From Antrihabitans auranticaus (GTDB taxonomy: Bacteria; Actinomycetota; Actinomycetes; Mycobacteriales; Mycobacteriaceae), in NCBI RefSeq assembly GCF_016481275.1, contig NZ_JAEMNW010000004.1, forward strand, positions 620,001 to 684,000: a stretch of 64,000 bases of DNA, read 5' to 3'. Of the stretch, positions 1 to 64,000 are shown piece after piece (position 1 is the stretch's first letter; the number at the start of each line of letters is the position of its first letter). Below the pieces are notes generated by a model that worked only from the letters and a program-made list of their open reading frames with translations, was not told where the DNA came from and did no database searches. The translations under genes and the position numbers were made by a program.

Positions 1-942
1 CGAATGCTCGCAGGACTGGAGGACATCGATGAGGGCACTATCGAAATCGGTGGCAAGGACATGGTCGGCGTGCCGTCCAAGGACCGCGACATCGCGATGG
101 TGTTTCAGAACTACGCCCTCTACCCGAACAAGACCGTCGCCGAGAACATGGGCTTCGCCCTGAAACTGCGTGGGGTTCCTGCCGATGAGCGCCGCCGGAA
201 GGTGGAGCAGGCGGCAAAGTTGCTCGACCTGACCGAGTTCCTGGACCGCAAGCCGGCAAAGCTCTCCGGTGGTCAGCGGCAGCGAGTTGCGATGGGTCGG
301 GCAATCGTTCGCGAACCGCAGGTGTTCTGCATGGACGAGCCGTTGAGCAACCTGGACGCGAAACTGCGGGTGCAGACGCGCACGGAAATCGCTGCCCTGC
401 AACGTCGACTGGGCACCACCACCGTCTACGTCACCCACGACCAGGTCGAGGCAATGACGATGGGTGACCGCGTTGCTGTGCTGCGCTTCGGCAAGCTGCA
501 GCAGTTCGCTTCGCCGTCCGATCTGTACGACCGTCCGGCGAACGCGTTCGTTGCCGGATTCATCGGGTCTCCCGCGATGAACCTGATGACCCTGCCGATC
601 ACGTCGGACGGCGTTCGGGTAGGCGAAGGCTCGACACTGGAGCTGGAACGCGATCAGTTGACTGAGCTGCACAACGCGGGCCTCAACGAGGTCACGGTCG
701 GGATCCGGCCGGAACAGCTCGAGATCGCCGATTCCGGTGGTATCGAGGTCGTGGTCGACCTCGTCGAGGATCTGGGCAGCGAGGCCTACGTCTACACGCA
801 CGCAGGACCCGACGTGACTCTTGTTGCCCGGTCGATCCGGCGGTCACCGGCCAAGCTGGCCGAAACGGTTCGGCTGCGCAAGCAGGAGAACGGCGTTGTG
901 CACCTGTTCCATCCGGAGACCGGTGAGCGCATCGGCAAGTGA
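1..942 (+). CDS. Sugar ABC transporter ATP-binding protein (UgpC/MsmX/SugC type), 5' end cut by the window
   Basis: ATPase subunit that powers a carbohydrate ABC importer from the cytoplasmic side of the membrane. The window opens inside the gene, so Walker A is missing. What remains shows, in order, the Q-loop (MVFQNYALYP), the ABC signature (LSGGQRQRVAMGRA), Walker B (VFCMDEPLSNLDA), the switch histidine (VTHDQVEAM) and, from about residue 195, the C-terminal TOBE/OB extension typical of sugar-importer ATPases. ATPases of this class often serve several permeases; its partners presumably lie to the left. The DUF4032 gene follows after 21 bases on the same strand, so the two may be cotranscribed. 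The family is certain and the sugar is unknown. Confidence 0.93.
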   Translation, partial: RMLAGLEDIDEGTIEIGGKDMVGVPSKDRDIAMVFQNYALYPNKTVAENMGFALKLRGVPADERRRKVEQAAKLLDLTEFLDRKPAKLSGGQRQRVAMGRAIVREPQVFCMDEPLSNLDAKLRVQTRTEIAALQRRLGTTTVYVTHDQVEAMTMGDRVAVLRFGKLQQFASPSDLYDRPANAFVAGFIGSPAMNLMTLPITSDGVRVGEGSTLELERDQLTELHNAGLNEVTVGIRPEQLEIADSGGIEVVVDLVEDLGSEAYVYTHAGPDVTLVARSIRRSPAKLAETVRLRKQENGVVHLFHPETGERIGK

Positions 943-963
943 CGGCATCGGCTCGGGCTAGGT

Positions 964-2222
964 ATGCGCGCTCCCGAGTTCCGCCTTCGCACACCATCGG
1001 TGGGTTTGGTCGCCTTGCCCTGGGACCGGCCGCTGTCGGAGTGGATCGTCCCTGACGTTCCACTTCGCGACATCGCGGTGGGACCCAGTCGTCACCTGGT
1101 CAAATTCGTCGAGGCCGACGACCAACTGTGGGCGGTCAAGGACATGCCTCCGCGGATCGCTGCCAAGGAATACGAAGTCCTGCGCAGGCTCGAAGAGCTG
1201 GGCCTGCCCGCAGTGCGCCCGGCGGGTCTGGTGCTGCAACCCGAGTTCGACACCGCGATTCTCGTCACGCACTATCTCGAAGGATCCTGGCAGTATCGTC
1301 GACTGTTCATGCGCCTACCACCTGATCAGCCCAAACACCGTGCGCGCCTGCTGGATTCGATGGCAGGGCTCCTCGTGGAGCTACATCGCCACGGCGTTTT
1401 CTGGGGCGACTGCTCGCTGGCAAATACGCTGTTCTCCCGCGACGGCCAGGTGTTGCAGGCGTGGCTCGTGGACGCTGAAACGAGCGAGGTGCACCCCACG
1501 CTGAGCAGGGGACAGCGGCAGTACGACCTCCAGATCATGGTGGAGAACGTCGCGATGGGGATGATCGATCTCGCTGAGCGACTCGAGCGTCCAGCGGAAC
1601 TGCACGAGACGCTCATCAGGGAAGCCGAGCAGATCGAAGTGCGATACAACGCGTTGTGGGACGTGCTCCACGCGGAACCAGTCTTCGGTTACTCGGACAG
1701 GTATCGCGTCGAAGGGACAATTCGCCGCCTCAACGAACTAGGTTTTGCCGTCGACGAACTGTCGATGCAACCAGTCAGTGCCGATCCGAATCAGCTGCGG
1801 GTGCACGTCGCGGTAGGGGATCGTCGCTACCACGCGGATCACCTGGACAGGCTGACCGGTCTCGATGTGGGGGAGGGCAGGCTCGGATCTTGCTCGGCGA
1901 CTTGCACACCTACCAGGCGATGGCGTGCGGTCGCGACATCGACGAGGCGACTGCTGCGCGACGGTGGCTGGCGGAAGTGCTCACACCAGGCATGGAGCAA
2001 GCGCACGCTGCGGTGCACCACACCGGTTCTCCGATTCAGGCCTACTGCGATCTGCTGGAAGTTCGGTGGTTGCTCAGCGAGAAGGCAGGACACGACGTCG
2101 GCACGAGCAAAGCCCTTGCGGCACTTGCTCGTGACGGCATACCGACCGACTCCGCGGCGAAGATGGGAGTCGCCGAGGTGCCGACCGCACCATTCTCGGT
2201 ACTGTCCCTCGAAGACGACTAG
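964..2222 (+). pseudogene. DUF4032 / kinase-like protein, interrupted by a one-base frameshift
   Basis: Cytoplasmic DUF4032-family protein with features of a protein-kinase-like (lipopolysaccharide-kinase-like) fold: a lysine in WAVKDMPP, a catalytic-loop-like segment FWGDCSLANTLF and a metal-loop-like WLVDAETSE. The substrate is unknown. The N-terminal 300 or so residues run in one frame to about base 1878, then the conserved C-terminal part (ILLGDLHTYQAMA to the end at 2222) continues in the -1 frame. Restoring one base in the G-rich stretch at 1869-1877 rejoins them as LDVGEGQARILLGD. Both halves look well conserved, so a sequencing or assembly error is as likely as a real inactivation. 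The gene follows the ABC ATPase by 21 bases and converges on rho with a 12-base gap. Confidence 0.8.
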
Positions 2223-2234
2223 TGACTACTGCTT

Positions 2235-3389
2235 TCAGCGTGCATTGCTGATCTGGGCGAGGAATTCGGTGTTGGTTTCGGTCTGTTTGAGGCCGGTCAG
2301 CAGCAGTTCGAGCGCTTGCTGAGTGTCGCGGCCGGAGAGGGTTTTTCGTAGCGACCGGGTGGCTGTGAGCTCATCGGGGGTGAGTAGCAGTTCCTCTTTG
2401 CGCGTGCTCGATCGGTCGATATCGATGGCCGGGAACACGCGCCGGTCGGCGACGTGCCGGTCGAGCTTCAGTTCGGCGTTACCGGTGCCCTTGTACTCCT
2501 CGAAGATGACGGTATCGGCGAGCGAACCGGTCTCGACCAGAGCCGTGGCGATGATAGTGAGCGAGCCACCGTTCTCGATGTTGCGCGCGGCACCGAGGAA
2601 TTTCTTGGGTGGCGCGAGCGCCGCGGCGTCGACGCCGCCGGAGAGAACTCGACCGGACCCGGCGGCAGAAAGGTTGTAGGCGCGGGCGAGTCGCGTCAAC
2701 GAGTCCAGCAGCACGACGACGTCGCGGCCCATCTCGACGAGTCGTTTTGCATGTTCGATAGCGAGTTCAGCGAGGGCGATATGTTCGCGGGCCGGCTGGT
2801 CGAAGGTAGCTGCGGCGACCTCTGCGGGCACCGCGCGGGACAAATCGGTGACTTCTTCTGGACGTTCCCCGACCAAGACCAGCATCAGCTGGCATTCGGG
2901 ATGGTTCTTGGCGATGCCGTGCGCAATGGATTGCAGCACAGAGGTTTTGCCCGCCTTCGGTGGTGCGACGACAAGCGCGCGCTGGCCTTTACCGATCGGC
3001 ATGATCAGGTCGGTGACGCGTGTGGTCAGCTCGTGCGGCTCGGTCTCCAGCCGTAGGCGGTCTTGCGGATAGATGGGGACCAGGTCAGCGAAGTGCGGAC
3101 GCGACTTGGCATTGCCTGGAGGCAGACCGTTGACGCTGTCGATTCGGATCAGCGGTGCAAGTTTGGCGCCGTCATTTCTGAGTCCGACTGTGCCAGTGAG
3201 GGTATCGCCGCGGCGGAGTCCGTATTCGCGGATCAATCGCGGCGCCACATGAGCGTCGCGCGGTCCGGGTAGGTAGCCATCGACGTGTAGCGAGGCGTGG
3301 TTGTCGGTGATGTCGAGGATGCCGGTGACCGACATCGCTCGAATGTCTGCGTTGGCTTCGGCCTGGGTATGAATAGTGTTGTTGTGCAT
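2235..3389 (-). CDS. rho: Short paralogue of transcription termination factor Rho
   Basis: RNA-dependent ATPase/helicase that terminates transcription as a hexamer. About 384 residues. An OB/cold-shock-like RNA-binding domain (about residues 18-85, GILDITDNHASLHVDGYL) is followed by the RecA-type ATPase: Walker A PPKAGKTS, GERPEEVTDLSR, Walker B VVVLLDSLTRLARAYN, and the R-loop/C-terminal block NGGSLTIIATALVETGS...FEEYKGTGN. All key motifs are intact. Housekeeping Rho of actinobacteria is much longer, with a big charged N-terminal insertion that is absent here, so this is probably an extra copy. ATG at 3389 is chosen because AAAGGAGA lies just upstream; an in-frame extension to 3488 has no ribosome site. 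Confidence 0.9.
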   Translation of the reverse strand: MHNNTIHTQAEANADIRAMSVTGILDITDNHASLHVDGYLPGPRDAHVAPRLIREYGLRRGDTLTGTVGLRNDGAKLAPLIRIDSVNGLPPGNAKSRPHFADLVPIYPQDRLRLETEPHELTTRVTDLIMPIGKGQRALVVAPPKAGKTSVLQSIAHGIAKNHPECQLMLVLVGERPEEVTDLSRAVPAEVAAATFDQPAREHIALAELAIEHAKRLVEMGRDVVVLLDSLTRLARAYNLSAAGSGRVLSGGVDAAALAPPKKFLGAARNIENGGSLTIIATALVETGSLADTVIFEEYKGTGNAELKLDRHVADRRVFPAIDIDRSSTRKEELLLTPDELTATRSLRKTLSGRDTQQALELLLTGLKQTETNTEFLAQISNAR

Positions 3390-3688
3390 GGTTTCTCCTT
3401 TGGGAGGGTGGGTTTGGGTATGGCTTTTCGCCGTGCGAGCCTGCCTGTGGTGCTCGTATGGCGGGGCATCGTGAATTGGGCACCACATGTCCCGGCGGTA
3501 TTCGGGGACCGAAGTGGCGAATCAGAAGTCTTGCGGGAGGGAGCTATCCACCTACATCCACAAGGCGAAGACTGCACTCAAGGTAGCTGCAGTTTGTAGA
3601 ACACGCAATAGTGCAGAGTTGTTCCCGTGCTCGCGGCACGGCCCGTCGGCCCCCGCCGTCACTGCGTAAGGCTGACTACGCGGTGGAA
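3390..3688. other. Intergenic region between rho and bfr
   Basis: About 300 bases that hold the rho leader and the end of the bfr unit. Short open frames are present on both strands but have no ribosome site or recognisable domain. No tRNA, terminator or repeat was recognised. Confidence 0.5.
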
Positions 3689-4174
3689 CTACCCCGCGGT
3701 CGGGGGCTGGTCGACGAGCTGGGCGAGGTAAAGCTGCTCACCCAATCTGTCGAACAGCTCGAGTTGCGTTTCGAGATAGTCGACGTGGTGCTCTTCGTCG
3801 GCGAGGATCCCCTCGAGCAACTTAGCGGAGGTGGCGTCACCCTTTGCGCGGCACATCTGAATTCCAGGACGCAGCCGCTCGACCACTTCGAGTTCGATCG
3901 AAAGATCGGACTGGAACTGCTCTTTGACGTTTTGGCCGATCCGCAAAGGAAGCAGCTTCTGGTAGTTAGGGAGCCCTTCGAGGAAGAGGATGCGATCGGT
4001 GAGTATCTCCGCGTGGGTCATCTCTTCGATCGACTCTTCGCGAGTTTTACTGGCGAGCTTGGTGAAACCCCAATTGGCCTGCATTTTTGCGTGCAGAAAG
4101 TATTGGTTGATCGCTGTGAGTTCGCTGGTCAACTGTTCGTTGAGGAGAGCGATCACTTCGTCGTCGCCGCGCAT
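3689..4174 (-). CDS. bfr: Bacterioferritin
   Basis: Haem-containing ferritin that oxidises Fe(II) and stores iron in a 24-subunit cage. The 161-residue length is standard. The ferroxidase ligands sit at the canonical positions Glu18, Glu51, His54, Glu94, Glu127 and His130, and the haem-ligand methionine is Met52, so both the di-iron and the haem site look complete. ATG at 4174 follows a GGGG stretch. The bacterioferritin-associated ferredoxin gene lies 78 bases upstream on the same strand, and an iron box precedes that gene, so the two probably form one iron-responsive unit that stores and releases iron. Confidence 0.97.
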   Translation of the reverse strand: MRGDDEVIALLNEQLTSELTAINQYFLHAKMQANWGFTKLASKTREESIEEMTHAEILTDRILFLEGLPNYQKLLPLRIGQNVKEQFQSDLSIELEVVERLRPGIQMCRAKGDATSAKLLEGILADEEHHVDYLETQLELFDRLGEQLYLAQLVDQPPTAG

Positions 4175-4252
4175 GACTAACCCCGTTCATCTCAGCTGAG
4201 AGGAACGTACCACTGACATGGCTGAGCCATACTCGATATTCTGGGATTTGAT

Positions 4253-4435
4253 CTAGACGGTAGCGCTTCGCAGCGCCGCCCAGTCTTTCAAGATCCCGTT
4301 AATCCGATCGACGCAGGTTCCACATCCCAATCCCGCTCCACAGCGCTCGCCGATGGCATCGGGAGTCTGCGCGCCCGCAACACAATGCTCGTGCACCTCG
4401 GCTTCGGTAACCGCCTTACAGATACATACGAACAC
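4253..4435 (-). CDS. bfd: Bacterioferritin-associated ferredoxin-like [2Fe-2S] protein
   Basis: Small BFD-type [2Fe-2S] protein, about 60 residues, expected to reduce the bacterioferritin core so that iron can be mobilised. The four cysteines are arranged as CIC near the N-terminus and CGTC near residue 40, the BFD pattern. GTG at 4435 (MFVCICKAV) is preferred to the longer TTG start at 4447, because GGGAG lies five bases upstream and family members begin in this way. It lies directly downstream of an iron box and upstream of bfr, which it probably serves. Confidence 0.92.
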   Translation of the reverse strand: MFVCICKAVTEAEVHEHCVAGAQTPDAIGERCGAGLGCGTCVDRINGILKDWAALRSATV

Positions 4436-4452
4436 GTGAACTCCCAACTAGA

Positions 4453-4471
4453 TTAGGTAAGGGTTACATAA
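4453..4471 (-). promoter_or_regulatory. Iron box (IdeR/DtxR-type operator)
   Basis: TTAGGTAAGGGTTACATAA matches the mycobacterial IdeR consensus TTAGGTTAGGCTAACCTAA at 15 of 19 positions. It sits 18 bases upstream of the bfd GTG and so overlaps the expected promoter/leader. IdeR with Fe(II) either represses uptake genes or activates storage genes. Which applies here cannot be read from the sequence alone. Confidence 0.8.
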
Positions 4472-4657
4472 TCAAGCGGGCGTGCGCAAGACCGTGACGG
4501 CCAAGCGTGATAACGGATACATCGGCGACCGGCCCGAGCGCGTCGGCCACGAGGCTGTTGCTGCGCCCGCCACTCGACGGATGCTGCGCCAAACGCCTGG
4601 TCAGCAGCTCGACGTCGGCGAGGGGACCCCTCAGATCACTGGGCGGCTGCGTAATCG
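4472..4657. other. Region between bfd and the EAL gene, no confident gene
   Basis: Open frames of just under 60 codons exist on both strands: GTG at 4481 to TAG at 4660 on +, and a startless frame on - that begins at the EAL stop. Both have coding-like third-base GC, but neither has a ribosome site or recognisable domain. Confidence 0.35.
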
Positions 4658-6429
4658 CTAGTGGCCGAGAATCAGCCTGCGCGCATCGTCAGCGGGCATC
4701 GCGCGGTGGAACAGCCAACCTTGGGCGTGCTCGTAGCCGAGGCTGGTGAGCGCCTCTAGTTGGGCGTCGGTTTCGACACCTTCGGCGATGACGTCGAGTC
4801 CCAGCGCCTGAGTCATACTGCGGAGCGCGTTGAGCAGCGACCGGGCGTGAACGTCGGGAAGCGGTTGCACCAACCTGCGATCGATCTTGATGCTTCGCAG
4901 TAGGCCCTTCGCGATCAATTCGCCGAGGCGTGCCAGGTTCGAGTAGCCCACGCCGAAATCGTCGATATGGAATCCGAGTCCAGCCTCGCCGATTGCTCGC
5001 AGGGTGCGATCAGTGATCGGATCGGGGGTTCGATGATCGCGGTCTCGGTGAGTTCGAAGGAGAGGAGGTCGGTCGGCAAGCCGACCTCGGAGACTGTGCG
5101 CAGGATCAGGTCCGGCAACGCCGGATTTTGCAGTTGACGTGCGGAGAGGTTGACGCTGACCCACGCAGGTCGATCTGCGCTCGCGCTGGATTGCCAGGCA
5201 AGCGCGGCAGACAGGGCTTGCTGCAGCACTGTTTCGAACAGGTCGTCGATCAGCGGGGATGTCTCGATGAGGGCGATGAACTCGCTCGGACTTACCCTGC
5301 CGAGGACTGGATCGGTCCATCTGGCGAGTGCTTCGAATCCGGCGATCGACCGGTCTTGAATTCGGACGACCGGCTGAAATTCGGTGGTGATGCCGCCCGC
5401 GGCGATCGCGCGTCGGATGCGAGTCGAGACGCTGAGGCGCCGCGCGGAACGGTCGTGATCGGCACTGTAGAACTTGTACGTCCCGCCGCCGGACCCCTTC
5501 GCTACATGCGCCGCGCCGTCGGCGTGCGCGAGCAGTGACGACGTCGTCGGAGTGCTGCAGGTGGCCGCGCCGGCAATTCCGATGCTTGCGCTCAACCACA
5601 CCTCCGCCTGTTCGGGCCCGCCGTCGACCGCGAGGCTTAACTGCAGCGGTCGGGCGAACTGGGTCAGGAGGTCTTCCGCGTAGCCGATGAGCCGGTTCGT
5701 GTCTGTCTCTTGAACGACGATGGCGAACTGATCGCCGCCGAATCGTCCGATGATCGAGTCGGCCGGTAGGACGTCGGATACTCGAACGCCCAGCTGCCGC
5801 AGCACTTCGTCGCCGGCAGCGTGGCCATGGGTGTCGTTGACGTCGCGGAATCCGTCGATATCGACGACCAGCACAGTCGCGATGCCTGTTGCTGTCAGGA
5901 TCGTGTCGAGCAGTGTTTCGACATGGGTGCGGCTGGCCAATCCGGTCACGCTGTCGGTCAGCGAAAGACGTCGCTGCGATCGTTGGGCCTGAACGAGGTC
6001 GGTGACGTCGACGCAGATGCCGAGGCTGCCTTCGAGTGCGCCGCGCTCGTCGAACAGCGGGGTGTATTGGGTGTCGAAGATTCGGCCGTTCAGTCTCGTC
6101 TGCAGTCGGAATTCTTCGCCCATCGTCGCGCGGGCGAACTCGTCACGGAAGTCGGGCCGATCGGGGTAGATGTCGAAAATACTGCGTCCGACGAGTTGGT
6201 CCGGTTCGAACCCGAGCGGCCGAAGTCCAGCCCCACTGGAGAAAGTGATCATGGCGTCGAGATCGACTGCGAAGACAATCGCCGGAACCGCCCGGAGGAA
6301 TTCCGCGACTCGAATCGGGCTGACCGCGAGGCTGCCGGGTGTGAATTTCGGCGACCAGCTATCGAGCTGGGCAAGCGTGGAAGCCGAGACCACGGTGGTC
6401 CTCCCAACATTCGACGAGCTTATGGACAT
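4658..6429 (-). pseudogene. PAS-GGDEF-EAL cyclic-di-GMP protein with a one-base frameshift in the EAL domain
   Basis: Predicted cyclic-di-GMP turnover enzyme. A PAS-type sensor (about residues 35-150) is followed by a GGDEF domain whose signature is GGDQF near residue 230, where the Glu is replaced by Gln, so cyclase activity may be lost or weakened. The EAL domain starts with GFEALARW near residue 365. The EAL reading frame breaks at the five-G run at 5024-5028 and resumes in another frame with HIDDFGVGYS, SIKIDRR and IAEGVET, so the phosphodiesterase motifs are complete if one base is restored. The start is uncertain: ATG 6429 is used, with GTG 6441 and TTG 6453 also possible. It diverges from a MarR gene across a palindrome. 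Confidence 0.82.
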
Positions 6430-6491
6430 CAGTCCCGACACCTGATATTCCAACTATTAGTCGGTTTATCATGACTTCGCCGTACCAAGAG

Positions 6492-6510
6492 TACTCAGGA
6501 ACCCTGAGTA
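6492..6510. promoter_or_regulatory. Palindromic operator between the GGDEF/EAL and MarR genes
   Basis: TACTCAGG, three bases, then CCTGAGTA: perfect 8-bp arms. It lies 25 bases upstream of the MarR ATG and about 60 bases from the divergent GGDEF/EAL start. Position and symmetry fit a MarR dimer site that controls both genes. This is inference from the sequence only. Confidence 0.6.
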
Positions 6511-6534
6511 TTGTCGAGCGAGAGCAGGATTTGC

Positions 6535-6978
6535 ATGGATTTGAGCGGATATTCCCTCGGTACGCTCGTCTCCATCCTCGAACGCACGCTCCAGGACCAC
6601 ATTCACGAGGGTCTACGTGCCGCCGGGTGCGGCGACATCACCCGCAGTCAAGGCATCGTCATGCATATGCTCGATCGCGAGGGGACTCGGATAACCGCAA
6701 TCGCTACTCGTGCGCGGATCAGCGTCCAGTCGGTGTCGGAATTGGTCAACGCGCTGGAAAAGCAGGGCTATCTCGAACGCCGCCCCGATCCGGCTGACGG
6801 GCGGGCGAAACTCGTCATGCTCACCGCGAAGGGTGAACTCGCGGTCGTCGGCGCGACCGGCGGTTTCGACAAGCTCGGGAACACCTGGGGCCGCACGCTC
6901 GGCCCCGAACGGACCGACGAGTTCAAGCGGTCGCTGGTCGACCTCGCCCTCGCAACCGGAATGGAGCACATCCGCTGA
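6535..6978 (+). CDS. MarR family transcriptional regulator
   Basis: Winged-helix regulator of about 147 residues. The recognition helix region is ITAIATRARISVQSVSELVNALEKQGYLERRPDPADGR (split here as HTH then wing), ending with the conserved DGRAKLVMLTAKG wing. ATG 6535 is chosen over TTG 6511 because AGCAGGA sits six bases upstream and the longer version would overlap the palindrome at 6492-6510. It faces the cyclic-di-GMP gene and probably represses itself and that neighbour in response to a small ligand. It ends one base before the TetR stop on the other strand. Confidence 0.85.
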   Translation: MDLSGYSLGTLVSILERTLQDHIHEGLRAAGCGDITRSQGIVMHMLDREGTRITAIATRARISVQSVSELVNALEKQGYLERRPDPADGRAKLVMLTAKGELAVVGATGGFDKLGNTWGRTLGPERTDEFKRSLVDLALATGMEHIR

Positions 6979-6979
6979 A

Positions 6980-7594
6980 TCAGGGCTGCCCGTCTCTGTT
7001 GCTGCAACTGAAGGCTCGGACCGTTCGGCGCGCGGTCTCGGAGATGAACTCACGGTCAACCTCGTCCGTCGTGAACAAGGTGCGGAAGTAGATCGGGCTG
7101 GCCGCCATCTCGAGCAGGGAGCGGGGATCGGTGTCGGGCGAGATTTCGCCACGGTCGCTGGCTCTTTCGACGAGAGCGCCGCTCCGACGAAAGCGGTCCT
7201 GCCAGAAACCGGCCTGAGTCAGCCGGATGTCCGCACCGTCGTCGGCGCCGGACAGTGTGCCGTAGAGGATGGCCCGCACGGCCCGATTGGTGAGAACGGC
7301 GGCGATATCGCTGAGCAATTGCTCTAGATCGCCCTGCAGCGAGCCTGTGTCAGGAGTGGCGACGTTGATTTGTGTGAAGCTGGCAAGGAGGTCGGCGACC
7401 AGGTTCGCCTTGGTCGGCCAGCGTCGATACACGGTCGTCTTGTTCACTTGTGCGCGCTTGGCCACGTCCGAGAGTTGCAGACGCTCATAGCCGATCTCCT
7501 CCAGAAGCTCGAGGGTCGCAGCATGCGCAGCGGCGACTACGCGCGCGGAACGCCCTCCCGGTCGCGGGCGTAGCGAAGCGGTGGCGTCGGTCAC
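6980..7594 (-). CDS. TetR/AcrR family transcriptional regulator
   Basis: TetR-type repressor of about 204 residues. The N-terminal HTH is LQLSDVAKRAQVNKTTVYRRWPTKANLV; the C-terminal ligand domain is of TetR_C type with ASPIYFRTLFTTDE near the end. GTG 7594 (MTDATASL) is preferred to TTG 7651, which would start inside the 26-bp palindrome at 7642-7667. With the GTG start the palindrome lies about 48 bases upstream, as expected for autoregulation. It diverges from the unknown gene at 7742, which it probably controls. Confidence 0.85.
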   Translation of the reverse strand: MTDATASLRPRPGGRSARVVAAAHAATLELLEEIGYERLQLSDVAKRAQVNKTTVYRRWPTKANLVADLLASFTQINVATPDTGSLQGDLEQLLSDIAAVLTNRAVRAILYGTLSGADDGADIRLTQAGFWQDRFRRSGALVERASDRGEISPDTDPRSLLEMAASPIYFRTLFTTDEVDREFISETARRTVRAFSCSNRDGQP

Positions 7595-7641
7595 CGATCC
7601 AGTTTGGCAGCAAACCTTGACGGGGTGGGGCGCAACAGCAT

Positions 7642-7667
7642 ATAAAAGCAACTGTAGATGCTTTTAT
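7642..7667. promoter_or_regulatory. TetR operator palindrome
   Basis: Perfect 9-bp arms ATAAAAGCA / TGCTTTTAT separated by eight bases, in the region between the divergent TetR gene and the gene at 7742. It is AT-rich in a GC-rich background, so it probably overlaps the promoters. Assignment to the adjacent TetR is inference. Confidence 0.7.
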
Positions 7668-7741
7668 GTCAGTCTTTCGAGGTTAGGCCGCCGGAACGCC
7701 ACCCTCACCTGTGAGAGCAATCCAGCGAACGGAAGAGACTC

Positions 7742-8476
7742 ATGTCGAACAGCAAATTGACTATCCGTGCGGTGATCGATGGTTCTCCCGTCTCCCGTGA
7801 CGAAGTGCTTGCCTGGGAGGCCGCCCGAATCCCGAAGGCTGCCCGCAAGATTGGTCTGCCGGTCCCCGCAGGCGACGTTGCCAGGCAGAAGGTTGCGTTC
7901 GCCGACAGCAAGGTCGCACTGGACCCACACGAGATACGCCGCCGTCTTGCTCGTGACATCCGCTTCGCCGATGTGACCGCCAGGGCGACGACGAGGCTGT
8001 CGTTCGGCCGCCGCTCTACCAGCGTGTGCGAGCTGCACGTGACTCGGGGAACCGCCAACGAGTTCGTCGACTGGTTCACCGATGTCGGCCGAGATGACTA
8101 CGTGCGCAGCATGATTGCCGCACACCCCGATCATTTCCTCATCGACACTGCGACTGACGGACGACAGGAGGTCATCGAGACCACTGGCGGTAGCCCGCTT
8201 GCGACGCGGTTCTTCGTCGACTACGAGGACACGTCGCCTCTCGTCACGCCTCGGGACCCGGCGTTCGCTATCGAGGCGGCAGGGGTTGCCCGTACCGAGG
8301 GCGGGCTGGCCATCGGAGGCGTTCGGCACGAGTTCTGCGACGAGGCCAGCGGCTTCCGTGCTCGTCTGTGCGTGGAGTTCCCAGCCCTCACGGCGCCACA
8401 CATGATCGCGCAGCATCGGTGGCATCTGGCGTGCGAATTCAGCAACTGGATCGAGGCCGCATTCAGTAAGTGGTGA
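7742..8476 (+). CDS. Conserved hypothetical protein, divergent from a TetR gene
   Basis: Protein of 244 residues not recognised. It has no signal peptide or membrane segment, so it is probably cytoplasmic. Visible traits are a basic N-terminal third (residues 20-90, rich in Arg and Lys), a central FVDYEDTSPLVTPRDP segment, and an aromatic C-terminus (AQHRWHLACEFSNWIEAAF). ATG 7742 has a purine-rich upstream sequence (GGAAGAGACTC). The palindrome 75 bases upstream suggests TetR control. It ends at a hairpin shared with the converging VOC gene. Function unknown. Confidence 0.7.
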   Translation: MSNSKLTIRAVIDGSPVSRDEVLAWEAARIPKAARKIGLPVPAGDVARQKVAFADSKVALDPHEIRRRLARDIRFADVTARATTRLSFGRRSTSVCELHVTRGTANEFVDWFTDVGRDDYVRSMIAAHPDHFLIDTATDGRQEVIETTGGSPLATRFFVDYEDTSPLVTPRDPAFAIEAAGVARTEGGLAIGGVRHEFCDEASGFRARLCVEFPALTAPHMIAQHRWHLACEFSNWIEAAFSKW

Positions 8477-8483
8477 CTGTGCT

Positions 8484-8509
8484 TTGCTACCAACCTATTT
8501 CGGTAGCAA
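8484..8509. terminator. Bidirectional hairpin terminator
   Basis: TTGCTACC and GGTAGCAA (8-bp perfect arms) flank a 10-base loop between converging genes. It overlaps the stop codon of the VOC gene. There is no long U-tract, as is common in actinobacteria. Confidence 0.65.
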
Positions 8510-8899
8510 CACTTCGCCTTCGAGGCCGTCGGGGTCGCGGAAGAACAGACTCAGTGCGGAGCCGAAGTCGTTAACGTTGCCGTCGCTCGCGCCGTGCTCG
8601 ACCAGTCGTTGCCGAATCTTGTCGAAGCTCTCCGCGGAGGCGGCTTGTAGGCCGAAGTGGTCGAGGCGCCCGCGTCCCCACATAGGTGTCTGACGATCGG
8701 GCTCGGCATTGCCCTCGATCGTCACAACGTTCAGTTCGGTGTGGGGGCCGATGCGAATCATCGTCATCGTTTCTCCGGGCTGCTCGCCGTGCGGCTTCGT
8801 CGGCCCTACCTCGGCGTCGAAAACGTCGGTGTAGAAGGCGCGCAATCGATCGATGTCGTTGGATATCAAGGCAATATGGTTGATCCCGTTCAGCAACAT
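8495..8899 (-). CDS. VOC superfamily (glyoxalase/dioxygenase-like) protein
   Basis: About 134 residues with the paired beta-alpha-beta-beta-beta fold of vicinal-oxygen-chelate proteins. Metal-ligand candidates are His in NHIAL, His in LDHFGLQA and Glu in LEGEVLLP, in the usual order. The reaction cannot be assigned. ATG 8899 follows GAAGGAGTGAAGC; the in-frame extension to 8965 lies within the upstream gene. It sits directly after the YceI gene (stop at 8904-8906, four bases from this ATG), so translation is probably coupled. Confidence 0.85.
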   Translation of the reverse strand: MLLNGINHIALISNDIDRLRAFYTDVFDAEVGPTKPHGEQPGETMTMIRIGPHTELNVVTIEGNAEPDRQTPMWGRGRLDHFGLQAASAESFDKIRQRLVEHGASDGNVNDFGSALSLFFRDPDGLEGEVLLPK

Positions 8900-8903
8900 T
8901 GCT

Positions 8904-9467
8904 TCACTCCTTCGGTTCCTCTTTTGCCCGATTGACCGCGATCGAAACCGTAACGCTGTCGGCAACTTTCAGGGTGCCGGCGAGCAGTGAGTAGGGTTTG
9001 ATTCCGAAATCGGATTGGCGCACATCGGCCTCGCCGAACAACCGCCAGGCGCTGCCGAGATCGTCGACGCGCAAATCGATAACACGCTCTTGGGGCTTTC
9101 CGTGAATCTCGAGCAGGCCTGAGAGGCGATAGTCGCCATCGCCGACACTGTGGACCTTGCTTGCGCGGAAATGAATGTGGGGAAACCGTTTGACGTGCAG
9201 AGACTTCAGAGCGTTCGTCCGGACAATCGACCGCTCGGCACCGGATATGGGCTGCAATCCACCCTCGCCCCGCAACACCTTGAACGAGCTGACATCGACT
9301 GTGAGGTCTGCGGCGGTCGGTTCGCCGTCGACCAACGACACCGTTCCTCGCCAGGCGGTCATTGCGATGGTGAGTCGATGACCCATTCTCGCGGCCCGGC
9401 CCGCGACTCCGGTACGGAGTTGTAGTTCCCCGTCGGACTCGTCGAAATGCCACGCTGTGCGAATCAT
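8904..9467 (-). CDS. YceI-like protein
   Basis: About 187 residues with the YceI lipocalin-like beta-barrel pattern: a start of AWHFDESDGELQLRTG, then TAADLTVDVSSFKV, FPHIHFRASKV, and GLLEIHGKPQERVIDL, each of which resembles YceI blocks. No signal peptide is visible, so unlike many relatives it appears cytoplasmic. YceI proteins bind isoprenoid or other lipophilic molecules; the ligand here is unknown. First gene of a two-gene unit with the VOC protein. Confidence 0.8.
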   Translation of the reverse strand: MIRTAWHFDESDGELQLRTGVAGRAARMGHRLTIAMTAWRGTVSLVDGEPTAADLTVDVSSFKVLRGEGGLQPISGAERSIVRTNALKSLHVKRFPHIHFRASKVHSVGDGDYRLSGLLEIHGKPQERVIDLRVDDLGSAWRLFGEADVRQSDFGIKPYSLLAGTLKVADSVTVSIAVNRAKEEPKE

Positions 9468-9838
9468 CGGTCGACAGTATCGCGCCGACGTTAACGATCA
9501 CGCTGAATCCTTTCCCCGACGTGTCCGCACAGATCGGTACTTCTTCCTGAAATTCATTGATCTACAAGCGCAATCGCGACTCGTGCAGATCGACAACGGG
9601 TCGCCCGCCGCGGCAAGGCAGGGGATTGACTTCATCCAGATGCAGTACGTTCGTGCTCGTGAGTGGGCGGTGGAATTTCGCAGCGTGGCTGCATATGGAG
9701 TTTCTCCACCTCGCGGGTCCTCTGTGTAGTGGCTAACGGCCGATCATGCACAGAACCAGCTTCAGGCTGGGGATTCTCGCTGTCGGGCAGAACATTTGCG
9801 ACCCGACGCATTCCTACTCACCGAAAGTTGAACACTTC
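9468..9838. other. Intergenic region before the acetate-transporter gene
   Basis: About 370 bases. One 90-codon open frame (9457-9729, +) has no ribosome site, no domain and runs back over the YceI start, so it is not called. No repeat or structured RNA was recognised. The region probably holds the two divergent promoters. Confidence 0.45.
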
Positions 9839-10567
9839 ATGACAACGACCACTACTCATTCGCCGGCCGCTACCCAGCGTTCCGATGACACCACCGATAA
9901 CGGGGACGCGCACAGTCACGCGACACCGGCCACGGTGGGGGACAGACGCCCCCGAGCGGCTGAAACCGGCGATCCGCTGGTGCTTGGGTTGCCGCTGATT
10001 GCACTCGGCGCCGTTGCGCTCGGACTGCAGTTGATCGGCTATGTCGACGCCTCATCGGTAGGTTCGCCGCTCGCGATCCTCATCGCCGCAAGCGGACTCG
10101 GTCTTCTGATAGCAACGATCTGGTCTACTCGCCTCGAGTCGACTCCGGTGTCCAGTCCGTGGAGCAGTGGCAGGTCACTGCCCACAATCGTGCTCGGGGC
10201 CTTGGCAGCGTTCTTCCTGAGCTACGGCGCGCTGGTGCTCGGTCTTGTGCATTCGTGGTACGGCATCCAGCCGGCTGATATTGCGCACTCCCAAGCGCTG
10301 TTCCAAATCAGTTGGCTGGTTGCGTTCGTGATCCTCGCAGTTGCGAGCGTTCGATTGCCCGCGGCGTTCACCGTGCTTTTCGGCGCCTTCAGCGTGGTGC
10401 TGATTCTTCTACTGATCAGCACGCTCAACCCGTCAGACGCGGCTGGCAAGATCGGTGGCGTTGTTGTGCTGATCATCGCGGCGGCCGCGGCATATGTGTT
10501 TCTTGCCGTTGCGTCTGCCGCGAGCGGTGGGCGTGAGTACCCGATCGGTGCGCCTCTGCTGAAGTAG
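9839..10567 (+). CDS. GPR1/FUN34/YaaH (SatP-type) acetate/succinate transporter
   Basis: Inner-membrane carboxylate transporter of about 242 residues. After a polar 45-residue N-terminus, six hydrophobic helices can be counted. The first begins at GDPLVLGLPLIALGAVAL, in the place of the family NPxPLGL motif, and the last ends near AYVFLAVASAASG. ATG 9839 (MTTTTTHSP) fits the family better than the longer start at 9746. It stands alone on the + strand and ends just before a strong hairpin. Acetate or a similar small acid is the likely substrate by family. Confidence 0.85.
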   Translation: MTTTTTHSPAATQRSDDTTDNGDAHSHATPATVGDRRPRAAETGDPLVLGLPLIALGAVALGLQLIGYVDASSVGSPLAILIAASGLGLLIATIWSTRLESTPVSSPWSSGRSLPTIVLGALAAFFLSYGALVLGLVHSWYGIQPADIAHSQALFQISWLVAFVILAVASVRLPAAFTVLFGAFSVVLILLLISTLNPSDAAGKIGGVVVLIIAAAAAYVFLAVASAASGGREYPIGAPLLK

Positions 10568-10585
10568 CCCGATCGCGGTTCGGAT

Positions 10586-10624
10586 CGATGACTGCCCTCG
10601 CCGATCAGGCGGGGGCAGTCATCG
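10586..10624 (+). terminator. Hairpin terminator after the acetate transporter
   Basis: CGATGACTGCCC pairs perfectly with GGGCAGTCATCG (12-bp stem) around a 15-base loop, 18 bases after the transporter stop. There is no U-run. Confidence 0.7.
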
Positions 10625-10646
10625 TCGAAACTGCGATTGCTATTAA

Positions 10647-10662
10647 GAATGACATGTCATTC
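10647..10662. promoter_or_regulatory. Perfect 16-bp palindrome upstream of the serine hydrolase
   Basis: GAATGACATGTCATTC is its own reverse complement. It lies about 50 bases upstream of the hydrolase ATG, where a TetR- or MarR-type dimer would overlap the promoter. No regulator gene is adjacent, so the cognate protein is probably encoded elsewhere. Confidence 0.6.
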
Positions 10663-10712
10663 GGCTATATTGCCCTAGTCGGTCGCATCGTGGCGGCCGC
10701 CAGGAGGCTGCC

Positions 10713-11948
10713 ATGTCCATGCCCGAAATCTCGCCAGAGGTTGCTCCGGCCACCGCGATGTTCAGCGATGGTGGTGAGCTACCCGCGGGCGTCCGGGGTA
10801 TCGCCGATCATCGGTTCGACGCCGTCGTGCGCACCTTCGCCCGTGCCTTCGCACGGCGACCCGGGATCGGCGGAGCTCTCGCCATATCGGTGCGTGGGGA
10901 GCCAGTCGTCGACATCTGGGCGGGCTCGGCCGACACCGCCGGAAGGCTATGGACGGACAACACCGGCACCATGATCTACTCGGCCTCGAAAGGAGTCTCG
11001 GCCACAGTTTTGGCAAGGCTCGCAGACCGGGGCCTTCTCGACTATTCCGCCCCCGTTGCCGAATACTGGCCGGAATTCGCCGCCAACGGCAAAGGGGCGA
11101 TCACCGTCGAACAAGTTCTCAGCCACCGCGCGGGTCTGTCGTCTCTGCCTGCCGCGGACATGGAGGAGGTCCTCGATCACGAACTGATGGAGGAGCGATT
11201 GGCGGCCGCCAAACCCGATCGCCTACTGGGTAAACCGATCTACCACGCTTTGACTGTCGGTTGGCTGATGGCGGGGATCGCGCGGAGCATCACCGGTCGG
11301 AGCATGGCGCAGCTTTACCGCAGCGAGATTGCAGATCCACTGGCAGTCGACGGAATTCACCTCGGGCGACCGCCGGTGGGCGCGCCGACCGTTGCCGCAG
11401 ACTTCGTGGGCTCTGTGAAAGATCGTGCCGATCGTGGAGTGCTTCCGGCGCGAGTCGTCGCGGCGAGCCTGCGCCTACCGCGTCCCCTCAAGGCACCGCT
11501 CGCGTCGATCCACGTGCCTGGACTCGAAGGTATCTTCGCCGGCGAACGACCGCGAATTCTCGACACCCACATGCCGGCAGGGAACGGGGTGTGCACCGCA
11601 TCCGCGCTCGCCAAGATGTACAGCGCGTTGGCATGTGACGGCGTAGTGGACGGGCGCCGCTTCCTGTCTGCCAGTACTGTCCGCGAGCTGGAACGCGTCC
11701 GCAGCTACCGCCTGGACCGGGCTCTGGCAGTCCCGTTCTGGCACCTCGGCTACCACAGCTTTCCTTCGCCGCGCGCGCCTCGCGGATACGGCCACATCGG
11801 CGCATTCGGCTCAGGTGGCTGGGTGGATCCGCGGTCGGGACTCGCCGTCGGATTTGTGCACAATCGCATGTCCTTGGCCTGGGCGCCCGTAGACAATCTC
11901 TTCCTGGTGCCGCTGATTCATCAAGCGCTCAGAGGCACCAGAGCCTAG
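10713..11948 (+). CDS. Serine hydrolase, beta-lactamase/EstB-like (class C fold)
   Basis: About 411 residues. Esterase/lipase-type member of the penicillin-recognising family: SxxK is SASKG near residue 91, the YxN position is a Tyr-His (YHALTVGW) near residue 176, and the third box is GHIGAFGSGG near residue 353. No signal peptide, so cytoplasmic. Such enzymes hydrolyse ester or amide bonds of small molecules; the substrate is unknown. ATG 10713 follows AGGAGG. It converges on another serine hydrolase of the same fold with an 8-base gap. Confidence 0.88.
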   Translation: MSMPEISPEVAPATAMFSDGGELPAGVRGIADHRFDAVVRTFARAFARRPGIGGALAISVRGEPVVDIWAGSADTAGRLWTDNTGTMIYSASKGVSATVLARLADRGLLDYSAPVAEYWPEFAANGKGAITVEQVLSHRAGLSSLPAADMEEVLDHELMEERLAAAKPDRLLGKPIYHALTVGWLMAGIARSITGRSMAQLYRSEIADPLAVDGIHLGRPPVGAPTVAADFVGSVKDRADRGVLPARVVAASLRLPRPLKAPLASIHVPGLEGIFAGERPRILDTHMPAGNGVCTASALAKMYSALACDGVVDGRRFLSASTVRELERVRSYRLDRALAVPFWHLGYHSFPSPRAPRGYGHIGAFGSGGWVDPRSGLAVGFVHNRMSLAWAPVDNLFLVPLIHQALRGTRA

Positions 11949-11956
11949 CGCCGGTC

Positions 11957-13255
11957 CTACTTCTGGGCCGGGGGCCTGAAGGCATGTCCGAGCGCTTCGG
12001 TGACAGCGACCTCGATGCGGGTCGACGGGGTCGTGCAGTCGATGTCGGTCGAGTTGTCGGCAAGGGTCGGCGATTCGGTGCACGAACCGGACGCGATGTC
12101 GCTGTTGGTCTGGACGATCACCGTCGTGTCGGTTGTCGTGTCGTGATACAGGCTGGTGTTGTATCCAGGCGTCTCGCCCGTGTGGCCCACCCAGCCGTCG
12201 ACGCAAGCCAACGAAAGTCCGTACGCGTAATCCGGCGATTCGGGGAAAGACGTCAACCGCTCGGTCTGCATGGGAGCGGGTAGCAGGCCCTGCCCGGTGG
12301 CCAATGCTCGTCCGTACGTAAGCAAGTCGTCCATCCCGGAGATCATTCCGCCGGCGGTCCACATCCACGATGGGTTCCAGTGTGTCGAGTTGGCAGGCTT
12401 CTCGGGTGTCGCTGTCAGGCCTTGCAGCGTGTAGCCCTGGGAGTATGGCGCGGGCAACTCCGTGGAAGTATTCGGCCACGTCGTGTTCGTCAATGCGAGT
12501 GGTTCGATGATCTGCTTCTTGAAGACCTCGCCCACCGGTTGGCCGGTCACCTTTTCGATGACCAGGCCCAACAGAACAAGGTTCGTGTTCGAGTAGTCGT
12601 ACTTGGCGCCCGGTTCGAACAGCGGCGACTTCGCTACGCCGTACGCCACCAATTCCGTTGGGGTGAATACCGTCTCGGTGTTGCCGAACAGCTTCTCGTC
12701 GAACTCCTTGTTGAACGTATAGCTCGCGACGCCGCTGGTCATGTTCGACAACAGTCGCAACGTGACGCGATCCCCGTTCGGCACCCCGGCGATATATTTG
12801 TCGATCGGGTCGTCGAGCGACAGCTTGTCCTGCGCCGCGAGTTGCAGTAGCAGCGTGCCCGTGAACGTTTTGGTGATCGAGCCGACTCGCGTGTGCAGGT
12901 CCGCCGTCATCGGCGCATTGGTGTCTGTGTCGCTACTGCCGTACGCCTTGATCCACGTGCCCTTCGGCGTCCGTACGCCCACGATTGCGCCCGGTGTCGC
13001 ATCGTTCTTGAACGAAGATTGCACGGCCGCATCGAGTTTGGCGACGAGGTCGGCCGGTAGCGCGGTGGTGACGGCCGAAGCGTCCAATTTCGTGGAGATC
13101 GCCTTGTCGACATCTGGCACGCACTGCGAAGGCGTCGGCGTTTCCTTGTCGCTCCCGGTGGTCGAGTCGCTGCATCCCGCGATGACCAGGTTGGCGGCAA
13201 ACAGTAAGGCGATTGCTTTGACGGTGCGAGAGTGGCGGTGGCCGAGTTCCGTCAT
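11957..13255 (-). CDS. Lipoprotein serine hydrolase (D-Ala-D-Ala carboxypeptidase/beta-lactamase-like)
   Basis: About 432 residues. A signal sequence ends in the lipobox VIAGC, so the protein is probably a lipid-anchored enzyme on the outer face of the membrane. Motifs: SxxK as SITK (RVGSITKTF), YxN as YSN (YDYSNTN) and HTG (GWVGHTGETPG), all intact. By family it would act on cell-wall peptides or esters. ATG 13255 with GGGAGACTC upstream is chosen; a long in-frame extension to 13753 would run into the divergent desaturase gene. It differs from its converging neighbour in having export signals and canonical active-site boxes. Confidence 0.9.
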   Translation of the reverse strand: MTELGHRHSRTVKAIALLFAANLVIAGCSDSTTGSDKETPTPSQCVPDVDKAISTKLDASAVTTALPADLVAKLDAAVQSSFKNDATPGAIVGVRTPKGTWIKAYGSSDTDTNAPMTADLHTRVGSITKTFTGTLLLQLAAQDKLSLDDPIDKYIAGVPNGDRVTLRLLSNMTSGVASYTFNKEFDEKLFGNTETVFTPTELVAYGVAKSPLFEPGAKYDYSNTNLVLLGLVIEKVTGQPVGEVFKKQIIEPLALTNTTWPNTSTELPAPYSQGYTLQGLTATPEKPANSTHWNPSWMWTAGGMISGMDDLLTYGRALATGQGLLPAPMQTERLTSFPESPDYAYGLSLACVDGWVGHTGETPGYNTSLYHDTTTDTTVIVQTNSDIASGSCTESPTLADNSTDIDCTTPSTRIEVAVTEALGHAFRPPAQK

Positions 13256-13490
13256 CGAGTCTCCCGTGAAATGGGCGGCAATGAGTGCTGAAAGTGTGCG
13301 CCGCGGCACGATCGTAACGTCGTGCACCGCAGTGCGACTGCGATTCGAAAGTCGGCAGAGTGCAGCACTGGAGCTTGTTGGACAGATTCGCGATGTTGTG
13401 CGCATCCTTGACAAAGTCGTCCATATGTAAAACGATGGGCGGTGCCAACGATGTGCAGCGCCCAGGGTGGCGCGCGTAGTAGGAGGTCGA

Positions 13491-15722
13491 ATGAGGCAGG
13501 CAGTGCCGAGTGACGCCGTAGTCACGTCCGGGCTCGCGGCTGATGTGGCCGATCTGTACGAACGCACTCGCGCACAGATAGGTGACGAGGACCTCGACCA
13601 CATCCGTGACGTCGCGGCGTATTCACAGGCGATAAAGGATCGGAGCCGGGAACTGCTCCAGCACGGCGATTCGCCTGATGCCTTCCGTCGTGGTGTCGTT
13701 CTGTACGCCCTGCACACTTTGCTGGAGTTCTCCGAACTCGGGCACAACATCATGCACGGCAGCTACGACCATCTTCCGAACTCCGGTGAATTCCACTCCG
13801 ACCGATGGCAGTGGGACTTCAACGTCGATCCACGGGAGTGGAAGGTGATGCATCACCAGAACCATCATCCGTTCACCAACATCGTCGACAAAGACCACGA
13901 CCTCGGGTATTCGATCGTCCGATTGCAACCGGGCCAGGATTGGTTCGGGCACCATGCCGCCCAGCTGGCGGTCATCGCACCCGTGCTGCTGTCGGCGATG
14001 TCGTATTACATGGGCGTTCATTCGGCGATCGCGGCTGCCCGGACAGAGGGTCGTCCGATGCTGCACCCGTCGACGTTCGAGGCAATGACCGGCCTGATCG
14101 CTAAGCACGCCATGCGCGACTACATCCGTGAACCGCTGCAGGCGGGTTCCCGGCTGCTGCAAACGCTGGCCGGCAATGCGCTCGGCACCACCCTCGGCCA
14201 CGTCTCGGTGTTCTTGCTCGTCGCGATGGAACATCACACACCGAATGTCGACGTGTTCCACGATCCCGGTCCCGACGAGACACCGGACCAGTACTACGAG
14301 CGACAGATCCGGGGGACTACGAACTTCGACGCCTCGGCGCGCTTCGACAACTGGCTGAAGTTCATCCTTGCCGACGTCGACTACCCGAACCCGCCCGATT
14401 TCCGAATCTTCTACGGTGGGCTCGACACTCACCTCGAACATCACATGTTCCCCGATCTGCCGCCGAACCGGCAGCGCGAGCTGCAGAGTGCAGTTCGGGC
14501 GCTGGTCGCACGTCATGACCTGCCCTACAACACTTTTCCGATCAGCGGGCTCATCCCGTTTGCATTGCAGAAGCTCTTGCTGCTGGCGCTTCCGCTCGGC
14601 GAACGTGAAGCGAGCAACCCGCTGAAGTTATTGCGCGGGCCGATCGACGCCGTCCGCAGGCTTGCCTACGGCGCCCGGTTTCGGGCCCATCCCGACTCCC
14701 CATATCTGGACGCGCCGAAGTTCTTCGACGCGCAGGCAAAGGTCGTAGACGTGCGCAGAGAGGCGAACGGACAGGCGCACTGGTTCCGCATCGAAAAGCC
14801 ACGCGGTTGGGAGCACATCGACTGGGCGCCAGGCGCTTTCATTTCGGTTCGGGTCTGTGTCGGCGGCGAGACATTGGTCCGCCAATACAGCCTGGTCAAC
14901 GACGGCATCGGCGCGGCTCATTTCGAGATCTGCGTGAAACGGGTTGCGGACGGCAGGGTGTCCAATGCGCTCAACGACCACGTGTGTCGTGGCAAGCGGA
15001 TCACGTTGGTCGGTCCGCCGGTCAGTGACGGCCCGTTCGTCATGGATCGTGTTCCGCCCCGCCCGGTGTTCATCGCCGGCGGCGTCGGTATCACGCCGAT
15101 CATCGCCATGCTGCGCAAGTTCGCTCATGAAACACCAGACGCACATGCCACCCTGCTCTACTTCAATCGCGACGAGCGTTCGATCGTTTTCGAGCGCGAA
15201 CTGCGAGAGCTGGCTTCCAGAAGCGGAATTCGAGTGGTGAACTTCGTCGATCACGCCCCGACACGACGCAAAGGCTTAGTCCAGGAACGAATTTCTGCAG
15301 AGCTCCTGGCCCGTGAAGTGCCCGACATTGCCGAACGCGATGTGTATCTGTGTGCGCCCGGCGCGGTCATCGATCTCGCACGCGGCTTCTGCGCCGAACT
15401 CGGCGTTCCTGAGGCGAGCTTCCACACCGAGTCGTTCAGCCCGCCAGCACTGGACAGACCGGCCGCGGGTGCGGACGAGAATTACCGGGTGCGTTTCCGT
15501 CGCAGCAACATCGAGGCTGAGGTGGACGGTTGCACCACCCTCCTCGAGGCGGCACGCACCGCCGGAATTGATGTCCCGACCGGATGCGAACGCGGTATGT
15601 GCCGTGCCTGCGTGACTGGAAAGTTCAGCGGCCGTACCCAACTCGACCCGGACGGTGTGCAACTGGCACGGATCACTGTCTGCACCAGCCTGCCCATCTC
15701 CGACATCGAACTGGACCTCTGA
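13491..15722 (+). CDS. Fatty-acid desaturase fused to its ferredoxin-reductase module (self-sufficient desaturase)
   Basis: About 743 residues in one frame with three modules. Residues 1-390: membrane desaturase with the three His boxes HNIMH (about 84), HHQNHH (about 120) and LEHHMFP (about 314), plus hydrophobic segments between the second and third. Residues 405-640: FNR-type flavin domain (RQYSLVN near 463) and NAD(P)-binding GGVGITPIIAM near 527. Residues 655-743: plant-type [2Fe-2S] domain CERGMCRAC with a fourth Cys in TVCTS. In mycobacteria the DesA3-like desaturase and its Rv3230c-like reductase are separate genes; here one polypeptide carries the whole electron path. ATG 13491 follows AGGAGG. 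A TetR gene follows after three bases. Confidence 0.9.
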   Translation: MRQAVPSDAVVTSGLAADVADLYERTRAQIGDEDLDHIRDVAAYSQAIKDRSRELLQHGDSPDAFRRGVVLYALHTLLEFSELGHNIMHGSYDHLPNSGEFHSDRWQWDFNVDPREWKVMHHQNHHPFTNIVDKDHDLGYSIVRLQPGQDWFGHHAAQLAVIAPVLLSAMSYYMGVHSAIAAARTEGRPMLHPSTFEAMTGLIAKHAMRDYIREPLQAGSRLLQTLAGNALGTTLGHVSVFLLVAMEHHTPNVDVFHDPGPDETPDQYYERQIRGTTNFDASARFDNWLKFILADVDYPNPPDFRIFYGGLDTHLEHHMFPDLPPNRQRELQSAVRALVARHDLPYNTFPISGLIPFALQKLLLLALPLGEREASNPLKLLRGPIDAVRRLAYGARFRAHPDSPYLDAPKFFDAQAKVVDVRREANGQAHWFRIEKPRGWEHIDWAPGAFISVRVCVGGETLVRQYSLVNDGIGAAHFEICVKRVADGRVSNALNDHVCRGKRITLVGPPVSDGPFVMDRVPPRPVFIAGGVGITPIIAMLRKFAHETPDAHATLLYFNRDERSIVFERELRELASRSGIRVVNFVDHAPTRRKGLVQERISAELLAREVPDIAERDVYLCAPGAVIDLARGFCAELGVPEASFHTESFSPPALDRPAAGADENYRVRFRRSNIEAEVDGCTTLLEAARTAGIDVPTGCERGMCRACVTGKFSGRTQLDPDGVQLARITVCTSLPISDIELDL

Positions 15723-15725
15723 GCC

Positions 15726-16334
15726 ATGATCGCGAATCCGTTGTCGCGCTTGCCCTACCCCGACGCTGCGCGGAATCTTCTGCGCCACACGGTTATTTCC
15801 GCGGTGGACGAACTCGTTCGTGCCGACGGCTGGGCTTCGACCTCGTTGACTGCGGTTGCGAAGGCAGCGGGTGTGAGCCGGCAAACCCTGTACAACGAGT
15901 TCGGCAACAGGCGCTCGATCGCCGAGGCATACATCGTGCATCACCTCGATGCCTTGCTGGATGAACTCACGCTCGAGCTCGAGAGCGGGAACGATCTGTC
16001 CGCGACATTGCGTGGCGGCTTCACCCGGTTCTTCGATATCGCAGACGTGCCACTGGTACAGATGGCACTCGCGGCCGACAACGCAGACGTGATCGAGCTG
16101 GTCAGGGTTGCCAACGAGCGAGCGACCACGCGACTGGCAGCACTGTTTCGCCAAGTGAAACCGAGCATTGCCCGTGAGGACGCGATTGCGTTCGCCGACG
16201 CAATCGCACGGGTCGCGGTCGCCCATGCTGTTGCGCCTACGATTCCACCGGACGAAGCCGTCGATCGGCTGGTTCGGCTTGCCTCGGCGTTGATCGGACC
16301 GGCCGTCGACGATCGCAGTGCGACAGGGTCCTGA
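15726..16334 (+). CDS. TetR family regulator of the desaturase operon
   Basis: About 202 residues. HTH is TSLTAVAKAAGVSRQTLYNEFGNRRSIAEAY; the rest is an all-helical ligand domain. It begins three bases after the desaturase stop, so the two are cotranscribed and probably coupled. A fatty-acid or acyl-CoA-responsive feedback on the desaturase is the natural guess, by analogy with other TetR/desaturase pairs. It is not shown by the sequence. Confidence 0.85.
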   Translation: MIANPLSRLPYPDAARNLLRHTVISAVDELVRADGWASTSLTAVAKAAGVSRQTLYNEFGNRRSIAEAYIVHHLDALLDELTLELESGNDLSATLRGGFTRFFDIADVPLVQMALAADNADVIELVRVANERATTRLAALFRQVKPSIAREDAIAFADAIARVAVAHAVAPTIPPDEAVDRLVRLASALIGPAVDDRSATGS

Positions 16335-16358
16335 ACAAAACTGGCGCGCAGTCGATTG

Positions 16359-17504
16359 TCAGCTGCTCAGATGTTCGCGAATTGCGTGCGCACATTCGAC
16401 GGCCGCCGCATGCGCATCTGCGTCGACGAGCATCGTGGCGAAGCCGTGGGGGAGATTGTCGAACCTACGCACCGTGGCGTCGACTCCGGCGTTCACGAGC
16501 CGTTGACCCAATGCCTCACCCTGGTCGCGCAACATGTCCATCCCGGCGGTGGCGATGTAGGTCGGCGGCATACCAGAAAGATCCGTGGCGGCGGCGACGA
16601 AGAATCGCGGATCGTCGTTGTCCGCCTTGCTTCCTCGATAGAAATCGATCGCGCGTGCGACGCCGTCGTAGTCGAGAGGTGCAGTGAACAACCGAGACGA
16701 CGGGTATCGATCTAGATCCCAGTCGACCGCCGGGTACAGCAACGCGACGAACGCGGGCCGATATCGCTCGTCGTGACGTAGGTGGAAGGCCACCGACGCC
16801 GACAAGTTGCCGCCTGCGCTGTCGCCCCCGATGCCGATCCGGCGCGGGTCTACGCCCAGCGCCGCTGCGTTGTCGACGGCGAAGCGGTAACTCGCGAGCA
16901 CGTCCTCGAACGGCGCGGGGAAGGGGTGCTCGGGCGCCAGTCGGTACTCGACGGACAGCACCTTCACCCTGCCATGGTCTGCCAGCAGCGCCGCGACACC
17001 GTTGTAGGCGTCGACGCTGAGCAAATGCCATCCGCCGCCGTGGACAAGGACGATCAAGCCCGGTTTCTCCGGCAATCCCTCGGGTTCGTAGAGACGCGCT
17101 ACGAGCGGACCTGCGGGTCCGTCGATGGTTCGTTCGGTAGTCCGAACTCCGCCCGACCGCATCGGCGTGGCGACTCGGATCGCCCACTCGCCACGGGCGC
17201 GATGTGTTTTCGACGGGGGGCTCTTCGCGGCGAGGTCCGGTTTGGCGATTGTGGACAACAGTTGCAGTCGCGGAGTCATCTGTTGCCCGTCCTGGACGGG
17301 CCGCGGTATTACGAACTGCAGCAGCGAATTCGGGACGGACAGTGCTGCGCGAACCGCAGACTCCGGCACTTTGAACAAGAGACCACTCCGTCGTTCGTAG
17401 GCGGGATCAGCGACAAATGACACAATAGGGCCCGCTTCGGCGCCATACGCCGCTCGGGCTTCGTCAGGTATGTCTGTAATTAGTTGCGCCGGAAATTGCG
17501 CCAT
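16359..17504 (-). CDS. Alpha/beta hydrolase, hormone-sensitive-lipase family
   Basis: About 381 residues. The oxyanion motif HGGGW (near residue 154), nucleophile elbow GDSAGG (near residue 228), a late Asp (TAGMDML) and the catalytic His (NLPHGFATM) give the complete HSL triad. The roughly 120-residue N-terminal part with FVIPRPVQ is common in mycobacterial Lip proteins. No signal peptide. Predicted carboxylesterase/lipase acting on acyl esters. ATG 17504 is used, with only a weak ribosome site. Monocistronic; converges on the TetR gene at 15726. Confidence 0.88.
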   Translation of the reverse strand: MAQFPAQLITDIPDEARAAYGAEAGPIVSFVADPAYERRSGLLFKVPESAVRAALSVPNSLLQFVIPRPVQDGQQMTPRLQLLSTIAKPDLAAKSPPSKTHRARGEWAIRVATPMRSGGVRTTERTIDGPAGPLVARLYEPEGLPEKPGLIVLVHGGGWHLLSVDAYNGVAALLADHGRVKVLSVEYRLAPEHPFPAPFEDVLASYRFAVDNAAALGVDPRRIGIGGDSAGGNLSASVAFHLRHDERYRPAFVALLYPAVDWDLDRYPSSRLFTAPLDYDGVARAIDFYRGSKADNDDPRFFVAAATDLSGMPPTYIATAGMDMLRDQGEALGQRLVNAGVDATVRRFDNLPHGFATMLVDADAHAAAVECAHAIREHLSS

Positions 17505-17598
17505 CCGGAATGATGCTTCGTTCTGCGAACGCTGGGTATTCGAGATCCAGAGATAGGGTCAGCAATCCGACAGCGGAGGCCCAAAGAAATTGAAACCG

Positions 17599-17913
17599 AT
17601 GAACGCGATGTCTCAGAAGCCCGATCTCGACCGGTCGGACGCGGTGAGAACAAGATCGGTCGTCGATACAGCGACAGGCGTCTTGATGGCGCTGTACGGC
17701 TTCGATGCAGACACCGCCTATGCGGAGTTGGCTCGGGTCGCACATGCGCAGGAGGTCAGCGTGTTCGCTATCGCGGCGGCCTTGGTCGATTTGGCCAGTT
17801 CGACCGATCGAGCGCCCAGTGTGGAATCGCGGCGCCCCGACCTGATCGATCCGCAGTGGCGCGAAGATCTGTCCTTTCGGTCGGCTCCAAGGCAATTCGA
17901 CGGTCACCGTTGA
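17599..17913 (+). CDS. Small ANTAR-domain protein
   Basis: About 104 residues. Residues 20-70 (VVDTATGVLMALYGFDADTA, followed by an AxxxEVSVFAIAAALV helix) match the ANTAR pattern of an RNA-binding three-helix domain that acts on terminator/antiterminator hairpins. It lacks the usual GAF or receiver domain, so the signal input is not visible. ATG 17599 is used; 17608 is also possible. No hairpin target was identified nearby. Confidence 0.7.
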   Translation: MNAMSQKPDLDRSDAVRTRSVVDTATGVLMALYGFDADTAYAELARVAHAQEVSVFAIAAALVDLASSTDRAPSVESRRPDLIDPQWREDLSFRSAPRQFDGHR

Positions 17914-18191
17914 GCGGCCGGGTAGCGGGCGGCGCGTAGTACCGCCATCAGAGTCATGCCGACAATCGCGTGTTGTCCGTGATCGACTCCTGACCCGGCG
18001 TTTATCGATGAAAGCTTGAAATCTGCGATCCAGCACGATCGCGCGAGCCCTCGGGGTCCGTCGTGGATCGGTGGGACCAAGCAGGTAGCGCGGCAAACGC
18101 GAAACATCTACGTCATTTTCCCGACCTACTGTGGTCACTCTGCGGTTCGAGCGACCGCACGAATTCACGTCGCACCCAAAAGGAGGACGGA
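17914..18191. other. Intergenic region between the ANTAR and DUF3263-like genes
   Basis: About 280 bases without a convincing gene. An antisense frame at 17904-18107 lacks a ribosome site and a domain. The region ends with the strong ribosome site AAAGGAGG of the next gene. Confidence 0.4.
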
Positions 18192-18461
18192 ATGACGCAC
18201 CCCGACAGCAACGCGCGCTTGATGATCGATTTCGCATGTTCGTGGCGGCGATTCGGTGGCGGGCCGGACGAAGACATCTTGGTCCGTTTCGGCCTGACGG
18301 CGCACGAGTTCTTCGGTCGATTGGAGCGGATCCTGCAGGCGGATCAACATCGCTTGGACGAGCAAACCGCCAACGAGCTACTGAAGGTATGCCGGCGGCG
18401 GCTGTGGACCCACCGAAGCGACCCCACCTCGACATCGAACCCCCTCCGACCCACGGCCTGA
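18192..18461 (+). CDS. DUF3263-like small protein
   Basis: About 89 residues, cytoplasmic. The stretch MIDFACSWRRFGG, then ILVRFGLTAHEFFGRLERIL and ELLKVCRRRLW follows the DUF3263 plan (a helix with an FxxxWW-like core, a short HTH-like middle and a basic end). Such proteins are small actinobacterial, probably DNA-binding factors. ATG 18192 is fixed by AAAGGAGG eight bases upstream. No partner is evident. Confidence 0.65.
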   Translation: MTHPDSNARLMIDFACSWRRFGGGPDEDILVRFGLTAHEFFGRLERILQADQHRLDEQTANELLKVCRRRLWTHRSDPTSTSNPLRPTA

Positions 18462-18609
18462 GCGTCTCGTTCGGAACAGGGGATAGGTTCCGATCGCCGT
18501 TGCTCGCCGACGTGGTCGGTCGTCGGCGCATGTTCATTCTCGCGGTAGCGCGGACCTTCATGGGGCGGACGCAAAGTTGTCGGTGCCTCCAGTGGGCAGC
18601 GCGTAACCG

Positions 18610-18951
18610 CTATGTCGGCGACGGCCCCAGCGCCGAACCTTCTCGATAAGCAGCAGGTTCTTTGAGTTCGATGAACAGGGCATGGCTTTCGGTCTCGCCG
18701 ATGTTTTCTCCGGCGTGTTCCTGCGCGCTCACCCATCGCGGTTGACCCATGGCCAGTTCCACCTCGACCTCGCGGCCGCCGGCGCTGACGCGCCGCTGGA
18801 AGGATGCCAACGGGACCATGACCGTATCTGGATGACCGTGCCAGTGAGTGCGCTGTCCGGGCCGATCGCGGTACTCCAGGATCCGCACCCGATCGTTCTC
18901 GAAGATCACCCGATAAAGCTCGGCGTCGGTGACTGTGGGGTCTGTACTCAT
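18610..18951 (-). CDS. Small cupin-like protein
   Basis: About 113 residues with a single-domain cupin plan: HWHGHPDTVMVPL supplies the histidine cluster of the first cupin motif, and GETESHALFIELK fits the second. Probably a metal-binding cytoplasmic protein; reaction unknown. ATG 18951 follows GAGGATCGGCC. It diverges from a TetR gene 76 bases away, so that regulator is its likely controller. Confidence 0.75.
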   Translation of the reverse strand: MSTDPTVTDAELYRVIFENDRVRILEYRDRPGQRTHWHGHPDTVMVPLASFQRRVSAGGREVEVELAMGQPRWVSAQEHAGENIGETESHALFIELKEPAAYREGSALGPSPT

Positions 18952-19024
18952 GGCCGATCCTCGTATGCTCGACGCGCTTTATATGGGATCACAGTACCAT
19001 GAAGGGCATCTCGGTACCATAAAC

Positions 19025-19043
19025 CGTATGGCAGTTCCATACG
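19025..19043 (+). promoter_or_regulatory. Palindrome across the start codon of a TetR gene
   Basis: CGTATGG, five bases, CCATACG: perfect 7-bp arms, with the ATG inside the left arm. Two further GTACCAT copies lie just upstream (around 19002 and 19014). It could be an operator or an RNA hairpin that hides the start codon. No ribosome site precedes this ATG. Confidence 0.55.
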
Positions 19044-19645
19044 AGGTCACCGGTCGGCGCAGCCAGAAGGCTCGCACTCGTGCGGCACTTGTCGCCGCGA
19101 CGCGCGCGCTTTTGGGTGAGGGCATGATCCCGACTGTGGAGGAAGCGGCCAGTGCCGCGGATATCTCACGGACTACTGCATACCGATACTTCCCGAATCA
19201 ACGTGCACTGTTGAGTGCGGTGCGACCGGAGATCGAACGTAGCTCGCTGCTTCCCGATCCGGCACCTGCTGACCCAACTGCCCGCCTGGACCTGGTGATG
19301 ACCGAATGCGTGCGGATCAGCCTCGACTGGGAGCCCGAACTGCGCACCGCACTGCGACTTTCGCTGGAACCCGAACACGCCGAGATGCCGGTCTTGCGCG
19401 GTGGTCGGGCGATCGGTTGGATCGAGGACGCCCTGGCTCCGTTGCGCCCCACCCGTCCTGACATCGACACCAAACGGCTCGCGATGGCGATTCGTTCGGC
19501 AACCGGTATCGAATCGTTGATCTGGCTGGTGGACGTTGCGGGCCTGTCCCGGGACGAGGCCGCAGATGTGTTGCGCCGCAACGCGCAAGCGCTTCTCGCC
19601 CACGCGCTGTGCTCCGATCCGGATGTAGTCACACCACGCGACTGA
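19028..19645 (+). CDS. TetR family transcriptional regulator
   Basis: About 205 residues. HTH is PTVEEAASAADISRTTAYRYFPNQRALLSAV, preceded by the basic RRSQKARTRAALVAATRAL. The C-terminal half is a helical ligand domain. ATG 19028 (MAVPYEV) is favoured because longer versions run through the repeats that separate it from the divergent cupin gene. It lacks a Shine-Dalgarno sequence, so a leaderless transcript is possible. Likely controls itself and the cupin. Confidence 0.85.
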   Translation: MAVPYEVTGRRSQKARTRAALVAATRALLGEGMIPTVEEAASAADISRTTAYRYFPNQRALLSAVRPEIERSSLLPDPAPADPTARLDLVMTECVRISLDWEPELRTALRLSLEPEHAEMPVLRGGRAIGWIEDALAPLRPTRPDIDTKRLAMAIRSATGIESLIWLVDVAGLSRDEAADVLRRNAQALLAHALCSDPDVVTPRD

Positions 19646-19651
19646 GTGCGA

Positions 19652-19978
19652 TCACTTGGGGGACAGGATCCCTTCCAGGTCCGCGTCTTTGATCGGGGTG
19701 TCTCCGTTCTGCTGTGCAGAGCAGAGCAGGTCGATGGCGAGGATTGCGGCGTCGACTGCGGTGCCCGCGGGCTCCGCGTCGTTTCCGCTGTCCTCCTTCA
19801 AGAACTTTGTGACGGTGACTCGGCGATCGTCCTGGTCCTGCTCGAGGTAATCGCTGCAAGACGTATCGCCGCCGCTGTTCACCGCCTCTTCGACATCGCT
19901 GCAGCCACCGAGGAGCGCGGCCGAAAGAGCGAAGCTACCGATCATTATCGGCCGGAAAACCGGTCCAATCGACACCAT
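19652..19978 (-). CDS. Small lipoprotein (HdeA-like pattern)
   Basis: About 108 residues. A signal peptide with lipobox LLGGC predicts lipid attachment on the outer face of the membrane. The mature part contains two cysteines (TSCSDYLEQD and IDLLCSAQ) with acidic surroundings, reminiscent of HdeA-type small chaperones, but this similarity is weak. ATG 19978 is used. Converges on the TetR gene at 19028. Confidence 0.75.
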   Translation of the reverse strand: MVSIGPVFRPIMIGSFALSAALLGGCSDVEEAVNSGGDTSCSDYLEQDQDDRRVTVTKFLKEDSGNDAEPAGTAVDAAILAIDLLCSAQQNGDTPIKDADLEGILSPK

Positions 19979-20137
19979 TTGGTACCACCGTCTCTCGTCG
20001 ACATCCTGGTTACTGGTCGGCTGTGTCTACCCCCATTTGCGGATTGCCAACCTCGCCGAGCGCTATGCGCAATTTGGCCCGTAATTCCTGGGCGCGTCCG
20101 GGTGGACACGGGTGCCGCGTCCGGTAAGTCTGTTCTG

Positions 20138-21490
20138 GTGCGTCGCGTCGCGGTTCCCCTGCTGTCGCTGACCGTGGGAGTGGTACTCGCGGACTCTGCG
20201 ATCGTCACGCTCGCGCTGCCCGAGATCCTGCGGCACCTCGGCGGGAGCGTCGCGCAGGTCGCATGGGTGCTTATCGCGTTCAACCTCGTCCTTGCTCTGA
20301 TCGTCGTGCCCGCAGCATGGGCCTGCACCCGGTTGAATCCCGGGCCGATGTGCGCCGCGGGAATCGCCGTCTTCGCCGGTGCGTCAGCCGCGTGCGCATT
20401 GGCCGGCTCGATGGAAGCATTGATCGCCGCGCGTTGCGTGCAGGCGCTCGGCGGTGCGTTTGCGCTGGTCGGCTGTCTGGAACTGCTGGTCGCGGCAACC
20501 GACGAGAAACGGGGAGTCGCTCGCTGGACGACAGCGGGCGTGCTCGGCACCGCGATCGGTCCGGTTGCGGGTGGACTCCTCACGGAGGCGATCTCCTGGC
20601 AGTCGATCTTCGTTGTGCAGGTGCCGATCGCCGTGCTCGCGGTACCGGCCGCACTCGCGATCCCTCGCAATTCGGTTCCTGCGATGGACAAGCACCGCCC
20701 GGCCATTGCACCGAACGTCGCATTGATGTTGCTTTCCGCTGCGTTGACCGCCGCCCTGTTCCTGCTCGTCTTGCTACTCGTCGAGGGCTGGGGTCGCTCG
20801 CTGGCCACCGCTGCGCTCACGGTGTCGGTTGTGCCGGTCGCTGCGTTTTTTGCGACACCGCTCGCCCGACGGGTCCGTGCCGGGCCGCGCTCGGAGTCCG
20901 CCGCCGGATGTCTGCTCATCGCAGGCGGTCTTGTCGGGCTCGCGATACCACCGTCGGCGCATCTGGCCTGGACAATTGCGCCGCAGGCGTTGATCGGGCT
21001 CGGACTCGGGTTGACAGTGGATTCCCTGACGTTCGAGGCCCTGCGTGATCGGCTGCCGCGGGCGATGCACGGCGGTTGGACGATCGGCGCCCGGCATGCG
21101 GGTGTCGTTCTCGGTCTTGCGCTTTTGACGCCGGTGTTCACTGCCGACCTTGTCGATGCGCAAGTGCCCGCGCAGGAAGCCATAACCGGGCTCGTGCTCG
21201 ATGCCCCCTTGCGTATGCAAGACAAGATCGACCTCGCAAAAGGATTGAGCGACCAGCTGCAGAGCGAGCGTGGCCGGGTGCCGGACCTGCATCCGGCGTT
21301 CGCAGCCCTGGAGGTTGCTCCCGAGCAGCGCCAAGCCGCACAGACCCTCGAACGCAACCTGGACGAACAGCTCGAGCGGGCGGCGACCCGCGCTTTCCGT
21401 GACTCGTTCCTCATCGGTGCAGCACTGGCGCTGGCCGCTCTCGTACCGCTGATCCCCTTCGGTCTGCTGCGTAAGCGGGTGAAGAAGTGA
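20138..21490 (+). CDS. MFS transporter with a large extracytoplasmic loop
   Basis: About 450 residues, multi-pass membrane protein. The first helix region carries ADSAIVTLALPEI, followed by a canonical MFS series and RCVQALGGAFALVGC. Residues of about 345-425 before the last helix form a long soluble segment (from ADLVDAQVPAQEAI to RAATRAFRDSF) that is unusual for MFS pumps and probably faces outside. Drug/metabolite efflux type by similarity. The start is uncertain: GTG 20138 or GTG 20102. The next gene overlaps it by four bases (GTGA), so the two products are probably made in equal amounts and may work together. Confidence 0.8.
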   Translation: MRRVAVPLLSLTVGVVLADSAIVTLALPEILRHLGGSVAQVAWVLIAFNLVLALIVVPAAWACTRLNPGPMCAAGIAVFAGASAACALAGSMEALIAARCVQALGGAFALVGCLELLVAATDEKRGVARWTTAGVLGTAIGPVAGGLLTEAISWQSIFVVQVPIAVLAVPAALAIPRNSVPAMDKHRPAIAPNVALMLLSAALTAALFLLVLLLVEGWGRSLATAALTVSVVPVAAFFATPLARRVRAGPRSESAAGCLLIAGGLVGLAIPPSAHLAWTIAPQALIGLGLGLTVDSLTFEALRDRLPRAMHGGWTIGARHAGVVLGLALLTPVFTADLVDAQVPAQEAITGLVLDAPLRMQDKIDLAKGLSDQLQSERGRVPDLHPAFAALEVAPEQRQAAQTLERNLDEQLERAATRAFRDSFLIGAALALAALVPLIPFGLLRKRVKK

Positions 21491-22116
21491 CACGCGACGA
21501 CGGCCTCACCCTGCGCGCTGCAATCCTCCCGATGGTCGCCGCGGTGCTGGTGAGCGTCGTTCTGGGAGTCCAAGTCGCCAACGGTGGCGGTGACTTCGTC
21601 CCTGGCCGCCCTGTGGACCCGTGTACTGCCAGGGTGGTCGAACCGGTCGCGAGCGGTATCGAAGCCCTCGGCGTGCGACTTGTTCTGATCGGGTTGGACG
21701 GTGCTGCCTGTCGCCTGCAGATCTCTCGCGAGGCGCTGGTGTTGCAGCTTGCGCTGCAGGGGGAGCGGACCGACGCCGAGATCGATGCGATGCGAGCGGG
21801 CCTGCTCGAGGCGGTCGACCGGATGAAAGCCGAAGGCACGCTGCCGCCTGCGTCCGATCTGGCCGACGAGGCGTTGGTCAACGCGGACCTGCCAGGTTAC
21901 GTGAAGTCGCTGCTCCGCCGCCTGCCGGACTCGCTGGTGAACGGCGCGCTGAAGACCGATGACATTCTGCGCCGCGCGATCGCCGACCTCGACCTTCGCG
22001 CCGTACTCGCCGACATGAACGACACCGACGACATCACCCGCATGATCAACGCCGCTGTCACCGAAGCGGTGAAGGACTCGCTCGTCGCGCGGCTCCGCGA
22101 CCTGCTCCCTGGCTGA
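21487..22116 (+). CDS. Membrane-anchored hypothetical protein coupled to the MFS gene
   Basis: About 209 residues, not recognised. One N-terminal transmembrane segment (LRAAILPMVAAVLVSVVLG) is followed by a helical, acidic domain that lies outside the membrane if the segment is an uncleaved anchor. Two cysteines (DPCTARV, AACRLQI) may form a disulphide. It starts with GTG overlapping the MFS stop codon. An accessory role for the transporter is inferred from the overlap and from the matching external loop of the transporter. Confidence 0.7.
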   Translation: MTRDDGLTLRAAILPMVAAVLVSVVLGVQVANGGGDFVPGRPVDPCTARVVEPVASGIEALGVRLVLIGLDGAACRLQISREALVLQLALQGERTDAEIDAMRAGLLEAVDRMKAEGTLPPASDLADEALVNADLPGYVKSLLRRLPDSLVNGALKTDDILRRAIADLDLRAVLADMNDTDDITRMINAAVTEAVKDSLVARLRDLLPG

Positions 22117-22125
22117 CCGAGGCTG

Positions 22126-23115
22126 CTAGGTGGTTTCGCGCGGAACGAGAGTGAGAATGGGTTGCCGATCCCAGCCGGCCGGGACGGCGGCGGCTGCGCC
22201 CGCCACTTCGAGAATCTTTGCAGAGAGCGAACGTGCCGGCACGGTCAGGTTGATCGCGATGGTCGTGAGTGCTGGGCCGGTCATCGAACCGGCAAGCAGG
22301 TTGTCGACCCCGATGATCGCCAGATCGTCCGGCACGAGGACCCCGTCGCTTCGGCACGCTGCGAGGATGGCCAGGGCAACCAGGTCGTTGAAAGCCGCGA
22401 CTGCCGTGACTCTCGAATCTCGGGTCCACGTTTCGACCGCGGATCGGGCACTCTCGGTGGAGTACTGAACGGGCACAGTGATCGGGGGATCAAGGCCTAG
22501 TTCGCGACACGCGTCCGTGGCCCCCAGTAGACGTGGTTCGTAGAAGGCACGCTCTCGTGGGTCGGCGCCGGCGCCGAACCCGATCCGCTCGTGCCCCTGC
22601 TCGACGAGGTGCTGCACCTGCATGCGTCCGACCGCACGTTGGTCCAGGCCGGTGACGATTCTGTTCTCCGGCTCGAAGATGTTGTCCAGCAGAGCAATTC
22701 CCGCTCGGCGGACGGGTTCGGCGTCGGGAGTCGGCAGCGCTCCGAAGGCCACGACGACCGCAGGCTGTACGTGCGCCCAGAGCTCCGCGAGTGGCTTGCT
22801 GCTACCGGCGCTGTGCACGAACAGGCAGGCGTAGCCGGACTCGCCGAGGACCTGGCTCAGCGTTATCTTGAACTCTTCGAATGCCTGCGCGATCGGAAAG
22901 TCAGGCTGGACGCACAGCACAACGTTGCTGCGCCCACTGCGCAGGGTGCGGGCAGCGGCAAAGGGTACGTATCCGAGCCGTTGTGCGGCGGCGAGCACGG
23001 CTTGTCTGGTCTCGGGTGGAATTGTCTGATCACTGCGGTCGTTGAGCACGAAGCTCACCGTCGTCTGCGAGACGCCTGCCTCGCGGGCGACGTCTTTACT
23101 GGTGATCCTGGCCAT
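22126..23115 (-). CDS. LacI family transcriptional regulator
   Basis: About 329 residues. The N-terminal HTH MARITSKDVAREAGVSQTTV and hinge region are typical, followed by a periplasmic-binding-protein-like effector domain. ATG 23115 follows GGGAGAGCC; the frame upstream to 23139 is not needed. It diverges from an MFS/hydrolase/lipase operon, with a perfect operator between them, so it is the probable repressor of that operon and of itself. The effector is likely a sugar or glycoside by family. Confidence 0.92.
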   Translation of the reverse strand: MARITSKDVAREAGVSQTTVSFVLNDRSDQTIPPETRQAVLAAAQRLGYVPFAAARTLRSGRSNVVLCVQPDFPIAQAFEEFKITLSQVLGESGYACLFVHSAGSSKPLAELWAHVQPAVVVAFGALPTPDAEPVRRAGIALLDNIFEPENRIVTGLDQRAVGRMQVQHLVEQGHERIGFGAGADPRERAFYEPRLLGATDACRELGLDPPITVPVQYSTESARSAVETWTRDSRVTAVAAFNDLVALAILAACRSDGVLVPDDLAIIGVDNLLAGSMTGPALTTIAINLTVPARSLSAKILEVAGAAAAVPAGWDRQPILTLVPRETT

Positions 23116-23176
23116 GGCTCTCCCGGCTTCGCGTTTCACCGAGTCTATTGCGCTCGTCGCAGAAGACCGCTACCGT

Positions 23177-23196
23177 TCACTAATACGAATTAGTGA
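23177..23196. promoter_or_regulatory. LacI-type operator
   Basis: TCACTAAT, ACGA, ATTAGTGA: perfect 8-bp arms. It lies between the LacI start (23115) and the MFS start (23226). The AT-rich symmetrical half-sites and the position fit a LacI/GalR dimer site, although the centre differs from the usual central CG. Confidence 0.75.
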
Positions 23197-23225
23197 TTCG
23201 CATCACCGGACAATCGAGGAAGCCT

Positions 23226-24482
23226 ATGATCGACGTCGAGGTCTCGACAAGACCGGTTCACTCCGCCGGGCTCGGTCGGTTGTTGACCTTCCTGCTGCCG
23301 GCAACGACGGCAATGTATGCCGTCTACAACGGAATTCAGCAGATCCTGCTGCCCGCACAGGTCGAAGCTATCGATCCCGAGTCGAAGGTCGGCAACCTGG
23401 CGTTGATCACGACGCTGGCCGCAATCGCATCGATGCTGGCGCTACCGATCGGGGGAGCGGTCTCGGACCGCACTCGCTCGCCGTTCGGCCGCCGCACGCC
23501 GTGGATAGTCGCGATGTCCGTGTTGTCGGCGATTCTGCTGGTGGGGATGGGGCTCAGCGCGGGGATAGTCGTCCTGACGTTCGCCTGCGTGATCGTGTGG
23601 TTCACGACGAACTTCTACCAAGGCGCATTTTCGGCAATCTTGCCCGACAGGGTGCCGGTGGCGCGACGTGGCCTGGCCTCGTCGGTGCTAGGTCTCGGTG
23701 CGCCTCTCGGCATCTTGTTCGGTGTCAATGTGGCCAGTCGGGTCGACCAGGTCTGGGGCTACGCCATCCTCGGCCTGTGCCTCGTCGTGTCGAGCTTCGT
23801 GCTGGTCGTCGGTGCGAGGGAGGCGTCCTCAGTCGATATGGCGGTGGTGGCGAGGCCACCTCGGCGAGCGTCGGTTGCGTTACGCGCGTTCTTCGAGGCG
23901 TTCGGAAGCAAAGACTTCGGGCTGGCTTTCCTCAGCAGGGCGTGTCTGTCGCTGGCCTACTTCACGGTGAACGGTTACCTGTTCTATTCGATGCAGGACT
24001 ACATCGGGGTCGAGAACATTCCGGGCGGCAACGTCGCCGTCGCGGTCAGCACGCTGGCCACGATCTCGGTGGTGACATGGACGATCGTTGCCATCTTCGC
24101 GGGTTGGCTTGCGGACAAGCTCGATCGCCGCAAGCTGTTCGTGGGAATCAGTTCGGTCGGGCTCGGCGCATCGATGTTCGTGCCGATCATCAGTCCGACA
24201 TGGCACGGCATGGTCGCCTTCGCGATTCTGTCCGGAGCCTTCATCGGCACCTACTACGCCGTGGATCTTGCTGTCATGTCACTTGTATTGCCGGACAAGG
24301 ACAATGAGGGCCGAGACTTCGGCATCCTCGCTGTCGCGACTGGACTTCCGCAAATCCTGTCGTCGGTTGTTGCCGGAGTGCTGATCACCTGGCTCGGCGG
24401 ATACATCGCCCTCTTCGTGTTCGGTGCGGTCTGCGCGTCGATCGCCGGGCTCATCATCATGCGGATCCGTTCGATTCGCTGA
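23226..24482 (+). CDS. MFS transporter, glycoside/sugar-type
   Basis: About 418 residues with about 12 transmembrane helices. The loop motif DRTRSPFGRRTPW between helices 2 and 3 is the signature seen in SLC45/GPH-like sugar symporters. ATG 23226 follows GAGGAAG. First gene of a LacI-controlled operon with a cytoplasmic alpha/beta hydrolase and a secreted lipase. The set suggests uptake of a glycoside or ester released outside the cell and its hydrolysis inside. Confidence 0.85.
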   Translation: MIDVEVSTRPVHSAGLGRLLTFLLPATTAMYAVYNGIQQILLPAQVEAIDPESKVGNLALITTLAAIASMLALPIGGAVSDRTRSPFGRRTPWIVAMSVLSAILLVGMGLSAGIVVLTFACVIVWFTTNFYQGAFSAILPDRVPVARRGLASSVLGLGAPLGILFGVNVASRVDQVWGYAILGLCLVVSSFVLVVGAREASSVDMAVVARPPRRASVALRAFFEAFGSKDFGLAFLSRACLSLAYFTVNGYLFYSMQDYIGVENIPGGNVAVAVSTLATISVVTWTIVAIFAGWLADKLDRRKLFVGISSVGLGASMFVPIISPTWHGMVAFAILSGAFIGTYYAVDLAVMSLVLPDKDNEGRDFGILAVATGLPQILSSVVAGVLITWLGGYIALFVFGAVCASIAGLIIMRIRSIR

Positions 24483-24507
24483 CCTCTCAACTTGGAAAGG
24501 CCGCCAG

Positions 24508-25368
24508 ATGGCAATCGCCCACACCCCCGACGGGGTACGTATCTGCTACGACACATTCGGTGATCCGAAAGCGCCACCGCTCCTACTCATCCAGGGGTTG
24601 GGTGGGCACATGCTCGGCTGGCACCCCGAGTTGTGTGCCGCGCTCGCCGACGCCGGGTTCTATGTCGTCCGGTTCGACAACCGTGATGTCGGACTGTCTC
24701 AAAAGTTCCCCGACGGCGGCTACAGGCTGGCAGACATGGCCACCGACACCGCCGGTCTGCTGCGGACACTCGGGATCGACTCCGCGCACATAGTTGCGCA
24801 GTCGATGGGCGGAATGATCGCCCAGGAGTTGGCAGTCGACCATCCGGATTTCGTGAGGTCGCTGACGTTGATCTATACGGCGCCGAATCACCGCAGCACC
24901 TTTTCCGGCCAGGACCTGGTCGAAGAACGAATGGCGTTGCCGCGAGCAGAGAATCGAGCCGACGCTGTCGAGTTGTACGTCCGCAACGAAGCCGCCTGCT
25001 CCTCGCCCGGCTATCCGACAGATGTCGACTGGCTGCGCACCCTCGGCGGGCTCATGTACGACCGCGATTACGACCCGGACGGTGCCGCTCGGCAGCTGGC
25101 CGCAGTCTTTGCTTCGCCGGACCGCTCGGGTGCCCTACCGAAAATCGCCGTCTCGACGACGATCCTGCACGGCGACGGTGACCGCCTGATCGATCCGGCA
25201 GCAGCCAAGGCACTGCACGAACTGATTCCCGGTTCCACATTGACTATTTTCCGAGGTATGGGCCACGAGCTCCCACGGCCGCTGTGGTCCGACATCGTTG
25301 CGCTCATCAGCGGCAACGCAGCATGCATTTCGACCACGCCATCCCACTCGAACGGAGCTCGGCCATGA
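24508..25368 (+). CDS. Alpha/beta hydrolase
   Basis: About 286 residues. Fold markers: LLLIQGLGGHMLGWH, RFDNRDVGLSQ, the nucleophile elbow AQSMGG near residue 104, an Asp in HGDGDRLID and the His in MGHELPRPL. Cytoplasmic esterase/hydrolase of broad family type. ATG 24508 has GGAAAGG upstream. Its TGA overlaps the ATG of the secreted lipase (ATGA), so the genes are translationally coupled. Confidence 0.88.
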   Translation: MAIAHTPDGVRICYDTFGDPKAPPLLLIQGLGGHMLGWHPELCAALADAGFYVVRFDNRDVGLSQKFPDGGYRLADMATDTAGLLRTLGIDSAHIVAQSMGGMIAQELAVDHPDFVRSLTLIYTAPNHRSTFSGQDLVEERMALPRAENRADAVELYVRNEAACSSPGYPTDVDWLRTLGGLMYDRDYDPDGAARQLAAVFASPDRSGALPKIAVSTTILHGDGDRLIDPAAAKALHELIPGSTLTIFRGMGHELPRPLWSDIVALISGNAACISTTPSHSNGARP

Positions 25369-26603
25369 ACGGAGAAAAGGGGAAGCGGCGCCGCGCACTC
25401 CTCGGCGGACTGTGTGCTTTGCTGGCAATCGTCGCGACCATGTTCAACGGCGGTATCGCTTCCGCAGAACCGGTGCTCACCCCTGACCGGGATCCGTTCT
25501 ATGCGGCCCCACCCAACCTCGCAGGCTATGCCAATGGCGCCATTCTGAATTCGCGGCAGTCGGCGCTGTACGGCCTTCCACTTCCGGTGAACGTGTGGCA
25601 GGTCCAGTACAAGTCGACAGACGCCGACGATCGAGCGACCACAGGGGTTACGACCGTGATGGTGCCCGCGACGCCGTGGTTCGGTCCGGGTCCAAGACCG
25701 GTGGTGAGCTACCAGATGGCCGAAGACGGTCTGGGAATTCAATGCGCGTCGTCGTATGTCATTCGCGCAGGTATCGCGGCCGGACTCCAGAACGGCCAAG
25801 ACCAGGAGACTCCGATAGCTGCCCTGATGCTGTCCCGCAATTGGGCTGTCGTCGTCTCGGATTATGAAGGCCCACAGGAACGATTCCTCGACCGCCGCCA
25901 GACGGCGCACAGTGGTTTGGACGGAATTCGCGCCGCACTCGCCTTTCCTCCAGCGGGCCTTTCGCCCGCATCGCCGGTGGCCGCGTTCGGCTATTCCGGT
26001 GGCGCCTTCGCCACTGTTTCGCTGATGGAAATACAGCCGCAGTATGCACCGGAACTGAACTTCACCGGCTTCGCTGCGGGCGGGATCCCGGCCGACATTC
26101 GTGCGGGCATCCTGATGGACAACGGCACGCACAATGCGGGCCTCGGAGTTATCGCAATCGCGGCCCTGAACCGGCTGAGCCCGGAATTGAATATCCCGGC
26201 ACAGCTGGACGATTCGAGCCGCGCAGCAATTGCTACTGCCAGCAATCAATGCGTCCAACAGGTCGTGAACGAGAACTCTTTCCGTCGCGTGACCGAGACG
26301 TCGGGTGCGGATCTGGCGGGCAACTCGGCCCTGGCTGCTGCTGCCGACAGACAGAAGCCCGGCCAAGCCGTTCCGACCGCACCCATGTACGCGTGGCACA
26401 GCAGCCTCGACGACGCATTGCCCATCGCCCCGACCGACGAACTGATCAACGGGTACTGCGCGGCCGGTGTGACGGTGACGTACGACCGCACCGACGTCGC
26501 GGGGCACGGTCCAGCAGCCTTTGCCGGATTACCCACCGCCATAGGCTATCTGAGTGATCGATTCGCGGGAGTGCCGCCGCAGGCCGGTTGCCACATCGTG
26601 TGA
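25365..26603 (+). CDS. Secreted lipase (LIP family)
   Basis: About 412 residues. A signal peptide ends near GGIASAEP, so the enzyme is exported. Catalytic features: elbow GYSGGAFAT, an Asp in SSLDDALPI and a His in VAGHGPAAF. Members of this secretory-lipase family (Candida LIP type, common in mycolata) cleave acylglycerols or other esters outside the cell. Two late cysteines (GYCAAG, AGCHIV) may pair. Third gene of the LacI-linked operon, overlapping the preceding gene by four bases. Confidence 0.9.
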   Translation: MNGEKGKRRRALLGGLCALLAIVATMFNGGIASAEPVLTPDRDPFYAAPPNLAGYANGAILNSRQSALYGLPLPVNVWQVQYKSTDADDRATTGVTTVMVPATPWFGPGPRPVVSYQMAEDGLGIQCASSYVIRAGIAAGLQNGQDQETPIAALMLSRNWAVVVSDYEGPQERFLDRRQTAHSGLDGIRAALAFPPAGLSPASPVAAFGYSGGAFATVSLMEIQPQYAPELNFTGFAAGGIPADIRAGILMDNGTHNAGLGVIAIAALNRLSPELNIPAQLDDSSRAAIATASNQCVQQVVNENSFRRVTETSGADLAGNSALAAAADRQKPGQAVPTAPMYAWHSSLDDALPIAPTDELINGYCAAGVTVTYDRTDVAGHGPAAFAGLPTAIGYLSDRFAGVPPQAGCHIV

Positions 26604-26621
26604 TGATCGGCGCGGTTCGGG

Positions 26622-26996
26622 GTGCTCGCCACCGGGTACACCCGTGACGTGAGCGCCTTCAACCTGATGGCACCGGTGTCTCGGTGGAATACCGCCCAGA
26701 ACGGCACGGCCCGCCGCCCGATCAGCATCACGACTGCGGCCAATTCGCTCGACGACCAGTATCGGGTCCGCGTGCGGAGGTGCGCGATCGTGTCCTCGTT
26801 GCAGCTGTTCGCGTTCTTGCTGGCCGGCGTGGTCTACGGATTCGTCGGAATCGGTTGGGTGTCGTTGGCAATCCTCGGACTCGCACTTCCGGCGCCGTGG
26901 GCGGTGGCTCATGTGATCGACGACTTGCCGCCGTGGGAAGGCGTGACCCACATTGCGCGCGGCGAGTTGACCCAAATCGGTCGGGTGTCCGACTGA
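26622..26996 (+). CDS. DUF3099 membrane protein
   Basis: Small actinobacterial membrane protein with the DUF3099 core: RRPISITTAANSLDDQYRVR, then two adjacent hydrophobic segments (residues about 55-95). The start is uncertain (GTG 26622, or ATG 26667 within the frame). It lies 18 bases after the lipase stop, so it may be read with that operon, although the family is usually independent of lipases. Function unknown. Confidence 0.65.
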   Translation: MLATGYTRDVSAFNLMAPVSRWNTAQNGTARRPISITTAANSLDDQYRVRVRRCAIVSSLQLFAFLLAGVVYGFVGIGWVSLAILGLALPAPWAVAHVIDDLPPWEGVTHIARGELTQIGRVSD

Positions 26997-27031
26997 TTAA
27001 TCGCGCCTGAGCTGTCCAGGTCATGCGAAAC

Positions 27032-27044
27032 TCGGTAGGCCGAC
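27032..27044. promoter_or_regulatory. Candidate autoregulatory site of the TetR at 27056
   Basis: TCGGTAGGCCGAC matches 11 of 13 bases of TCGGTTGACCGAC found upstream of the flavin oxidase at 27746-27758. It lies 12 bases upstream of the TetR GTG. Confidence 0.6.
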
Positions 27045-27055
27045 CTAGGAGACCC

Positions 27056-27676
27056 GTGGCCTACATAAAAGCAGCGCAGCGCGAAACGCAGATCGTGACC
27101 GCAGCAGTTCAGGTACTCAGCGCCGTGGGAGTGCCGGGCACGACATTGCGCGCCGTCGCGACGGAGGCAGGCATTCCGTTGGGCACACTGCACTACGTGT
27201 TCCCGACCAAGGATGAGATGTTGCGTGCCGTCATCGCCACAATCATCGACGACGTTTTGGTTGCGGTCCAGGCCGATCTCGAGCTGGATCGGGGAGTCGC
27301 CCATGCGATCAGGCATGGGGTTGCAAGTTTCTGGGACAAGTTGGTCGACGGCGAGGTCGGACTCCAGGTCATGCAGTACGAACTCGCGATGTACTCGGTT
27401 CGGAGCCAGGATTCGGGGAGCCTGGCCCGCCTGCAGTACCAGCGCTATACGTCGCTTGTTACCGAGTTCTGCGAGCAGGCGGCACAGGCGGCGGGCGAGC
27501 GCTGCGCTGTCGACTTCGAGACTCTCGGGCGCCTCTCACTCGCCATGGTCGACGGCCTGATCGTGCAGTACGTGGCGAACCCTGATCCTGATCGTGCCCG
27601 ACGTGACCTCAACCGTGCGGTCGACATGATTGTCCTGTTCGCCGATCCGCAGCCCGTGGGCCGTCATACCGCCTGA
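27056..27676 (+). CDS. TetR family transcriptional regulator
   Basis: About 206 residues. HTH is TTLRAVATEAGIPLGTLHYVFPTKDEML. GTG 27056 is preferred to ATG 27023: AGGAG lies four bases upstream, and the sequence in between holds a palindromic site that also appears in front of the flavin oxidase. It precedes that oxidase on the same strand by 125 bases. The shared site suggests that it represses itself and the oxidase. Confidence 0.85.
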   Translation: MAYIKAAQRETQIVTAAVQVLSAVGVPGTTLRAVATEAGIPLGTLHYVFPTKDEMLRAVIATIIDDVLVAVQADLELDRGVAHAIRHGVASFWDKLVDGEVGLQVMQYELAMYSVRSQDSGSLARLQYQRYTSLVTEFCEQAAQAAGERCAVDFETLGRLSLAMVDGLIVQYVANPDPDRARRDLNRAVDMIVLFADPQPVGRHTA

Positions 27677-27740
27677 CCGTCGCGAAGCTGGTTCGTCACT
27701 TTCCTTGCAAATGGGGCCTTCAGTGTGGCCTACTAAAAAT

Positions 27741-27758
27741 GTCGGTCGGTTGACCGAC
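27741..27758. promoter_or_regulatory. TetR operator upstream of the flavin amine oxidase
   Basis: GTCGGTC, four bases, GACCGAC: perfect 7-bp arms. It includes TCGGTTGACCGAC, the near copy of the site before the TetR gene. It lies about 45 bases upstream of the oxidase ATG. Confidence 0.7.
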
Positions 27759-27801
27759 TTAGACTTTCTATCGACGACTCGTACACGGGGAAGAGGACCG
27801 C

Positions 27802-29145
27802 ATGGAACAGGATCCGACACCGGCACCGGCAGAGCAGGCTTCGACAGTCGGCACGACTGTGGTGGTGGTCGGCGCTGGTCTGTCGGGATTGATCGCGGCG
27901 CGCGAACTCATGCGCAACGGAATCGACGTGATTGTCCTCGAGGCCGCCGACCGGGTTGGCGGCCGAGCGATGAGCGAGACAACTGCTCTGGGATCTCGGG
28001 TGGACCTAGGCGGTCAGTGGATCGGGCACGATCACCACCGAATCGCGGCCCTGGCATCCGAACTCGGCCTCACGCAATTCCGCATGCACACTGGGCGGCT
28101 ACCCGTCGTGATCGACGGGCACCGTCGATTGTCGCCCGCCGGGCCCTCGATGTTGCTCACCGCGCTCCTTCTCGTCGGCATAGAACTGTTGTCCCGCATC
28201 GGAACCCGCGAACGCTGGAACACCACGACAATCGCGGATTGGCTGCGGAGGGTGCCGGGCCGCAGCCCTCGGCGGTTGCTCGAAGTGATCGCGCTGACCT
28301 CCTGGACCGCGGATCTCGACCGGTTGTCCATTCGTTCGATGACGAAGATGATCCGCCTTCAAGGCGGTCTGGCGACGATGCTCTCCACGAGCGGTGGCGC
28401 TCAGGAGTCGCTGCTCGTCGAAGGCGCAGGGGCACTGGTCGACAAGCTGGCCGCTGAGCTCGGTCCGCGGGTTCGCACTGGGCACCGGGTCACCTCGATT
28501 GTTCGCGGTGACCGTGGTGTGACTGTTGCGACGACGTCGGGTGCGGTGCTGGCGACGAAAGTGATCGTCACCGTTGCGCCACCGATGGCAAGGCGGATCA
28601 CGCACGAACCCGCGCTCCCGCAGGCGCGAGTCGACGTCGAACAGAACAGCTACATGGGCTCGGTCTACAAGGCGATCGCAGTCTACGAACGGCCATTCTG
28701 GCGGCAACGGCACGGCGGTGAATTCCTTGTTCTCGACAAGCCCGGCAGGGCAGTATTCGACACCACGCCGCCGGACGGACCAGGTCACCTGTGTGTACTG
28801 GTGGCGGGTCCCGAAGCGCGCAGCCTCGACAGCCTCGACGGCGAAGCTCGTCGCGAAGCATTTCTCGGCGCACTGGTCGCACACGTTGGACCCGAAGTGC
28901 TCGCACCCGTGAGCTGGCACGAAAAGTCTTGGCACCTAGATGAATACGTCGGTGGCGGCTATCTGGCATTGCCGGAACCCGGTACCGCTGAGATTATTTC
29001 GCCCGTATCGTGGGCGCCGTACGGCGATATCCATTGGGCGGGAACGGAAACGGCTGGCAGTCATGCCGGATATCTCGAAGGCGCCATCGAGTCCGGCGCT
29101 CGGGCCGCCTTCGAGGTCACCGAAGCATTGCAGGACCCGCGTTGA
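27802..29145 (+). CDS. Flavin monoamine oxidase family protein
   Basis: About 447 residues. FAD-binding VVVGAGLSGLIAARELMR at residue 20, the LEAADRVGGRA segment, the conserved DLGGQWIG, and the C-terminal FAD block GDIHWAGTETAGSHAGYLEG identify an amine-oxidase/L-amino-acid-oxidase type flavoprotein. A hydrophobic stretch near residues 113-130 (SMLLTALLLVGIELL) could be a substrate entry or membrane patch. The substrate may be an amine. ATG 27802 has GAGGA upstream. Likely controlled by the TetR upstream through 27741-27758. Converges on the FAD oxidoreductase at 29163. Confidence 0.88.
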   Translation: MEQDPTPAPAEQASTVGTTVVVVGAGLSGLIAARELMRNGIDVIVLEAADRVGGRAMSETTALGSRVDLGGQWIGHDHHRIAALASELGLTQFRMHTGRLPVVIDGHRRLSPAGPSMLLTALLLVGIELLSRIGTRERWNTTTIADWLRRVPGRSPRRLLEVIALTSWTADLDRLSIRSMTKMIRLQGGLATMLSTSGGAQESLLVEGAGALVDKLAAELGPRVRTGHRVTSIVRGDRGVTVATTSGAVLATKVIVTVAPPMARRITHEPALPQARVDVEQNSYMGSVYKAIAVYERPFWRQRHGGEFLVLDKPGRAVFDTTPPDGPGHLCVLVAGPEARSLDSLDGEARREAFLGALVAHVGPEVLAPVSWHEKSWHLDEYVGGGYLALPEPGTAEIISPVSWAPYGDIHWAGTETAGSHAGYLEGAIESGARAAFEVTEALQDPR

Positions 29146-29162
29146 GCGAATTGTTCGAGCGG

Positions 29163-30464
29163 TCAACGCAGTTGCCCGATTGTCCGCCGGGCACGAGTTC
29201 GTCGAATGTCGTTTCCGATCGCGGAGCCGATCTCGCGCGACGTCGCCCAGATCTGTCCGGGCCGGTCGGCGAAGGCGCGTGCGGACGCGGCGAGAAGTCG
29301 GCGCGGCGTGAACAGCTTTGCTGGGGCCAGATCGTGGTTGAGGACATGGCCGAACAGCCGCGTCGACTCCGTGTCGTCGGCGATGCCGCGCAGCAGCCTG
29401 GTGATCAGTGGAGTCGATGTGCCCGGTAGCCCCATGTCTGTTGCAAGCCAGTACATTTCATAGGCATCGCGGTCGCGCCAGCGCCACCAGTTCTGCAGCG
29501 GTGCGTCGGTGTCGCCGCCACTGCTGAAGGCGTCACCGATGGTCGCCGCCAATGACCGTGCTTGCCGCAAGGCGTCGGAGATACCCTGTGCCGCAGTGAA
29601 ATCTTTGAAATGACCCGCATCGCCGACGAGTACCCATCCGGGGCCGGCGGACTGCCTGAAGTAGCCGTGCCAGTCGGTCATCACGCGGATCGGGCCGACC
29701 CGGCGAGCGCCATCGAGCAACTCCGGCAGGTCGGGGCAGCGGGCAAGCGCGTCGTTGAAATATGTGTCGCGGGCGGAGTGGAAGTCGGATACGCGGTCGA
29801 CGTCGACAGCGATTCCGGCCATGTACAACCCGCCATCAGTGGGACTGGCCAAGAACGTCAGATCGCCGACCCGTCCTATCCGCAGCCGGCCCTCCCGATC
29901 GTCGACTCCCTCGAAGTACGCCCACGCCGGGATTCGTCCCGGGGGAGTTGTCAGATACTCGGCCGAACCGACAGACTTTGCCACTACCGACTTTCGCCCG
30001 TCGGCTCCGACGACGAGTCGAGCATTGATATCGCCGTCCCTACTTCGCACGCCGCGCACTCGACCGGTTGCGTCTTTCAGGACGCCGGTCACCGCGTGGC
30101 CGGTCCGGACATCAGCTCCGGCCGCGCTGCACGCGTCGACGAGTGCCGCGTCCAAGGTCAGTCGACGGACGCACAGGCCAGGTGCGCCGAACTCTTCGAC
30201 GTCGATCGGACCGTCGATCCGCACGTCGTCGTTGATCATCGTGAACCGGTTCAGCGGAACTGCCGTTTCGAGCAGGGCATCGAGCACACCGAGCTCGCCG
30301 AGTATTCGGACCCCGCACGGTTGGACGACGTGCGTCGACGGTGTTTCGCTTGGAAACTGCGCTTTGTCGACTACGCACACGCGCAGACCGCGGCGTGCCA
30401 ACAATGTGGCGAGGGACGCGCCTGCACAGCGTGCCCCGACGATTGCGACGTCGAAATCCTCCAT
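29163..30464 (-). CDS. FAD-dependent oxidoreductase (geranylgeranyl-reductase/PHBH-like)
   Basis: About 433 residues. The Rossmann motif is VAIVGARCAGASLATLLARR, with GARCAG in place of GxGxxG, a variant common in this subfamily. The second FAD motif VLVGDAGHFKDFTAAQGI is present near residue 285. Could be a hydroxylase or a reductase of an isoprenoid-like substrate. ATG 30464. It diverges from a TetR gene across CTTACC-AAT-GGTAAG, its probable control site. Confidence 0.82.
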   Translation of the reverse strand: MEDFDVAIVGARCAGASLATLLARRGLRVCVVDKAQFPSETPSTHVVQPCGVRILGELGVLDALLETAVPLNRFTMINDDVRIDGPIDVEEFGAPGLCVRRLTLDAALVDACSAAGADVRTGHAVTGVLKDATGRVRGVRSRDGDINARLVVGADGRKSVVAKSVGSAEYLTTPPGRIPAWAYFEGVDDREGRLRIGRVGDLTFLASPTDGGLYMAGIAVDVDRVSDFHSARDTYFNDALARCPDLPELLDGARRVGPIRVMTDWHGYFRQSAGPGWVLVGDAGHFKDFTAAQGISDALRQARSLAATIGDAFSSGGDTDAPLQNWWRWRDRDAYEMYWLATDMGLPGTSTPLITRLLRGIADDTESTRLFGHVLNHDLAPAKLFTPRRLLAASARAFADRPGQIWATSREIGSAIGNDIRRTRARRTIGQLR

Positions 30465-30487
30465 TGCAGTGCTCCTGCTCGATGTAT

Positions 30488-30502
30488 CTTACCAATGGTA
30501 AG
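30488..30502. promoter_or_regulatory. Palindromic operator between FAD oxidoreductase and TetR
   Basis: CTTACC, AAT, GGTAAG: 6-bp perfect arms, 24 bases from the FAD gene start and 26 from the TetR start. Typical TetR placement. Confidence 0.65.
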
Positions 30503-30528
30503 TCTGCCTCGACAGGAAGAACTTATCA

Positions 30529-31185
30529 ATGGCCAGTTTCGAGGGATATCGTGCGGTTATGGAGAGTGGGCAGCGTCCGTATCACCACGGCGACCTTGAG
30601 CGTGCCACGATCGACGCCGCTGTCGCCGAAGTGGAGGGGGTCGGAATCGGTGCCGTGAGCATGCGTGCGATCGCTCGTCGGGCCGGTGTGTCACACGCGG
30701 CGCTGGCGTATCGATTCGGGGACAAGTCCGGCATCTTCACGGCGGTTGCCGCGGAAGGGTTTCGGATTGCGACGGACATGATCGCACCTGCTGCGATCGG
30801 GCCGGACGGGTTCATCGCGGGTGGGCAGGCCTATGTAGAGTTCGCGCTCACTCACCCGGGCTATTTCGAAGTGATGTTCCGCCCCTATCTGTACCGGCTC
30901 GACGACCCGCAGTTGATGCAGGCGCGGAATGCCGCGTTCGACCTGCTGTACAGCAGCGCTCAGGTGAGCCTGCGCGATCTCCATGGCAATGCCGATATTT
31001 CGACCGAAGACCTCAACGCTGTGGTGATCGCCGGCTGGTCGCTCTCGCACGGCCTCGCATCCCTCGCCCTCGCCGGAAACCTTGCCGACCGTCTCGGCGC
31101 CGATCCCGCAGAACTCGCTCCGCGCATCACCCGAGCGGTCGTCGAGCTGGGATTGCTTGCCGCACGGGGCGCCCAGCCCGCCTGA
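30529..31185 (+). CDS. TetR family transcriptional regulator
   Basis: About 218 residues. HTH is VSMRAIARRAGVSHAALAYRFGDKSGIF, with the preceding RPYHHGDLERATIDAA segment of the WHG-domain type TetR proteins; the C-terminal part fits the same group (YVEFALTHPGYFEVMFRP). ATG 30529 is used. It diverges from the FAD oxidoreductase, which it probably represses. A short hairpin terminator overlaps its stop codon. Confidence 0.87.
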   Translation: MASFEGYRAVMESGQRPYHHGDLERATIDAAVAEVEGVGIGAVSMRAIARRAGVSHAALAYRFGDKSGIFTAVAAEGFRIATDMIAPAAIGPDGFIAGGQAYVEFALTHPGYFEVMFRPYLYRLDDPQLMQARNAAFDLLYSSAQVSLRDLHGNADISTEDLNAVVIAGWSLSHGLASLALAGNLADRLGADPAELAPRITRAVVELGLLAARGAQPA

Positions 31186-31190
31186 GGGCT
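31175..31190 (+). terminator. Short terminator hairpin after TetR
   Basis: AGCCC, six bases, GGGCT followed by TTTCG. It overlaps the TGA of the TetR gene. Confidence 0.5.
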
Positions 31191-31294
31191 TTCGAGTGAT
31201 CTCCATCACATCGGGAAGAAATTCGGGGTGGCGACACGTTATCAATCCGTAACAAACGTAGAGCACTCGCGTCCGACCTCGAAAGGTGGATGAC

Positions 31295-31579
31295 ATGCAC
31301 TGGATGGCTGTCTGTATGTGCGGGGCTGCCGCGATCTCTATGTCGTCGTACGCCGTCGCATTCGCCGCGAAACGACGCGAGGCACGACGCGATGCGGACG
31401 TGCGCCGTCGCGTCGCAATGCTGTCGCACCCCTCTATGCAGGCGCATGTGCGAACGCAGGTCGATATGGAGACGCTCGGATCCGCCGAAGCCCTGTTGGT
31501 GCAAGCCAGACTGGCAGGCAAGGTCGCGGGTGACGCGTATCGGATCCAGATGCAGCGTCTCGCCTCGTTGGACTACTAG
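31295..31579 (+). CDS. Small membrane-anchored hypothetical protein
   Basis: About 94 residues, not recognised. An N-terminal hydrophobic helix (MAVCMCGAAAISMSSYAVAF) is followed by a very basic, then amphipathic helical tail (KRREARRDADVRRR...). Topology suggests an anchor with a cytoplasmic charged helix. ATG 31295 is used, with AAAGGTGG upstream. It overlaps the converging nitroreductase by four bases. Confidence 0.6.
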   Translation: MHWMAVCMCGAAAISMSSYAVAFAAKRREARRDADVRRRVAMLSHPSMQAHVRTQVDMETLGSAEALLVQARLAGKVAGDAYRIQMQRLASLDY

Positions 31580-32241
31580 TCGCTGGACGAACCGGCCGCT
31601 TGCTTCCAACCGTTCCAGTACGTGACCTCGTCGACCGGTCGGCGAACAGCAGGCTTGAAATCGGTCCCCTTCGTGTATGCGACGGGGATGAGCGCAACCT
31701 GGGTGACCGTGTCGGGAATGCCGAGCAACTCGGCAGCCTCCCTTTCCTGATAAAGGTGCAACGTCGTGTAGACGGACCCGAGGCCGCGGCTGCGTAGCGC
31801 GAGCTGAAACGACCACACCGCCGGAACGATCGATCCGAGAAACCCCGCCCACCCCGCCGTCGGCGTACCCTCCGGCACTCTCCCCAGCAAGCATGCGACG
31901 ACGAGAACGGGCACTCTTTCCAAGTTGTTCGCCAGGTAGTCGGCCGAGGAGTGCACGCGTTCCTGCTGCGCTGCCTTGTCGGCGGGCACCCCCGCCGTCG
32001 GATCGGTCGATCCGTACGCTTTGCGCCAACCGGCGCGGTAACACTCGGCGAGGCCACTGCGTTTGGCCTGATCCGTGACAACGACGAACCGCCAGCCCTG
32101 CGAATTCGAGCCGGTCGGTGCTTGGAGTGCAATCTCGAGGCACTCATTGATGACATCGGGTTCGACCGGTCGTTCCAGGTCGAGACGCTTCCGAACAGCA
32201 CGTGTCGTTGTTGCTACCTCGTCGAAGTCCACGGGTTCCAC
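31576..32241 (-). CDS. Nitroreductase family protein
   Basis: About 221 residues. FMN-binding nitroreductase fold: RAVRKRLDLERPVE at the start, the APTGSNSQGWRFVVV phosphate/flavin segment and the C-terminal GLGSVYTTLHLY region. Reduces nitro, quinone or enone groups with NAD(P)H; the substrate is unknown. GTG 32241 is used. It runs in the same direction as the AraC gene, starting 15 bases after its stop, so the pair may form an operon. Confidence 0.87.
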   Translation of the reverse strand: MEPVDFDEVATTTRAVRKRLDLERPVEPDVINECLEIALQAPTGSNSQGWRFVVVTDQAKRSGLAECYRAGWRKAYGSTDPTAGVPADKAAQQERVHSSADYLANNLERVPVLVVACLLGRVPEGTPTAGWAGFLGSIVPAVWSFQLALRSRGLGSVYTTLHLYQEREAAELLGIPDTVTQVALIPVAYTKGTDFKPAVRRPVDEVTYWNGWKQAAGSSSD

Positions 32242-32256
32242 GATAGGCCCGCGAAG

Positions 32257-33162
32257 CTACTCGATCTTGGAATCGGCCTGCCACTTCTTCCGCCACTCGC
32301 GTGGAGAGGTCTCGTGGTTGTTCCGGAAGACGCGGGTGAAGTACCCGGGGTCGGACATTCCGACGCCGTGTGCGATCTCGCCGATCGGCAGGTCGGTGCT
32401 TGCGAGAAGCTGTCTCGCTGTTTGCATGCGTCGCTCGATAATCCATTCCTGTACTGTCCGTCCGGTTCGGCGTCGGACGACAGTTGTGAGGTGCCCGGGA
32501 GTGATACCGACGATGTTGGCGACATCGCGCAATGACAGCGCCTCGGTGTGCTGGCGGTCGATGACCTCGAAGACGGTGGCAAGTAGCGGTTCGCCACGGT
32601 TTCGTAGTTCGCCGACCACGTCCGTCGTCAGTCGCGCGAGGTCGATCAGAAGGAGCGTCAGATAAGCCAGCGCTGCCTGGCGGTAGCCGTCTTGCCGGGC
32701 GGTCGTTTCGGTCTCGATCGCGATTATCGTCCGTTCCCACTGGGCGCTGTGTTCAGCGGGGAGGTCGACGCGCAGTACGCCGTCAGGACGTCCGTGCAGG
32801 AACGGCGAGAGTAGCGGATGGGCGTGCCAGGTCGACCACGGTGAATGCTCGCCGCCCGCGAGGGCTGCGGGATCGAAGAAGACAGTGATACTGCTCGACG
32901 GTGTTCGTATCGCCGACGTGTCGATGGTCTGGCCGGGTGCAACCACGTACGCGGCGTTGTCTTCCCCGACGTAGGCGAGGAGCGGGAAGTCGTGGATATG
33001 CGGATGATTCGTGTCATCCGGACTGTGCTTGTCGAGCCGGAGTACCGAAACCGGCGGTGTTCCGGGATCTGTGCGATACGCGAAGACCGGCACGCCTCGG
33101 TTGTGGCGGACCATTCGTGTAGCGCGGGACCTGACGTCGGACACCAACCGAAGATAATCCAA
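32257..33162 (-). CDS. AraC family transcriptional regulator
   Basis: About 301 residues. An N-terminal cupin-like sensor (HPHIHDFPLLAYV) is followed by a C-terminal double HTH (LSLRDVANIVGITPGHLTTVVR and LPIGEIAHGVGMSDPGYFTRVFR). The start is uncertain: TTG 33162, or GTG 33144. Likely activates the nitroreductase directly downstream and perhaps the divergent methyltransferase. A perfect palindrome touches its start. Confidence 0.87.
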   Translation of the reverse strand: MDYLRLVSDVRSRATRMVRHNRGVPVFAYRTDPGTPPVSVLRLDKHSPDDTNHPHIHDFPLLAYVGEDNAAYVVAPGQTIDTSAIRTPSSSITVFFDPAALAGGEHSPWSTWHAHPLLSPFLHGRPDGVLRVDLPAEHSAQWERTIIAIETETTARQDGYRQAALAYLTLLLIDLARLTTDVVGELRNRGEPLLATVFEVIDRQHTEALSLRDVANIVGITPGHLTTVVRRRTGRTVQEWIIERRMQTARQLLASTDLPIGEIAHGVGMSDPGYFTRVFRNNHETSPREWRKKWQADSKIE

Positions 33163-33176
33163 TTCTCGCCGAGAAT
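33162..33176. promoter_or_regulatory. Palindrome between AraC and methyltransferase genes
   Basis: ATTCTCG, one base, CGAGAAT: perfect 7-bp arms. It overlaps the TTG start proposed for AraC by one base, which favours the internal GTG at 33144 or an operator that blocks translation. Confidence 0.5.
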
Positions 33177-33216
33177 CACCCGACTACTCAGTAGGGCAAT
33201 CGATCACGATGGAAGC

Positions 33217-33894
33217 ATGACGAAACATCATCCCGAACGTATGCCATCCGGCCTTGGGCATGGACGCGACTACCTACCCGCCGCGGGTCGCGATGCATTT
33301 CTACCGGGCTACGATCTGCTCACTCGGCTGGCCGGCATGCCCAAGGTGTACGAGAGGCTGATAGCTGAGGCGCAGTTGCACGACGGGCACCGCGTGCTCG
33401 AAGTTGGTTGCGGTACAGGCAATCTCACTGTGCGAGTCGCGAACGCAGGCCGCCGAGTGGAGGTTGTCGGTCTGGATCCGGACCCGAAGGCCCTGGCTCG
33501 GGCACAGCGAAAGGCAGCCGGACTGACCGGGATCCGTTTCGAGCACGGATTCGGTGAGGAAATGCCGTATGCCGACGGTTCGTTCGACCGTGTGCTGTCG
33601 TCGATGATGTTTCATCACCTCGACGAGCAGGCGAAGGTTGCTGTTGCCGGCGAGGTCTTTCGGGTGCTGCGCCCGGGGAGCAGCCTTCACCTGGTGGACA
33701 TCGGCGGCGAGATGACCTATTCGGACGGATTCGCAGCGCGGCGACACATGCGCGGCCATCACAGCAGCGGAAATCTCGGTGATTCAATCCCAAGGCTGTT
33801 GCAAGCCAACGGATTCGATTGCACCGTCGTAGCGTCCGAGCGGCACCGCCTGCTGGGCCGGCTCACCTATTACCGTGCCGTCCGAACTACCTGA
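33217..33894 (+). CDS. SAM-dependent methyltransferase
   Basis: About 225 residues, class I. Motif I is VLEVGCGTGNLTV near residue 62; the later VVGLDPDPKALARA and FDRVLSSMMFHHL complete the SAM site. The methyl acceptor is unknown. ATG 33217 is used. It is read away from the AraC gene, with which it may share a regulatory region. Confidence 0.88.
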   Translation: MTKHHPERMPSGLGHGRDYLPAAGRDAFLPGYDLLTRLAGMPKVYERLIAEAQLHDGHRVLEVGCGTGNLTVRVANAGRRVEVVGLDPDPKALARAQRKAAGLTGIRFEHGFGEEMPYADGSFDRVLSSMMFHHLDEQAKVAVAGEVFRVLRPGSSLHLVDIGGEMTYSDGFAARRHMRGHHSSGNLGDSIPRLLQANGFDCTVVASERHRLLGRLTYYRAVRTT

Positions 33895-34046
33895 TCTTGT
33901 TTGGGTGGCCCGACCGTGGGGTATCGGCCCGCCACCCGCAGGGCGGGTCGGTGTTAGCCCGAGGGTGGGTTTCCTGTCCTTCGCGGATCCCGAAGGGTAG
34001 GTACCACGCCAGGCGGCGACTTGCCCCGACCGAGAAGAGGACAAAA

Positions 34047-34385
34047 ATGTTCACCAGCCCAATTCGCACCCGCGCAATCGCAGCGGTTTTCAGTCTGACA
34101 ATTGCCGGCCTCGGCGCCGGTGTGATCGGCGGCGGAACGGCTCTGGCGGACGATGGCATCGCCGAGGCAGCGTTCCTCCAGGAGATCGGTATCAACAACG
34201 CGACGCTGCCGGGCAAGTCGTCCGCCGAGATGATCGCTGCGGGTTACGCGTCGTGCGCCGACCTCGCGGGCGGTGTCTCGGTGCTCGACGAAACAAGCTC
34301 GATCGAGCAGCTCTACCAGTTCGACCAGGGCACCCTCTTCCTGAGCGCGGCCACGACGAACCTGTGCCCGGGGTTTGCCGGCTGA
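34047..34385 (+). CDS. Secreted DUF732-like protein
   Basis: About 112 residues. A signal peptide ends at TALADD. The mature part (DGIAEAAFLQEIGINN, GYASCADLAGGV, TTNLCPGF) with its two cysteines matches the DUF732 pattern common in mycobacteria and rhodococci. Probably an exported, disulphide-bonded helical protein of unknown role. ATG 34047 follows AAGAGGAC. Confidence 0.82.
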   Translation: MFTSPIRTRAIAAVFSLTIAGLGAGVIGGGTALADDGIAEAAFLQEIGINNATLPGKSSAEMIAAGYASCADLAGGVSVLDETSSIEQLYQFDQGTLFLSAATTNLCPGFAG

Positions 34386-34439
34386 CCTCGCGGTACCAGT
34401 GCCGAGGAAGTGGAAAATTCGAAAAATCTGGGTAAGGGT

Positions 34440-34467
34440 TGTCGTATCTGGTTCGACGCGTTCGTGG
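34440..34467 (+). promoter_or_regulatory. Candidate ECF-sigma promoter of the YCII/sigma operon
   Basis: TGTCGTATC at the -35 side and CGTTCGTGG at the -10 side, with the same spacing as a second copy at 36130-36157. It is 47 bases upstream of the first gene of the operon. The TGTCG-type -35 element fits what is known of ECF42 promoters. Confidence 0.75.
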
Positions 34468-34513
34468 AGAGGGTAGAGGCAGCCGACGGCCGCCACGATG
34501 AAAGGAATCCGAG

Positions 34514-34861
34514 ATGGCCCAGTACATGCTTTCCGTGATCGTCGACCCCAGCGTTTACGACATGCCACTCGAGGAGGCACAGCCGCAGTTCGATGCCACG
34601 GGCCGGTTCAACGACGAGCTGAAGGCGGAGGGCTCCTGGGTGTTCGCCGGTGGTCTCGGGCGCGCCGATGAGGCAACCACGGTCGACAACACCGGCACGG
34701 AGGTGATCGTCACCGACGGACCGTTCCTCGAAACCAAGGAACTACTCGGTGGATTCTGGGTCATCGAGGCCCCTGATCTCGATGCCGCACTGAAGATTGC
34801 GGCGAGGGCGTCGAAGGTCTGTGAGGCCAAAATCGAGATCCGGACCTACGACGGCGCATGA
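34514..34861 (+). CDS. YCII-related (DGPF) protein
   Basis: About 115 residues. The defining motif VTDGPFLETKELLGGFWVIE (DGPF) is present; the fold is a ferredoxin-like YCII domain. Proteins of this type are the standard genomic and regulatory partners of ECF42 sigma factors. The reaction is unknown. ATG 34514 follows AAAGGAATCCGAG. Its TGA overlaps the sigma-factor ATG, so the two are coupled. Confidence 0.9.
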   Translation: MAQYMLSVIVDPSVYDMPLEEAQPQFDATGRFNDELKAEGSWVFAGGLGRADEATTVDNTGTEVIVTDGPFLETKELLGGFWVIEAPDLDAALKIAARASKVCEAKIEIRTYDGA

Positions 34862-36111
34862 CCATAAACTCTCGCTCTGAATCCGAACGAATCGATCGGA
34901 TCTATCGCGAAGAGTACGGCCGGGTGGTTGCCTCGCTCGCCCGACGCTTCGGCGATCTCGATATCGCCGAAGACGCGGCGGGCGAGGCCCTGCTCATCGC
35001 CATCGAGCGGTGGCCGGTCGACGGCATCCCACCCAACCCTGGTGGCTGGCTGACGACCACTGCGAGCCACCGCGCTATAGACAGGATTCGCCGCGAGTCC
35101 CTGCGCGACACAAAGCATCAGGCAGCCATGATGATCGAAGATCCGACGCCCCACGAGCCGACCGGACTGGTCGAGGACGACCGCCTTCGGCTCGTATTCA
35201 CCTGCTGCCACCCGGCTCTCGCGCCCGAAGCGCGCGTTGCTCTCACCTTACGTTTGCTCGGCGGGCTCACGGTCGAGGAAATCGCTCGCGCCTTCCTGGT
35301 TGCAGAAACGACTATGGCGCAACGCATTACCCGCGCCAAGGCCAAAATCAAGTCCGCCCACATTCCGTTCCGAGTGCCCGACCGTGACGACGTCACCGAT
35401 CGGCTGGCCGGTGTCCTGACGGTCATTTACCTCGTCTTCAACGAGGGCTATCTCGCCGGTGCCGGCGAGGATCCGATTCGTGCCGACCTGACCGCCGAGG
35501 CGATCCGGCTCGGTCGCATTATGCGGCAACTGTTGCCTGACGACGGCGAGGTCGCCGGCCTGCTCGCCCTCATGCTGCTGACCGATGCGCGCAGCGCCGC
35601 CCGCGTCAGAGGCGGGGAACTCGTAACGATCGACGAGCAGGACCGCGGTGGCTGGAACCGTGCTCTCATCTCCGAGGGTCATGCACTGGTGCGTGAATGC
35701 CTGGCACGAGTGGCAGCACAGCGATCCCGACCCGGGCAATATCAGCTCTTGGCTGCGATCAACGCAGTCCACACCGACGCCCGGGACGCGCGCGACACCG
35801 ACTGGAGTCAGGTCGTCGCGCTCTACGACCAGCTGTATGCGATCGCGCCGACCCCGATCGTGGCACTCAATCGGGCTGTCGCCCTTGCCGAACTGGACGG
35901 TCCGGACGTTGCGCTGGCGATCATCGACAAGCTCGCCCTCGATCGGTACCACGCCTGGCACGCCGCGCGTGCCGACCTCCTGCGCAGGCTCGGGCACAGT
36001 ACCGAGGCGCGGTCCGCATACGACGCCGCGATTGCGGCAACGCAGAATTCCGCCGAGCGCGCCTACCTGACGAGGCGGCGCGATCACCTGGTTGCGCGGG
36101 GCGGAATCTGA
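34858..36111 (+). CDS. ECF42-type RNA polymerase sigma factor with C-terminal extension
   Basis: About 417 residues, roughly twice the usual ECF length. Sigma2 (YREEYGRVVASLARRFGDLD through AIDRIRRE, residues 15-82) and sigma4 (RVALTLRLLGGLTVEEIARA, near 130) are followed by a long C-terminal helical extension, which in ECF42 is thought to be TPR-like and needed for activity. There is no anti-sigma gene beside it, also typical of the group. The same promoter-like sequence precedes its own operon and the DUF6069 gene, suggesting autoregulation. Confidence 0.9.
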   Translation: MTINSRSESERIDRIYREEYGRVVASLARRFGDLDIAEDAAGEALLIAIERWPVDGIPPNPGGWLTTTASHRAIDRIRRESLRDTKHQAAMMIEDPTPHEPTGLVEDDRLRLVFTCCHPALAPEARVALTLRLLGGLTVEEIARAFLVAETTMAQRITRAKAKIKSAHIPFRVPDRDDVTDRLAGVLTVIYLVFNEGYLAGAGEDPIRADLTAEAIRLGRIMRQLLPDDGEVAGLLALMLLTDARSAARVRGGELVTIDEQDRGGWNRALISEGHALVRECLARVAAQRSRPGQYQLLAAINAVHTDARDARDTDWSQVVALYDQLYAIAPTPIVALNRAVALAELDGPDVALAIIDKLALDRYHAWHAARADLLRRLGHSTEARSAYDAAIAATQNSAERAYLTRRRDHLVARGGI

Positions 36112-36129
36112 AAAAAGTTTCCGAGGACC

Positions 36130-36157
36130 TGTCGTATCCGGTCGGCCCCGTTCGTGG
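36130..36157 (+). promoter_or_regulatory. Second ECF-sigma promoter copy, before the DUF6069 gene
   Basis: TGTCGTATC and CGTTCGTGG in the same arrangement as at 34440-34467, 48 bases upstream of the DUF6069 ATG. The bases between the two conserved blocks differ, as expected for conserved promoter elements rather than a duplication. Confidence 0.75.
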
Positions 36158-36205
36158 CACTTATGAGAGGCAGCAACGGGCCGCCGAACCACACAGGAGA
36201 TCGAC

Positions 36206-36637
36206 ATGACCACCACCGCTCACACCACGTCCACCGCCCGCACCAGCGCCGCTGCAGCCGCCGCATTCTGGCGTCCCGCCGCACTCGCGGCAGTCGGAGC
36301 CGCTGCGGCGACGACGGCGGTGGCAGCCGTCGCCCATGCTGCCGGCGTTTCCCTCGCGATCGAAGGCGAGCCGATTCCCCTCGCCGGTTTCGCGCAGCTG
36401 ACCCTGATCTTCTCCATCATCGGCATCGTTCTCGCCGCCGGGCTGCGCCGATGGGCGGGAAATCCGCGCGTCGCTTTTGTGCGGACCACGGTCGCACTGA
36501 CGGCCTTGTCGCTGGTCCCCGATGCGATCATCGATGCGTCGGTCGACACCAAGCTCACCCTGATGCTCACACATGTCGTGGCTGCCGTGATCGTGATCCC
36601 CGTGATCGCTTCGCGTCTCGTGCCCCGTCGCGGCTGA
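36206..36637 (+). CDS. DUF6069-type membrane protein
   Basis: About 143 residues, with four hydrophobic segments (starting near residues 22, 60, 90 and 115) and an Ala/Thr-rich N-terminus. Fits the DUF6069 family of small four-helix membrane proteins; role unknown. ATG 36206 follows AGGAGATCG. The promoter copy in front suggests that it belongs to the regulon of the adjacent ECF42-type sigma factor. Confidence 0.8.
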   Translation: MTTTAHTTSTARTSAAAAAAFWRPAALAAVGAAAATTAVAAVAHAAGVSLAIEGEPIPLAGFAQLTLIFSIIGIVLAAGLRRWAGNPRVAFVRTTVALTALSLVPDAIIDASVDTKLTLMLTHVVAAVIVIPVIASRLVPRRG

Positions 36638-36685
36638 CGGAAATACGGTTCGACCGGCAGGTCATCGGGTATGCCAGTCCTGTAA

Positions 36686-36946
36686 CTGCCTACAGGGCTG
36701 GCAAACTGCGCGGACCACGGCGCCGCCGGCTATCTCGCGAACGGCAGGACGGTCTACTGCACACAGGTCGCGCGGACCTGCACCGACGTGTGCCGACTGA
36801 CAAACGAATCCTTCGTGCCGAACTACCAACGATGCGGAGTGCGCTGCGGGGAGCCTCCGACATCCGGCGATAATCAGTCCGGCCTGTACGACTGCTTCAA
36901 TTCCGGTGCCCCATATCAGGATTGCGTCGCCGCAATGCCCCGCTAG
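36686..36946 (+). pseudogene. Cysteine-rich open frame without a start codon
   Basis: An 86-codon frame bounded by TAA (36683) and TAG (36944-36946). It contains eight cysteines in evenly spread pairs (ANCADHG, TVYCTQV, RTCTDVC, QRCGVRC, YDCFN, YQDC) and about four-fifths of its codons end in G or C, like real genes here. No ATG, GTG or TTG lies near its upstream end, so it may be the remnant of a secreted disulphide-rich protein that has lost its signal peptide, or an indel may hide the start. It follows the DUF6069 gene. Confidence 0.4.
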
Positions 36947-36970
36947 CTCGGGTCGCGTCCAGTTGCGACG

Positions 36971-37738
36971 TCAGGCCTTGCGGGCTCCGACGTAGGCGTC
37001 CGCCCACGCGCCGATGATGCGGCCGGCCCGCTGCGCCTGACCGGGGCGGGTGAGGAAATGCTCGGAACCTTCGAGGGAGACGAAACTCCGCGGGTGACGT
37101 GCGGTGCGAAAGATCTCGCTCGCATTCTCGATCCCGACGGTGTTGTCCGTCGGCGAGTGCAGAACCAGCAGGGGCAGTTTCAGCGCACGGATCTTCTCCT
37201 GCAGTCGTGCGTTCCGGACGTCCTCGACAAAGGCCTTCTTAAGGGTGAGCGTTCGCCCGCCGACCATCCATTCGGCGCTGCCCTCCGAGAGGACGCGGTC
37301 GACAACGGCGTCGTATTGCTTCTCGGCATGTGCTGGATCGACAGGTGCGCCAACGGTGACGACCGCGCGGACACCGGGTGATTGCCGTGCCGCAGCAATC
37401 ACTGCAGCGCCGCCGAACGAGTGACCGATCAAGATGTCGGCAGCCGTCCCACGTTCGGTCATGAACTCGCAGGCGCGCACTATGTCGTCGACCTTGACGG
37501 TGAACGAACCGTCACCCCAGTCGCCTTCTGAATCGGCGAGGCCGAGAGCGTCGAAGCGAAGCATGCCAATTCCGTCGGCCGCCAACTGTTTACAGATTCG
37601 TGCGGACGCGGGGGAGTCCTTGCCGAGGGTGAATCCATGGGCGAAGACACCCCAGCCGCGTATCTTGCCGGATGGTCGATCGATGATTCCGGCGAGTTGC
37701 GGTCCTGTGGAGCTGGGAAATGTGACGCGTTCAGCCAT
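36971..37738 (-). CDS. Alpha/beta hydrolase (S33/dienelactone-hydrolase-like)
   Basis: About 255 residues. Nucleophile elbow GHSFGGAAV near residue 106, an Asp in LHSPTDNTV and His in GSEHFLTRP complete the triad. The HGFTLGKDSPASARI segment resembles proteins related to OsmC-linked hydrolases. Cytoplasmic; substrate unknown. ATG 37738. Divergent from the glutamine amidotransferase with a 216-base gap that shows no clear operator. Confidence 0.85.
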   Translation of the reverse strand: MAERVTFPSSTGPQLAGIIDRPSGKIRGWGVFAHGFTLGKDSPASARICKQLAADGIGMLRFDALGLADSEGDWGDGSFTVKVDDIVRACEFMTERGTAADILIGHSFGGAAVIAAARQSPGVRAVVTVGAPVDPAHAEKQYDAVVDRVLSEGSAEWMVGGRTLTLKKAFVEDVRNARLQEKIRALKLPLLVLHSPTDNTVGIENASEIFRTARHPRSFVSLEGSEHFLTRPGQAQRAGRIIGAWADAYVGARKA

Positions 37739-37954
37739 CCACGATTTGTATCACTCCAACCGCGTGAGTAATCCCGTTGTGAAGATCGGCCGAAAATTTT
37801 CGAGTACTGTCCGTGCCGGTTGCAGACGAATTCGCGTTCGCCTGGGCTTGATTCTTGCCGGGCTCGCGGGACATCGGGCGCACGGACCGTAGCTGAATCG
37901 GCCACCTTGTGGTACGCCGAGAAGCACGAGTACGTCTTCCGAAGGGAAGTGTGT

Positions 37955-38824
37955 ATGTGTCGCCTGTTCGGTATGTCGGCCGCGCCGCAGCGAGTGCACG
38001 CAACATTCTGGCTTTTGGAAGCGCCGGACAGTTTGGCGCAGCAGAGCCGGCTCGAGCCCGACGGCACCGGGTTGGGAATATTCGCCGCCGACGGATCGCC
38101 GCTGGTGGAAAAGGAGCCCATCGCGGCGTATCAGGACGCCGAGTTCGCCCGTGAAGCCAAGGAACGCGAATCGGTCACGTTCATCGCACACATTCGATAC
38201 GCGTCCACCGGCGGCTTGCTGCCGCGAAATACGCATCCCTTCGAGCAGAAAGGTCGTTTGTTTGCGCACAACGGAGTCGTCGAGGGTCTCGATGATTTGG
38301 TAGAAGAACTCGGCGAATACCGAGACCTAGTCGTCGGTGACACCGACTCCGAGCGTGTCTTCGCGCTGATCACCAAACGTACGGACCTCCATAGCGGAGA
38401 CGTCGCCGCAGGTATTGCCGATGCGGTGCAATGGCTTTCGCAAAATGTGCCGATCTACGCGGTCAATCTGGTGCTGACGACGCCTACCGACCTGTGGGCG
38501 CTCCGCTACCCGGACACGCACCCGCTGTACGTGCTCGAGCGGAGCGCGGGCGGACCGCACGGTGGACGCCACCTCGACCATGCCAGCACCGCTGGTCGAG
38601 TCCGCGCGCGCAGTGGCGCGTTGGCCGAATACCCAGCTGTGATCGTCGCCAGCGAACGAATGGACGAAGATCCAGGCTGGCGCCCGCTTACCTCCGGTGA
38701 ATTACTGCACGTCGATGGCGGGCTCAACGTCGACTCGCGCGTCGTTCTCCCTGACGCGCCGCGGTTCCCGCTTACCCTCGATCAATTGACCGCAGGCGCG
38801 GCCGCATCGCAAGCCGCGAAGTAG
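37955..38824 (+). CDS. Class II glutamine amidotransferase
   Basis: About 289 residues. Ntn hydrolase: after removal of Met, Cys2 (MCRLFGM) is the nucleophile; FAHNGVVEG and VGDTDSERVF are the expected glutaminase motifs. No synthetase domain follows, so it would supply ammonia to a separate partner or be a stand-alone YafJ-like enzyme. ATG 37955 with AGGGAAG upstream; the start must be here because Cys2 has to become the N-terminus. Converges on the pyruvate oxidoreductase. Confidence 0.9.
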   Translation: MCRLFGMSAAPQRVHATFWLLEAPDSLAQQSRLEPDGTGLGIFAADGSPLVEKEPIAAYQDAEFAREAKERESVTFIAHIRYASTGGLLPRNTHPFEQKGRLFAHNGVVEGLDDLVEELGEYRDLVVGDTDSERVFALITKRTDLHSGDVAAGIADAVQWLSQNVPIYAVNLVLTTPTDLWALRYPDTHPLYVLERSAGGPHGGRHLDHASTAGRVRARSGALAEYPAVIVASERMDEDPGWRPLTSGELLHVDGGLNVDSRVVLPDAPRFPLTLDQLTAGAAASQAAK

Positions 38825-38830
38825 AGCGGC

Positions 38831-40609
38831 TCATTTTTGCCGGAGGTTGATCTGCGACGCGCGCGGAATGTTGCGCAGGTTAGATTTGGCCATCTGCACC
38901 GCTTCGCCCATGCCGCCGTTCATGACGATCTTCGAGATCGCGAGTGCGAAACCCTTGACCTGCTCGCCTGAGATCGTCGGCGGCAGTGACAGGGCGAGCG
39001 GATCGGTGACGACGTCGACCAGCGCCGGACCCTCGTGCGCCAACGCTTCTCGCAAACCCGACTCGATGTCGGCGGGATCTTCGATCCGTCGGCCCGATAT
39101 GCCGAGCGCGGTTGCCACCGCGGCGTAGTCGACGGCGGGTACGTCGACGCCGAAGTCTTTCAAGCCGTCGACGAGCATCTCGAGCTTGACCATGCCGAGC
39201 GTCGAATTATTGAACACGACAATCTTCACCGGAAGGCGATACATCGCAACCGTGACCAACTCGCCGAGCAGCATGGACAACCCGCCGTCACCGGATACCG
39301 AAATGACCTGCCGACCGGGCTGCGCTGTTTGCGCGCCGATCGCGTGTGGCAAGGCGTTGGCCATCGAACCGTGTAGCGCCGAAGACACGAATCGTCGTAA
39401 CCCGTTCGGGTTGAGGTACCGCGCAGTCCATACGTTGCACATGCCTGTATCGGAGGTGAAGATCGCGTCGTCGGCTGCGAGATCGTCGAGGATCGAGGCC
39501 ACGTACTCGGGGTGAATGGGCCGTCGTTGTTTGACGGGTGTCGTATATGCGCCAACAACTTTCGTCATCAGCTTGCGGTGCAACTCGAGATTGCGCTCGA
39601 GGAAAGTCCGGTCGGATTTGCGCTGTACGAGCGGCGCCAATGCGGCGAGTGTTGCCCGTACGTCGCCGTGGACGGCGAGGTCGACGCTGGTGCGACGGCC
39701 GAATTTTTCTGCGGCAATGTCGATCTGGGCAGTTTTGACGTTGTGGGGGAGGAATTGGTCATAGGGGAAGTCGGTGCCGACGAGCAGAAGCAGATCGGTG
39801 TCGTGGATGCCGGCGTTTGCAGCGCCGTAGCCGAGCAGGCCGGTCATCCCGACGTCGAGCGGGTTGTCGTACTGGATCCATTCCTTCCCGCGTAGCGAAT
39901 GCCCGATCGGCGCAGCGACGGTGTCGGCGAATGCAATGAGTTCGTCGTGCGCGCCGCGCACCCCTGCGCCTGCGAAGACCGCGACTCGGCTTGCCTGGTT
40001 TATCGCGTCGGCGAGCGCGCGGATATCGGATTCGGCGGGCTGAAGGGTCGGCTGCGCCGTGCGAACCGCCCTCGGCGCCGGCACTGACGCACGCATCGCG
40101 GCAATGTCACCGGGCAGCGTGATGACCGAAACCCCCATGCGGGCAACGGCATGCTGAATCGCGCTGTGCACGACGCGCGGCGACTGCTCAGGTGTGCTGA
40201 TCAGCTCCGCGTAGTGCGAGCACTCCACGAACAGTCGGTCCGGGTGAGTTTCCTGAAAGTACGACGTGCCGATCTGCGAGCTCGGAATGTGCGACGCAAT
40301 CGCGAGAACCGGTGCACCCGAACGATGTGCGTCATAGAGGCCGTTGATGAGGTGCAGGTTTCCCGGACCGCACGACCCGGCGCAGACAGCGAGCTCGCCA
40401 GTGATCTGCGCGTCGGCGGCCGCTGCGAACGCAGCAGCTTCCTCGTGTCGCACATGAATCCAGTCGATTCCGCCCTGGGCGGCTCCACCGGTTTTGCGGA
40501 CGGCGTCGACGATGGGGTTGAGACTGTCGCCAACGATTCCGTAGATCCGTTTGACACCGGTGTCCCGCAGCTGCTCGACGAGTTGCTCTGCCACCGTTTG
40601 CGCTGCCAT
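38831..40609 (-). CDS. Thiamine-diphosphate pyruvate:quinone oxidoreductase (PoxB-like)
   Basis: About 592 residues. Oxidises pyruvate to acetate and CO2, feeding electrons to quinone at the membrane. PYR domain with the catalytic Glu in HVRHEEAAAFAAAADA, an FAD/central domain, and a PP domain with GDGGLSMLLGEL ending in NNSTLG (ThDP-Mg site). The C-terminal amphipathic tail (AKSNLRNIPRA) could bind membrane, as in E. coli PoxB. ATG 40609 has GAGGTGG upstream. The SDR lies 99 bases upstream on the same strand. Confidence 0.88.
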   Translation of the reverse strand: MAAQTVAEQLVEQLRDTGVKRIYGIVGDSLNPIVDAVRKTGGAAQGGIDWIHVRHEEAAAFAAAADAQITGELAVCAGSCGPGNLHLINGLYDAHRSGAPVLAIASHIPSSQIGTSYFQETHPDRLFVECSHYAELISTPEQSPRVVHSAIQHAVARMGVSVITLPGDIAAMRASVPAPRAVRTAQPTLQPAESDIRALADAINQASRVAVFAGAGVRGAHDELIAFADTVAAPIGHSLRGKEWIQYDNPLDVGMTGLLGYGAANAGIHDTDLLLLVGTDFPYDQFLPHNVKTAQIDIAAEKFGRRTSVDLAVHGDVRATLAALAPLVQRKSDRTFLERNLELHRKLMTKVVGAYTTPVKQRRPIHPEYVASILDDLAADDAIFTSDTGMCNVWTARYLNPNGLRRFVSSALHGSMANALPHAIGAQTAQPGRQVISVSGDGGLSMLLGELVTVAMYRLPVKIVVFNNSTLGMVKLEMLVDGLKDFGVDVPAVDYAAVATALGISGRRIEDPADIESGLREALAHEGPALVDVVTDPLALSLPPTISGEQVKGFALAISKIVMNGGMGEAVQMAKSNLRNIPRASQINLRQK

Positions 40610-40708
40610 CGGAACCACCTCTTCGAGACGACGACTATTGCCGCACGGTAACACCCGAGGGTTCGGTTGGTAGGGCGAAAGGCGTTGGAGTTTCCCCTGA
40701 ATAGGTGC

Positions 40709-41609
40709 TCAGCGGACCGGGTCGGCGGCTCCGGCGAAGGCGGGCGTCTGCGAAGTCGAATCATCCTTCGGGAGGAATCGATGGATCAAGCCGAATGCGG
40801 TCGCGTAGGTGGTCGGGAAGTGGCGCTTCAGGTGCCAGACCACGGTGGCGTCCAGTTGCGGCACGACGTAGAGCTGCCCTCTGTCGTTGGCGTCGAGGGT
40901 TGTCCTGGCAACTGTATCTGCGGAAAACCCCGTCCAGCGCATGAGAAACTCTCCGAGCCCGGCCGACGGCCCACTGATTCGGGTCGAGTCGAGAATGTTG
41001 GTTTTCACGAAGGTCGGGCACAACACGGTGACCGATACGCCGCTCCCACTGAGTTCGGCGGCCATGGTCTCCGACAGTGACATGACCCCGGCCTTCGAGA
41101 CGTTGTATGCGCCCATCCCAGGCGCGGCAGCGAAGCCGGCCGCGGAGGCGACATTGATGATCCCGGTTCGGCGATCTTGTGCGCGAAGCTGTTTCGTGAA
41201 GAGCTCACAGCCGTGGACGACACCCCAGAGGTTGATCCCGAGTGTCCACTCCCAGTCGTCGAGTCCGATGTCGCCGACCTCTTTCCCACCGATCCCGACG
41301 CCGGCGTTGTTGATCACCAGGGTCGGTGGTCCGCCGAAGATCAGCTCCGTGTGCATTGCCAGGCTTTCGACGTCTTTCCGGTTGGAGACGTCACACAGGA
41401 CTGCGTGCGCCTTGCCGGGGTGCGAACGGGCGATCAGTCTGACGGTGTCGTCGGCGCGGTTCTTGTCGATGTCCGCGCAGATAACTTCGCCGCCTCGTTT
41501 GGCGAGTTCGATTGCGAATGCACGGCCGATTCCACTGCCGGCGCCGGTGACTACGGCACGGGCATTCCGGGAGGGGCCGGGAGCGAAGCAGTGTCTCGAG
41601 TCCGAACAT
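40709..41609 (-). CDS. Short-chain dehydrogenase/reductase, probable indel near the start
   Basis: NAD(P)-dependent SDR: VVTGAGSGIGRAF, the NNAG motif in LVINNAGVGIGG, and catalytic INVASAAGF with YNVSK (Ser-Tyr-Lys). Residues past YNVSK reach SADTVARTTLDAND, an extended C-terminus. The natural start appears to be ATG 41609 (MFGLETLLR): it lies one base after CAGGTGGGCTGACC, the same leader found before the MerR start. That start is in a different frame from the SDR core. The two join if one base is removed in the GC-rich run at about 41568-41582. An in-frame start further upstream (about 41659) is the alternative. Divergent from the di-iron protein gene. Confidence 0.82.
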
Positions 41610-41659
41610 GGGTCAGCCCACCTGTTTCTGTGTAGTCGATCGCACACAGCGTCCGCCAT

Positions 41660-41749
41660 GACTGTGCCAGTTGTCAATGGCGTGATCGCGCTGCGCCGGC
41701 ACGAGAGCCCGTCGCGGCGCGGCAACCACGCCATTGACAACTGGCACAG
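41660..41749. repeat. Long inverted repeat with MerR-site half elements
   Basis: Perfect 24-bp arms at 41660-41683 and 41726-41749, with a partly self-complementary 42-base centre. Each arm contains ACTGnnnCAGT, an 11-base dyad also found before the MerR gene at 44405-44417. It lies between the divergent SDR and di-iron genes, so it may be a double operator or cruciform. Confidence 0.8.
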
Positions 41750-41852
41750 TTAGTGCTGACATAAAGGTGTCGCGCGAATGCCGCCGATCGAGCGCACGGT
41801 CTCGGAGCGGCATTGAATTTGGTCTTCCTGCTATGGATTTGGAGAAACTGCA

Positions 41853-42803
41853 ATGGCGCTGGATCTCGAGGAAACGCTCGCTAAGGTCAAAGAGCGGCAA
41901 TGGGCCCTCGCTGACATCGATTGGGACGCGCCGGGCGCGGAGACCATCAGCGCGGAGTTCAAACCGAAGCTGAAGGCATTCATGGCCGATCTGGCGTGGA
42001 TCGAGAACGTCGGAGCGCGGGGCTTTGCAGCACTGGCGCGGAAAGCCCCCAACGACACTCTGCGGGAGATCTACACGTACTTCCATGCCGAGGAGCAACG
42101 TCACGCCAATGCAGAACTCGCGCTGATGAAGCGGTGGGGAATGCTCGACGACGGCGAGATGCCCGAACCCAACGTCAATATCAGAATGGCGATGGACTGG
42201 CTGGATCGATTCGGCGACGACATGTCGATGTCCGCGCTCGGAACGGTCATCCCGATGCTCGAGGTAGCACTCGACGGCGCGTTGTTGAAGTTCCTCCTCG
42301 AGGAGGTACATGATCCGGTCTGCGATCAAGTGTTCGCCAAGATCAACAACGACGAATCACGCCACATCGCAGTCGGTTTCGAGGTCCTGGACATGCTCGG
42401 TCATGGCAAACTCCGAAAACTGCTGATCGAGTTCGTCGGCACCGTTGCGTCGCCGAGCTTGATAGTCGGAGCGGCCGTATATATTCCGTTGCTCAATCGC
42501 ACGCGCAACGAAGTCGTCGACATGGGATTTGCGGCCGAACGCTTGTACTTCGCGATGGACCGTTTCAAGAAGCTCGGCGACCGCAGCACATTCACCCCTC
42601 GCATGCCGCTCTACCAAGTGGTCAAATGGCATGCCAGCCTGGTGGTCAACTCCAAGCATCCCTACCATCTGCTCGCCAACACCATGGTGTGGGCGAGCGA
42701 CCGGATTCCGCGTCGAGCGTTCCCTGCGATCCCGTCCTGGTTCAACGAGATCACTCACGAACCTGTGAGCGTCGGCACCGCACGTCAGGAGTCGGCGGCA
42801 TGA
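41853..42803 (+). CDS. Ferritin-like di-iron protein
   Basis: About 316 residues, all-helical. Two ExxH-type iron motifs (AEEQRHANAEL near residue 80, and DESRHIAVGFE near 170) with further Glu residues on the helices in between (IENVGARGF, LEVALDGALL) outline a carboxylate-bridged di-iron site. Could be an oxygenase or oxidase rather than a store. ATG 41853 follows GGAGAAACTGCA. Its TGA overlaps the ATG of the flavin monooxygenase, so the products probably act together. The MerR-site repeat lies upstream. Confidence 0.8.
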   Translation: MALDLEETLAKVKERQWALADIDWDAPGAETISAEFKPKLKAFMADLAWIENVGARGFAALARKAPNDTLREIYTYFHAEEQRHANAELALMKRWGMLDDGEMPEPNVNIRMAMDWLDRFGDDMSMSALGTVIPMLEVALDGALLKFLLEEVHDPVCDQVFAKINNDESRHIAVGFEVLDMLGHGKLRKLLIEFVGTVASPSLIVGAAVYIPLLNRTRNEVVDMGFAAERLYFAMDRFKKLGDRSTFTPRMPLYQVVKWHASLVVNSKHPYHLLANTMVWASDRIPRRAFPAIPSWFNEITHEPVSVGTARQESAA

Positions 42804-44308
42804 CCGAAGACCATACCTTTACGACGCTGATCATCGGCGCCGGCTTCAGCGGCCTCGGCACAGCGTTCAAACTCAAAGCAGCAGGTATCGACGACATCGT
42901 CCTGCTCGAGCGGTCGGACCGTCTCGGTGGAACTTGGCGCGACAACACCTATCCCGGTGCGGCCGTGGATATTCCGTCGATGCTGTATTCCTTCTCCTTC
43001 GCGCCGAACCCCAATTGGTCGCGCACGTTCGCGCCGGGGCCGGAGATCTGCAGGCATATCGAGGGACTGGCCGACCGCTTGGATGTTCGTCGCAATATCC
43101 GGTTCAACGTGGAGGTCGTCGCTCTGGACTTCGACGAAGTCGAGGGCATCTGGATTGTCTCGACCGACACGGGCGAGCGCGTCCGTGCCCGCACGATCGT
43201 CAGCGCCGCGGGCCCTCTGACTGACTCGAGTTTCCCCAAGATCAACGGGATCGACAGCTTTCAGGGGCAGAAGATCCTCAGCTCGAAATGGAATCACGAC
43301 TACGACATGGCAGGTAAGCACGTCGCGGTGATCGGCACCGGTGCCAGTGCCGTGCAGATCGTCCCGGAACTGGTGAAGACTGCGAAATCGGTCAAGGTGT
43401 TTCAACGAACACCTGGCTGGATACTGCCGCGACCGGATTTCCCGATCCCCACGGCACTGCAGAAGGTGTACGCCGCAGTCCCTGCAACCCAACGGCTGTC
43501 ACGTGCAGCCCTCTATTACGGCCACGAAACGTTGGCGACCGGGTTGGTGTGGAATTCACCAGTTACCACGCTGATCCAAAAGGTCGCCATGGCCAATCTG
43601 CGAACACAGGTTCGCGATCCTTGGCTGCGCCGCCAACTCACCCCCGAGTTCCGCGCCGGCTGTAAACGGTTGATCGCCTCCAGTGATTTCTATCCCGCGT
43701 TGCAAGCTGACAACTGCAAACTGATCACTTGGCCGATCGCGCGCATCTCTGAGAACGGCATCCGAACTGCGGAAGGCATTGAGCACCAGTTCGATTGCAT
43801 CGTGTTCGCCACCGGCTACGACGTCCATCTCGACGGACCGCCGTACCCGGTGACCGGACTCGGTGGGCGCACTCTGAAAGAGAAATGGCAAGGTCACGCC
43901 TTTGCCTACAAGAGCGCTCACACGCACGGGTTCCCGAACCTGTTCCTCACCAACGGTCCGAACTCTGGTCCAGGCCACAATTCGCTGCTGGTGTACCTCG
44001 AGGGGCAGATCGACTACGCGGTCAAAGGCATCAAGACGATCGTGGACAACGACCTGCGCTATCTCGACGTTCGCGAGGACGTCGAGCGGAGGTACAACGA
44101 GCGGGTCCAGAAGCGACTCGAGCGCACGACCTGGATGACCGGGTGTCGCAGCTGGTACCTCACAGCCGACGGTTACAACGCCTCGATGTATCCGGGATTC
44201 GCAACCCAGTATCTCGCGCAGATGCGCAAGTTCGATGCGCGGGATTACCTGATGGTCCAACGTAGCCCGCATTCGACGACTCGTACGTCGGTCGCGTTCG
44301 CGCAGTGA
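42800..44308 (+). CDS. Flavin monooxygenase, Baeyer-Villiger-like
   Basis: About 502 residues. FAD motif LIIGAGFSGLGTAFKLK at the N-terminus, GGTWRDNTYPGAAVDIPS after it, and NADPH motif VAVIGTGASAVQIVPEL near residue 176. The usual BVMO fingerprint FxGxxxHxxxW(P/D) reads FQGQKILSSKWN: the His is Leu and the last residue Asn, so ketone oxygenation cannot be assumed. ATG 42800 overlaps the stop of the di-iron gene. Together with the SDR and di-iron protein, it would make an oxidising set for a lipid or ketone, controlled by MerR. Confidence 0.88.
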   Translation: MTEDHTFTTLIIGAGFSGLGTAFKLKAAGIDDIVLLERSDRLGGTWRDNTYPGAAVDIPSMLYSFSFAPNPNWSRTFAPGPEICRHIEGLADRLDVRRNIRFNVEVVALDFDEVEGIWIVSTDTGERVRARTIVSAAGPLTDSSFPKINGIDSFQGQKILSSKWNHDYDMAGKHVAVIGTGASAVQIVPELVKTAKSVKVFQRTPGWILPRPDFPIPTALQKVYAAVPATQRLSRAALYYGHETLATGLVWNSPVTTLIQKVAMANLRTQVRDPWLRRQLTPEFRAGCKRLIASSDFYPALQADNCKLITWPIARISENGIRTAEGIEHQFDCIVFATGYDVHLDGPPYPVTGLGGRTLKEKWQGHAFAYKSAHTHGFPNLFLTNGPNSGPGHNSLLVYLEGQIDYAVKGIKTIVDNDLRYLDVREDVERRYNERVQKRLERTTWMTGCRSWYLTADGYNASMYPGFATQYLAQMRKFDARDYLMVQRSPHSTTRTSVAFAQ

Positions 44309-44395
44309 CTTCGGCGGGGTAGGCGAAACACGTTTTCCTCGTGCGGATTCCGTCGATCGCACGCTATGTTTGGCGTGGTTGAATTCCCACACGCG

Positions 44396-44426
44396 CCCAT
44401 CGTGGACTGGCGCAGTTTACGATGGG
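44396..44426. promoter_or_regulatory. Nested dyad upstream of the MerR gene
   Basis: CCCATCGT and ACGATGGG (outer arms) share their centre with GACTGGCGCAGTT (44405-44417). The inner element matches the dyads in the inverted repeat at 41660-41749, and CCAT stands at the same distance upstream of ACTGG in both loci. Confidence 0.72.
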
Positions 44427-44507
44427 TCGTATGGAATTACGAGGCGGTGTGATCACGTGAGAGCTGCGAGGCCGCTGCGACTGCGCGCGGATCAGGTGGG
44501 CTGACCG

Positions 44508-45443
44508 TTGGCACGCGCGCCCCGTGAGCCGGGCTCCCCGTTGGAAGCGCTGTTGGAGTCGGTGCTTCGCGCGCCTGCACACGCGAGTCGTCGCCCTCGC
44601 GCGGCCATCGACACAGCGGTTCGCCATCTACTCGAGGCAGCCGTCGCGTCCCTGCAGGGCGGCGACCGTGGCGGGCACGATCGGTATCGGATCGACGACC
44701 TCGCACGTGAAACCGGTGTTACCACCCGCAACATCCGCGCCTATCAGGAACGCGGTCTCCTACCGCCGCCGCAGAAGAGTGGCCGCGTCGCATACTTCGA
44801 CGACAGCCACGTGGCGCGGCTGGAGCTGATCACTTCGATGCTCGACCGCGGCTACACCCTCGCCCACATCGGTGAAATGCTCGCGGCGTGGCAGGGCGGT
44901 CGCGATCTTGCGGGGATTCTGGGTTTGGAGTTGGTTCGGCCGTGGGCCGCCGACAGGCCGACCCGGATGCCGATGCCGAAGGTCCGGGAATTGGCCGGCG
45001 ACGCAGCCGGTTTGTCTCGCCTGGTCGCTGACGGGCTGGTCGAGTTGGGCGAAACCGACGCTCTCGTGCACCGGCCGCTACTTTTACAAGCCTTCGCGGA
45101 GACGCGTTCCTATGGCATGTCGATGGATGCGATCCTCGCCGTACACGAGCGCGTGGCGCCGCTCGTCGACGAGATCGCGAACATTTTGGTCGACGCTGGA
45201 ACGGCTCACGTCGCGGCGTCCAAACCCGTTGCCCGCGAAGATTTTTTCGACGAGCAGACAATGACGAAGTTCGTCGCCATGCTCGTCCGCATTCGTGCGC
45301 TGGCCTCGGACTCCGTGCGCGCGTCCCTCGAGAGCGCGATCGAAGGCCGGATCGAAGCGTCGCTCGGCGACTATCTTGCTCGCGCGGCAAAGCGCCACAA
45401 CTCGACCGCTGCACCTCGACTGTCGGGTGTCGGCGATCGGTGA
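44508..45443 (+). CDS. MerR family transcriptional regulator
   Basis: About 311 residues. HTH YRIDDLARETGVTTRNIRAY is followed by the wing ERGLLPPPQKSGRVAYFDD, then a helical dimerisation and long C-terminal effector domain. An N-terminal extension of about 60 residues precedes the HTH. TTG 44508 is supported by AGGTGG upstream in a 14-base leader that also precedes the SDR start. The dyad at 44396-44426 and copies near the SDR/di-iron genes mark it as the likely regulator of that cluster. The inducer is unknown and no metal-binding cysteines are seen. Confidence 0.85.
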   Translation: MARAPREPGSPLEALLESVLRAPAHASRRPRAAIDTAVRHLLEAAVASLQGGDRGGHDRYRIDDLARETGVTTRNIRAYQERGLLPPPQKSGRVAYFDDSHVARLELITSMLDRGYTLAHIGEMLAAWQGGRDLAGILGLELVRPWAADRPTRMPMPKVRELAGDAAGLSRLVADGLVELGETDALVHRPLLLQAFAETRSYGMSMDAILAVHERVAPLVDEIANILVDAGTAHVAASKPVAREDFFDEQTMTKFVAMLVRIRALASDSVRASLESAIEGRIEASLGDYLARAAKRHNSTAAPRLSGVGDR

Positions 45444-45474
45444 TTCACGCTGACTGGGCGTTACCGGTGGCGCA

Positions 45475-45529
45475 CCCCGCGTGTCGCCGCGAGAGGGCCG
45501 TGACGGCGGCGCCCCCCGCGTGTCGCCGC
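45475..45529. repeat. Pair of 16-bp direct repeats
   Basis: CCCCGCGTGTCGCCGC occurs at 45475-45490 and 45514-45529 in the space between the converging MerR and oxidase genes. It may be a recombination remnant or part of a local termination structure. No coding function. Confidence 0.6.
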
Positions 45530-45689
45530 CGGGTATGCCCGCTCGGCGAGAGGCAAGATGCCGAGCCGAACTGTCGCTGATCATTACTGCGATTCGTTTT
45601 GCCGAGCATCCGAGTGCGATTCCGGGCAGCTGCATCTGTCGATCAGCGTGAAAGGTCTGACGAAGACACTCCTGACCGAAAGTTGAGAC

Positions 45690-47225
45690 TCAGTCCGACG
45701 CGTCGAGCACTGCCATCGCGGCGTTGTGCCCGGGGATTCCGCTGACACCGCCGCCGCGTCGTGCTCCGGCTCCGCACAACAGGATTCGGTCGTACTCGGT
45801 CTCGACGCCCCAGCGTCCGACGTCATCCGGGTCATCGGCAAAGGGCCACTGCAGGTCCCGATGGAAGATGTGGCCAGCGGGCAGGCCGAGTTCGGATTCG
45901 AGGTCGAGCGGTGTCTTCGCTTCGACACATAGCGCGCCGTCAGGTGTTCGCGAGATGCAGTCCTCGATCGGCTCGTCGAGCACGCTGTTCAACGATGCAA
46001 GGGTCGCGCGCAATGCGGCGGCGCGGGCAATATCGTTGTGGTCGTTGAACAATCGCGCCGGCATGTGCAGGCCGAAGAGCGTGAGCGTATGCCGGCCCGC
46101 GTCGCGTTCGGACGGACCGAGAATCGACGGATCCGTGAGGGAGTGACAGTAGATCTCGCAGGGCGGCACCGTGGGTATTCGGCCGCCGGCAGCCTGGGAG
46201 TATGCGGTTTGCAGCTGGTCGAACGATTCGTTGACGTGCAGGGTCCCGCCGAAGGCATCGGCGGGGGAGACCGCTGTGTCGCGAAGCCGAGGCAGCCGGT
46301 CCAACACCATGTTCACCTTGAGTTGTGCGCCCTCGGGCCGCCCGGTCGGGTGTTCGCCAAGCAGTCCGGAGAGCCGTGCTGGGGCGACGTTGGCGAGAAT
46401 ATGCCTGCCATGGGCGACGTGCTCGTTGTCCGCGTAGCGATAGCGGACCTCGCCGTCGGGTGAAACGGCCAGCACTTCGGCGCCGGTGAGCAACTTTGCA
46501 CCTGCACGCTGGGCCGCCCCTGTCAGCGCCGCCGTCACTGCGCCCATCCCTCCGACTGGAACATCCCACGCGCCCGTACCACGTCCGATGACGTGATAGA
46601 GCAGGCAACGGTTCTGGGTCAGGTCGGGGTCGTCGGCTGTCGTAAAAGTGCCGATCAGCGCGTCGGTCAGCACAATGCCGCGCACGGTGTCGTCCGTGAA
46701 CCACTCGCGCAACGTCTGGCCGAGCGGCCGTTCGAAGAACACTGACCAGGCTTCCGCGTCGGCGATCATGGCTTCGAACGTCGACCGATCTACGAGCGGT
46801 CGAGTCAGAGAATCGAAGACTGGACCGGCGACGCGGGAAGTCAAGTCGTAGAACCGTTCCCAGGACGCGAAGTCTCGGTCGGATCCCGTCAGTCGACGAA
46901 ACGACGCCGCGGTGCGTTCGCGATTTCCGGTGTCGACGAGGAGTCCGCCGTCGCCACGTGGCGTGTAGGAGGAGATGTTGCGCTGACGCAGTTCGACGTC
47001 GATGCCGAGGTCTGTAGCGATCTTCTCCGGTAACAGGCTGACCAGGTACGAATACCGCGACAGCCGCACATCGACGCCGGGGAAGGCCCGGAAAGACACA
47101 GCGGCACCGCCCAATTCGTCTCGGCGTTCCAGGACGAGCACCCTACGGCCGGTGCGTGCCAAGTAGGCGGCGGCAACGAGACCGTTGTGGCCGCCACCGA
47201 CGATCACGGCATCGTAGGAATTCAT
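45690..47225 (-). CDS. Phytoene-desaturase-like FAD oxidoreductase (PYROXD2-like)
   Basis: About 511 residues. N-terminal FAD site DAVIVGGGHNGLVAAAYLART, followed by LERRDELGGAAVSF; C-terminal ILLCGAGARRGGGVSGIPGHNAA closes the flavin site. Similar proteins are carotenoid-type dehydrogenases or quinone-linked oxidases. The substrate is unknown. ATG 47225 has a short GAGG site; GTG 47234 is the alternative. It diverges from a MarR gene across an operator-like palindrome. Confidence 0.85.
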   Translation of the reverse strand: MNSYDAVIVGGGHNGLVAAAYLARTGRRVLVLERRDELGGAAVSFRAFPGVDVRLSRYSYLVSLLPEKIATDLGIDVELRQRNISSYTPRGDGGLLVDTGNRERTAASFRRLTGSDRDFASWERFYDLTSRVAGPVFDSLTRPLVDRSTFEAMIADAEAWSVFFERPLGQTLREWFTDDTVRGIVLTDALIGTFTTADDPDLTQNRCLLYHVIGRGTGAWDVPVGGMGAVTAALTGAAQRAGAKLLTGAEVLAVSPDGEVRYRYADNEHVAHGRHILANVAPARLSGLLGEHPTGRPEGAQLKVNMVLDRLPRLRDTAVSPADAFGGTLHVNESFDQLQTAYSQAAGGRIPTVPPCEIYCHSLTDPSILGPSERDAGRHTLTLFGLHMPARLFNDHNDIARAAALRATLASLNSVLDEPIEDCISRTPDGALCVEAKTPLDLESELGLPAGHIFHRDLQWPFADDPDDVGRWGVETEYDRILLCGAGARRGGGVSGIPGHNAAMAVLDASD

Positions 47226-47248
47226 GCGCCTCACGGTATCCGAAGAGT

Positions 47249-47271
47249 TAGTTGCCTGCGGCAGTCAACTA
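47249..47271. promoter_or_regulatory. MarR operator between the oxidase and MarR genes
   Basis: TAGTTG and CAACTA, 11 bases apart, with an inner TGCC/GGCA dyad. It lies 15 bases upstream of the MarR ATG and 24 from the oxidase start. Confidence 0.65.
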
Positions 47272-47285
47272 TCTATACTGAGAGG

Positions 47286-47813
47286 ATGAGCCGACTCGAG
47301 AACCTGCTCGGCGCGCAAGCCCTGGCAGTGACCGATCGATTGCTGGCCGCCGACGGCGACGAAGGGGTCGACCTGTCGGCATCAGGCCGTGCAGCGTTGG
47401 TGACGCTGCTCGCGCATCCGGATCACGCGGTGTCGTGGCTCGGCGGCGTACTCGGATTGTCGAGTTCGGGGGTCACGCGACTGGTCGATCGACTGGTCGC
47501 CGCGGACTTGGTGACCCGAACTGCCGGTGCGGACGCGCGAAGTCGACGAATCAGGTTGACCGAGAAAGGCATCGGACGCGCAGAGGTCATTCTGCGCGCA
47601 CGAAGGGCTGCGATCGCTGACGTGCTCGGTTCGTTCTCCGACCGCGATCGAGGGGAGTTCGAGCGGCTCCTGGGCCAACTGGTCGGGGCACTGGCCGAGA
47701 CGCGAATGCCTGCGCTGCAGGTATGCCGACTATGCGATCGGTCGGCGTGCGCATCCGGTGGCGCCGAATGCCCGCTCGCGCACACGGTGCCTGCGGAGGG
47801 CGACGATGACTGA
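47286..47813 (+). CDS. MarR family regulator with C-terminal cysteine cluster
   Basis: About 175 residues. Winged helix HAVSWLGGVLGLSSSGVTRL, wing ADARSRRIRLTEKG. The C-terminus holds four cysteines, VCRLCDRSACASGGAECP, which could bind a metal or sense oxidants. ATG 47286 follows GAGAGG. The MFS gene starts 8 bases before its stop, so the two are coupled. It probably represses itself, the pump and the divergent oxidase in response to a redox or metal signal. Confidence 0.85.
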   Translation: MSRLENLLGAQALAVTDRLLAADGDEGVDLSASGRAALVTLLAHPDHAVSWLGGVLGLSSSGVTRLVDRLVAADLVTRTAGADARSRRIRLTEKGIGRAEVILRARRAAIADVLGSFSDRDRGEFERLLGQLVGALAETRMPALQVCRLCDRSACASGGAECPLAHTVPAEGDDD

Positions 47814-49026
47814 CCTGACCACCAGGGAAACCACGCAGGCCATCCCGACAATCCGGACGGTCCTGCCCGGCGCAGCGATGATCGCAGTCACCTTCGGCCT
47901 GGCTCGCTACGGCTACGGATTGCTGTTGCCCGAAATGCAGTCCGAGTTGGCACTCACGTCCGGCGAGGCGGGACTGATCGCGTCGGGCACCTACCTGTCG
48001 TATCTTGTTGCCAACGTCGGCGTGGTCGCTGTCGCGAGTCGGCTGGGTGCACGCGCGGCCATCGGTGTCGCTGCGGCGTTCGCTGCGATTGGGATGACGG
48101 TAATTGCCGTTGCGGAGAGTGCCGCCATGATGGCCGTAGGGATCCTGGTTGCAGGTGCGGCAGCAGGTTTCGCTTTTCCGCCGTACGCAGACCTCGTCGC
48201 CCGGCACGTCTCGGAACCGCGCCGGGATCTCGCCTGGTCGGCGATCAGTTCCGGCACCGGGTGGGGCGTCGCCATCGCCGGACCGATCGCCATCGTTGCG
48301 GGTGACCAGTGGCGGATCGCCTGGATGGTGTTCGTAGCCCTCGCTGTCGGGGTGGGGGTTGTCGCCGTGCTGGCCGCGCCGACGCAGGACGTTGGTGCCC
48401 AACTGCGCCGTCCACAGCTGAGCTGGACCTGGTTCTTCTGCCCGAAGTCACGCCCTCTGCTTGTTTCTGCCGTCCTCGTCGGCACGGGGAGCGCGGTGTG
48501 GTGGGCGTTCAGCGTCGACGCCCTGCGGCATGCCGGTCTCGACGCCACGTCGGCCAGGATCGTCTATGCGGTGTGCGGCGTCGCAGGCATCCTGGCGTCC
48601 GCAAGCGGTGTCGTGTTTTCGCGCTTCGGTCTCCGTACAGGCTATTTCGTGGCTTCTGTCCTACTCGCGGGATCGCTCGCGCTTCTGGCGGTGGCGGGCG
48701 GAAGCGTGCCCGGAGCGCTGACAGCAGCAATCTTGTTCGGCGTGTGCTACAACACCGTCATTGCGGCGCAGGGGATTTGGAGCGCCCGAGTATTCGCCGA
48801 GCACCCGTCCGCCGGCTTGGCCGCCATCAGTACCGCACTCACGATAGGAACGTTTGCCGGGCCCAGCATCGCAGGCGTGGCAATCACGCAGTTCGGCTAT
48901 CCGGCGACGCTCACGGGAGCGACCGCCGCAATTCTCGCTGCGCTCGTGTTCTGCCCGCCCAGCGGGCGGCAGCGGCAAATTCTCGCCGAACATCAGTGTG
49001 CGGGCTGCGCCCCCGTGCGCGATTAG
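47806..49026 (+). CDS. MFS transporter (YbfB/YjiJ type)
   Basis: About 406 residues with about 12 hydrophobic helices. The N-terminal block AAMIAVTFGLARYGYGLLLP is typical of YbfB/YjiJ-like exporters. Its C-terminus ends with two cysteines (HQCAGCAPVRD). ATG 47806 overlaps the MarR gene. A pump under a cysteine-containing MarR suggests efflux of a reactive or toxic compound. Its stop lies inside the left arm of a hairpin. Confidence 0.85.
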   Translation: MTDLTTRETTQAIPTIRTVLPGAAMIAVTFGLARYGYGLLLPEMQSELALTSGEAGLIASGTYLSYLVANVGVVAVASRLGARAAIGVAAAFAAIGMTVIAVAESAAMMAVGILVAGAAAGFAFPPYADLVARHVSEPRRDLAWSAISSGTGWGVAIAGPIAIVAGDQWRIAWMVFVALAVGVGVVAVLAAPTQDVGAQLRRPQLSWTWFFCPKSRPLLVSAVLVGTGSAVWWAFSVDALRHAGLDATSARIVYAVCGVAGILASASGVVFSRFGLRTGYFVASVLLAGSLALLAVAGGSVPGALTAAILFGVCYNTVIAAQGIWSARVFAEHPSAGLAAISTALTIGTFAGPSIAGVAITQFGYPATLTGATAAILAALVFCPPSGRQRQILAEHQCAGCAPVRD

Positions 49027-49059
49027 CGAGTCCCTGGACTCCCCAACCGCGCACAGGGG
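49011..49059. repeat. Palindromic repeat/terminator, copy A
   Basis: CCCCGTGCGCG pairs, with one mismatch in its inner part, with the CGCGCAC arm of AACCGCGCACAGGGG across a loop that includes CCCTGG. It overlaps the MFS stop codon. The reverse complement of the hairpin at 62144-62188 carries nearly the same sequence (GTGCGCGrTTAGCGAG at the left arm), so the two form a family. Confidence 0.65.
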
Positions 49060-49074
49060 TGCTGCCCCTACAAT

Positions 49075-49090
49075 CCAGGTGACCTGATGT
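49075..49090. promoter_or_regulatory. GntR operator before its own gene
   Basis: CCAGGTGACCTGATGT contains the dyad CAGGT-G-ACCTG. A copy with one difference lies at 54327-54342 in the main catabolic promoter. It is 20 bases upstream of the GntR ATG. Confidence 0.78.
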
Positions 49091-49110
49091 GTTGGTGTCG
49101 AGGAGGCCAC

Positions 49111-49926
49111 ATGCCCCGCCGTGATCCGCCGGTTGCTCCGATGGCCGGCATGCGTTCACCGAAGGCAGGCGACGCCGTCATCGAGTCGCTGCGCCGCGAT
49201 ATCACCTCGGCGCGGCTGCCTTTGGGCTCGCGACTGCCCAACGAGCGCGAACTCGCCGCGCATTACGGAGTCAGCCAGCCGACGGTGCGCGAGGCAGTTC
49301 GCGCACTCGAGGCTATGGGCCTCGTCCAGGTGCGGCACGGTAGCGGAGTGTTCGTCCGAGGTGACAGCGACTACCTCGTCGCAACGGCGTTGCAGATTCT
49401 CATGCAGATGAAGGACGTCGGACTGGTCGACGCACTGGACGTGCGAGGCGCTCTCGGGTTGCAGTCCGCGCGCGCTGCGGCAAAGAATGCAACCGACGCC
49501 GACCTCGCTGCACTCGAAGACGCGTTCGCCGTGCTTGGCGATGCGGCGAAGCTGCGTGACTTCGACTCCCTGATCGCGGCGGTCACCGGGTTCCAAGTCG
49601 TGTTGTCGCGCGCGGGACACAACGAATTGACCGCGGCGATCGAGAACGTCCTCGTCTCGCTCATCATGCACATGCAGTTCAAGGTGTTGCAGCGCAGAGG
49701 CATTCGCTTCTGGCAGCAGCGCACCACCGAATTCCAGCCTGACCGGCGCAAGATTCTCGACGCAGTTCGCAGTCACGATTCCGCTGCTGCGGTGGCCGCA
49801 ATGTCCGACTACCTCGACCACCAGCGCCGCTACTTCACGGACGACCCGGAACTCGCGACACTGCGACTCTCCGATCCCGAAGCGGTACGGATCGCGGCCG
49901 ACGTCGAGTTTCGTCGCGACGCGTAA
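49111..49926 (+). CDS. GntR family regulator (FadR/FCD type)
   Basis: About 271 residues. N-terminal winged helix (LPNERELAAHYGVSQPTVREAVRAL, near 45-70) and C-terminal FCD ligand domain. ATG 49111 follows GAGGAGG. Its 3' end overlaps the converging E1-beta gene by 97 bases. Likely represses the degradation genes through the shared 16-base site and is released by an acid or CoA-ester intermediate, as in related FCD proteins. Confidence 0.9.
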   Translation: MPRRDPPVAPMAGMRSPKAGDAVIESLRRDITSARLPLGSRLPNERELAAHYGVSQPTVREAVRALEAMGLVQVRHGSGVFVRGDSDYLVATALQILMQMKDVGLVDALDVRGALGLQSARAAAKNATDADLAALEDAFAVLGDAAKLRDFDSLIAAVTGFQVVLSRAGHNELTAAIENVLVSLIMHMQFKVLQRRGIRFWQQRTTEFQPDRRKILDAVRSHDSAAAVAAMSDYLDHQRRYFTDDPELATLRLSDPEAVRIAADVEFRRDA

Positions 49927-50885
49927 AGGTCCGTGACTGCCGCGACGATGCTGTCGGCAGTGGGATACAGCGGCTTCTCCATCGCCGGGCTGAACGGTAC
50001 GTGCACGTCCGGTGCGGTCAGTCGGCGGACCGGTGCGCGTAGGTCGGCAAAGGCCTGTTCGCTGATCACCGCCGAAATCTCGCTTGCTGCACTGCATGTG
50101 CGGGGTGCAGGGTCGACGACGAGCAGACGACCGGTTTTGCGGACGGACGCGACAATCGTGTCGGTGTCCAACGGCGACAGCGTGCGAGGGTCGATGAGCT
50201 CGATCGAGATATCGCGCGCAGCAAGCAGATCGGCCGCCTTCTTGGCAAGCTGAACCGCGCCGGCAATAGCCACGACGGTCACGTCGGTGCCGGAACGGAC
50301 GATGTTGGCGACACCGAGTTCGAGCGTGTACGGCTCGTCCGGAACCTCCTCCTTGCGCGACCAGAGCGTGGCGTCCTCGAAAACCAGTACGGGGTCGTTG
50401 CATTCGACTGCGGCACGAAGCAAGCCCTTCGCCTCGTAGGCGCTGGACGGAACAACGATATTCAAACCCGGGACGTTCATGAACATGGCGTACGGGCGGT
50501 CCGAGTGATGCGCCGCCGACGCCGCGCCGTACCACATGCTGGCGCGAAACACGATGGGGATGCTCGCCTGACCGCCGAATATGTACCGGTTTTTCGCGGC
50601 TTGATTGACCAACTGGTCCATCGCGAGATACATGAACGTCGCGTAGCTGTAGTCGACGATGGGCCGGAGTCCGGTCATCGCCGCACCGATTGCGACCCCG
50701 GTGAAACCGGCCTCCGAAATCGGCATGTTCATGATTCGGTCCAGGCCGAACTCGGAGACGAATCCTGGTGCTGTTCCGTATAGATTCGCGCGCACGTCCT
50801 CGCCCATGAGGACGACGGTGTCGTCGGATCGCAGCGCATCACGTTGTGCCGCAGCGATAGCGGCCAGATAGTTGAGCCGGGTCAT
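49830..50885 (-). CDS. 2-oxoacid/acetoin dehydrogenase E1 beta subunit
   Basis: About 351 residues. Transketolase-type E1-beta with MGEDVRANLYGTAPGF, the MNMPISEAGFTGVAIGAA segment and FEDATLWSRKEEVP, closest to acetoin-dehydrogenase/branched-type E1-beta. The last 20 or so residues after DLYASRRN exceed the family and are encoded opposite the GntR 3' end, giving a 97-base antisense overlap. Its ATG overlaps the E1-alpha stop (ATGA). Last gene of the leftward unit; forms the alpha2beta2 E1 with the neighbouring subunit. Confidence 0.9.
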   Translation of the reverse strand: MTRLNYLAAIAAAQRDALRSDDTVVLMGEDVRANLYGTAPGFVSEFGLDRIMNMPISEAGFTGVAIGAAMTGLRPIVDYSYATFMYLAMDQLVNQAAKNRYIFGGQASIPIVFRASMWYGAASAAHHSDRPYAMFMNVPGLNIVVPSSAYEAKGLLRAAVECNDPVLVFEDATLWSRKEEVPDEPYTLELGVANIVRSGTDVTVVAIAGAVQLAKKAADLLAARDISIELIDPRTLSPLDTDTIVASVRKTGRLLVVDPAPRTCSAASEISAVISEQAFADLRAPVRRLTAPDVHVPFSPAMEKPLYPTADSIVAAVTDLYASRRNSTSAAIRTASGSESRSVASSGSSVK

Positions 50886-51886
50886 CGGGTCACTCCCACT
50901 TTCCGGTCGGTGTAGACGTCGTCGAATGCGGCACTCGCGTCGGGCATCGGGCTTTCGTGGGCGAACTGCAGACAGTCGTCGATATCGTTGTGCACACCTG
51001 CTTCGACGGCAGCGATGTCGTTGTCGGAACAGCCTCGCGCCCGAAGCCGCTGTGCCGCAATAGCAATCGGATCACGGTCACGCCACGCGGCAATTTCCTC
51101 CGCCTTCCGCGCCGCGCCCGCATACGCGTCACGGAAACGCAGTCCCTCCGAGTGGTCTCGGTAGCGATAGGTGAGGACTTCGATCAGCGACGGACCGTCG
51201 CCGGACCGTGCGCGGGTCACCGCCGCCGAAACCACGTCGTGCACTGCCTCTACGTCCTGACCGTCGTCGACCCGTATACCGGGCAGGCCGAAACCGGTTG
51301 CGCGGTCGGCGATCCGGGTATGTTTCGTGACCTCTGCCATCGGGGTCAGCGATGCGTACTGATTGTTCTCGCACAGGAAGATCATCGGCAGATCCCATGT
51401 GGCGGCCATGTTCATACTCTCGTAGAGCACGCCCTGGTTTGCGCCGCCGTCGCCGAAGAAAGTGAGGGCAACGCGACCGTTCTGCTTGATCTTCGACGAG
51501 AGCGCCGCGCCTGTCGCGACGGGTACGCCGCCGGCGATGATCGCGCTCTCACCGAGCGAACCGACACTGAAATCGGCGAGATGCATCGAGCCACCTTTGC
51601 CCCGGCACACGCCGGTCGCGCGGCCGAGGATTTCCGCCATGAGTCCGCGCAGCGACGCATTCTTGCCGATCGGGTGCCCATGGGATCGATGATTACCGGT
51701 GATGTAGTCCGAATCCTGCAGTGCCATGCAGCTTCCGACGATTTGCGCTTCCTGGCCGATACTGAGATGAATCGAACCCGGAAGTTCACCGCGGGCAGCC
51801 ATCTGCTGGACGGATTCCTCGAACATTCGAATACGCAACATGCGGCGATACATTTCGGTCAAGGCTTCGGTGGACGTCACGGTCAC
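50882..51886 (-). CDS. 2-oxoacid/acetoin dehydrogenase E1 alpha subunit
   Basis: About 334 residues. Thiamine-diphosphate site FFGDGGANQGVLYES with the downstream CENNQYA, the HRSHGHPIGKN segment and the phosphorylation-loop-like YRYRDHSEG. Resembles acetoin or pyruvate-type E1-alpha. With E1-beta it would decarboxylate or cleave a 2-oxo acid, acetoin or diketone and pass the acyl group to a lipoyl domain. ATG 51886 overlaps the cupin stop. The substrate is not predictable. Confidence 0.91.
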   Translation of the reverse strand: MTVTSTEALTEMYRRMLRIRMFEESVQQMAARGELPGSIHLSIGQEAQIVGSCMALQDSDYITGNHRSHGHPIGKNASLRGLMAEILGRATGVCRGKGGSMHLADFSVGSLGESAIIAGGVPVATGAALSSKIKQNGRVALTFFGDGGANQGVLYESMNMAATWDLPMIFLCENNQYASLTPMAEVTKHTRIADRATGFGLPGIRVDDGQDVEAVHDVVSAAVTRARSGDGPSLIEVLTYRYRDHSEGLRFRDAYAGAARKAEEIAAWRDRDPIAIAAQRLRARGCSDNDIAAVEAGVHNDIDDCLQFAHESPMPDASAAFDDVYTDRKVGVTR

Positions 51887-52320
51887 CCTTTCGAGTCGGA
51901 GTAGGGATCCACGTAACCGGCTTCGTTGCCGGCCGCGGGAATGAAGTCTGGGCGCGCGCTGTAGACCGCGATGAATCGCGAGCCCTCGGGACCGGACCGT
52001 AACGGCCCCCAGAACGCACCCGGATCCTCATGGTGGAAGAAGCCCGGTACGCAGACCTGCGGTTCGTCGTCGCCGACGAGCCACGACCCGTCGAGTAGGA
52101 AATGACTCACCGCACTGCTGTGCGAATGTCGCGGAACTCTGGTGTGGGGCGGGTGTTTGACGATGTAGAACCACGGCCCCCTTTCGTCTCCCGGCCTGCC
52201 TAGGTACTTGCCCAGATTCCCGATCGCGGCAGGTACGGTGCCGTCGAAGCCGTAGAGATCCGAGACCGGCACCCATTCGATTTCGTGTTCGTAGACGTCG
52301 AACGAGTCGGGCGCGCACAT
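51883..52320 (-). CDS. Cupin-domain protein
   Basis: About 145 residues. A single cupin with PRHSHSSAVSHFLLDGSW and VPGFFHHEDPG as metal motifs, similar in plan to small cupin dioxygenases such as 2,4'-dihydroxyacetophenone dioxygenase. Might cleave or isomerise a ketone intermediate. ATG 52320. Lies between the lipoyl-domain gene and E1-alpha, with overlapping ends, so it is part of the same pathway unit. Confidence 0.78.
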   Translation of the reverse strand: MCAPDSFDVYEHEIEWVPVSDLYGFDGTVPAAIGNLGKYLGRPGDERGPWFYIVKHPPHTRVPRHSHSSAVSHFLLDGSWLVGDDEPQVCVPGFFHHEDPGAFWGPLRSGPEGSRFIAVYSARPDFIPAAGNEAGYVDPYSDSKG

Positions 52321-52326
52321 GAGCGC

Positions 52327-52569
52327 TCAGCCTTCCGTTTCAATGACAGCCAGCACGTCACGGACTTCGATCACCGCGCCGACGGCGGCCAGCACTTCGA
52401 CAAGCACCCCTGACACCGGCGATTCCAGCGTCTCGTTCACCTTGGCGGTTTCTATTTCGACGAGGCCTTCGCCTTCGTCGATCGAGTCACCGACCTCCTT
52501 CAACCACTCGATCACTTCACCCTCGGTCATGCCCATTCCCCATTGCGGCAGACGCACTTCCACTCGCAT
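52327..52569 (-). CDS. Stand-alone lipoyl domain
   Basis: About 80 residues, one lipoyl/biotinyl fold only. Hairpin lysine in VEIETAKVNETLESP is the expected lipoylation site (about Lys43). It lacks the peripheral-subunit-binding and catalytic domains of a normal E2. A catalytic E2 domain without lipoyl domain is encoded at 60307-60900, so the pair probably replaces one E2 protein. ATG 52569. Three bases follow the FAH-gene stop. Confidence 0.88.
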   Translation of the reverse strand: MRVEVRLPQWGMGMTEGEVIEWLKEVGDSIDEGEGLVEIETAKVNETLESPVSGVLVEVLAAVGAVIEVRDVLAVIETEG

Positions 52570-52572
52570 GTG

Positions 52573-53421
52573 TCACTCCTTGTAATCGACGATGACGGTC
52601 CGCTGCGTGCCGAGACCGGAAATTCCGAGTTCGACGACGTCTCCGGCCCGCAGATAGGCCTGGTCGGCGCGGCCGAGGGCGACGCCCTCGGGCGTACCGG
52701 TATTGATCAGATCACCCGGCTCGAGAACCATGAATTGCGACAGGTACCGGACGATGGTGACCACGTCGAACACCATGTGCCTCGTGCAGGAGGCCTGCCG
52801 CTTCTCGCCGTTGACAGTCAGCCAGAGATCCGCTTTCTGCCAATCGATTTCGTCGCGACTCACGAAAACCGGACCGCACGGATTGAACGTCTCACACGAC
52901 TTCCCCTTGACCCACTGGCCTTGGCGTTCGAGTTGAAAGCTGCGTTCGCTGACGTCGTTCACGGCCACGAAGCCGGCGATCGCGGCAATCGCCGAAGCAT
53001 CATCGGCGAGATAACGCGACCGCGCCCCGATGACGACACCCAACTCCACCTCGTAATCGAGTTTGCTCGAGCCCGGCGGCGCGACGATGGGATCGTTCGG
53101 CCCGGACATGCAGTTCGGTGCCTTGGTGAAGATCACGGGTTCCGTCGGCACGGCGGCGGCGGACTCGTCGGCGTGTGCGACGTAATTCAGACCGACACAG
53201 ATGATTTGGTGCGGTCGTGCGATGGGCGCGCCGATCCGAACGTCGGCCAGCGGGTGCGCGACCCGTCCCTCGATCAGGTCGGGTAGCCGTGCGAGCCCGT
53301 CTGATGCGAAGAAGGCGGCGTCGTAGTCCGGCACTCGGTCCGAGACGTCGACGTAGTGGTCGTCGTCGACGAGTACGCCCGGCCGCTCTGCGCCGAGTTC
53401 CCCGATACGAACGAGTTTCAT
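52573..53421 (-). CDS. Fumarylacetoacetate hydrolase family protein
   Basis: About 282 residues. Metal-binding core KLDYEVELGVVIG with the following Glu and Asp, LNYVAHADES and GDLINTGTPEGVALGR identify the FAH superfamily. Members hydrolyse beta-diketones, decarboxylate oxaloacetate-like acids or hydrate dienes in aromatic breakdown. Cytoplasmic. ATG 53421 overlaps the BKACE stop. The longer frame to 53823 runs opposite to BKACE and is not used. Confidence 0.88.
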   Translation of the reverse strand: MKLVRIGELGAERPGVLVDDDHYVDVSDRVPDYDAAFFASDGLARLPDLIEGRVAHPLADVRIGAPIARPHQIICVGLNYVAHADESAAAVPTEPVIFTKAPNCMSGPNDPIVAPPGSSKLDYEVELGVVIGARSRYLADDASAIAAIAGFVAVNDVSERSFQLERQGQWVKGKSCETFNPCGPVFVSRDEIDWQKADLWLTVNGEKRQASCTRHMVFDVVTIVRYLSQFMVLEPGDLINTGTPEGVALGRADQAYLRAGDVVELGISGLGTQRTVIVDYKE

Positions 53422-54302
53422 TGGGCCGCTTGCCCGAAGACGATCTTGCGAGCGGTCTCGACGCTGGCGACCGGGCGTCCGATGGTCTCGGCCATGCGCA
53501 CGATGACCTCGACCAGTTGGGCATTGTGCTTGGACATGTCGCCGTTCGGCAGATATGGGTTGTCCTCCCACCCGACCCGGACGTGTCCACCCATGCCGAT
53601 AGCCATCGCCGCGAGCGGCCACTGCATGACGGGATCCATGATCGACACGTTCCAATTGACGTTCGGCGGAAGGTGATCGACGAGGTAGGTCATCGACTTG
53701 TGTGTCGGTGGGGTCCACGCGCCGCCGGGCCAGCCGAAGAAGAGCGTTGCCCACACCGGGTCCTGCAGTGTTCCGAGTTGCCTGATGAACTCGAGGTTCC
53801 AGAACGCGCCGGTGTAGAAGCACTCGATCTCGAGTTTCACACCGTGCTCGGCTGCCGCTCTACTGGCCGCCTCGAGTTCGTCACGCGGGTGCAGTGAGTA
53901 CATTTCGTTGGCGGGCAGCACAGGATCCGGCCGGAAGTACTCGTCGTGCACGTTGAAGGCGTAGGACATCATGTCCGGCTTCTGCTCCATCAACTTGATC
54001 TTTTCGGGCAGGCGCGCGCTCGCGATGCCGTACTGGATGATGGGGTCGGTGCCGACGGACTTGATCTTGTCTGTAAGTCGTTGCCACCCATCATGATCGA
54101 TGGTCGAGAGCTTCTTGCCGTCGGGCCCCATCTCCTTGTCCAGGTAATGCACGCCGTGGTGATGGCAGAGCGACGCGCCCGCGTTGACGGCGTCGACGTA
54201 CTGCTGGCCGACCGCCTCGGTGTCCTCGATCGGTGGCATGTGCGGAAAGCCCGGATACGACATGCTCGAATCGCAGGTGACGGTGATTATCAGATCGTCC
54301 AA
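53418..54302 (-). CDS. Beta-keto acid cleavage enzyme (BKACE family)
   Basis: About 295 residues, zinc TIM barrel. IITVTCDSSM at the start, the zinc motif LCHHHGVHYLD (HxH), LEIECFYTGAFWNL and GGHVRVGWEDNPYL match the family that includes 3-keto-5-aminohexanoate cleavage enzyme. Such enzymes condense a beta-keto acid with acetyl-CoA, giving acetoacetate and a new CoA ester. The start is read as TTG 54302, eight bases after GGAG. First gene of the leftward operon, just downstream of the GntR-type site. Confidence 0.9.
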   Translation of the reverse strand: MDDLIITVTCDSSMSYPGFPHMPPIEDTEAVGQQYVDAVNAGASLCHHHGVHYLDKEMGPDGKKLSTIDHDGWQRLTDKIKSVGTDPIIQYGIASARLPEKIKLMEQKPDMMSYAFNVHDEYFRPDPVLPANEMYSLHPRDELEAASRAAAEHGVKLEIECFYTGAFWNLEFIRQLGTLQDPVWATLFFGWPGGAWTPPTHKSMTYLVDHLPPNVNWNVSIMDPVMQWPLAAMAIGMGGHVRVGWEDNPYLPNGDMSKHNAQLVEVIVRMAETIGRPVASVETARKIVFGQAAQ

Positions 54303-54326
54303 GGGGACCACTCCTTCTAAAAGACA

Positions 54327-54342
54327 CCAGGTGACTTGATGT
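54327..54342. promoter_or_regulatory. GntR operator in the divergent catabolic promoter
   Basis: CCAGGTGACTTGATGT differs from the site at 49075-49090 in one of 16 bases. It lies between the two divergent units, so one bound GntR dimer could block both. Confidence 0.8.
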
Positions 54343-54367
54343 ATGTATAGCACTCGAGGGGGTACTC

Positions 54368-54396
54368 TTGACAGCAAAACTAGAGATTGTTTCTAT
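54368..54396 (+). promoter_or_regulatory. Sigma70-type promoter of the hydrolase/ligase unit
   Basis: TTGACA at 54368-54373 is followed, after 17 bases, by TTCTAT. It is downstream of the GntR site and 32 bases upstream of the GTG start. Confidence 0.6.
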
Positions 54397-54427
54397 TTTC
54401 AGGACACCCTCGACGCGGAGGTACTTC

Positions 54428-55702
54428 GTGAGCTCCATAGACATGGCCAGTCGGCACTTTCATCTGTTCACCGATCCCTGGCTCGACTTCAACGTGATCC
54501 GCTACCTGGGGTACGCCTCGCAGGGCGGTGCGACGGTCGGCGAGGTACTCGCGATCGTTGCCGAGATCGAGGACGGTGACGTCGAAAGCTGGCACCGTGC
54601 CTGGTCCAGCTTTGCCGACCGGTTGGTCACTAGCGCCGAAAAGCTTGCTGCGCAGCCGGAGTCGACGGTCGACGCCCGGCGGGCCTACCTGCGTGCCGCG
54701 AACTACTATCACGCGAGCGACCAGTTTCTCGGCGGCTTCGACGAACGACGGCCCGAGGTCTACCGCAAACTACGGGGCGCCTTCGGCAGGGTCTGCGAAC
54801 TCGCATCCCCGCCGGGGATCCCGCTCGAATTCGAGTGCGACGGCGTCCGAATGCCGATGTACTTCCTACCGGGCTCGGACTCACCGCAGGACTATCCGAC
54901 GGTCATCATGCTCGGTGGTGCGGACGTCGTCTGTGAAGAGAACTTCTTCTATGGTGGCGGGTCGCTCCTGGACCGTGGCTACAACGTCGCACTTGTCGAA
55001 CTGCCGGGGCAGGTCGGGTCGCTCGCGATGAACGAGGTCGCAAAATATCGGGCCGACGCCGAAGTGCCATTCGCTGCGATGCTCGACGCACTGATCGCGC
55101 TACCCGGCGTCGATCCGGACAACCTGTGGTGCGTGTGCTTTTCGGCTGGTGGGTACTTCGGGCCGCGCGCTGCGGCACACGACCACCGCGTACGCGGCTG
55201 GGTCTTCGATGCGTCGTTGCACGAGCTGGTCGAGTTGCCGCGATCGGTCGCAGGCGTGGGGGAGATGCTCGACAACGGCGCGAGTGATGCGGAGGTCGAC
55301 GCGCACATCGAGCGATTACGGCATCTGCCCGCGGTCGACTTCTCGTTCCACTGGTGGGGCAGGCGCGGCGGTCACTACGACGCACCCGTCGAGCGCTACA
55401 GCCAGATCGTCCATGATCTCGCCGAGTTCTCGGTGTCGAGCGAGATGATCGCCGCGATCCAGGGCTCGGTCCTGCTGGTCTGCGGCACGGCCGAACCCCC
55501 TGCGTGGCAACGGCTTACCCGCGAGCTCTTCGACGGATTGACCGTCGAAGACAAGCAGTTCGTCGAACTCGGACCGGAGACGGGTGCCGACGCACATACG
55601 TCGGTCTCCGCTTTGCCGGTGGTGGAAGCAATTATTCTGCCGTGGCTGTACCGGCACGCGGGACCGGGTGCGCGGCCGTTCTCCGGACCGGGAAGGCCCT
55701 GA
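54428..55702 (+). CDS. Alpha/beta hydrolase, DHPON-hydrolase/FrsA-like
   Basis: About 424 residues. A long N-terminal helical cap (to about residue 120) precedes the hydrolase core with GGADVVCEENFF, the nucleophile elbow CFSAGGYFGPR near residue 240 (Cys-x-Ser-x-Gly-Gly, with the first Gly replaced) and an Asp/His pair to the right. Similar in plan to 2,6-dihydroxypseudooxynicotine hydrolase, a carbon-carbon bond hydrolase of nicotine breakdown. GTG 54428 is chosen because GGAGG lies six bases upstream. First gene of the rightward unit. Confidence 0.83.
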   Translation: MSSIDMASRHFHLFTDPWLDFNVIRYLGYASQGGATVGEVLAIVAEIEDGDVESWHRAWSSFADRLVTSAEKLAAQPESTVDARRAYLRAANYYHASDQFLGGFDERRPEVYRKLRGAFGRVCELASPPGIPLEFECDGVRMPMYFLPGSDSPQDYPTVIMLGGADVVCEENFFYGGGSLLDRGYNVALVELPGQVGSLAMNEVAKYRADAEVPFAAMLDALIALPGVDPDNLWCVCFSAGGYFGPRAAAHDHRVRGWVFDASLHELVELPRSVAGVGEMLDNGASDAEVDAHIERLRHLPAVDFSFHWWGRRGGHYDAPVERYSQIVHDLAEFSVSSEMIAAIQGSVLLVCGTAEPPAWQRLTRELFDGLTVEDKQFVELGPETGADAHTSVSALPVVEAIILPWLYRHAGPGARPFSGPGRP

Positions 55703-55703
55703 C

Positions 55704-57212
55704 ATGCGGATGATCGACTACCTCGACCGAGGTGCCCTGCTTGCGCCCGAGCGAACCTGCCTGATCGACGGCAACGAGCGCATGACGTACTCGGAAGTCG
55801 TTGCGGCGTCGCACAACATCGCGGCAGGACTCCTCGAGGGCGGAATTGGGAGCGGCTCCCGCGCCGCGATCCTCGCGCCGAATTCCGCGGCCGCATTCAC
55901 CGCCGTGCTGGGAGTGCTGCGCAGCGGAGCGACATGGATTCCCGCCAATGTGCGGGCAACGCCGGTAGAACTGGCCGAGCAGCTCACAATTGGCGAATGT
56001 GCGGTGCTGTTCTACGATCCAGTGCTGCAAGACGTTGCCGAGCTGCTCGTGCAGGCGGTCCCTACCCTGACGTGGTCGATTCCCCTCGACGCGATGCCGA
56101 GCGGGACGGCAGAGATACCCGACGTGCTGGAAGATTCGCGGCGCGAGGCGATTCTCGGATTTACCGGTGGAACCACCGGGCGACCCAAGGCTCTCGTGGC
56201 AAGTTCGCGCAACGTGGAGGCGATGACGACCGCACTGCTTGCTCACGTCGACATCGGGTCGCCACCCGTGTATCTGGCTGCCGCGCCGCTGACGCATGCG
56301 GCGGGAATTCTGTGCTTTCCGGTATTGGCATGCGGAGGAACGATTCTCATTCACCGCACGGTCGATCCCGGCGCCATTCTCGACGCCGTGGAACGCGATG
56401 GCGTGACGTTCCTTTTCCTCCCACCGACCGCGATCTACATGTTGCTCGCGCACCCGACCGTCCGAGGTCGCGACTATTCGTCGCTGCGCGCCTTCGTCTA
56501 TGCCGCGGCACCGATGGCGCCCGAGAAACTCAGGCAGGCACTGGATGTGTTCGGCCCGAAAATGGTTCAGCTCTATGGACAGTCCGAGGCGGCCATGATC
56601 TGCACCGTCCTCACTGCCGCCGACCACGTCACCGCGCTGGCCGAAGCCCCACATCGTTTGGCCTCGTGCGGCCGGCCATCGATCGTGGCGCGGGTGGCCG
56701 TGATGGCTGAGGACGGAACGTTGCTGCCGCAGGGAGAAATCGGGGAGGTTGTCATCCGGAGTGCGCTGGTCATGGAGGGCTATCTCGGTGATCCGGATCC
56801 GTCCGTTCGCGCACACGGGTGGCACCACACCGGCGACGTCGGCCGCATCGACGAGGACGGCTACGTCTACCTCGTCGACCGCAAGAAGGACATGATCGTC
56901 ACCGGCGGCTTCAACGTCTTCTCGGCAGAAGTGGAGACAGCTGTCCTCGCGCATCCGGCGGTGGCGCAATGTGCCGTCGTCGGGACGCCCGACCCGCACT
57001 GGGGCGAGGTGGTGACGGCAGTCGTCGAACTGCTGCCGGATACAACACTGGATCCCGACGAATTGATCGCGCACTGCAAGGCGCTGGTGGGCGGCGTGAA
57101 GTCGCCGAAGCGCGTGGAGATATGGCCGAAATTGCCGCGGAGCAGCGTCGGAAAGATTCTGAAGCGTGAAGTGCGCGACTACTTCTGGCAGGGTGCGGAG
57201 CGGAGGGTCTGA
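55704..57212 (+). CDS. Acyl-CoA ligase (AMP-binding)
   Basis: About 502 residues. ANL superfamily: P-loop FTGGTTGRPKA near 153, LYGQSEA near 290, the hinge WHHTGDVGR, DRKKDMIVTGGFNVFSAEVE and the catalytic Lys of the C-terminal KILKREVRD. Activates a carboxylic acid as an acyl-CoA. ATG 55704 starts one base after the hydrolase stop. In the proposed pathway it would convert the acid released by the hydrolase. Ends before a very long hairpin. Confidence 0.9.
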   Translation: MRMIDYLDRGALLAPERTCLIDGNERMTYSEVVAASHNIAAGLLEGGIGSGSRAAILAPNSAAAFTAVLGVLRSGATWIPANVRATPVELAEQLTIGECAVLFYDPVLQDVAELLVQAVPTLTWSIPLDAMPSGTAEIPDVLEDSRREAILGFTGGTTGRPKALVASSRNVEAMTTALLAHVDIGSPPVYLAAAPLTHAAGILCFPVLACGGTILIHRTVDPGAILDAVERDGVTFLFLPPTAIYMLLAHPTVRGRDYSSLRAFVYAAAPMAPEKLRQALDVFGPKMVQLYGQSEAAMICTVLTAADHVTALAEAPHRLASCGRPSIVARVAVMAEDGTLLPQGEIGEVVIRSALVMEGYLGDPDPSVRAHGWHHTGDVGRIDEDGYVYLVDRKKDMIVTGGFNVFSAEVETAVLAHPAVAQCAVVGTPDPHWGEVVTAVVELLPDTTLDPDELIAHCKALVGGVKSPKRVEIWPKLPRSSVGKILKREVRDYFWQGAERRV

Positions 57213-57259
57213 CCGGATCGGCGGGACCCTCCGCCGCTCGCGGTGCCTGCCACCCCGCC

Positions 57260-57327
57260 CCCGCGCGAGTGTGCAGTTATTGTCGGAAATCATCCGATTT
57301 CCGCAATTAACTGCACACTCGCGCGGG
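57260..57327. repeat. Long perfect hairpin between converging genes
   Basis: 20-bp perfect arms at 57260-57279 and 57308-57327, the stem continuing (with a bulge on each side) through CGGAAATC/GATTTCCG to a four-base loop. Over 30 base pairs in total. It probably serves as a bidirectional terminator but is far longer than needed, and resembles a mobile palindromic repeat. Confidence 0.85.
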
Positions 57328-57361
57328 TGGCGGCGGGGCCGGGAAGGACTAGGCGGCTGCG

Positions 57362-58381
57362 TCAGCCCAAGATGACGTCGCGGAGGGCCCGCAGGGTCGG
57401 CTCGTCACGGACGCCGCCGATCAAGATGGTGGTGATGGGGGAGTCGCGCCAGAGTTGGATGCGTTCCTTGATCCGCTCGATCGGGCCGAGAAGGGATGTC
57501 GCGTCGGCTAATTCGTCGGGCACGGCTCGGACGGCCTCTTCTTTGCGTCCGGCGAGGAACAGCTCCTGAACCTTCTGTGCGGCGTCGGCGTAGCCCAGCC
57601 GGCCGATGAGGTCGAGATGGAAGTTGCGTTCCCGCGCGCCCATTCCGCCCATGTACAGCGCCAGTGGCAGTTTCGCGATCGTCAGGGCGCTGTCGAGATC
57701 GTCGGTGACCACGGTGGTGACGGGTGCGGCGATGTCGAAGTTCGCCGGTCGACCTGCCAACGACGGGCCGTAGATCTGGTCGACGAGGGTGGGGTCGAGG
57801 AAGAAGGGGATCCAGCCGTCGGCGATCTCTGCTGCGAGTGCGACGTTTTTCGGCCCCTCCGCGCCGAGGTACACCGGAATGTCGGCTCGGCGTGGGTGAA
57901 CGATCGACTTGAGGGGCTTTCCGAGGCCGGTCCCGCCCGGGTAGGGGATCGGGTGATGCGGACCGGTGCCGGTGACCGGATTCTCGCGTGCCCAGACCTG
58001 GCGCATGATGTCGATGTATTCGCGGGTCCGGGCAAGTGGCTTGCCGAACGGTTGTCCGTACCAGCCTTCGACGACCTGGGGACCCGATACGCCCACTCCG
58101 AGTATCAGGCGGCCACCCGACAGCCCGTCGAGGGTGAGCGCGTGCATCGCCGTGGCAGTCGGTGTGCGAGCAGACATTTGGGTGACGGCCGTACCGAGCT
58201 TGATCTTCGACGTACGCGCGCCGAACCACGCAAGCGGGGTCAGTGCGTCGGACCCGTACGCCTCGGCGGTGAAAACACTGTCGTAGCCGAGACTTTCGGC
58301 GGCCTGGACGGTATCGGTGAGGTCCTCGGGGTGCTTCTGCCAATAGCCAACCGTCATACCCAGTTTCAGGTCGTTCGTCAT
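57362..58381 (-). CDS. LLM-class (F420-type) oxidoreductase
   Basis: About 339 residues. Luciferase-like TIM barrel: LKLGMTVGYWQKHPEDL at the start, KLGTAVTQMSARTPTATAMH and GVGVSGPQVVEGWYGQPF. Flavin or F420 as cofactor; actinobacterial members of this type are mostly F420-dependent. Could reduce or oxidise an intermediate of the pathway. ATG 58381 overlaps the flavin-hydroxylase stop. Last gene of the TetR-controlled unit. Confidence 0.88.
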   Translation of the reverse strand: MTNDLKLGMTVGYWQKHPEDLTDTVQAAESLGYDSVFTAEAYGSDALTPLAWFGARTSKIKLGTAVTQMSARTPTATAMHALTLDGLSGGRLILGVGVSGPQVVEGWYGQPFGKPLARTREYIDIMRQVWARENPVTGTGPHHPIPYPGGTGLGKPLKSIVHPRRADIPVYLGAEGPKNVALAAEIADGWIPFFLDPTLVDQIYGPSLAGRPANFDIAAPVTTVVTDDLDSALTIAKLPLALYMGGMGARERNFHLDLIGRLGYADAAQKVQELFLAGRKEEAVRAVPDELADATSLLGPIERIKERIQLWRDSPITTILIGGVRDEPTLRALRDVILG

Positions 58382-59517
58382 CCAACTACCTCGTATCCTG
58401 CGGGCTTCGCAAAGCCTTCGATGAACATTTTGTTGGGGGTCAGGCGCATTGCGAGATCGCGGAGCCGTGACGAGACGGGACCGTTCATTGCAGCGAGTCG
58501 CCCGACCGCTTTCGCCTCGTCCAGCACCTCACCGACCCGTTCGACCCGCTCGGCCGAGTAGCGCCGCAGTCCCTCCTCAGGCGAGCGCGCGGCCGCCAGG
58601 CGTAGCGCGAGCACCGTTGCGTCCTCGACGGCTAGGCAGGCGCCCTGGGCGACGTGCGGCGCCATCGCGTGCGCCGCGTCGCCGAGCAAGGCGACGCGTC
58701 CGGTGGTCCACGACGGAAGTTTGGGAAGGGCGTACACGTCGTTGCGCACTATCGCGTCTTGCGGCGTCGACTCGATCAGTCGGCCCAGCGGCTCTGCCCA
58801 CTCACCGAACTCGGAGAGCAGGTCGCGCTTCATGTTTCCGAAACGGTCCGGCGCATTTGCCGGTTGGAAGCGAGCGCCGAACCAGTACACGAGTCCGCCA
58901 CCCATCGGGCTCCAGCCTGCGCGGCTACCGCGCCCGAACGCCACGAAGGATGTATCCGGAACGTCTGTCGTTGCAACCATCCCGCGCCACACCGCCTGAC
59001 CGTCGTAGTGCGGTTCGGTGCCGGGAAACAGGAGCGACCGGACGACGGAATGCACGCCGTCGGCCCCGATCAGCACGTCCGCGGTCGCTGACTCGCCGTC
59101 CGCGAAATGCGCTCGCACACCGTCGCCACTCTGGTCGACCCCGACAAGCTCCTTGCCCAGGTGCAACCGCTGTGTGCCGAAGCGGCTGAGCAACGTGTCC
59201 GACACGCGGTGGCGGTGCATGCACACCATCGGCATTCCGAAGCGATTGACCAACTGGTCCAACGACACTCGCATGAGTGTGCGCCCTGTGGAGGTACGGA
59301 ATTCGGAGTACTCGAATGTTCCCGCGTCCTCGAGAACCTGCTCGAGCATGTCGTAGCGCTGAAACAGCTTGAGCGCGTTCGCCCACATGGTCAAGGCTGC
59401 GCCTACCGGCTGCGGCTCCGGATATCGCTCGTACACGTCGACGTCGAAACCCGCCTCACGCAGCGTGATTCCGGCGAAGAGGCCCCCGATGCCGGCACCG
59501 ATCACGATGATCTTCAC
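58378..59517 (-). CDS. FAD-dependent aromatic hydroxylase
   Basis: About 379 residues. PHBH/salicylate-hydroxylase type: N-terminal IIVIGAGIGGLFAGITL, the GADGVHSVVR motif near residue 160, and VALLGDAAHAMAPHVAQGACLAVEDA near 290. Predicted NAD(P)H-dependent ring hydroxylation. GTG 59517 is used, with AGGA eight bases upstream. It lies 10 bases after the EthD gene. Confidence 0.9.
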   Translation of the reverse strand: MKIIVIGAGIGGLFAGITLREAGFDVDVYERYPEPQPVGAALTMWANALKLFQRYDMLEQVLEDAGTFEYSEFRTSTGRTLMRVSLDQLVNRFGMPMVCMHRHRVSDTLLSRFGTQRLHLGKELVGVDQSGDGVRAHFADGESATADVLIGADGVHSVVRSLLFPGTEPHYDGQAVWRGMVATTDVPDTSFVAFGRGSRAGWSPMGGGLVYWFGARFQPANAPDRFGNMKRDLLSEFGEWAEPLGRLIESTPQDAIVRNDVYALPKLPSWTTGRVALLGDAAHAMAPHVAQGACLAVEDATVLALRLAAARSPEEGLRRYSAERVERVGEVLDEAKAVGRLAAMNGPVSSRLRDLAMRLTPNKMFIEGFAKPAGYEVVG

Positions 59518-59527
59518 GGTGGCGGTC

Positions 59528-60310
59528 CTAGTACAGGATTCGTTCGACGGAGAACCAACTCGGCGACGTGGCGCGGTCGGCGAAGGTGTTCTGACTCTCG
59601 CGGATCGCTTTCGCCGCTTGCTTGCCCTCCGGTGTGTCGAGTGCACGGATCAGATCGTCACGGAGCCAGACGAATTCGTCGAGACCGTCGAAGGCGTCGG
59701 CCACCGTGCCACGAACGGTCTTCGATAGATGCTCGATCGTCGGGTCGTAGATATTGACGTTCTGTACGTACCGCGCGAGCCCGAGATCTGTCGCGAGCGA
59801 CGTGATGAGGCTTCCGTGTTCCCCACGGTAGGCGGCGTGGGCGCCGTCCCGGCCCACGTCGGTGCGGGCATACCAACCCGAGTAGAACTTCAGATACGGA
59901 CCTCCCGGTAGCGCGACGGTCCGGCCCGGGCCACGTTCGTACACAACGTGTTCGGTGGCAAACCACGATGGTGACCGAGTCAGGTCGGTCATGTGCTTCT
60001 CGTCGACGCCGAGCTTGCGCATAGCCTGCTGGGCAGGCGGCGATGTCAGGGTCGCGGGCGCCGTGTCTGCGTTGAGCCAGTGGACGCCGACCTGGTCGTA
60101 GCCGACCGGATCCTCGGCGCCGTCACCCCACAGTTCGTCGTGTAGGAGGTAGTCCTCGACCGTGTACGCGTGTTCCTTGTGCAGCAGGTCGAGGGCACGC
60201 CGTACGCGCAGTGACAGTGGGAGATGGTGTTCGTCCCAGTACCGATGCATCTCGAATCGGCTCACGTGTGGCATGGGGCGGCATGCCGTGAGGAACTTGA
60301 CCTGGTTCAT
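59528..60310 (-). CDS. EthD-domain protein
   Basis: About 260 residues, two ferredoxin-like dimeric alpha-beta domains in tandem. MHRYWDEHHLPLSL is the EthD motif; a second one (YRGEHGSLITSLATDL) starts near 170. EthD-type proteins support oxidative breakdown of ethers or ring compounds, often as isomerases or cyclases. ATG 60310 overlaps the E2 stop. Confidence 0.8.
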   Translation of the reverse strand: MNQVKFLTACRPMPHVSRFEMHRYWDEHHLPLSLRVRRALDLLHKEHAYTVEDYLLHDELWGDGAEDPVGYDQVGVHWLNADTAPATLTSPPAQQAMRKLGVDEKHMTDLTRSPSWFATEHVVYERGPGRTVALPGGPYLKFYSGWYARTDVGRDGAHAAYRGEHGSLITSLATDLGLARYVQNVNIYDPTIEHLSKTVRGTVADAFDGLDEFVWLRDDLIRALDTPEGKQAAKAIRESQNTFADRATSPSWFSVERILY

Positions 60311-60900
60311 TCGAGTTCTCCTTCGATAAAGCCGATGAGATCGTTGAGAAAGCGCGCCGCAGGAACGCCGTCGGTGACGCGGTGATCGACGGAGAGGCTG
60401 AGCCACATCCGGTTTCGCCGGCTCAGAGCACCGACTGCGAGAATGGCCGCCTGCGGCGGGATGACGAGAGCCTGAAATCGCGGTATGCCATGACCGCCGA
60501 GATTCGAGATCGTGAACGTCGACGAGTACAGCTCGGCCGGGCGCAGGGTGCCGCTACGCGCAGCCGTCACCAGTCGGCGCCGTTCGGAACGAATATCGTT
60601 GAGCGACAGAGTGTCTGCGCCCAAGATCGCGGGTGCGACGATGCCGTCGTCGAGTGCAATGGCGACGCCGACGTTGATCTTCGAGTGCTCGTCGATCCCG
60701 TCGCGAAACGACGCGTTGAGGCGTGGGTGCGCAGCGAGTGCCCGTGCGGCCGAGGCGATGACGACGTCTTCGACGCTCGAGTCCGGCCGAACGGGAACGC
60801 ACGCGCGCGCCTCGAGTGTGAATTGTGGGATCGCGGCACTAGCCGTCATCGTCGCCGCGACAGCCTTTCGCAAAGGCGACAGTGCTCCTGCGCGTGTCAT
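60307..60900 (-). CDS. 2-oxoacid dehydrogenase E2 catalytic (acyltransferase) domain only
   Basis: About 197 residues, against more than 350 for a whole E2. Contains the CAT-domain core: LNASFRDGIDEHSKINVGVA, TFTISNLGGHGIPRF and the catalytic DHRVTDGVPAARFL. No lipoyl or E1/E3-binding domain. Begins with MTRAGALSPLRKAVAATM, the normal start of the CAT domain, so it is not a truncated end. It would accept the acyl group from the lipoyl protein at 52327. ATG 60900 overlaps the flavin-hydroxylase stop. Confidence 0.87.
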   Translation of the reverse strand: MTRAGALSPLRKAVAATMTASAAIPQFTLEARACVPVRPDSSVEDVVIASAARALAAHPRLNASFRDGIDEHSKINVGVAIALDDGIVAPAILGADTLSLNDIRSERRRLVTAARSGTLRPAELYSSTFTISNLGGHGIPRFQALVIPPQAAILAVGALSRRNRMWLSLSVDHRVTDGVPAARFLNDLIGFIEGELE

Positions 60901-62066
60901 ATGGCGTCCAGCTCTGCTCGAAGTGATCGGGTATAGCCGGCTATCAGAAGTCGTTCGGGAATGCGACTGTGATCGAGCGCCGCGTCGCGAAGCCGTTGCA
61001 GTACTGGATTTTTGGTGTGGTAGATCCGGCCCAGGGTGCGGGCGAACAAGGCGGTCTGCGCAGTGCGGGCCTCGCGCTGTCGTTCGTAGGCGGCAAGTGC
61101 CCGACCGATGGCGCCGATGTCGTCGAGCGTCTGCCCCCGTAGATGCCGTGCGAGGTAGTAGCCGTCCTCGATCGCCATGCCCGCCCCGTACGCGGCGTAG
61201 GGCGACGTGGCATGCGCGGCGTCACCGAGCAGTGTCACCCGACCGCTCGACCACTTGCGGAGCCGCGGGCGGTCGACTATTTCGCGTCGCAGGATGTGCT
61301 CGGGGTCGGTGGCGCGCACGAGGTCGGCGAGTGGGCTGATCCAGCCGCTCAACTTGCGTTCGAGGTGGTCTTTGGCGTCGCCGGTGAACGCAACGCCCTG
61401 CTGCCACGGTTCGAGAACCCACCACTGCCAGGCCGGTTGGCCTTTGTGCAGAATCGGCGACCAACTGGCTTGCGAGTCGCGATCGTGGCAGATTCGCCCG
61501 AAGCTTCTGTCGGGCCCGTCGAGCTGGCAGTAACCCTGCCAACAGTGAAAGCCGTGGTAGGTGAGCGGGGCCTCGCCGTGCAGCGTTCGCCGCACGATCG
61601 AGTTGATGCCGTCGGCCCCGACGAGCAGGTCGACTTCGGCTGCCCCGCCGTCGTCGAAAAACAGTTCTACACCGGAAGAGTCGTGTTCGAAACCGACGCA
61701 CCGGCGATCTGCCTGCAGGATGCCGGGCGGGAGAGCTGCGTGGACACGTTCGTACAGGTCAGGCCGTAGCAACCCGAAAAACGTTGCACCGAAGTCCTTT
61801 TCCAGCTCAGGGATGGCGGGAAACTCGGCACGTGGGCGCCCGTCGAAGCGGCTGAACCCGAGTCGTGCGGGTGCGCCGAGATCGTCGATGTCGACGCCGA
61901 GGTTCCGCAGGACGAGTAGTGGTGGCGTGGTCAGGCTCAACCCCGAACCGGCAGCGGTGACCGCTGCCCGGCGCTCGTAGATCGAGACCTGGAAGCCCGC
62001 CCTGTGCAGAGCCAATCCGGCACTCATACCTCCGGGGCCGGCTCCGATGACGGCAACACGTTTCAT
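60897..62066 (-). CDS. FAD-dependent hydroxylase (first gene of TetR operon)
   Basis: About 389 residues. VAVIGAGPGGMSAGLALHRAG, VGADGINSIVRRTL and VTLLGDAAHATSPYAAYGAGMAIEDG are the three flavin motifs of the class A hydroxylases. Related in plan to 2,6-dihydroxypyridine and 6-hydroxynicotinate hydroxylases as well as to salicylate-type enzymes. ATG 62066 follows GAGGTGTC. An operator-like dyad precedes it. It differs clearly from the second hydroxylase at 58378, so two hydroxylation steps are likely. Confidence 0.9.
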   Translation of the reverse strand: MKRVAVIGAGPGGMSAGLALHRAGFQVSIYERRAAVTAAGSGLSLTTPPLLVLRNLGVDIDDLGAPARLGFSRFDGRPRAEFPAIPELEKDFGATFFGLLRPDLYERVHAALPPGILQADRRCVGFEHDSSGVELFFDDGGAAEVDLLVGADGINSIVRRTLHGEAPLTYHGFHCWQGYCQLDGPDRSFGRICHDRDSQASWSPILHKGQPAWQWWVLEPWQQGVAFTGDAKDHLERKLSGWISPLADLVRATDPEHILRREIVDRPRLRKWSSGRVTLLGDAAHATSPYAAYGAGMAIEDGYYLARHLRGQTLDDIGAIGRALAAYERQREARTAQTALFARTLGRIYHTKNPVLQRLRDAALDHSRIPERLLIAGYTRSLRAELDAI

Positions 62067-62076
62067 GACACCTCGT

Positions 62077-62101
62077 AAAATTAGAGGAACATTCTAAATT
62101 T
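62077..62101. promoter_or_regulatory. TetR operator before the hydroxylase operon
   Basis: TTAGA and TCTAA (arms 62081-62085 and 62093-62097) around seven bases, extended outward by AAA/TTT pairs. AT-rich and 11 bases upstream of the hydroxylase ATG. Confidence 0.62.
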
Positions 62102-62143
62102 GTTCTGTCAGCAGCCTAAGACGTGGTGGTCGCGCCGTCAATG

Positions 62144-62188
62144 CCCGTGCGCGGTTAAGGAGTGCCTGGCTCGCTAACCGCGCACGGG
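62144..62188. repeat. Palindromic repeat/terminator, copy B
   Basis: CCCGTGCGCGGTTA pairs perfectly with TAACCGCGCACGGG (14 bp) around a 17-base loop. It overlaps the TetR stop codon and so may end its transcript. Its reverse complement resembles copy A at 49011-49059. Confidence 0.75.
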
Positions 62189-62842
62189 GGTCAGCTGAAG
62201 CAAGTTCGACGCCAGCGCGACCAATTCGTCGGCCAGGTCGTCATCGCTCACGTCGGTAAGCCCCAGTGGGCCGAAAAGCATTCTCTGGTCGAGCAATCCG
62301 ACCATAAGGCTGAAGCCGAGATCGATTGCCCGCTCCGGATCCGCGGCAGCAATTCGTTCTCGGTGCGGCTCGAGCAAACCCGCGTACCGATCGGCAACAA
62401 GATGAAAGATCTGCTGGCGGTGCTCCCGGAACTCCTCGTCGACGCAGGCGTGCGCAGCGGTCGCGCGATAGACCGGGCCCATGTCGCGGTAGGTCGCCAT
62501 CATCGCGTGCACCATCGCGTCGACGATCTGCTCGGCCGTCGCCGTTGCGAACCGCTCGGGCTTCGTCACGTCCTGAAGGACGCCTCGCGCGCGCTCCTCC
62601 GTCCGCTCGCGGAGCAAGCGGAGCACTGCGTACTTGTCGTCGAAGCGGGCGTAGAAGGAACCGACAGTACGGCCCGACCGCTCGATGATTTCCATGACGC
62701 CGATTTCGTGGAACAGCTTGTCGTGCAGCAGTTCCTCGGTGGCATCCAGAAAGCGATCGACCGTTTCCTGGCTGCGGGCCTGACGCGCGCGACGAACGGG
62801 TTCGGCCTTGTGTGCGGGTTTGGCCGCGGCCTTGCTCACCAT
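62174..62842 (-). CDS. TetR family regulator of the hydroxylase operon
   Basis: About 222 residues. A basic N-terminus rich in Lys/Ala precedes the HTH (DKLFHEIGVMEIIERSGRTVGSFYARFDDKYAVL). ATG 62842 follows GAGGGGAACGTG. It lies upstream of the hydroxylase operon in the same direction, separated by a hairpin and an operator-like dyad, so it probably represses that operon. Ligand likely the substrate or an early product. Confidence 0.87.
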   Translation of the reverse strand: MVSKAAAKPAHKAEPVRRARQARSQETVDRFLDATEELLHDKLFHEIGVMEIIERSGRTVGSFYARFDDKYAVLRLLRERTEERARGVLQDVTKPERFATATAEQIVDAMVHAMMATYRDMGPVYRATAAHACVDEEFREHRQQIFHLVADRYAGLLEPHRERIAAADPERAIDLGFSLMVGLLDQRMLFGPLGLTDVSDDDLADELVALASNLLQLTPVRG

Positions 62843-62937
62843 CACGTTCCCCTCGGCTGCTCGACGACGTATCCGGACGCTTGAGCTCCAGTATGACCGG
62901 GCGTCCATGTGATGTCCGCCTGCCGGGCCGGGTTTCG

Positions 62938-63471
62938 CTACGGCAGGTCCACGTTGCTTGCGAGCCAGCGCCCGTCCACACGCTCCATGGTCATCGATAC
63001 GCGGCTACGGTCGATTCGTGGATCGGGGTTCGCGGTGTTCGTCACGGACTGGTCGATGAACAGCAGAACTTCGACCCGGTCCCTCGTCGCCGACTTGACC
63101 GCTGCGTCGACGACGGTGCCGTGGCCGGCCGCCTGGTTGTCGAGCAGGAGTTGCCGAAGCTGGGTGCTCGATTGGCTGTACATGTCCTTGAACTCGCCTG
63201 TTGCGCCGTCGAGAACGGCGGTGAAATTCTGCTCCAAGGCGCCGGTGTCGATGCTCGTCAGTGTGACCGCGTAGGTACGGGCCGTGTCCAGGGCTTCCCG
63301 CGCTGCTTCATCGATCTGACTGCGCTGGTGCAACTTCCAGCCGAGAGTCGCAGAGAGCGCGATCAGCGCCCCGATCAGAACGACCACAGCTACGGTTGCA
63401 AGGGGCTTGCGGGAGAACCGTCTGGCCTTCGTGACGGGGGCCTTGTCGATGGGCCTATCGATGACCGTCAT
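62938..63471 (-). CDS. Mce-associated membrane protein
   Basis: About 177 residues. One N-terminal transmembrane helix (PLATVAVVVLIGALIALSATLGW) and an extracytoplasmic domain of the VirB8-like Mce-associated type (LLDNQAAGHGTVVDAAV, RVEVLLFIDQSVTN). It would support the Mce lipid-transport complex. ATG 63471 follows GGAG; the longer frame starts inside the ribosome site. It lies 24 bases after the Mce gene stop. Confidence 0.87.
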   Translation of the reverse strand: MTVIDRPIDKAPVTKARRFSRKPLATVAVVVLIGALIALSATLGWKLHQRSQIDEAAREALDTARTYAVTLTSIDTGALEQNFTAVLDGATGEFKDMYSQSSTQLRQLLLDNQAAGHGTVVDAAVKSATRDRVEVLLFIDQSVTNTANPDPRIDRSRVSMTMERVDGRWLASNVDLP

Positions 63472-63495
63472 TGCTTTCTCCTTTGCCGACATGTG

Positions 63496-64000
63496 TCAGT
63501 TCGGTGGGGTCAGGTTCGACAGATCCGGCCCGCCGTACGGGGTCGGAATGGACAGGGGACCTGTCGGTGTCGGGTTTGCACGTGTTCGTGGATCGACGCC
63601 GGCCGGAGGGCCGGCAGTGTCGTCGCCAGGCGGGCGTGGTGCGTTGCGCGCGCCGCGCACGAGCACGCTCGGGTCCGAGTTGTCGCAGTACGTGTAGAGG
63701 AACGGCTCCGGATAGTCCGGAATCGCGGGTGGCTGTCGCGGTAGGCCGTAATCGCAGCTGTAGCGGGGATAGATATCGGAGGTCACCCAGAATCCGCCGT
63801 CGCGCAGGGCGAGGCCGATCGCGTCGAGGGTCGAGCCCCGATGATCGGGAAAGAGTGCCACCAGTGCCGGCGTTCGCACGTAGGACAACTGTGCGACGGT
63901 CGCGAGGTTGCCGAGCAACGCGACCATGGTCGGTGAATTGTCGGCAATAACGTCGTCGACCGCGGACAACAACTGCGGACCGTTGTCGAGCAGTGTGCGA
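63496..64000 (-). CDS. Mce family protein, C-terminal part, cut by the window
   Basis: The frame is open to the right edge, so only the last 167 codons or so are seen. The sequence (TMVALLGNLATVAQLSYVRTP, WVTSDIYPRYSCDYGLPR, then a Pro-rich tail) fits the C-terminal region of an Mce protein, most likely the MceF type because it is last and is followed by an Mce-associated gene. Mce proteins bind lipids outside the membrane and deliver them to the permease. The rest of the operon lies to the right. Confidence 0.85.
   Translation of the reverse strand, partial: RTLLDNGPQLLSAVDDVIADNSPTMVALLGNLATVAQLSYVRTPALVALFPDHRGSTLDAIGLALRDGGFWVTSDIYPRYSCDYGLPRQPPAIPDYPEPFLYTYCDNSDPSVLVRGARNAPRPPGDDTAGPPAGVDPRTRANPTPTGPLSIPTPYGGPDLSNLTPPN

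Follow-up and report, generated by a model that had tools for sequence, protein, structure and literature searches.

A candidate Mce-linked catabolic regulon for a hydrophobic compound of phenolic or polyketide type in Antrihabitans auranticaus

Introduction

The cargo of Mce transporters has been studied in few systems and is elsewhere an open question; mce4 is a member of the KstR regulon. In the accessible text of two reports (PMC1995591, PMC3068626), KstR and KstR2 are repressors that govern the catabolism of hydrophobic substrates from short palindromic operators that overlap promoters, and the former gives the KstR operator as TAGAAC-N2-GTTCTA. A different kind of precedent is provided by two flavonoid/isoflavone clusters with A-ring cleavage, fde of Herbaspirillum and ifc of Variovorax. 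The accessible part of one report (PMC11069340) lists an FMO, a DHPON-like hydrolase, and cupins in the Variovorax isoflavone cluster.

Here, we describe a block at 49.1–62.9 kb of a 64,000-nucleotide stretch of Antrihabitans auranticaus DNA (the window; contig NZ_JAEMNW010000004.1, positions 620,001 to 684,000). Like the KstR and KstR2 regulons, the block has short palindromic operators at its promoters, but its operators, regulators, and enzymes differ, and the locus is without a KstR site. Compared by description, it shares with fde and ifc the combination of an FAD hydroxylase, a DHPON-like alpha/beta hydrolase, and cupins, yet it lacks a VOC ring-cleavage enzyme and additionally holds E1, lipoyl, and E2 proteins, BKACE, an LLM protein, and an Mce operon. 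We found no description of this gene set in the titles and abstract openings listed by our open-access literature searches. On balance, we lean toward reading the block as a regulon through which a hydrophobic compound of phenolic or polyketide type, bearing 1,3-dioxygenation, is imported and degraded aerobically.

Results

Pfam and NCBIfam searches identified GntR+FCD, Transketolase pyr/C, E1_dh, Cupin_7, Biotin_lipoyl, FAA_hydrolase, BKACE, AMP-binding, Bac_luciferase, two FAD_binding_3 proteins, EthD, a 2-oxoacid_dh catalytic domain alone, and TetR in the block (Table 1). Together with the alpha/beta hydrolase, recognized by PDB sequence matches, every gene family claimed in a preliminary description of this DNA is therefore present. 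That description also spoke of two divergent GntR units. The block has one GntR gene, with no second among its ORFs and family matches, and the wording stands only if it meant the divergent BKACE and hydrolase units with their common GntR-type operator. Its start at 49075 coincides with the first copy of that operator, and its end at 62842 falls short of the tetR start and the co-regulated Mce operon; neither the Mce importer nor the layout of the operators was recognized.

Table 1. Positions of genes and operators in the window, with one operator beyond its end
Feature	Position	Strand	Basis and remarks
Operator motif 1, copy upstream of gntR	49071..49092	+	18.2 bits, matrix trained without own genome
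GntR/FCD regulator	49087..49926	+	Pfam; true start perhaps slightly downstream; orthologues 71-75%
E1-beta	49830..50885	-	Pfam/NCBIfam; orthologues 79-81%
E1-alpha, thiamine-diphosphate subunit	50882..51886	-	Pfam/NCBIfam, alignment
Small cupin	51883..52320	-	Cupin_7, weak: 27.8 bits, cut-off 27
Free lipoyl-domain protein, 80 aa	52327..52569	-	Biotin_lipoyl
FAH-type hydrolase	52573..53430	-	Pfam/NCBIfam; start inferred from orthologues
BKACE-family protein	53418..54302	-	Pfam; TTG start inferred
Operator motif 1, BKACE/hydrolase divergent promoter	54323..54344	+	30.9 bits
Operator motif 2, within hydrolase promoter TTGACA-17-TTCTAT	54377..54399	+	42.0 bits
Alpha/beta hydrolase, DHPON-hydrolase/AntI/Wdyg1p kind (predicted)	54422..55702	+	Sequence and fold matches; GTG start inferred
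Acyl-CoA ligase	55704..57212	+	Pfam/NCBIfam; start inferred
LLM oxidoreductase, F420, Rv3520c type	57362..58381	-	TIGR03559
FAD hydroxylase FAD1	58378..59520	-	Pfam/NCBIfam, PDB search; start inferred
EthD-domain protein	59528..60310	-	Pfam; start inferred; orthologues 72-79%
E2 catalytic domain without lipoyl domain	60307..60900	-	Pfam/NCBIfam
FAD hydroxylase FAD2	60897..62066	-	Pfam/NCBIfam, PDB and plasmid relatives
Operator motif 2, upstream of FAD2	62078..62100	+	30.1 bits
TetR regulator	62174..62908	-	Pfam; conserved part from near 62845
Mce-associated protein, Mce operon tail	62938..63492	-	55% relative just after M. longobardus Mce operon
Last Mce gene, truncated by window end	63496..64000	-	Operon continues to C19:692038
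Operator motif 2, upstream of Mce operon	C19:692037-692059		29.4 bits

Failure of the genes to co-occur in related genomes had been named as a possible refutation of a catabolic locus with three transcription units. The set of ~15 genes is instead kept together in three further species of mycobacteria, where its surroundings differ and, in one case, its order is rearranged. It is rare and scattered, occurring in few mycobacteria. In M. deserti, E1-alpha gave two overlapping matches in different frames and is therefore possibly frameshifted there. A MarR-MFS pair (47187–49026) was set aside as the transporter because DNA similarity to the relatives begins inside gntR. Likewise, a meta-cleavage gene set located past the Mce operon was excluded from the block because it had no match above 80 bits in the relatives' retrieved loci and flanks. 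No VOC-type ring-cleavage dioxygenase was found in the block with Pfam and NCBIfam; one VOC gene lies past the Mce operon, without a counterpart in the retrieved flanks of the relatives.

Two operator motifs are present in all four genomes that carry the block, and the resulting architecture is well supported. Across the 6.51 Mb genome, motif 2 matched three times (reversed pattern, 0), upstream of the hydrolase-ligase operon, the FAD2-to-LLM operon, and the Mce import operon. Motif 1 had two exact matches, upstream of gntR and in the BKACE/hydrolase promoter, plus a one-mismatch match elsewhere. Neither pattern matched in 100 shuffled versions of the window, so the operator copies are not a product of chance. 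Because the genome-wide pattern for motif 2 was composed with all three sites already known, a leave-one-genome-out scan is the fair test of this motif, and here the three promoters ranked first at 42.0, 30.1, and 29.4, with the next site at 8.0. For motif 1, the same scan ranked the two expected sites first, at 30.9 and 18.2, the latter, at gntR, compared with 14.8 for the best reversed-sequence control. The Mce promoter has motif 2 and lacks motif 1, and neither motif was found upstream of tetR itself.

The Mce operon starts ~8 kb past the window end, and its tail reaches into the window from 62938; the Mce-associated protein in this tail matched neither Pfam nor NCBIfam. Each of the 4/4 genomes has an Mce operon next to the block; depending on the genome, the operon belongs to one of two groups, which are 28–41% alike. 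M. longobardus has a P450-type ORF placed between its operators and the Mce genes. Since Mce groups of two kinds adjoin the same block, the cargo is probably hydrophobic; transport would be in the direction of import.

At E ≤ 0.001, the alpha/beta hydrolase matched nothing in Pfam or NCBIfam; by sequence, it matched PDB entries 3fnb, 2jbw (1.4e-14), and 8qd7. Sequence matches to 2,6-dihydroxypseudooxynicotine (DHPON) hydrolase (2jbw) and Wdyg1p aligned the Ser motif. A fold search with a medium-confidence model (pLDDT 56.7) matched 2jbw, AntI, and Wdyg1p at TM 0.40–0.51 and an rmsd of about 14 Å, with 13–22% identity among the top fold-search matches listed. The protein therefore groups with retro-Claisen C-C hydrolases, and we predict that activity from sequence and model. 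Besides DHPON hydrolase, this family includes polyketide-shortening enzymes.

The LLM protein scored 441 bits against TIGR03559 (F420_Rv3520c; cut-off 335). FAD1 was nearest in the PDB to 3rp6, a "flavoprotein monooxygenase" (1.8e-55), followed by 6-hydroxynicotinate 3-monooxygenase (1.8e-43), with 2,6-dihydroxypyridine hydroxylase further down (1.5e-25). FAD2 was nearest to tropone 2-monooxygenase (6.4e-35), with 6-hydroxynicotinate 3-monooxygenase a close second (7.7e-33). The best plasmid relatives of FAD2 (43%) lie within or beside C-glycoside loci. A search for the C-glycoside deglycosidase beta subunit gave no match in the A. auranticaus genome and was equally silent in every control genome. 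Likeness to a Deinococcus set was 43% for FAD2, 31% for FAD1, and 24% for the hydrolase.

The motifs expected of an E1, a lipoyl domain, and an E2 are GDG...NN, ETAKV, and DHRxxDG, respectively. E1-alpha and E1-beta belong to the expected families with the GDG...NN cofactor motif present (3 E1-alpha rows), and the lipoyl lysine (ETAKV) and DHRxxDG were each kept in four genomes. These features are common to acetoin and 2-oxoacid dehydrogenase complexes, but in the block the lipoyl and E2 are separate proteins from different transcription units, and no E3 was found among its families. By Pfam, the E2 (197 aa) has a catalytic domain only, without fused lipoyl and subunit-binding domains. Shinella has the same lipoyl/E2 split, and E1 with a free lipoyl module recurs in other loci, so this module is not peculiar to the block. 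BKACE scored 164.3 bits in Pfam (cut-off 24.8) and fell outside the characterized subtypes, with NCBIfam equivalogs at no more than 120.8 bits against cut-offs of 350–725. The cupin structure model was unusable (pLDDT 36), and the protein's role as a putative diketone-cleaving dioxygenase is offered as an idea.

Discussion

The preliminary description had derived hydroxylation, C-C hydrolysis, CoA activation, and acyl transfer from the gene families, and these are reasonable steps of a putative pathway. After uptake by the Mce ABC importer, FAD2 and FAD1 would hydroxylate an electron-rich ring, and the LLM protein of F420 type, possibly together with EthD, would reduce or reshape the product. 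The alpha/beta hydrolase may then act on a 1,3-diketone-like intermediate, breaking a C-C bond in a retro-Claisen reaction, and the adjoining ligase would convert the freed acid to its CoA ester. The cupin and/or FAH could cleave the leftover fragment, acyl-CoA could be formed from a 2-oxo acid or acyloin by E1 together with the free lipoyl protein and the short E2, and BKACE might finally exchange a beta-keto acid with acetyl-CoA. Of the two regulators, TetR would probably bind motif 2 at the promoters of the hydrolase-ligase, FAD2-to-LLM, and Mce operons. GntR would probably bind motif 1 at its own promoter and at the BKACE/hydrolase promoter; both pairings are putative.

With its Mce operon, Rv3520c-type oxidoreductase, and TAGA-type palindromes, the block could alternatively be an offshoot of the KstR cholesterol system that degrades steroids or terpenoids, which we consider unlikely. 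The outer halves of the KstR operator given in PMC1995591 resemble motif 2, but AAC-N2-GTT is missing from the 15-bp core of motif 2, and of the 25 KstR palindromes across the genome (12 exact matches and 13 one-mismatch matches, against 6 for the reversed control) none is in the locus. The TetR protein matches EthR-type proteins weakly, with no KstR entry among the matches listed. In the accessible part of another report (PMC6429209), a table of cholesterol-related genes includes Rv3520c, and genes near the block encode a steroid 3-ketoacyl-CoA thiolase in M. deserti and an AtuA terpene-utilization protein in M. manitobense. However, flanking genes vary between genomes, and two group-A-type hydroxylases with a retro-Claisen-type hydrolase would better suit phenolics.

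Catabolism of nicotine, hydroxypyridine, or nicotinate, suggested in the preliminary description, now appears improbable. The likeness survives in that both sequence and fold relate the block hydrolase to DHPON hydrolase and that, for FAD1 as for FAD2, the next PDB relative by name is 6-hydroxynicotinate 3-monooxygenase. It is weakened in that the nearest PDB family of each hydroxylase is another one and a pyridine-specific dehydrogenase is absent among the families found in the block; moreover, uptake of a polar substrate would hardly call for an Mce importer. A phenolic or polyketide-type compound is the best reading. Its detoxification as an antibiotic, instead of growth on it, is similarly doubtful: tetracycline destructases and rifampin monooxygenases are among the PDB matches of FAD1, and the block is rare and scattered, but the CoA ligase, E1/E2, BKACE, and importer would better suit carbon recovery.

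We tentatively propose a broader, less secure reading: a non-sterol Mce-coupled regulon in which mycobacteria would take up a hydrophobic polyphenol or polyketide by an exchangeable importer, operator-tied to enzymes that dispense with a classical extradiol dioxygenase and degrade the compound via flavin hydroxylation, F420 chemistry, retro-Claisen hydrolysis, and a split acyloin/2-oxoacid dehydrogenase. This could be a new aerobic route of polyphenol or polyketide breakdown in soil actinobacteria. The Mce operon is bound to a defined enzyme set by operators that, with the pattern used, have no other match in the genome, and in other species another Mce group stands beside the same enzymes. 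Because importer and enzymes are tied in this way, the cargo could be found by enzyme-guided induction and growth screens.

Plasmid collections offered few pointers to the substrate. EthD had no match there, and the neighborhoods of BKACE and of cupin relatives gave no clear lead. Hydrolase relatives on plasmids (25–30% identity) had varied neighborhoods with no common pathway in the 7/61 matching records inspected, the exception being one locus in Variovorax that carries FAH and VOC genes.

Gene content and conservation of the catabolic block

The preliminary description of an undescribed-looking catabolic locus in Antrihabitans auranticaus (genome size 6.51 Mb) was confirmed, and its family assignments were the same as our Pfam and NCBIfam calls. 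Its coordinates have to be extended over the adjoining Mce operon to C19:692059. Putative start codons were chosen by aligning orthologues and by ribosome-binding sites; several ORFs as listed start too far upstream.

Positions of the block, its genes and compared loci (C19, contig NZ_JAEMNW010000004.1; L numbers, fetched loci)
Feature	Position	Strand	Basis
Window	C19:620001-684000		
Block, 15 genes	window 49.07-62.91 kb		
gntR, first gene of block		+	family search
E1-beta, E1-alpha, cupin, lipoyl, FAH, BKACE		-	family search
BKACE	window 53418-54302	-	family search
Hydrolase, ligase		+	ligase by family search
LLM, FAD1, EthD, E2, FAD2, tetR		-	family search
CrtO/CrtI-like, MarR, MFS genes	window 45690-49026		
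Genes near block, M. manitobense	L001:68-3144		
Genes near block, M. deserti	L002:24-2552		
KstR-like sequences, M. deserti	L002:1284 and 1363		
Second E1 set, M. longobardus	L052:938-11786		
Deinococcus aetherius plasmid run	L018:6844-18100		
E1/lipoyl sets	L029:2721-5042; L030:9980-15614		
Meta-cleavage set	L041:10114-18390 = C19:693113-701389		

Absence of the gene set from related genomes would have counted against that description, which stands, as the set is present in relatives. A pattern scan with the alpha/beta hydrolase, which finds close relatives only, returned three loci from a collection of 84,980 species (per the tool description), all mycobacterial: Mycobacterium manitobense, M. 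deserti and M. longobardus. Each has matches to 15/15 block genes, the main matches being 64-89% identical to our proteins (lowest for FAH). Gene order is kept in M. manitobense and M. deserti; M. longobardus is rearranged, with the BKACE-to-E1 operon on the opposite side of tetR and gntR at its far end. The one exception is the M. deserti E1-alpha, whose match is split into two pieces (87 and 60%) that overlap and are read in different frames, either a frameshift or a sequence error.

At E <= 1e-40, the hydrolase matched in 6 of 401 sampled family genomes, comprising two orthologues (our own and one at 83%, taken as M. longobardus because its coordinates are identical) and four proteins 30-33% alike, and in 8 of 396 phylum genomes (own 4.7e-286, the other seven 8.7e-51 to 3.2e-41). 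No match was found at E <= 1e-60 in the other three of four genomes of the genus, nor for FAD2 at E <= 1e-70 among the best four candidates per genome in the other 395 phylum genomes. The surroundings of the block vary between genomes. We infer that it moves as a unit.

The neighbours of the block in the window are genes for a MarR regulator, a CrtO/CrtI-like FAD protein and an MFS transporter, none of which is covered by the DNA similarity shared with the relatives. In M. manitobense the block has nearby a protein for acyclic-terpene utilisation (AtuA) and one of biotin carboxylase type; in M. deserti it has a P450, a steroid 3-ketoacyl-CoA thiolase and KstR-like sequences. About 5 kb from gntR, M. 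longobardus has a second E1-alpha/E1-beta/ligase set (30-36% alike), accompanied by acyl-CoA dehydrogenases, a thiolase, an aldehyde dehydrogenase and an RPE65-type oxygenase.

Predicted chemistry and substrate class

E1, lipoyl and E2 keep, in alignment, the motifs expected of them, but the lipoyl domain and E2 are encoded individually, each in another unit. As a trio, E1 and lipoyl genes also occur at 57-60% in Rubrobacter and Shinella polyol-type loci, the latter with a short E2 too (38%). Because the lipoyl protein scores best, under the cut-off, with the NCBIfam acetoin-dehydrogenase E2 model, an acyloin is as plausible a substrate as a 2-oxo acid. In L029 and L030, genes for glpD, an aldolase, a kinase and sugar transport surround E1-alpha, E1-beta and a free lipoyl gene; the split dehydrogenase module is reused there. 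The BKACE-family protein stands apart, scoring at most 120.8 bits with any NCBIfam subtype. Of its relatives on plasmids, the best (44%, Sinorhizobium americanum) adjoins FAH and cyclase genes.

The preliminary description had likened the hydrolase and the hydroxylases to enzymes of nicotine or hydroxypyridine breakdown. The hydrolase had no Pfam or NCBIfam match at E <= 0.001, and its sequence matched 3fnb (8.7e-22), 2jbw, the 2,6-dihydroxypseudooxynicotine (DHPON) hydrolase (1.4e-14), and 8qd7 (6.1e-4). A medium-confidence model (pLDDT 56.7) placed 3fnb, 2jbw, AntI, Wdyg1p and FrsA on top in Foldseek (TM 0.40-0.51, rmsd about 14 A); AntI and Wdyg1p are polyketide-shortening enzymes by their entry titles. 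FAD1 scored best, under the cut-off, with HpxO. Relatives of FAD2 at 43% are encoded by plasmids of Deinococcus and Croceicoccus, in runs that also hold DUF6379, the C-glycoside deglycosidase subunit (PF19906 bears the name CGDB), and a TIM-barrel or sugar-phosphate isomerase protein. Another relative, at 37%, comes from a plasmid of Burkholderia anthina from sorghum roots; genes annotated nearby are those for a hydrolase, EthD, VOC, cupin and FAH. By sequence comparison, only the FAD, hydrolase and FAH parts of these plasmid loci match the block. The Variovorax isoflavone cluster likewise encodes an FMO, cupins and a hydrolase like that for DHPON, at 25% to the one from Arthrobacter (PMC11069340). 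Together, the hydrolase relatives, the FAD2 plasmid neighbourhoods and the Variovorax cluster point to plant- or polyketide-type phenolics; a point of difference is that the block lacks a VOC dioxygenase. This reading of the chemistry class is moderately supported, and nicotine or hydroxypyridine breakdown is unlikely.

The Deinococcus aetherius run holds an isomerase, DUF6379, a GMC oxidoreductase, two FAD hydroxylases, a hydrolase, FAH, a cyclase and VOC, and may encode an entire pathway for C-glycoside polyphenols.

Predicted operators and the Mce operon

Two motifs were found in intergenic DNA. Motif 2, which reads TAGAG-N5-TTCTA in the window, occurs within the hydrolase promoter (TTGACA-17-TTCTAT), before FAD2 and before the Mce operon (27.1 bits with a matrix lacking any site from beyond the window). 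The pattern YTAGAGNNNNNTTCTAW, written with the sites known, matched genome-wide only at these three promoters, with 0 matches when reversed. In the fairer leave-one-genome-out test, with the matrix built from the other three genomes, the three promoters ranked 1-3 (42.0, 30.1 and 29.4; next 8.0), and the best reversed-sequence control reached 7.6 with the full matrix. The top three in M. manitobense and M. deserti were the hydrolase, FAD2 and tetR/Mce regions; the top two in M. longobardus were hydrolase and FAD2.

Motif 1, about CACCWRRTGACYTGRTGT, lies at the gntR, BKACE and hydrolase promoters in 4/4 genomes; M. manitobense and M. deserti carry it in their tetR/Mce regions as well. Our genome has two exact matches, before gntR and in the BKACE/hydrolase promoter, and one elsewhere with a single mismatch; the weak copy is that of gntR (18.2 bits vs. 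14.8 for the best reversed-sequence control, leave-one-genome-out). Position suggests that TetR binds motif 2 and GntR motif 1; our tetR has no motif in front. Of the 25 places in the genome that match the KstR palindrome (12 exact, 13 one-mismatch; reversed control 6), none falls within the locus.

An Mce operon (YrbE permeases and Mce proteins) adjoins the block in 4/4 genomes. Ours, which has motif 2 and no motif 1, is 46-64% like that of M. longobardus, where a P450-type ORF separates operators from Mce, and 28-41% like those of M. manitobense and M. deserti, whose YrbEA proteins are 91% alike. Retention of the control sites next to differing importers suggests that the substrate of the pathway is the importer's cargo.

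Beyond the window, a meta-cleavage set adjoins our Mce operon, with an amidohydrolase, 4-hydroxy-2-oxovalerate aldolase, acetaldehyde dehydrogenase, hydratase, MhpA-like hydroxylase, HsaD/BphD-like hydrolase and extradiol dioxygenase.
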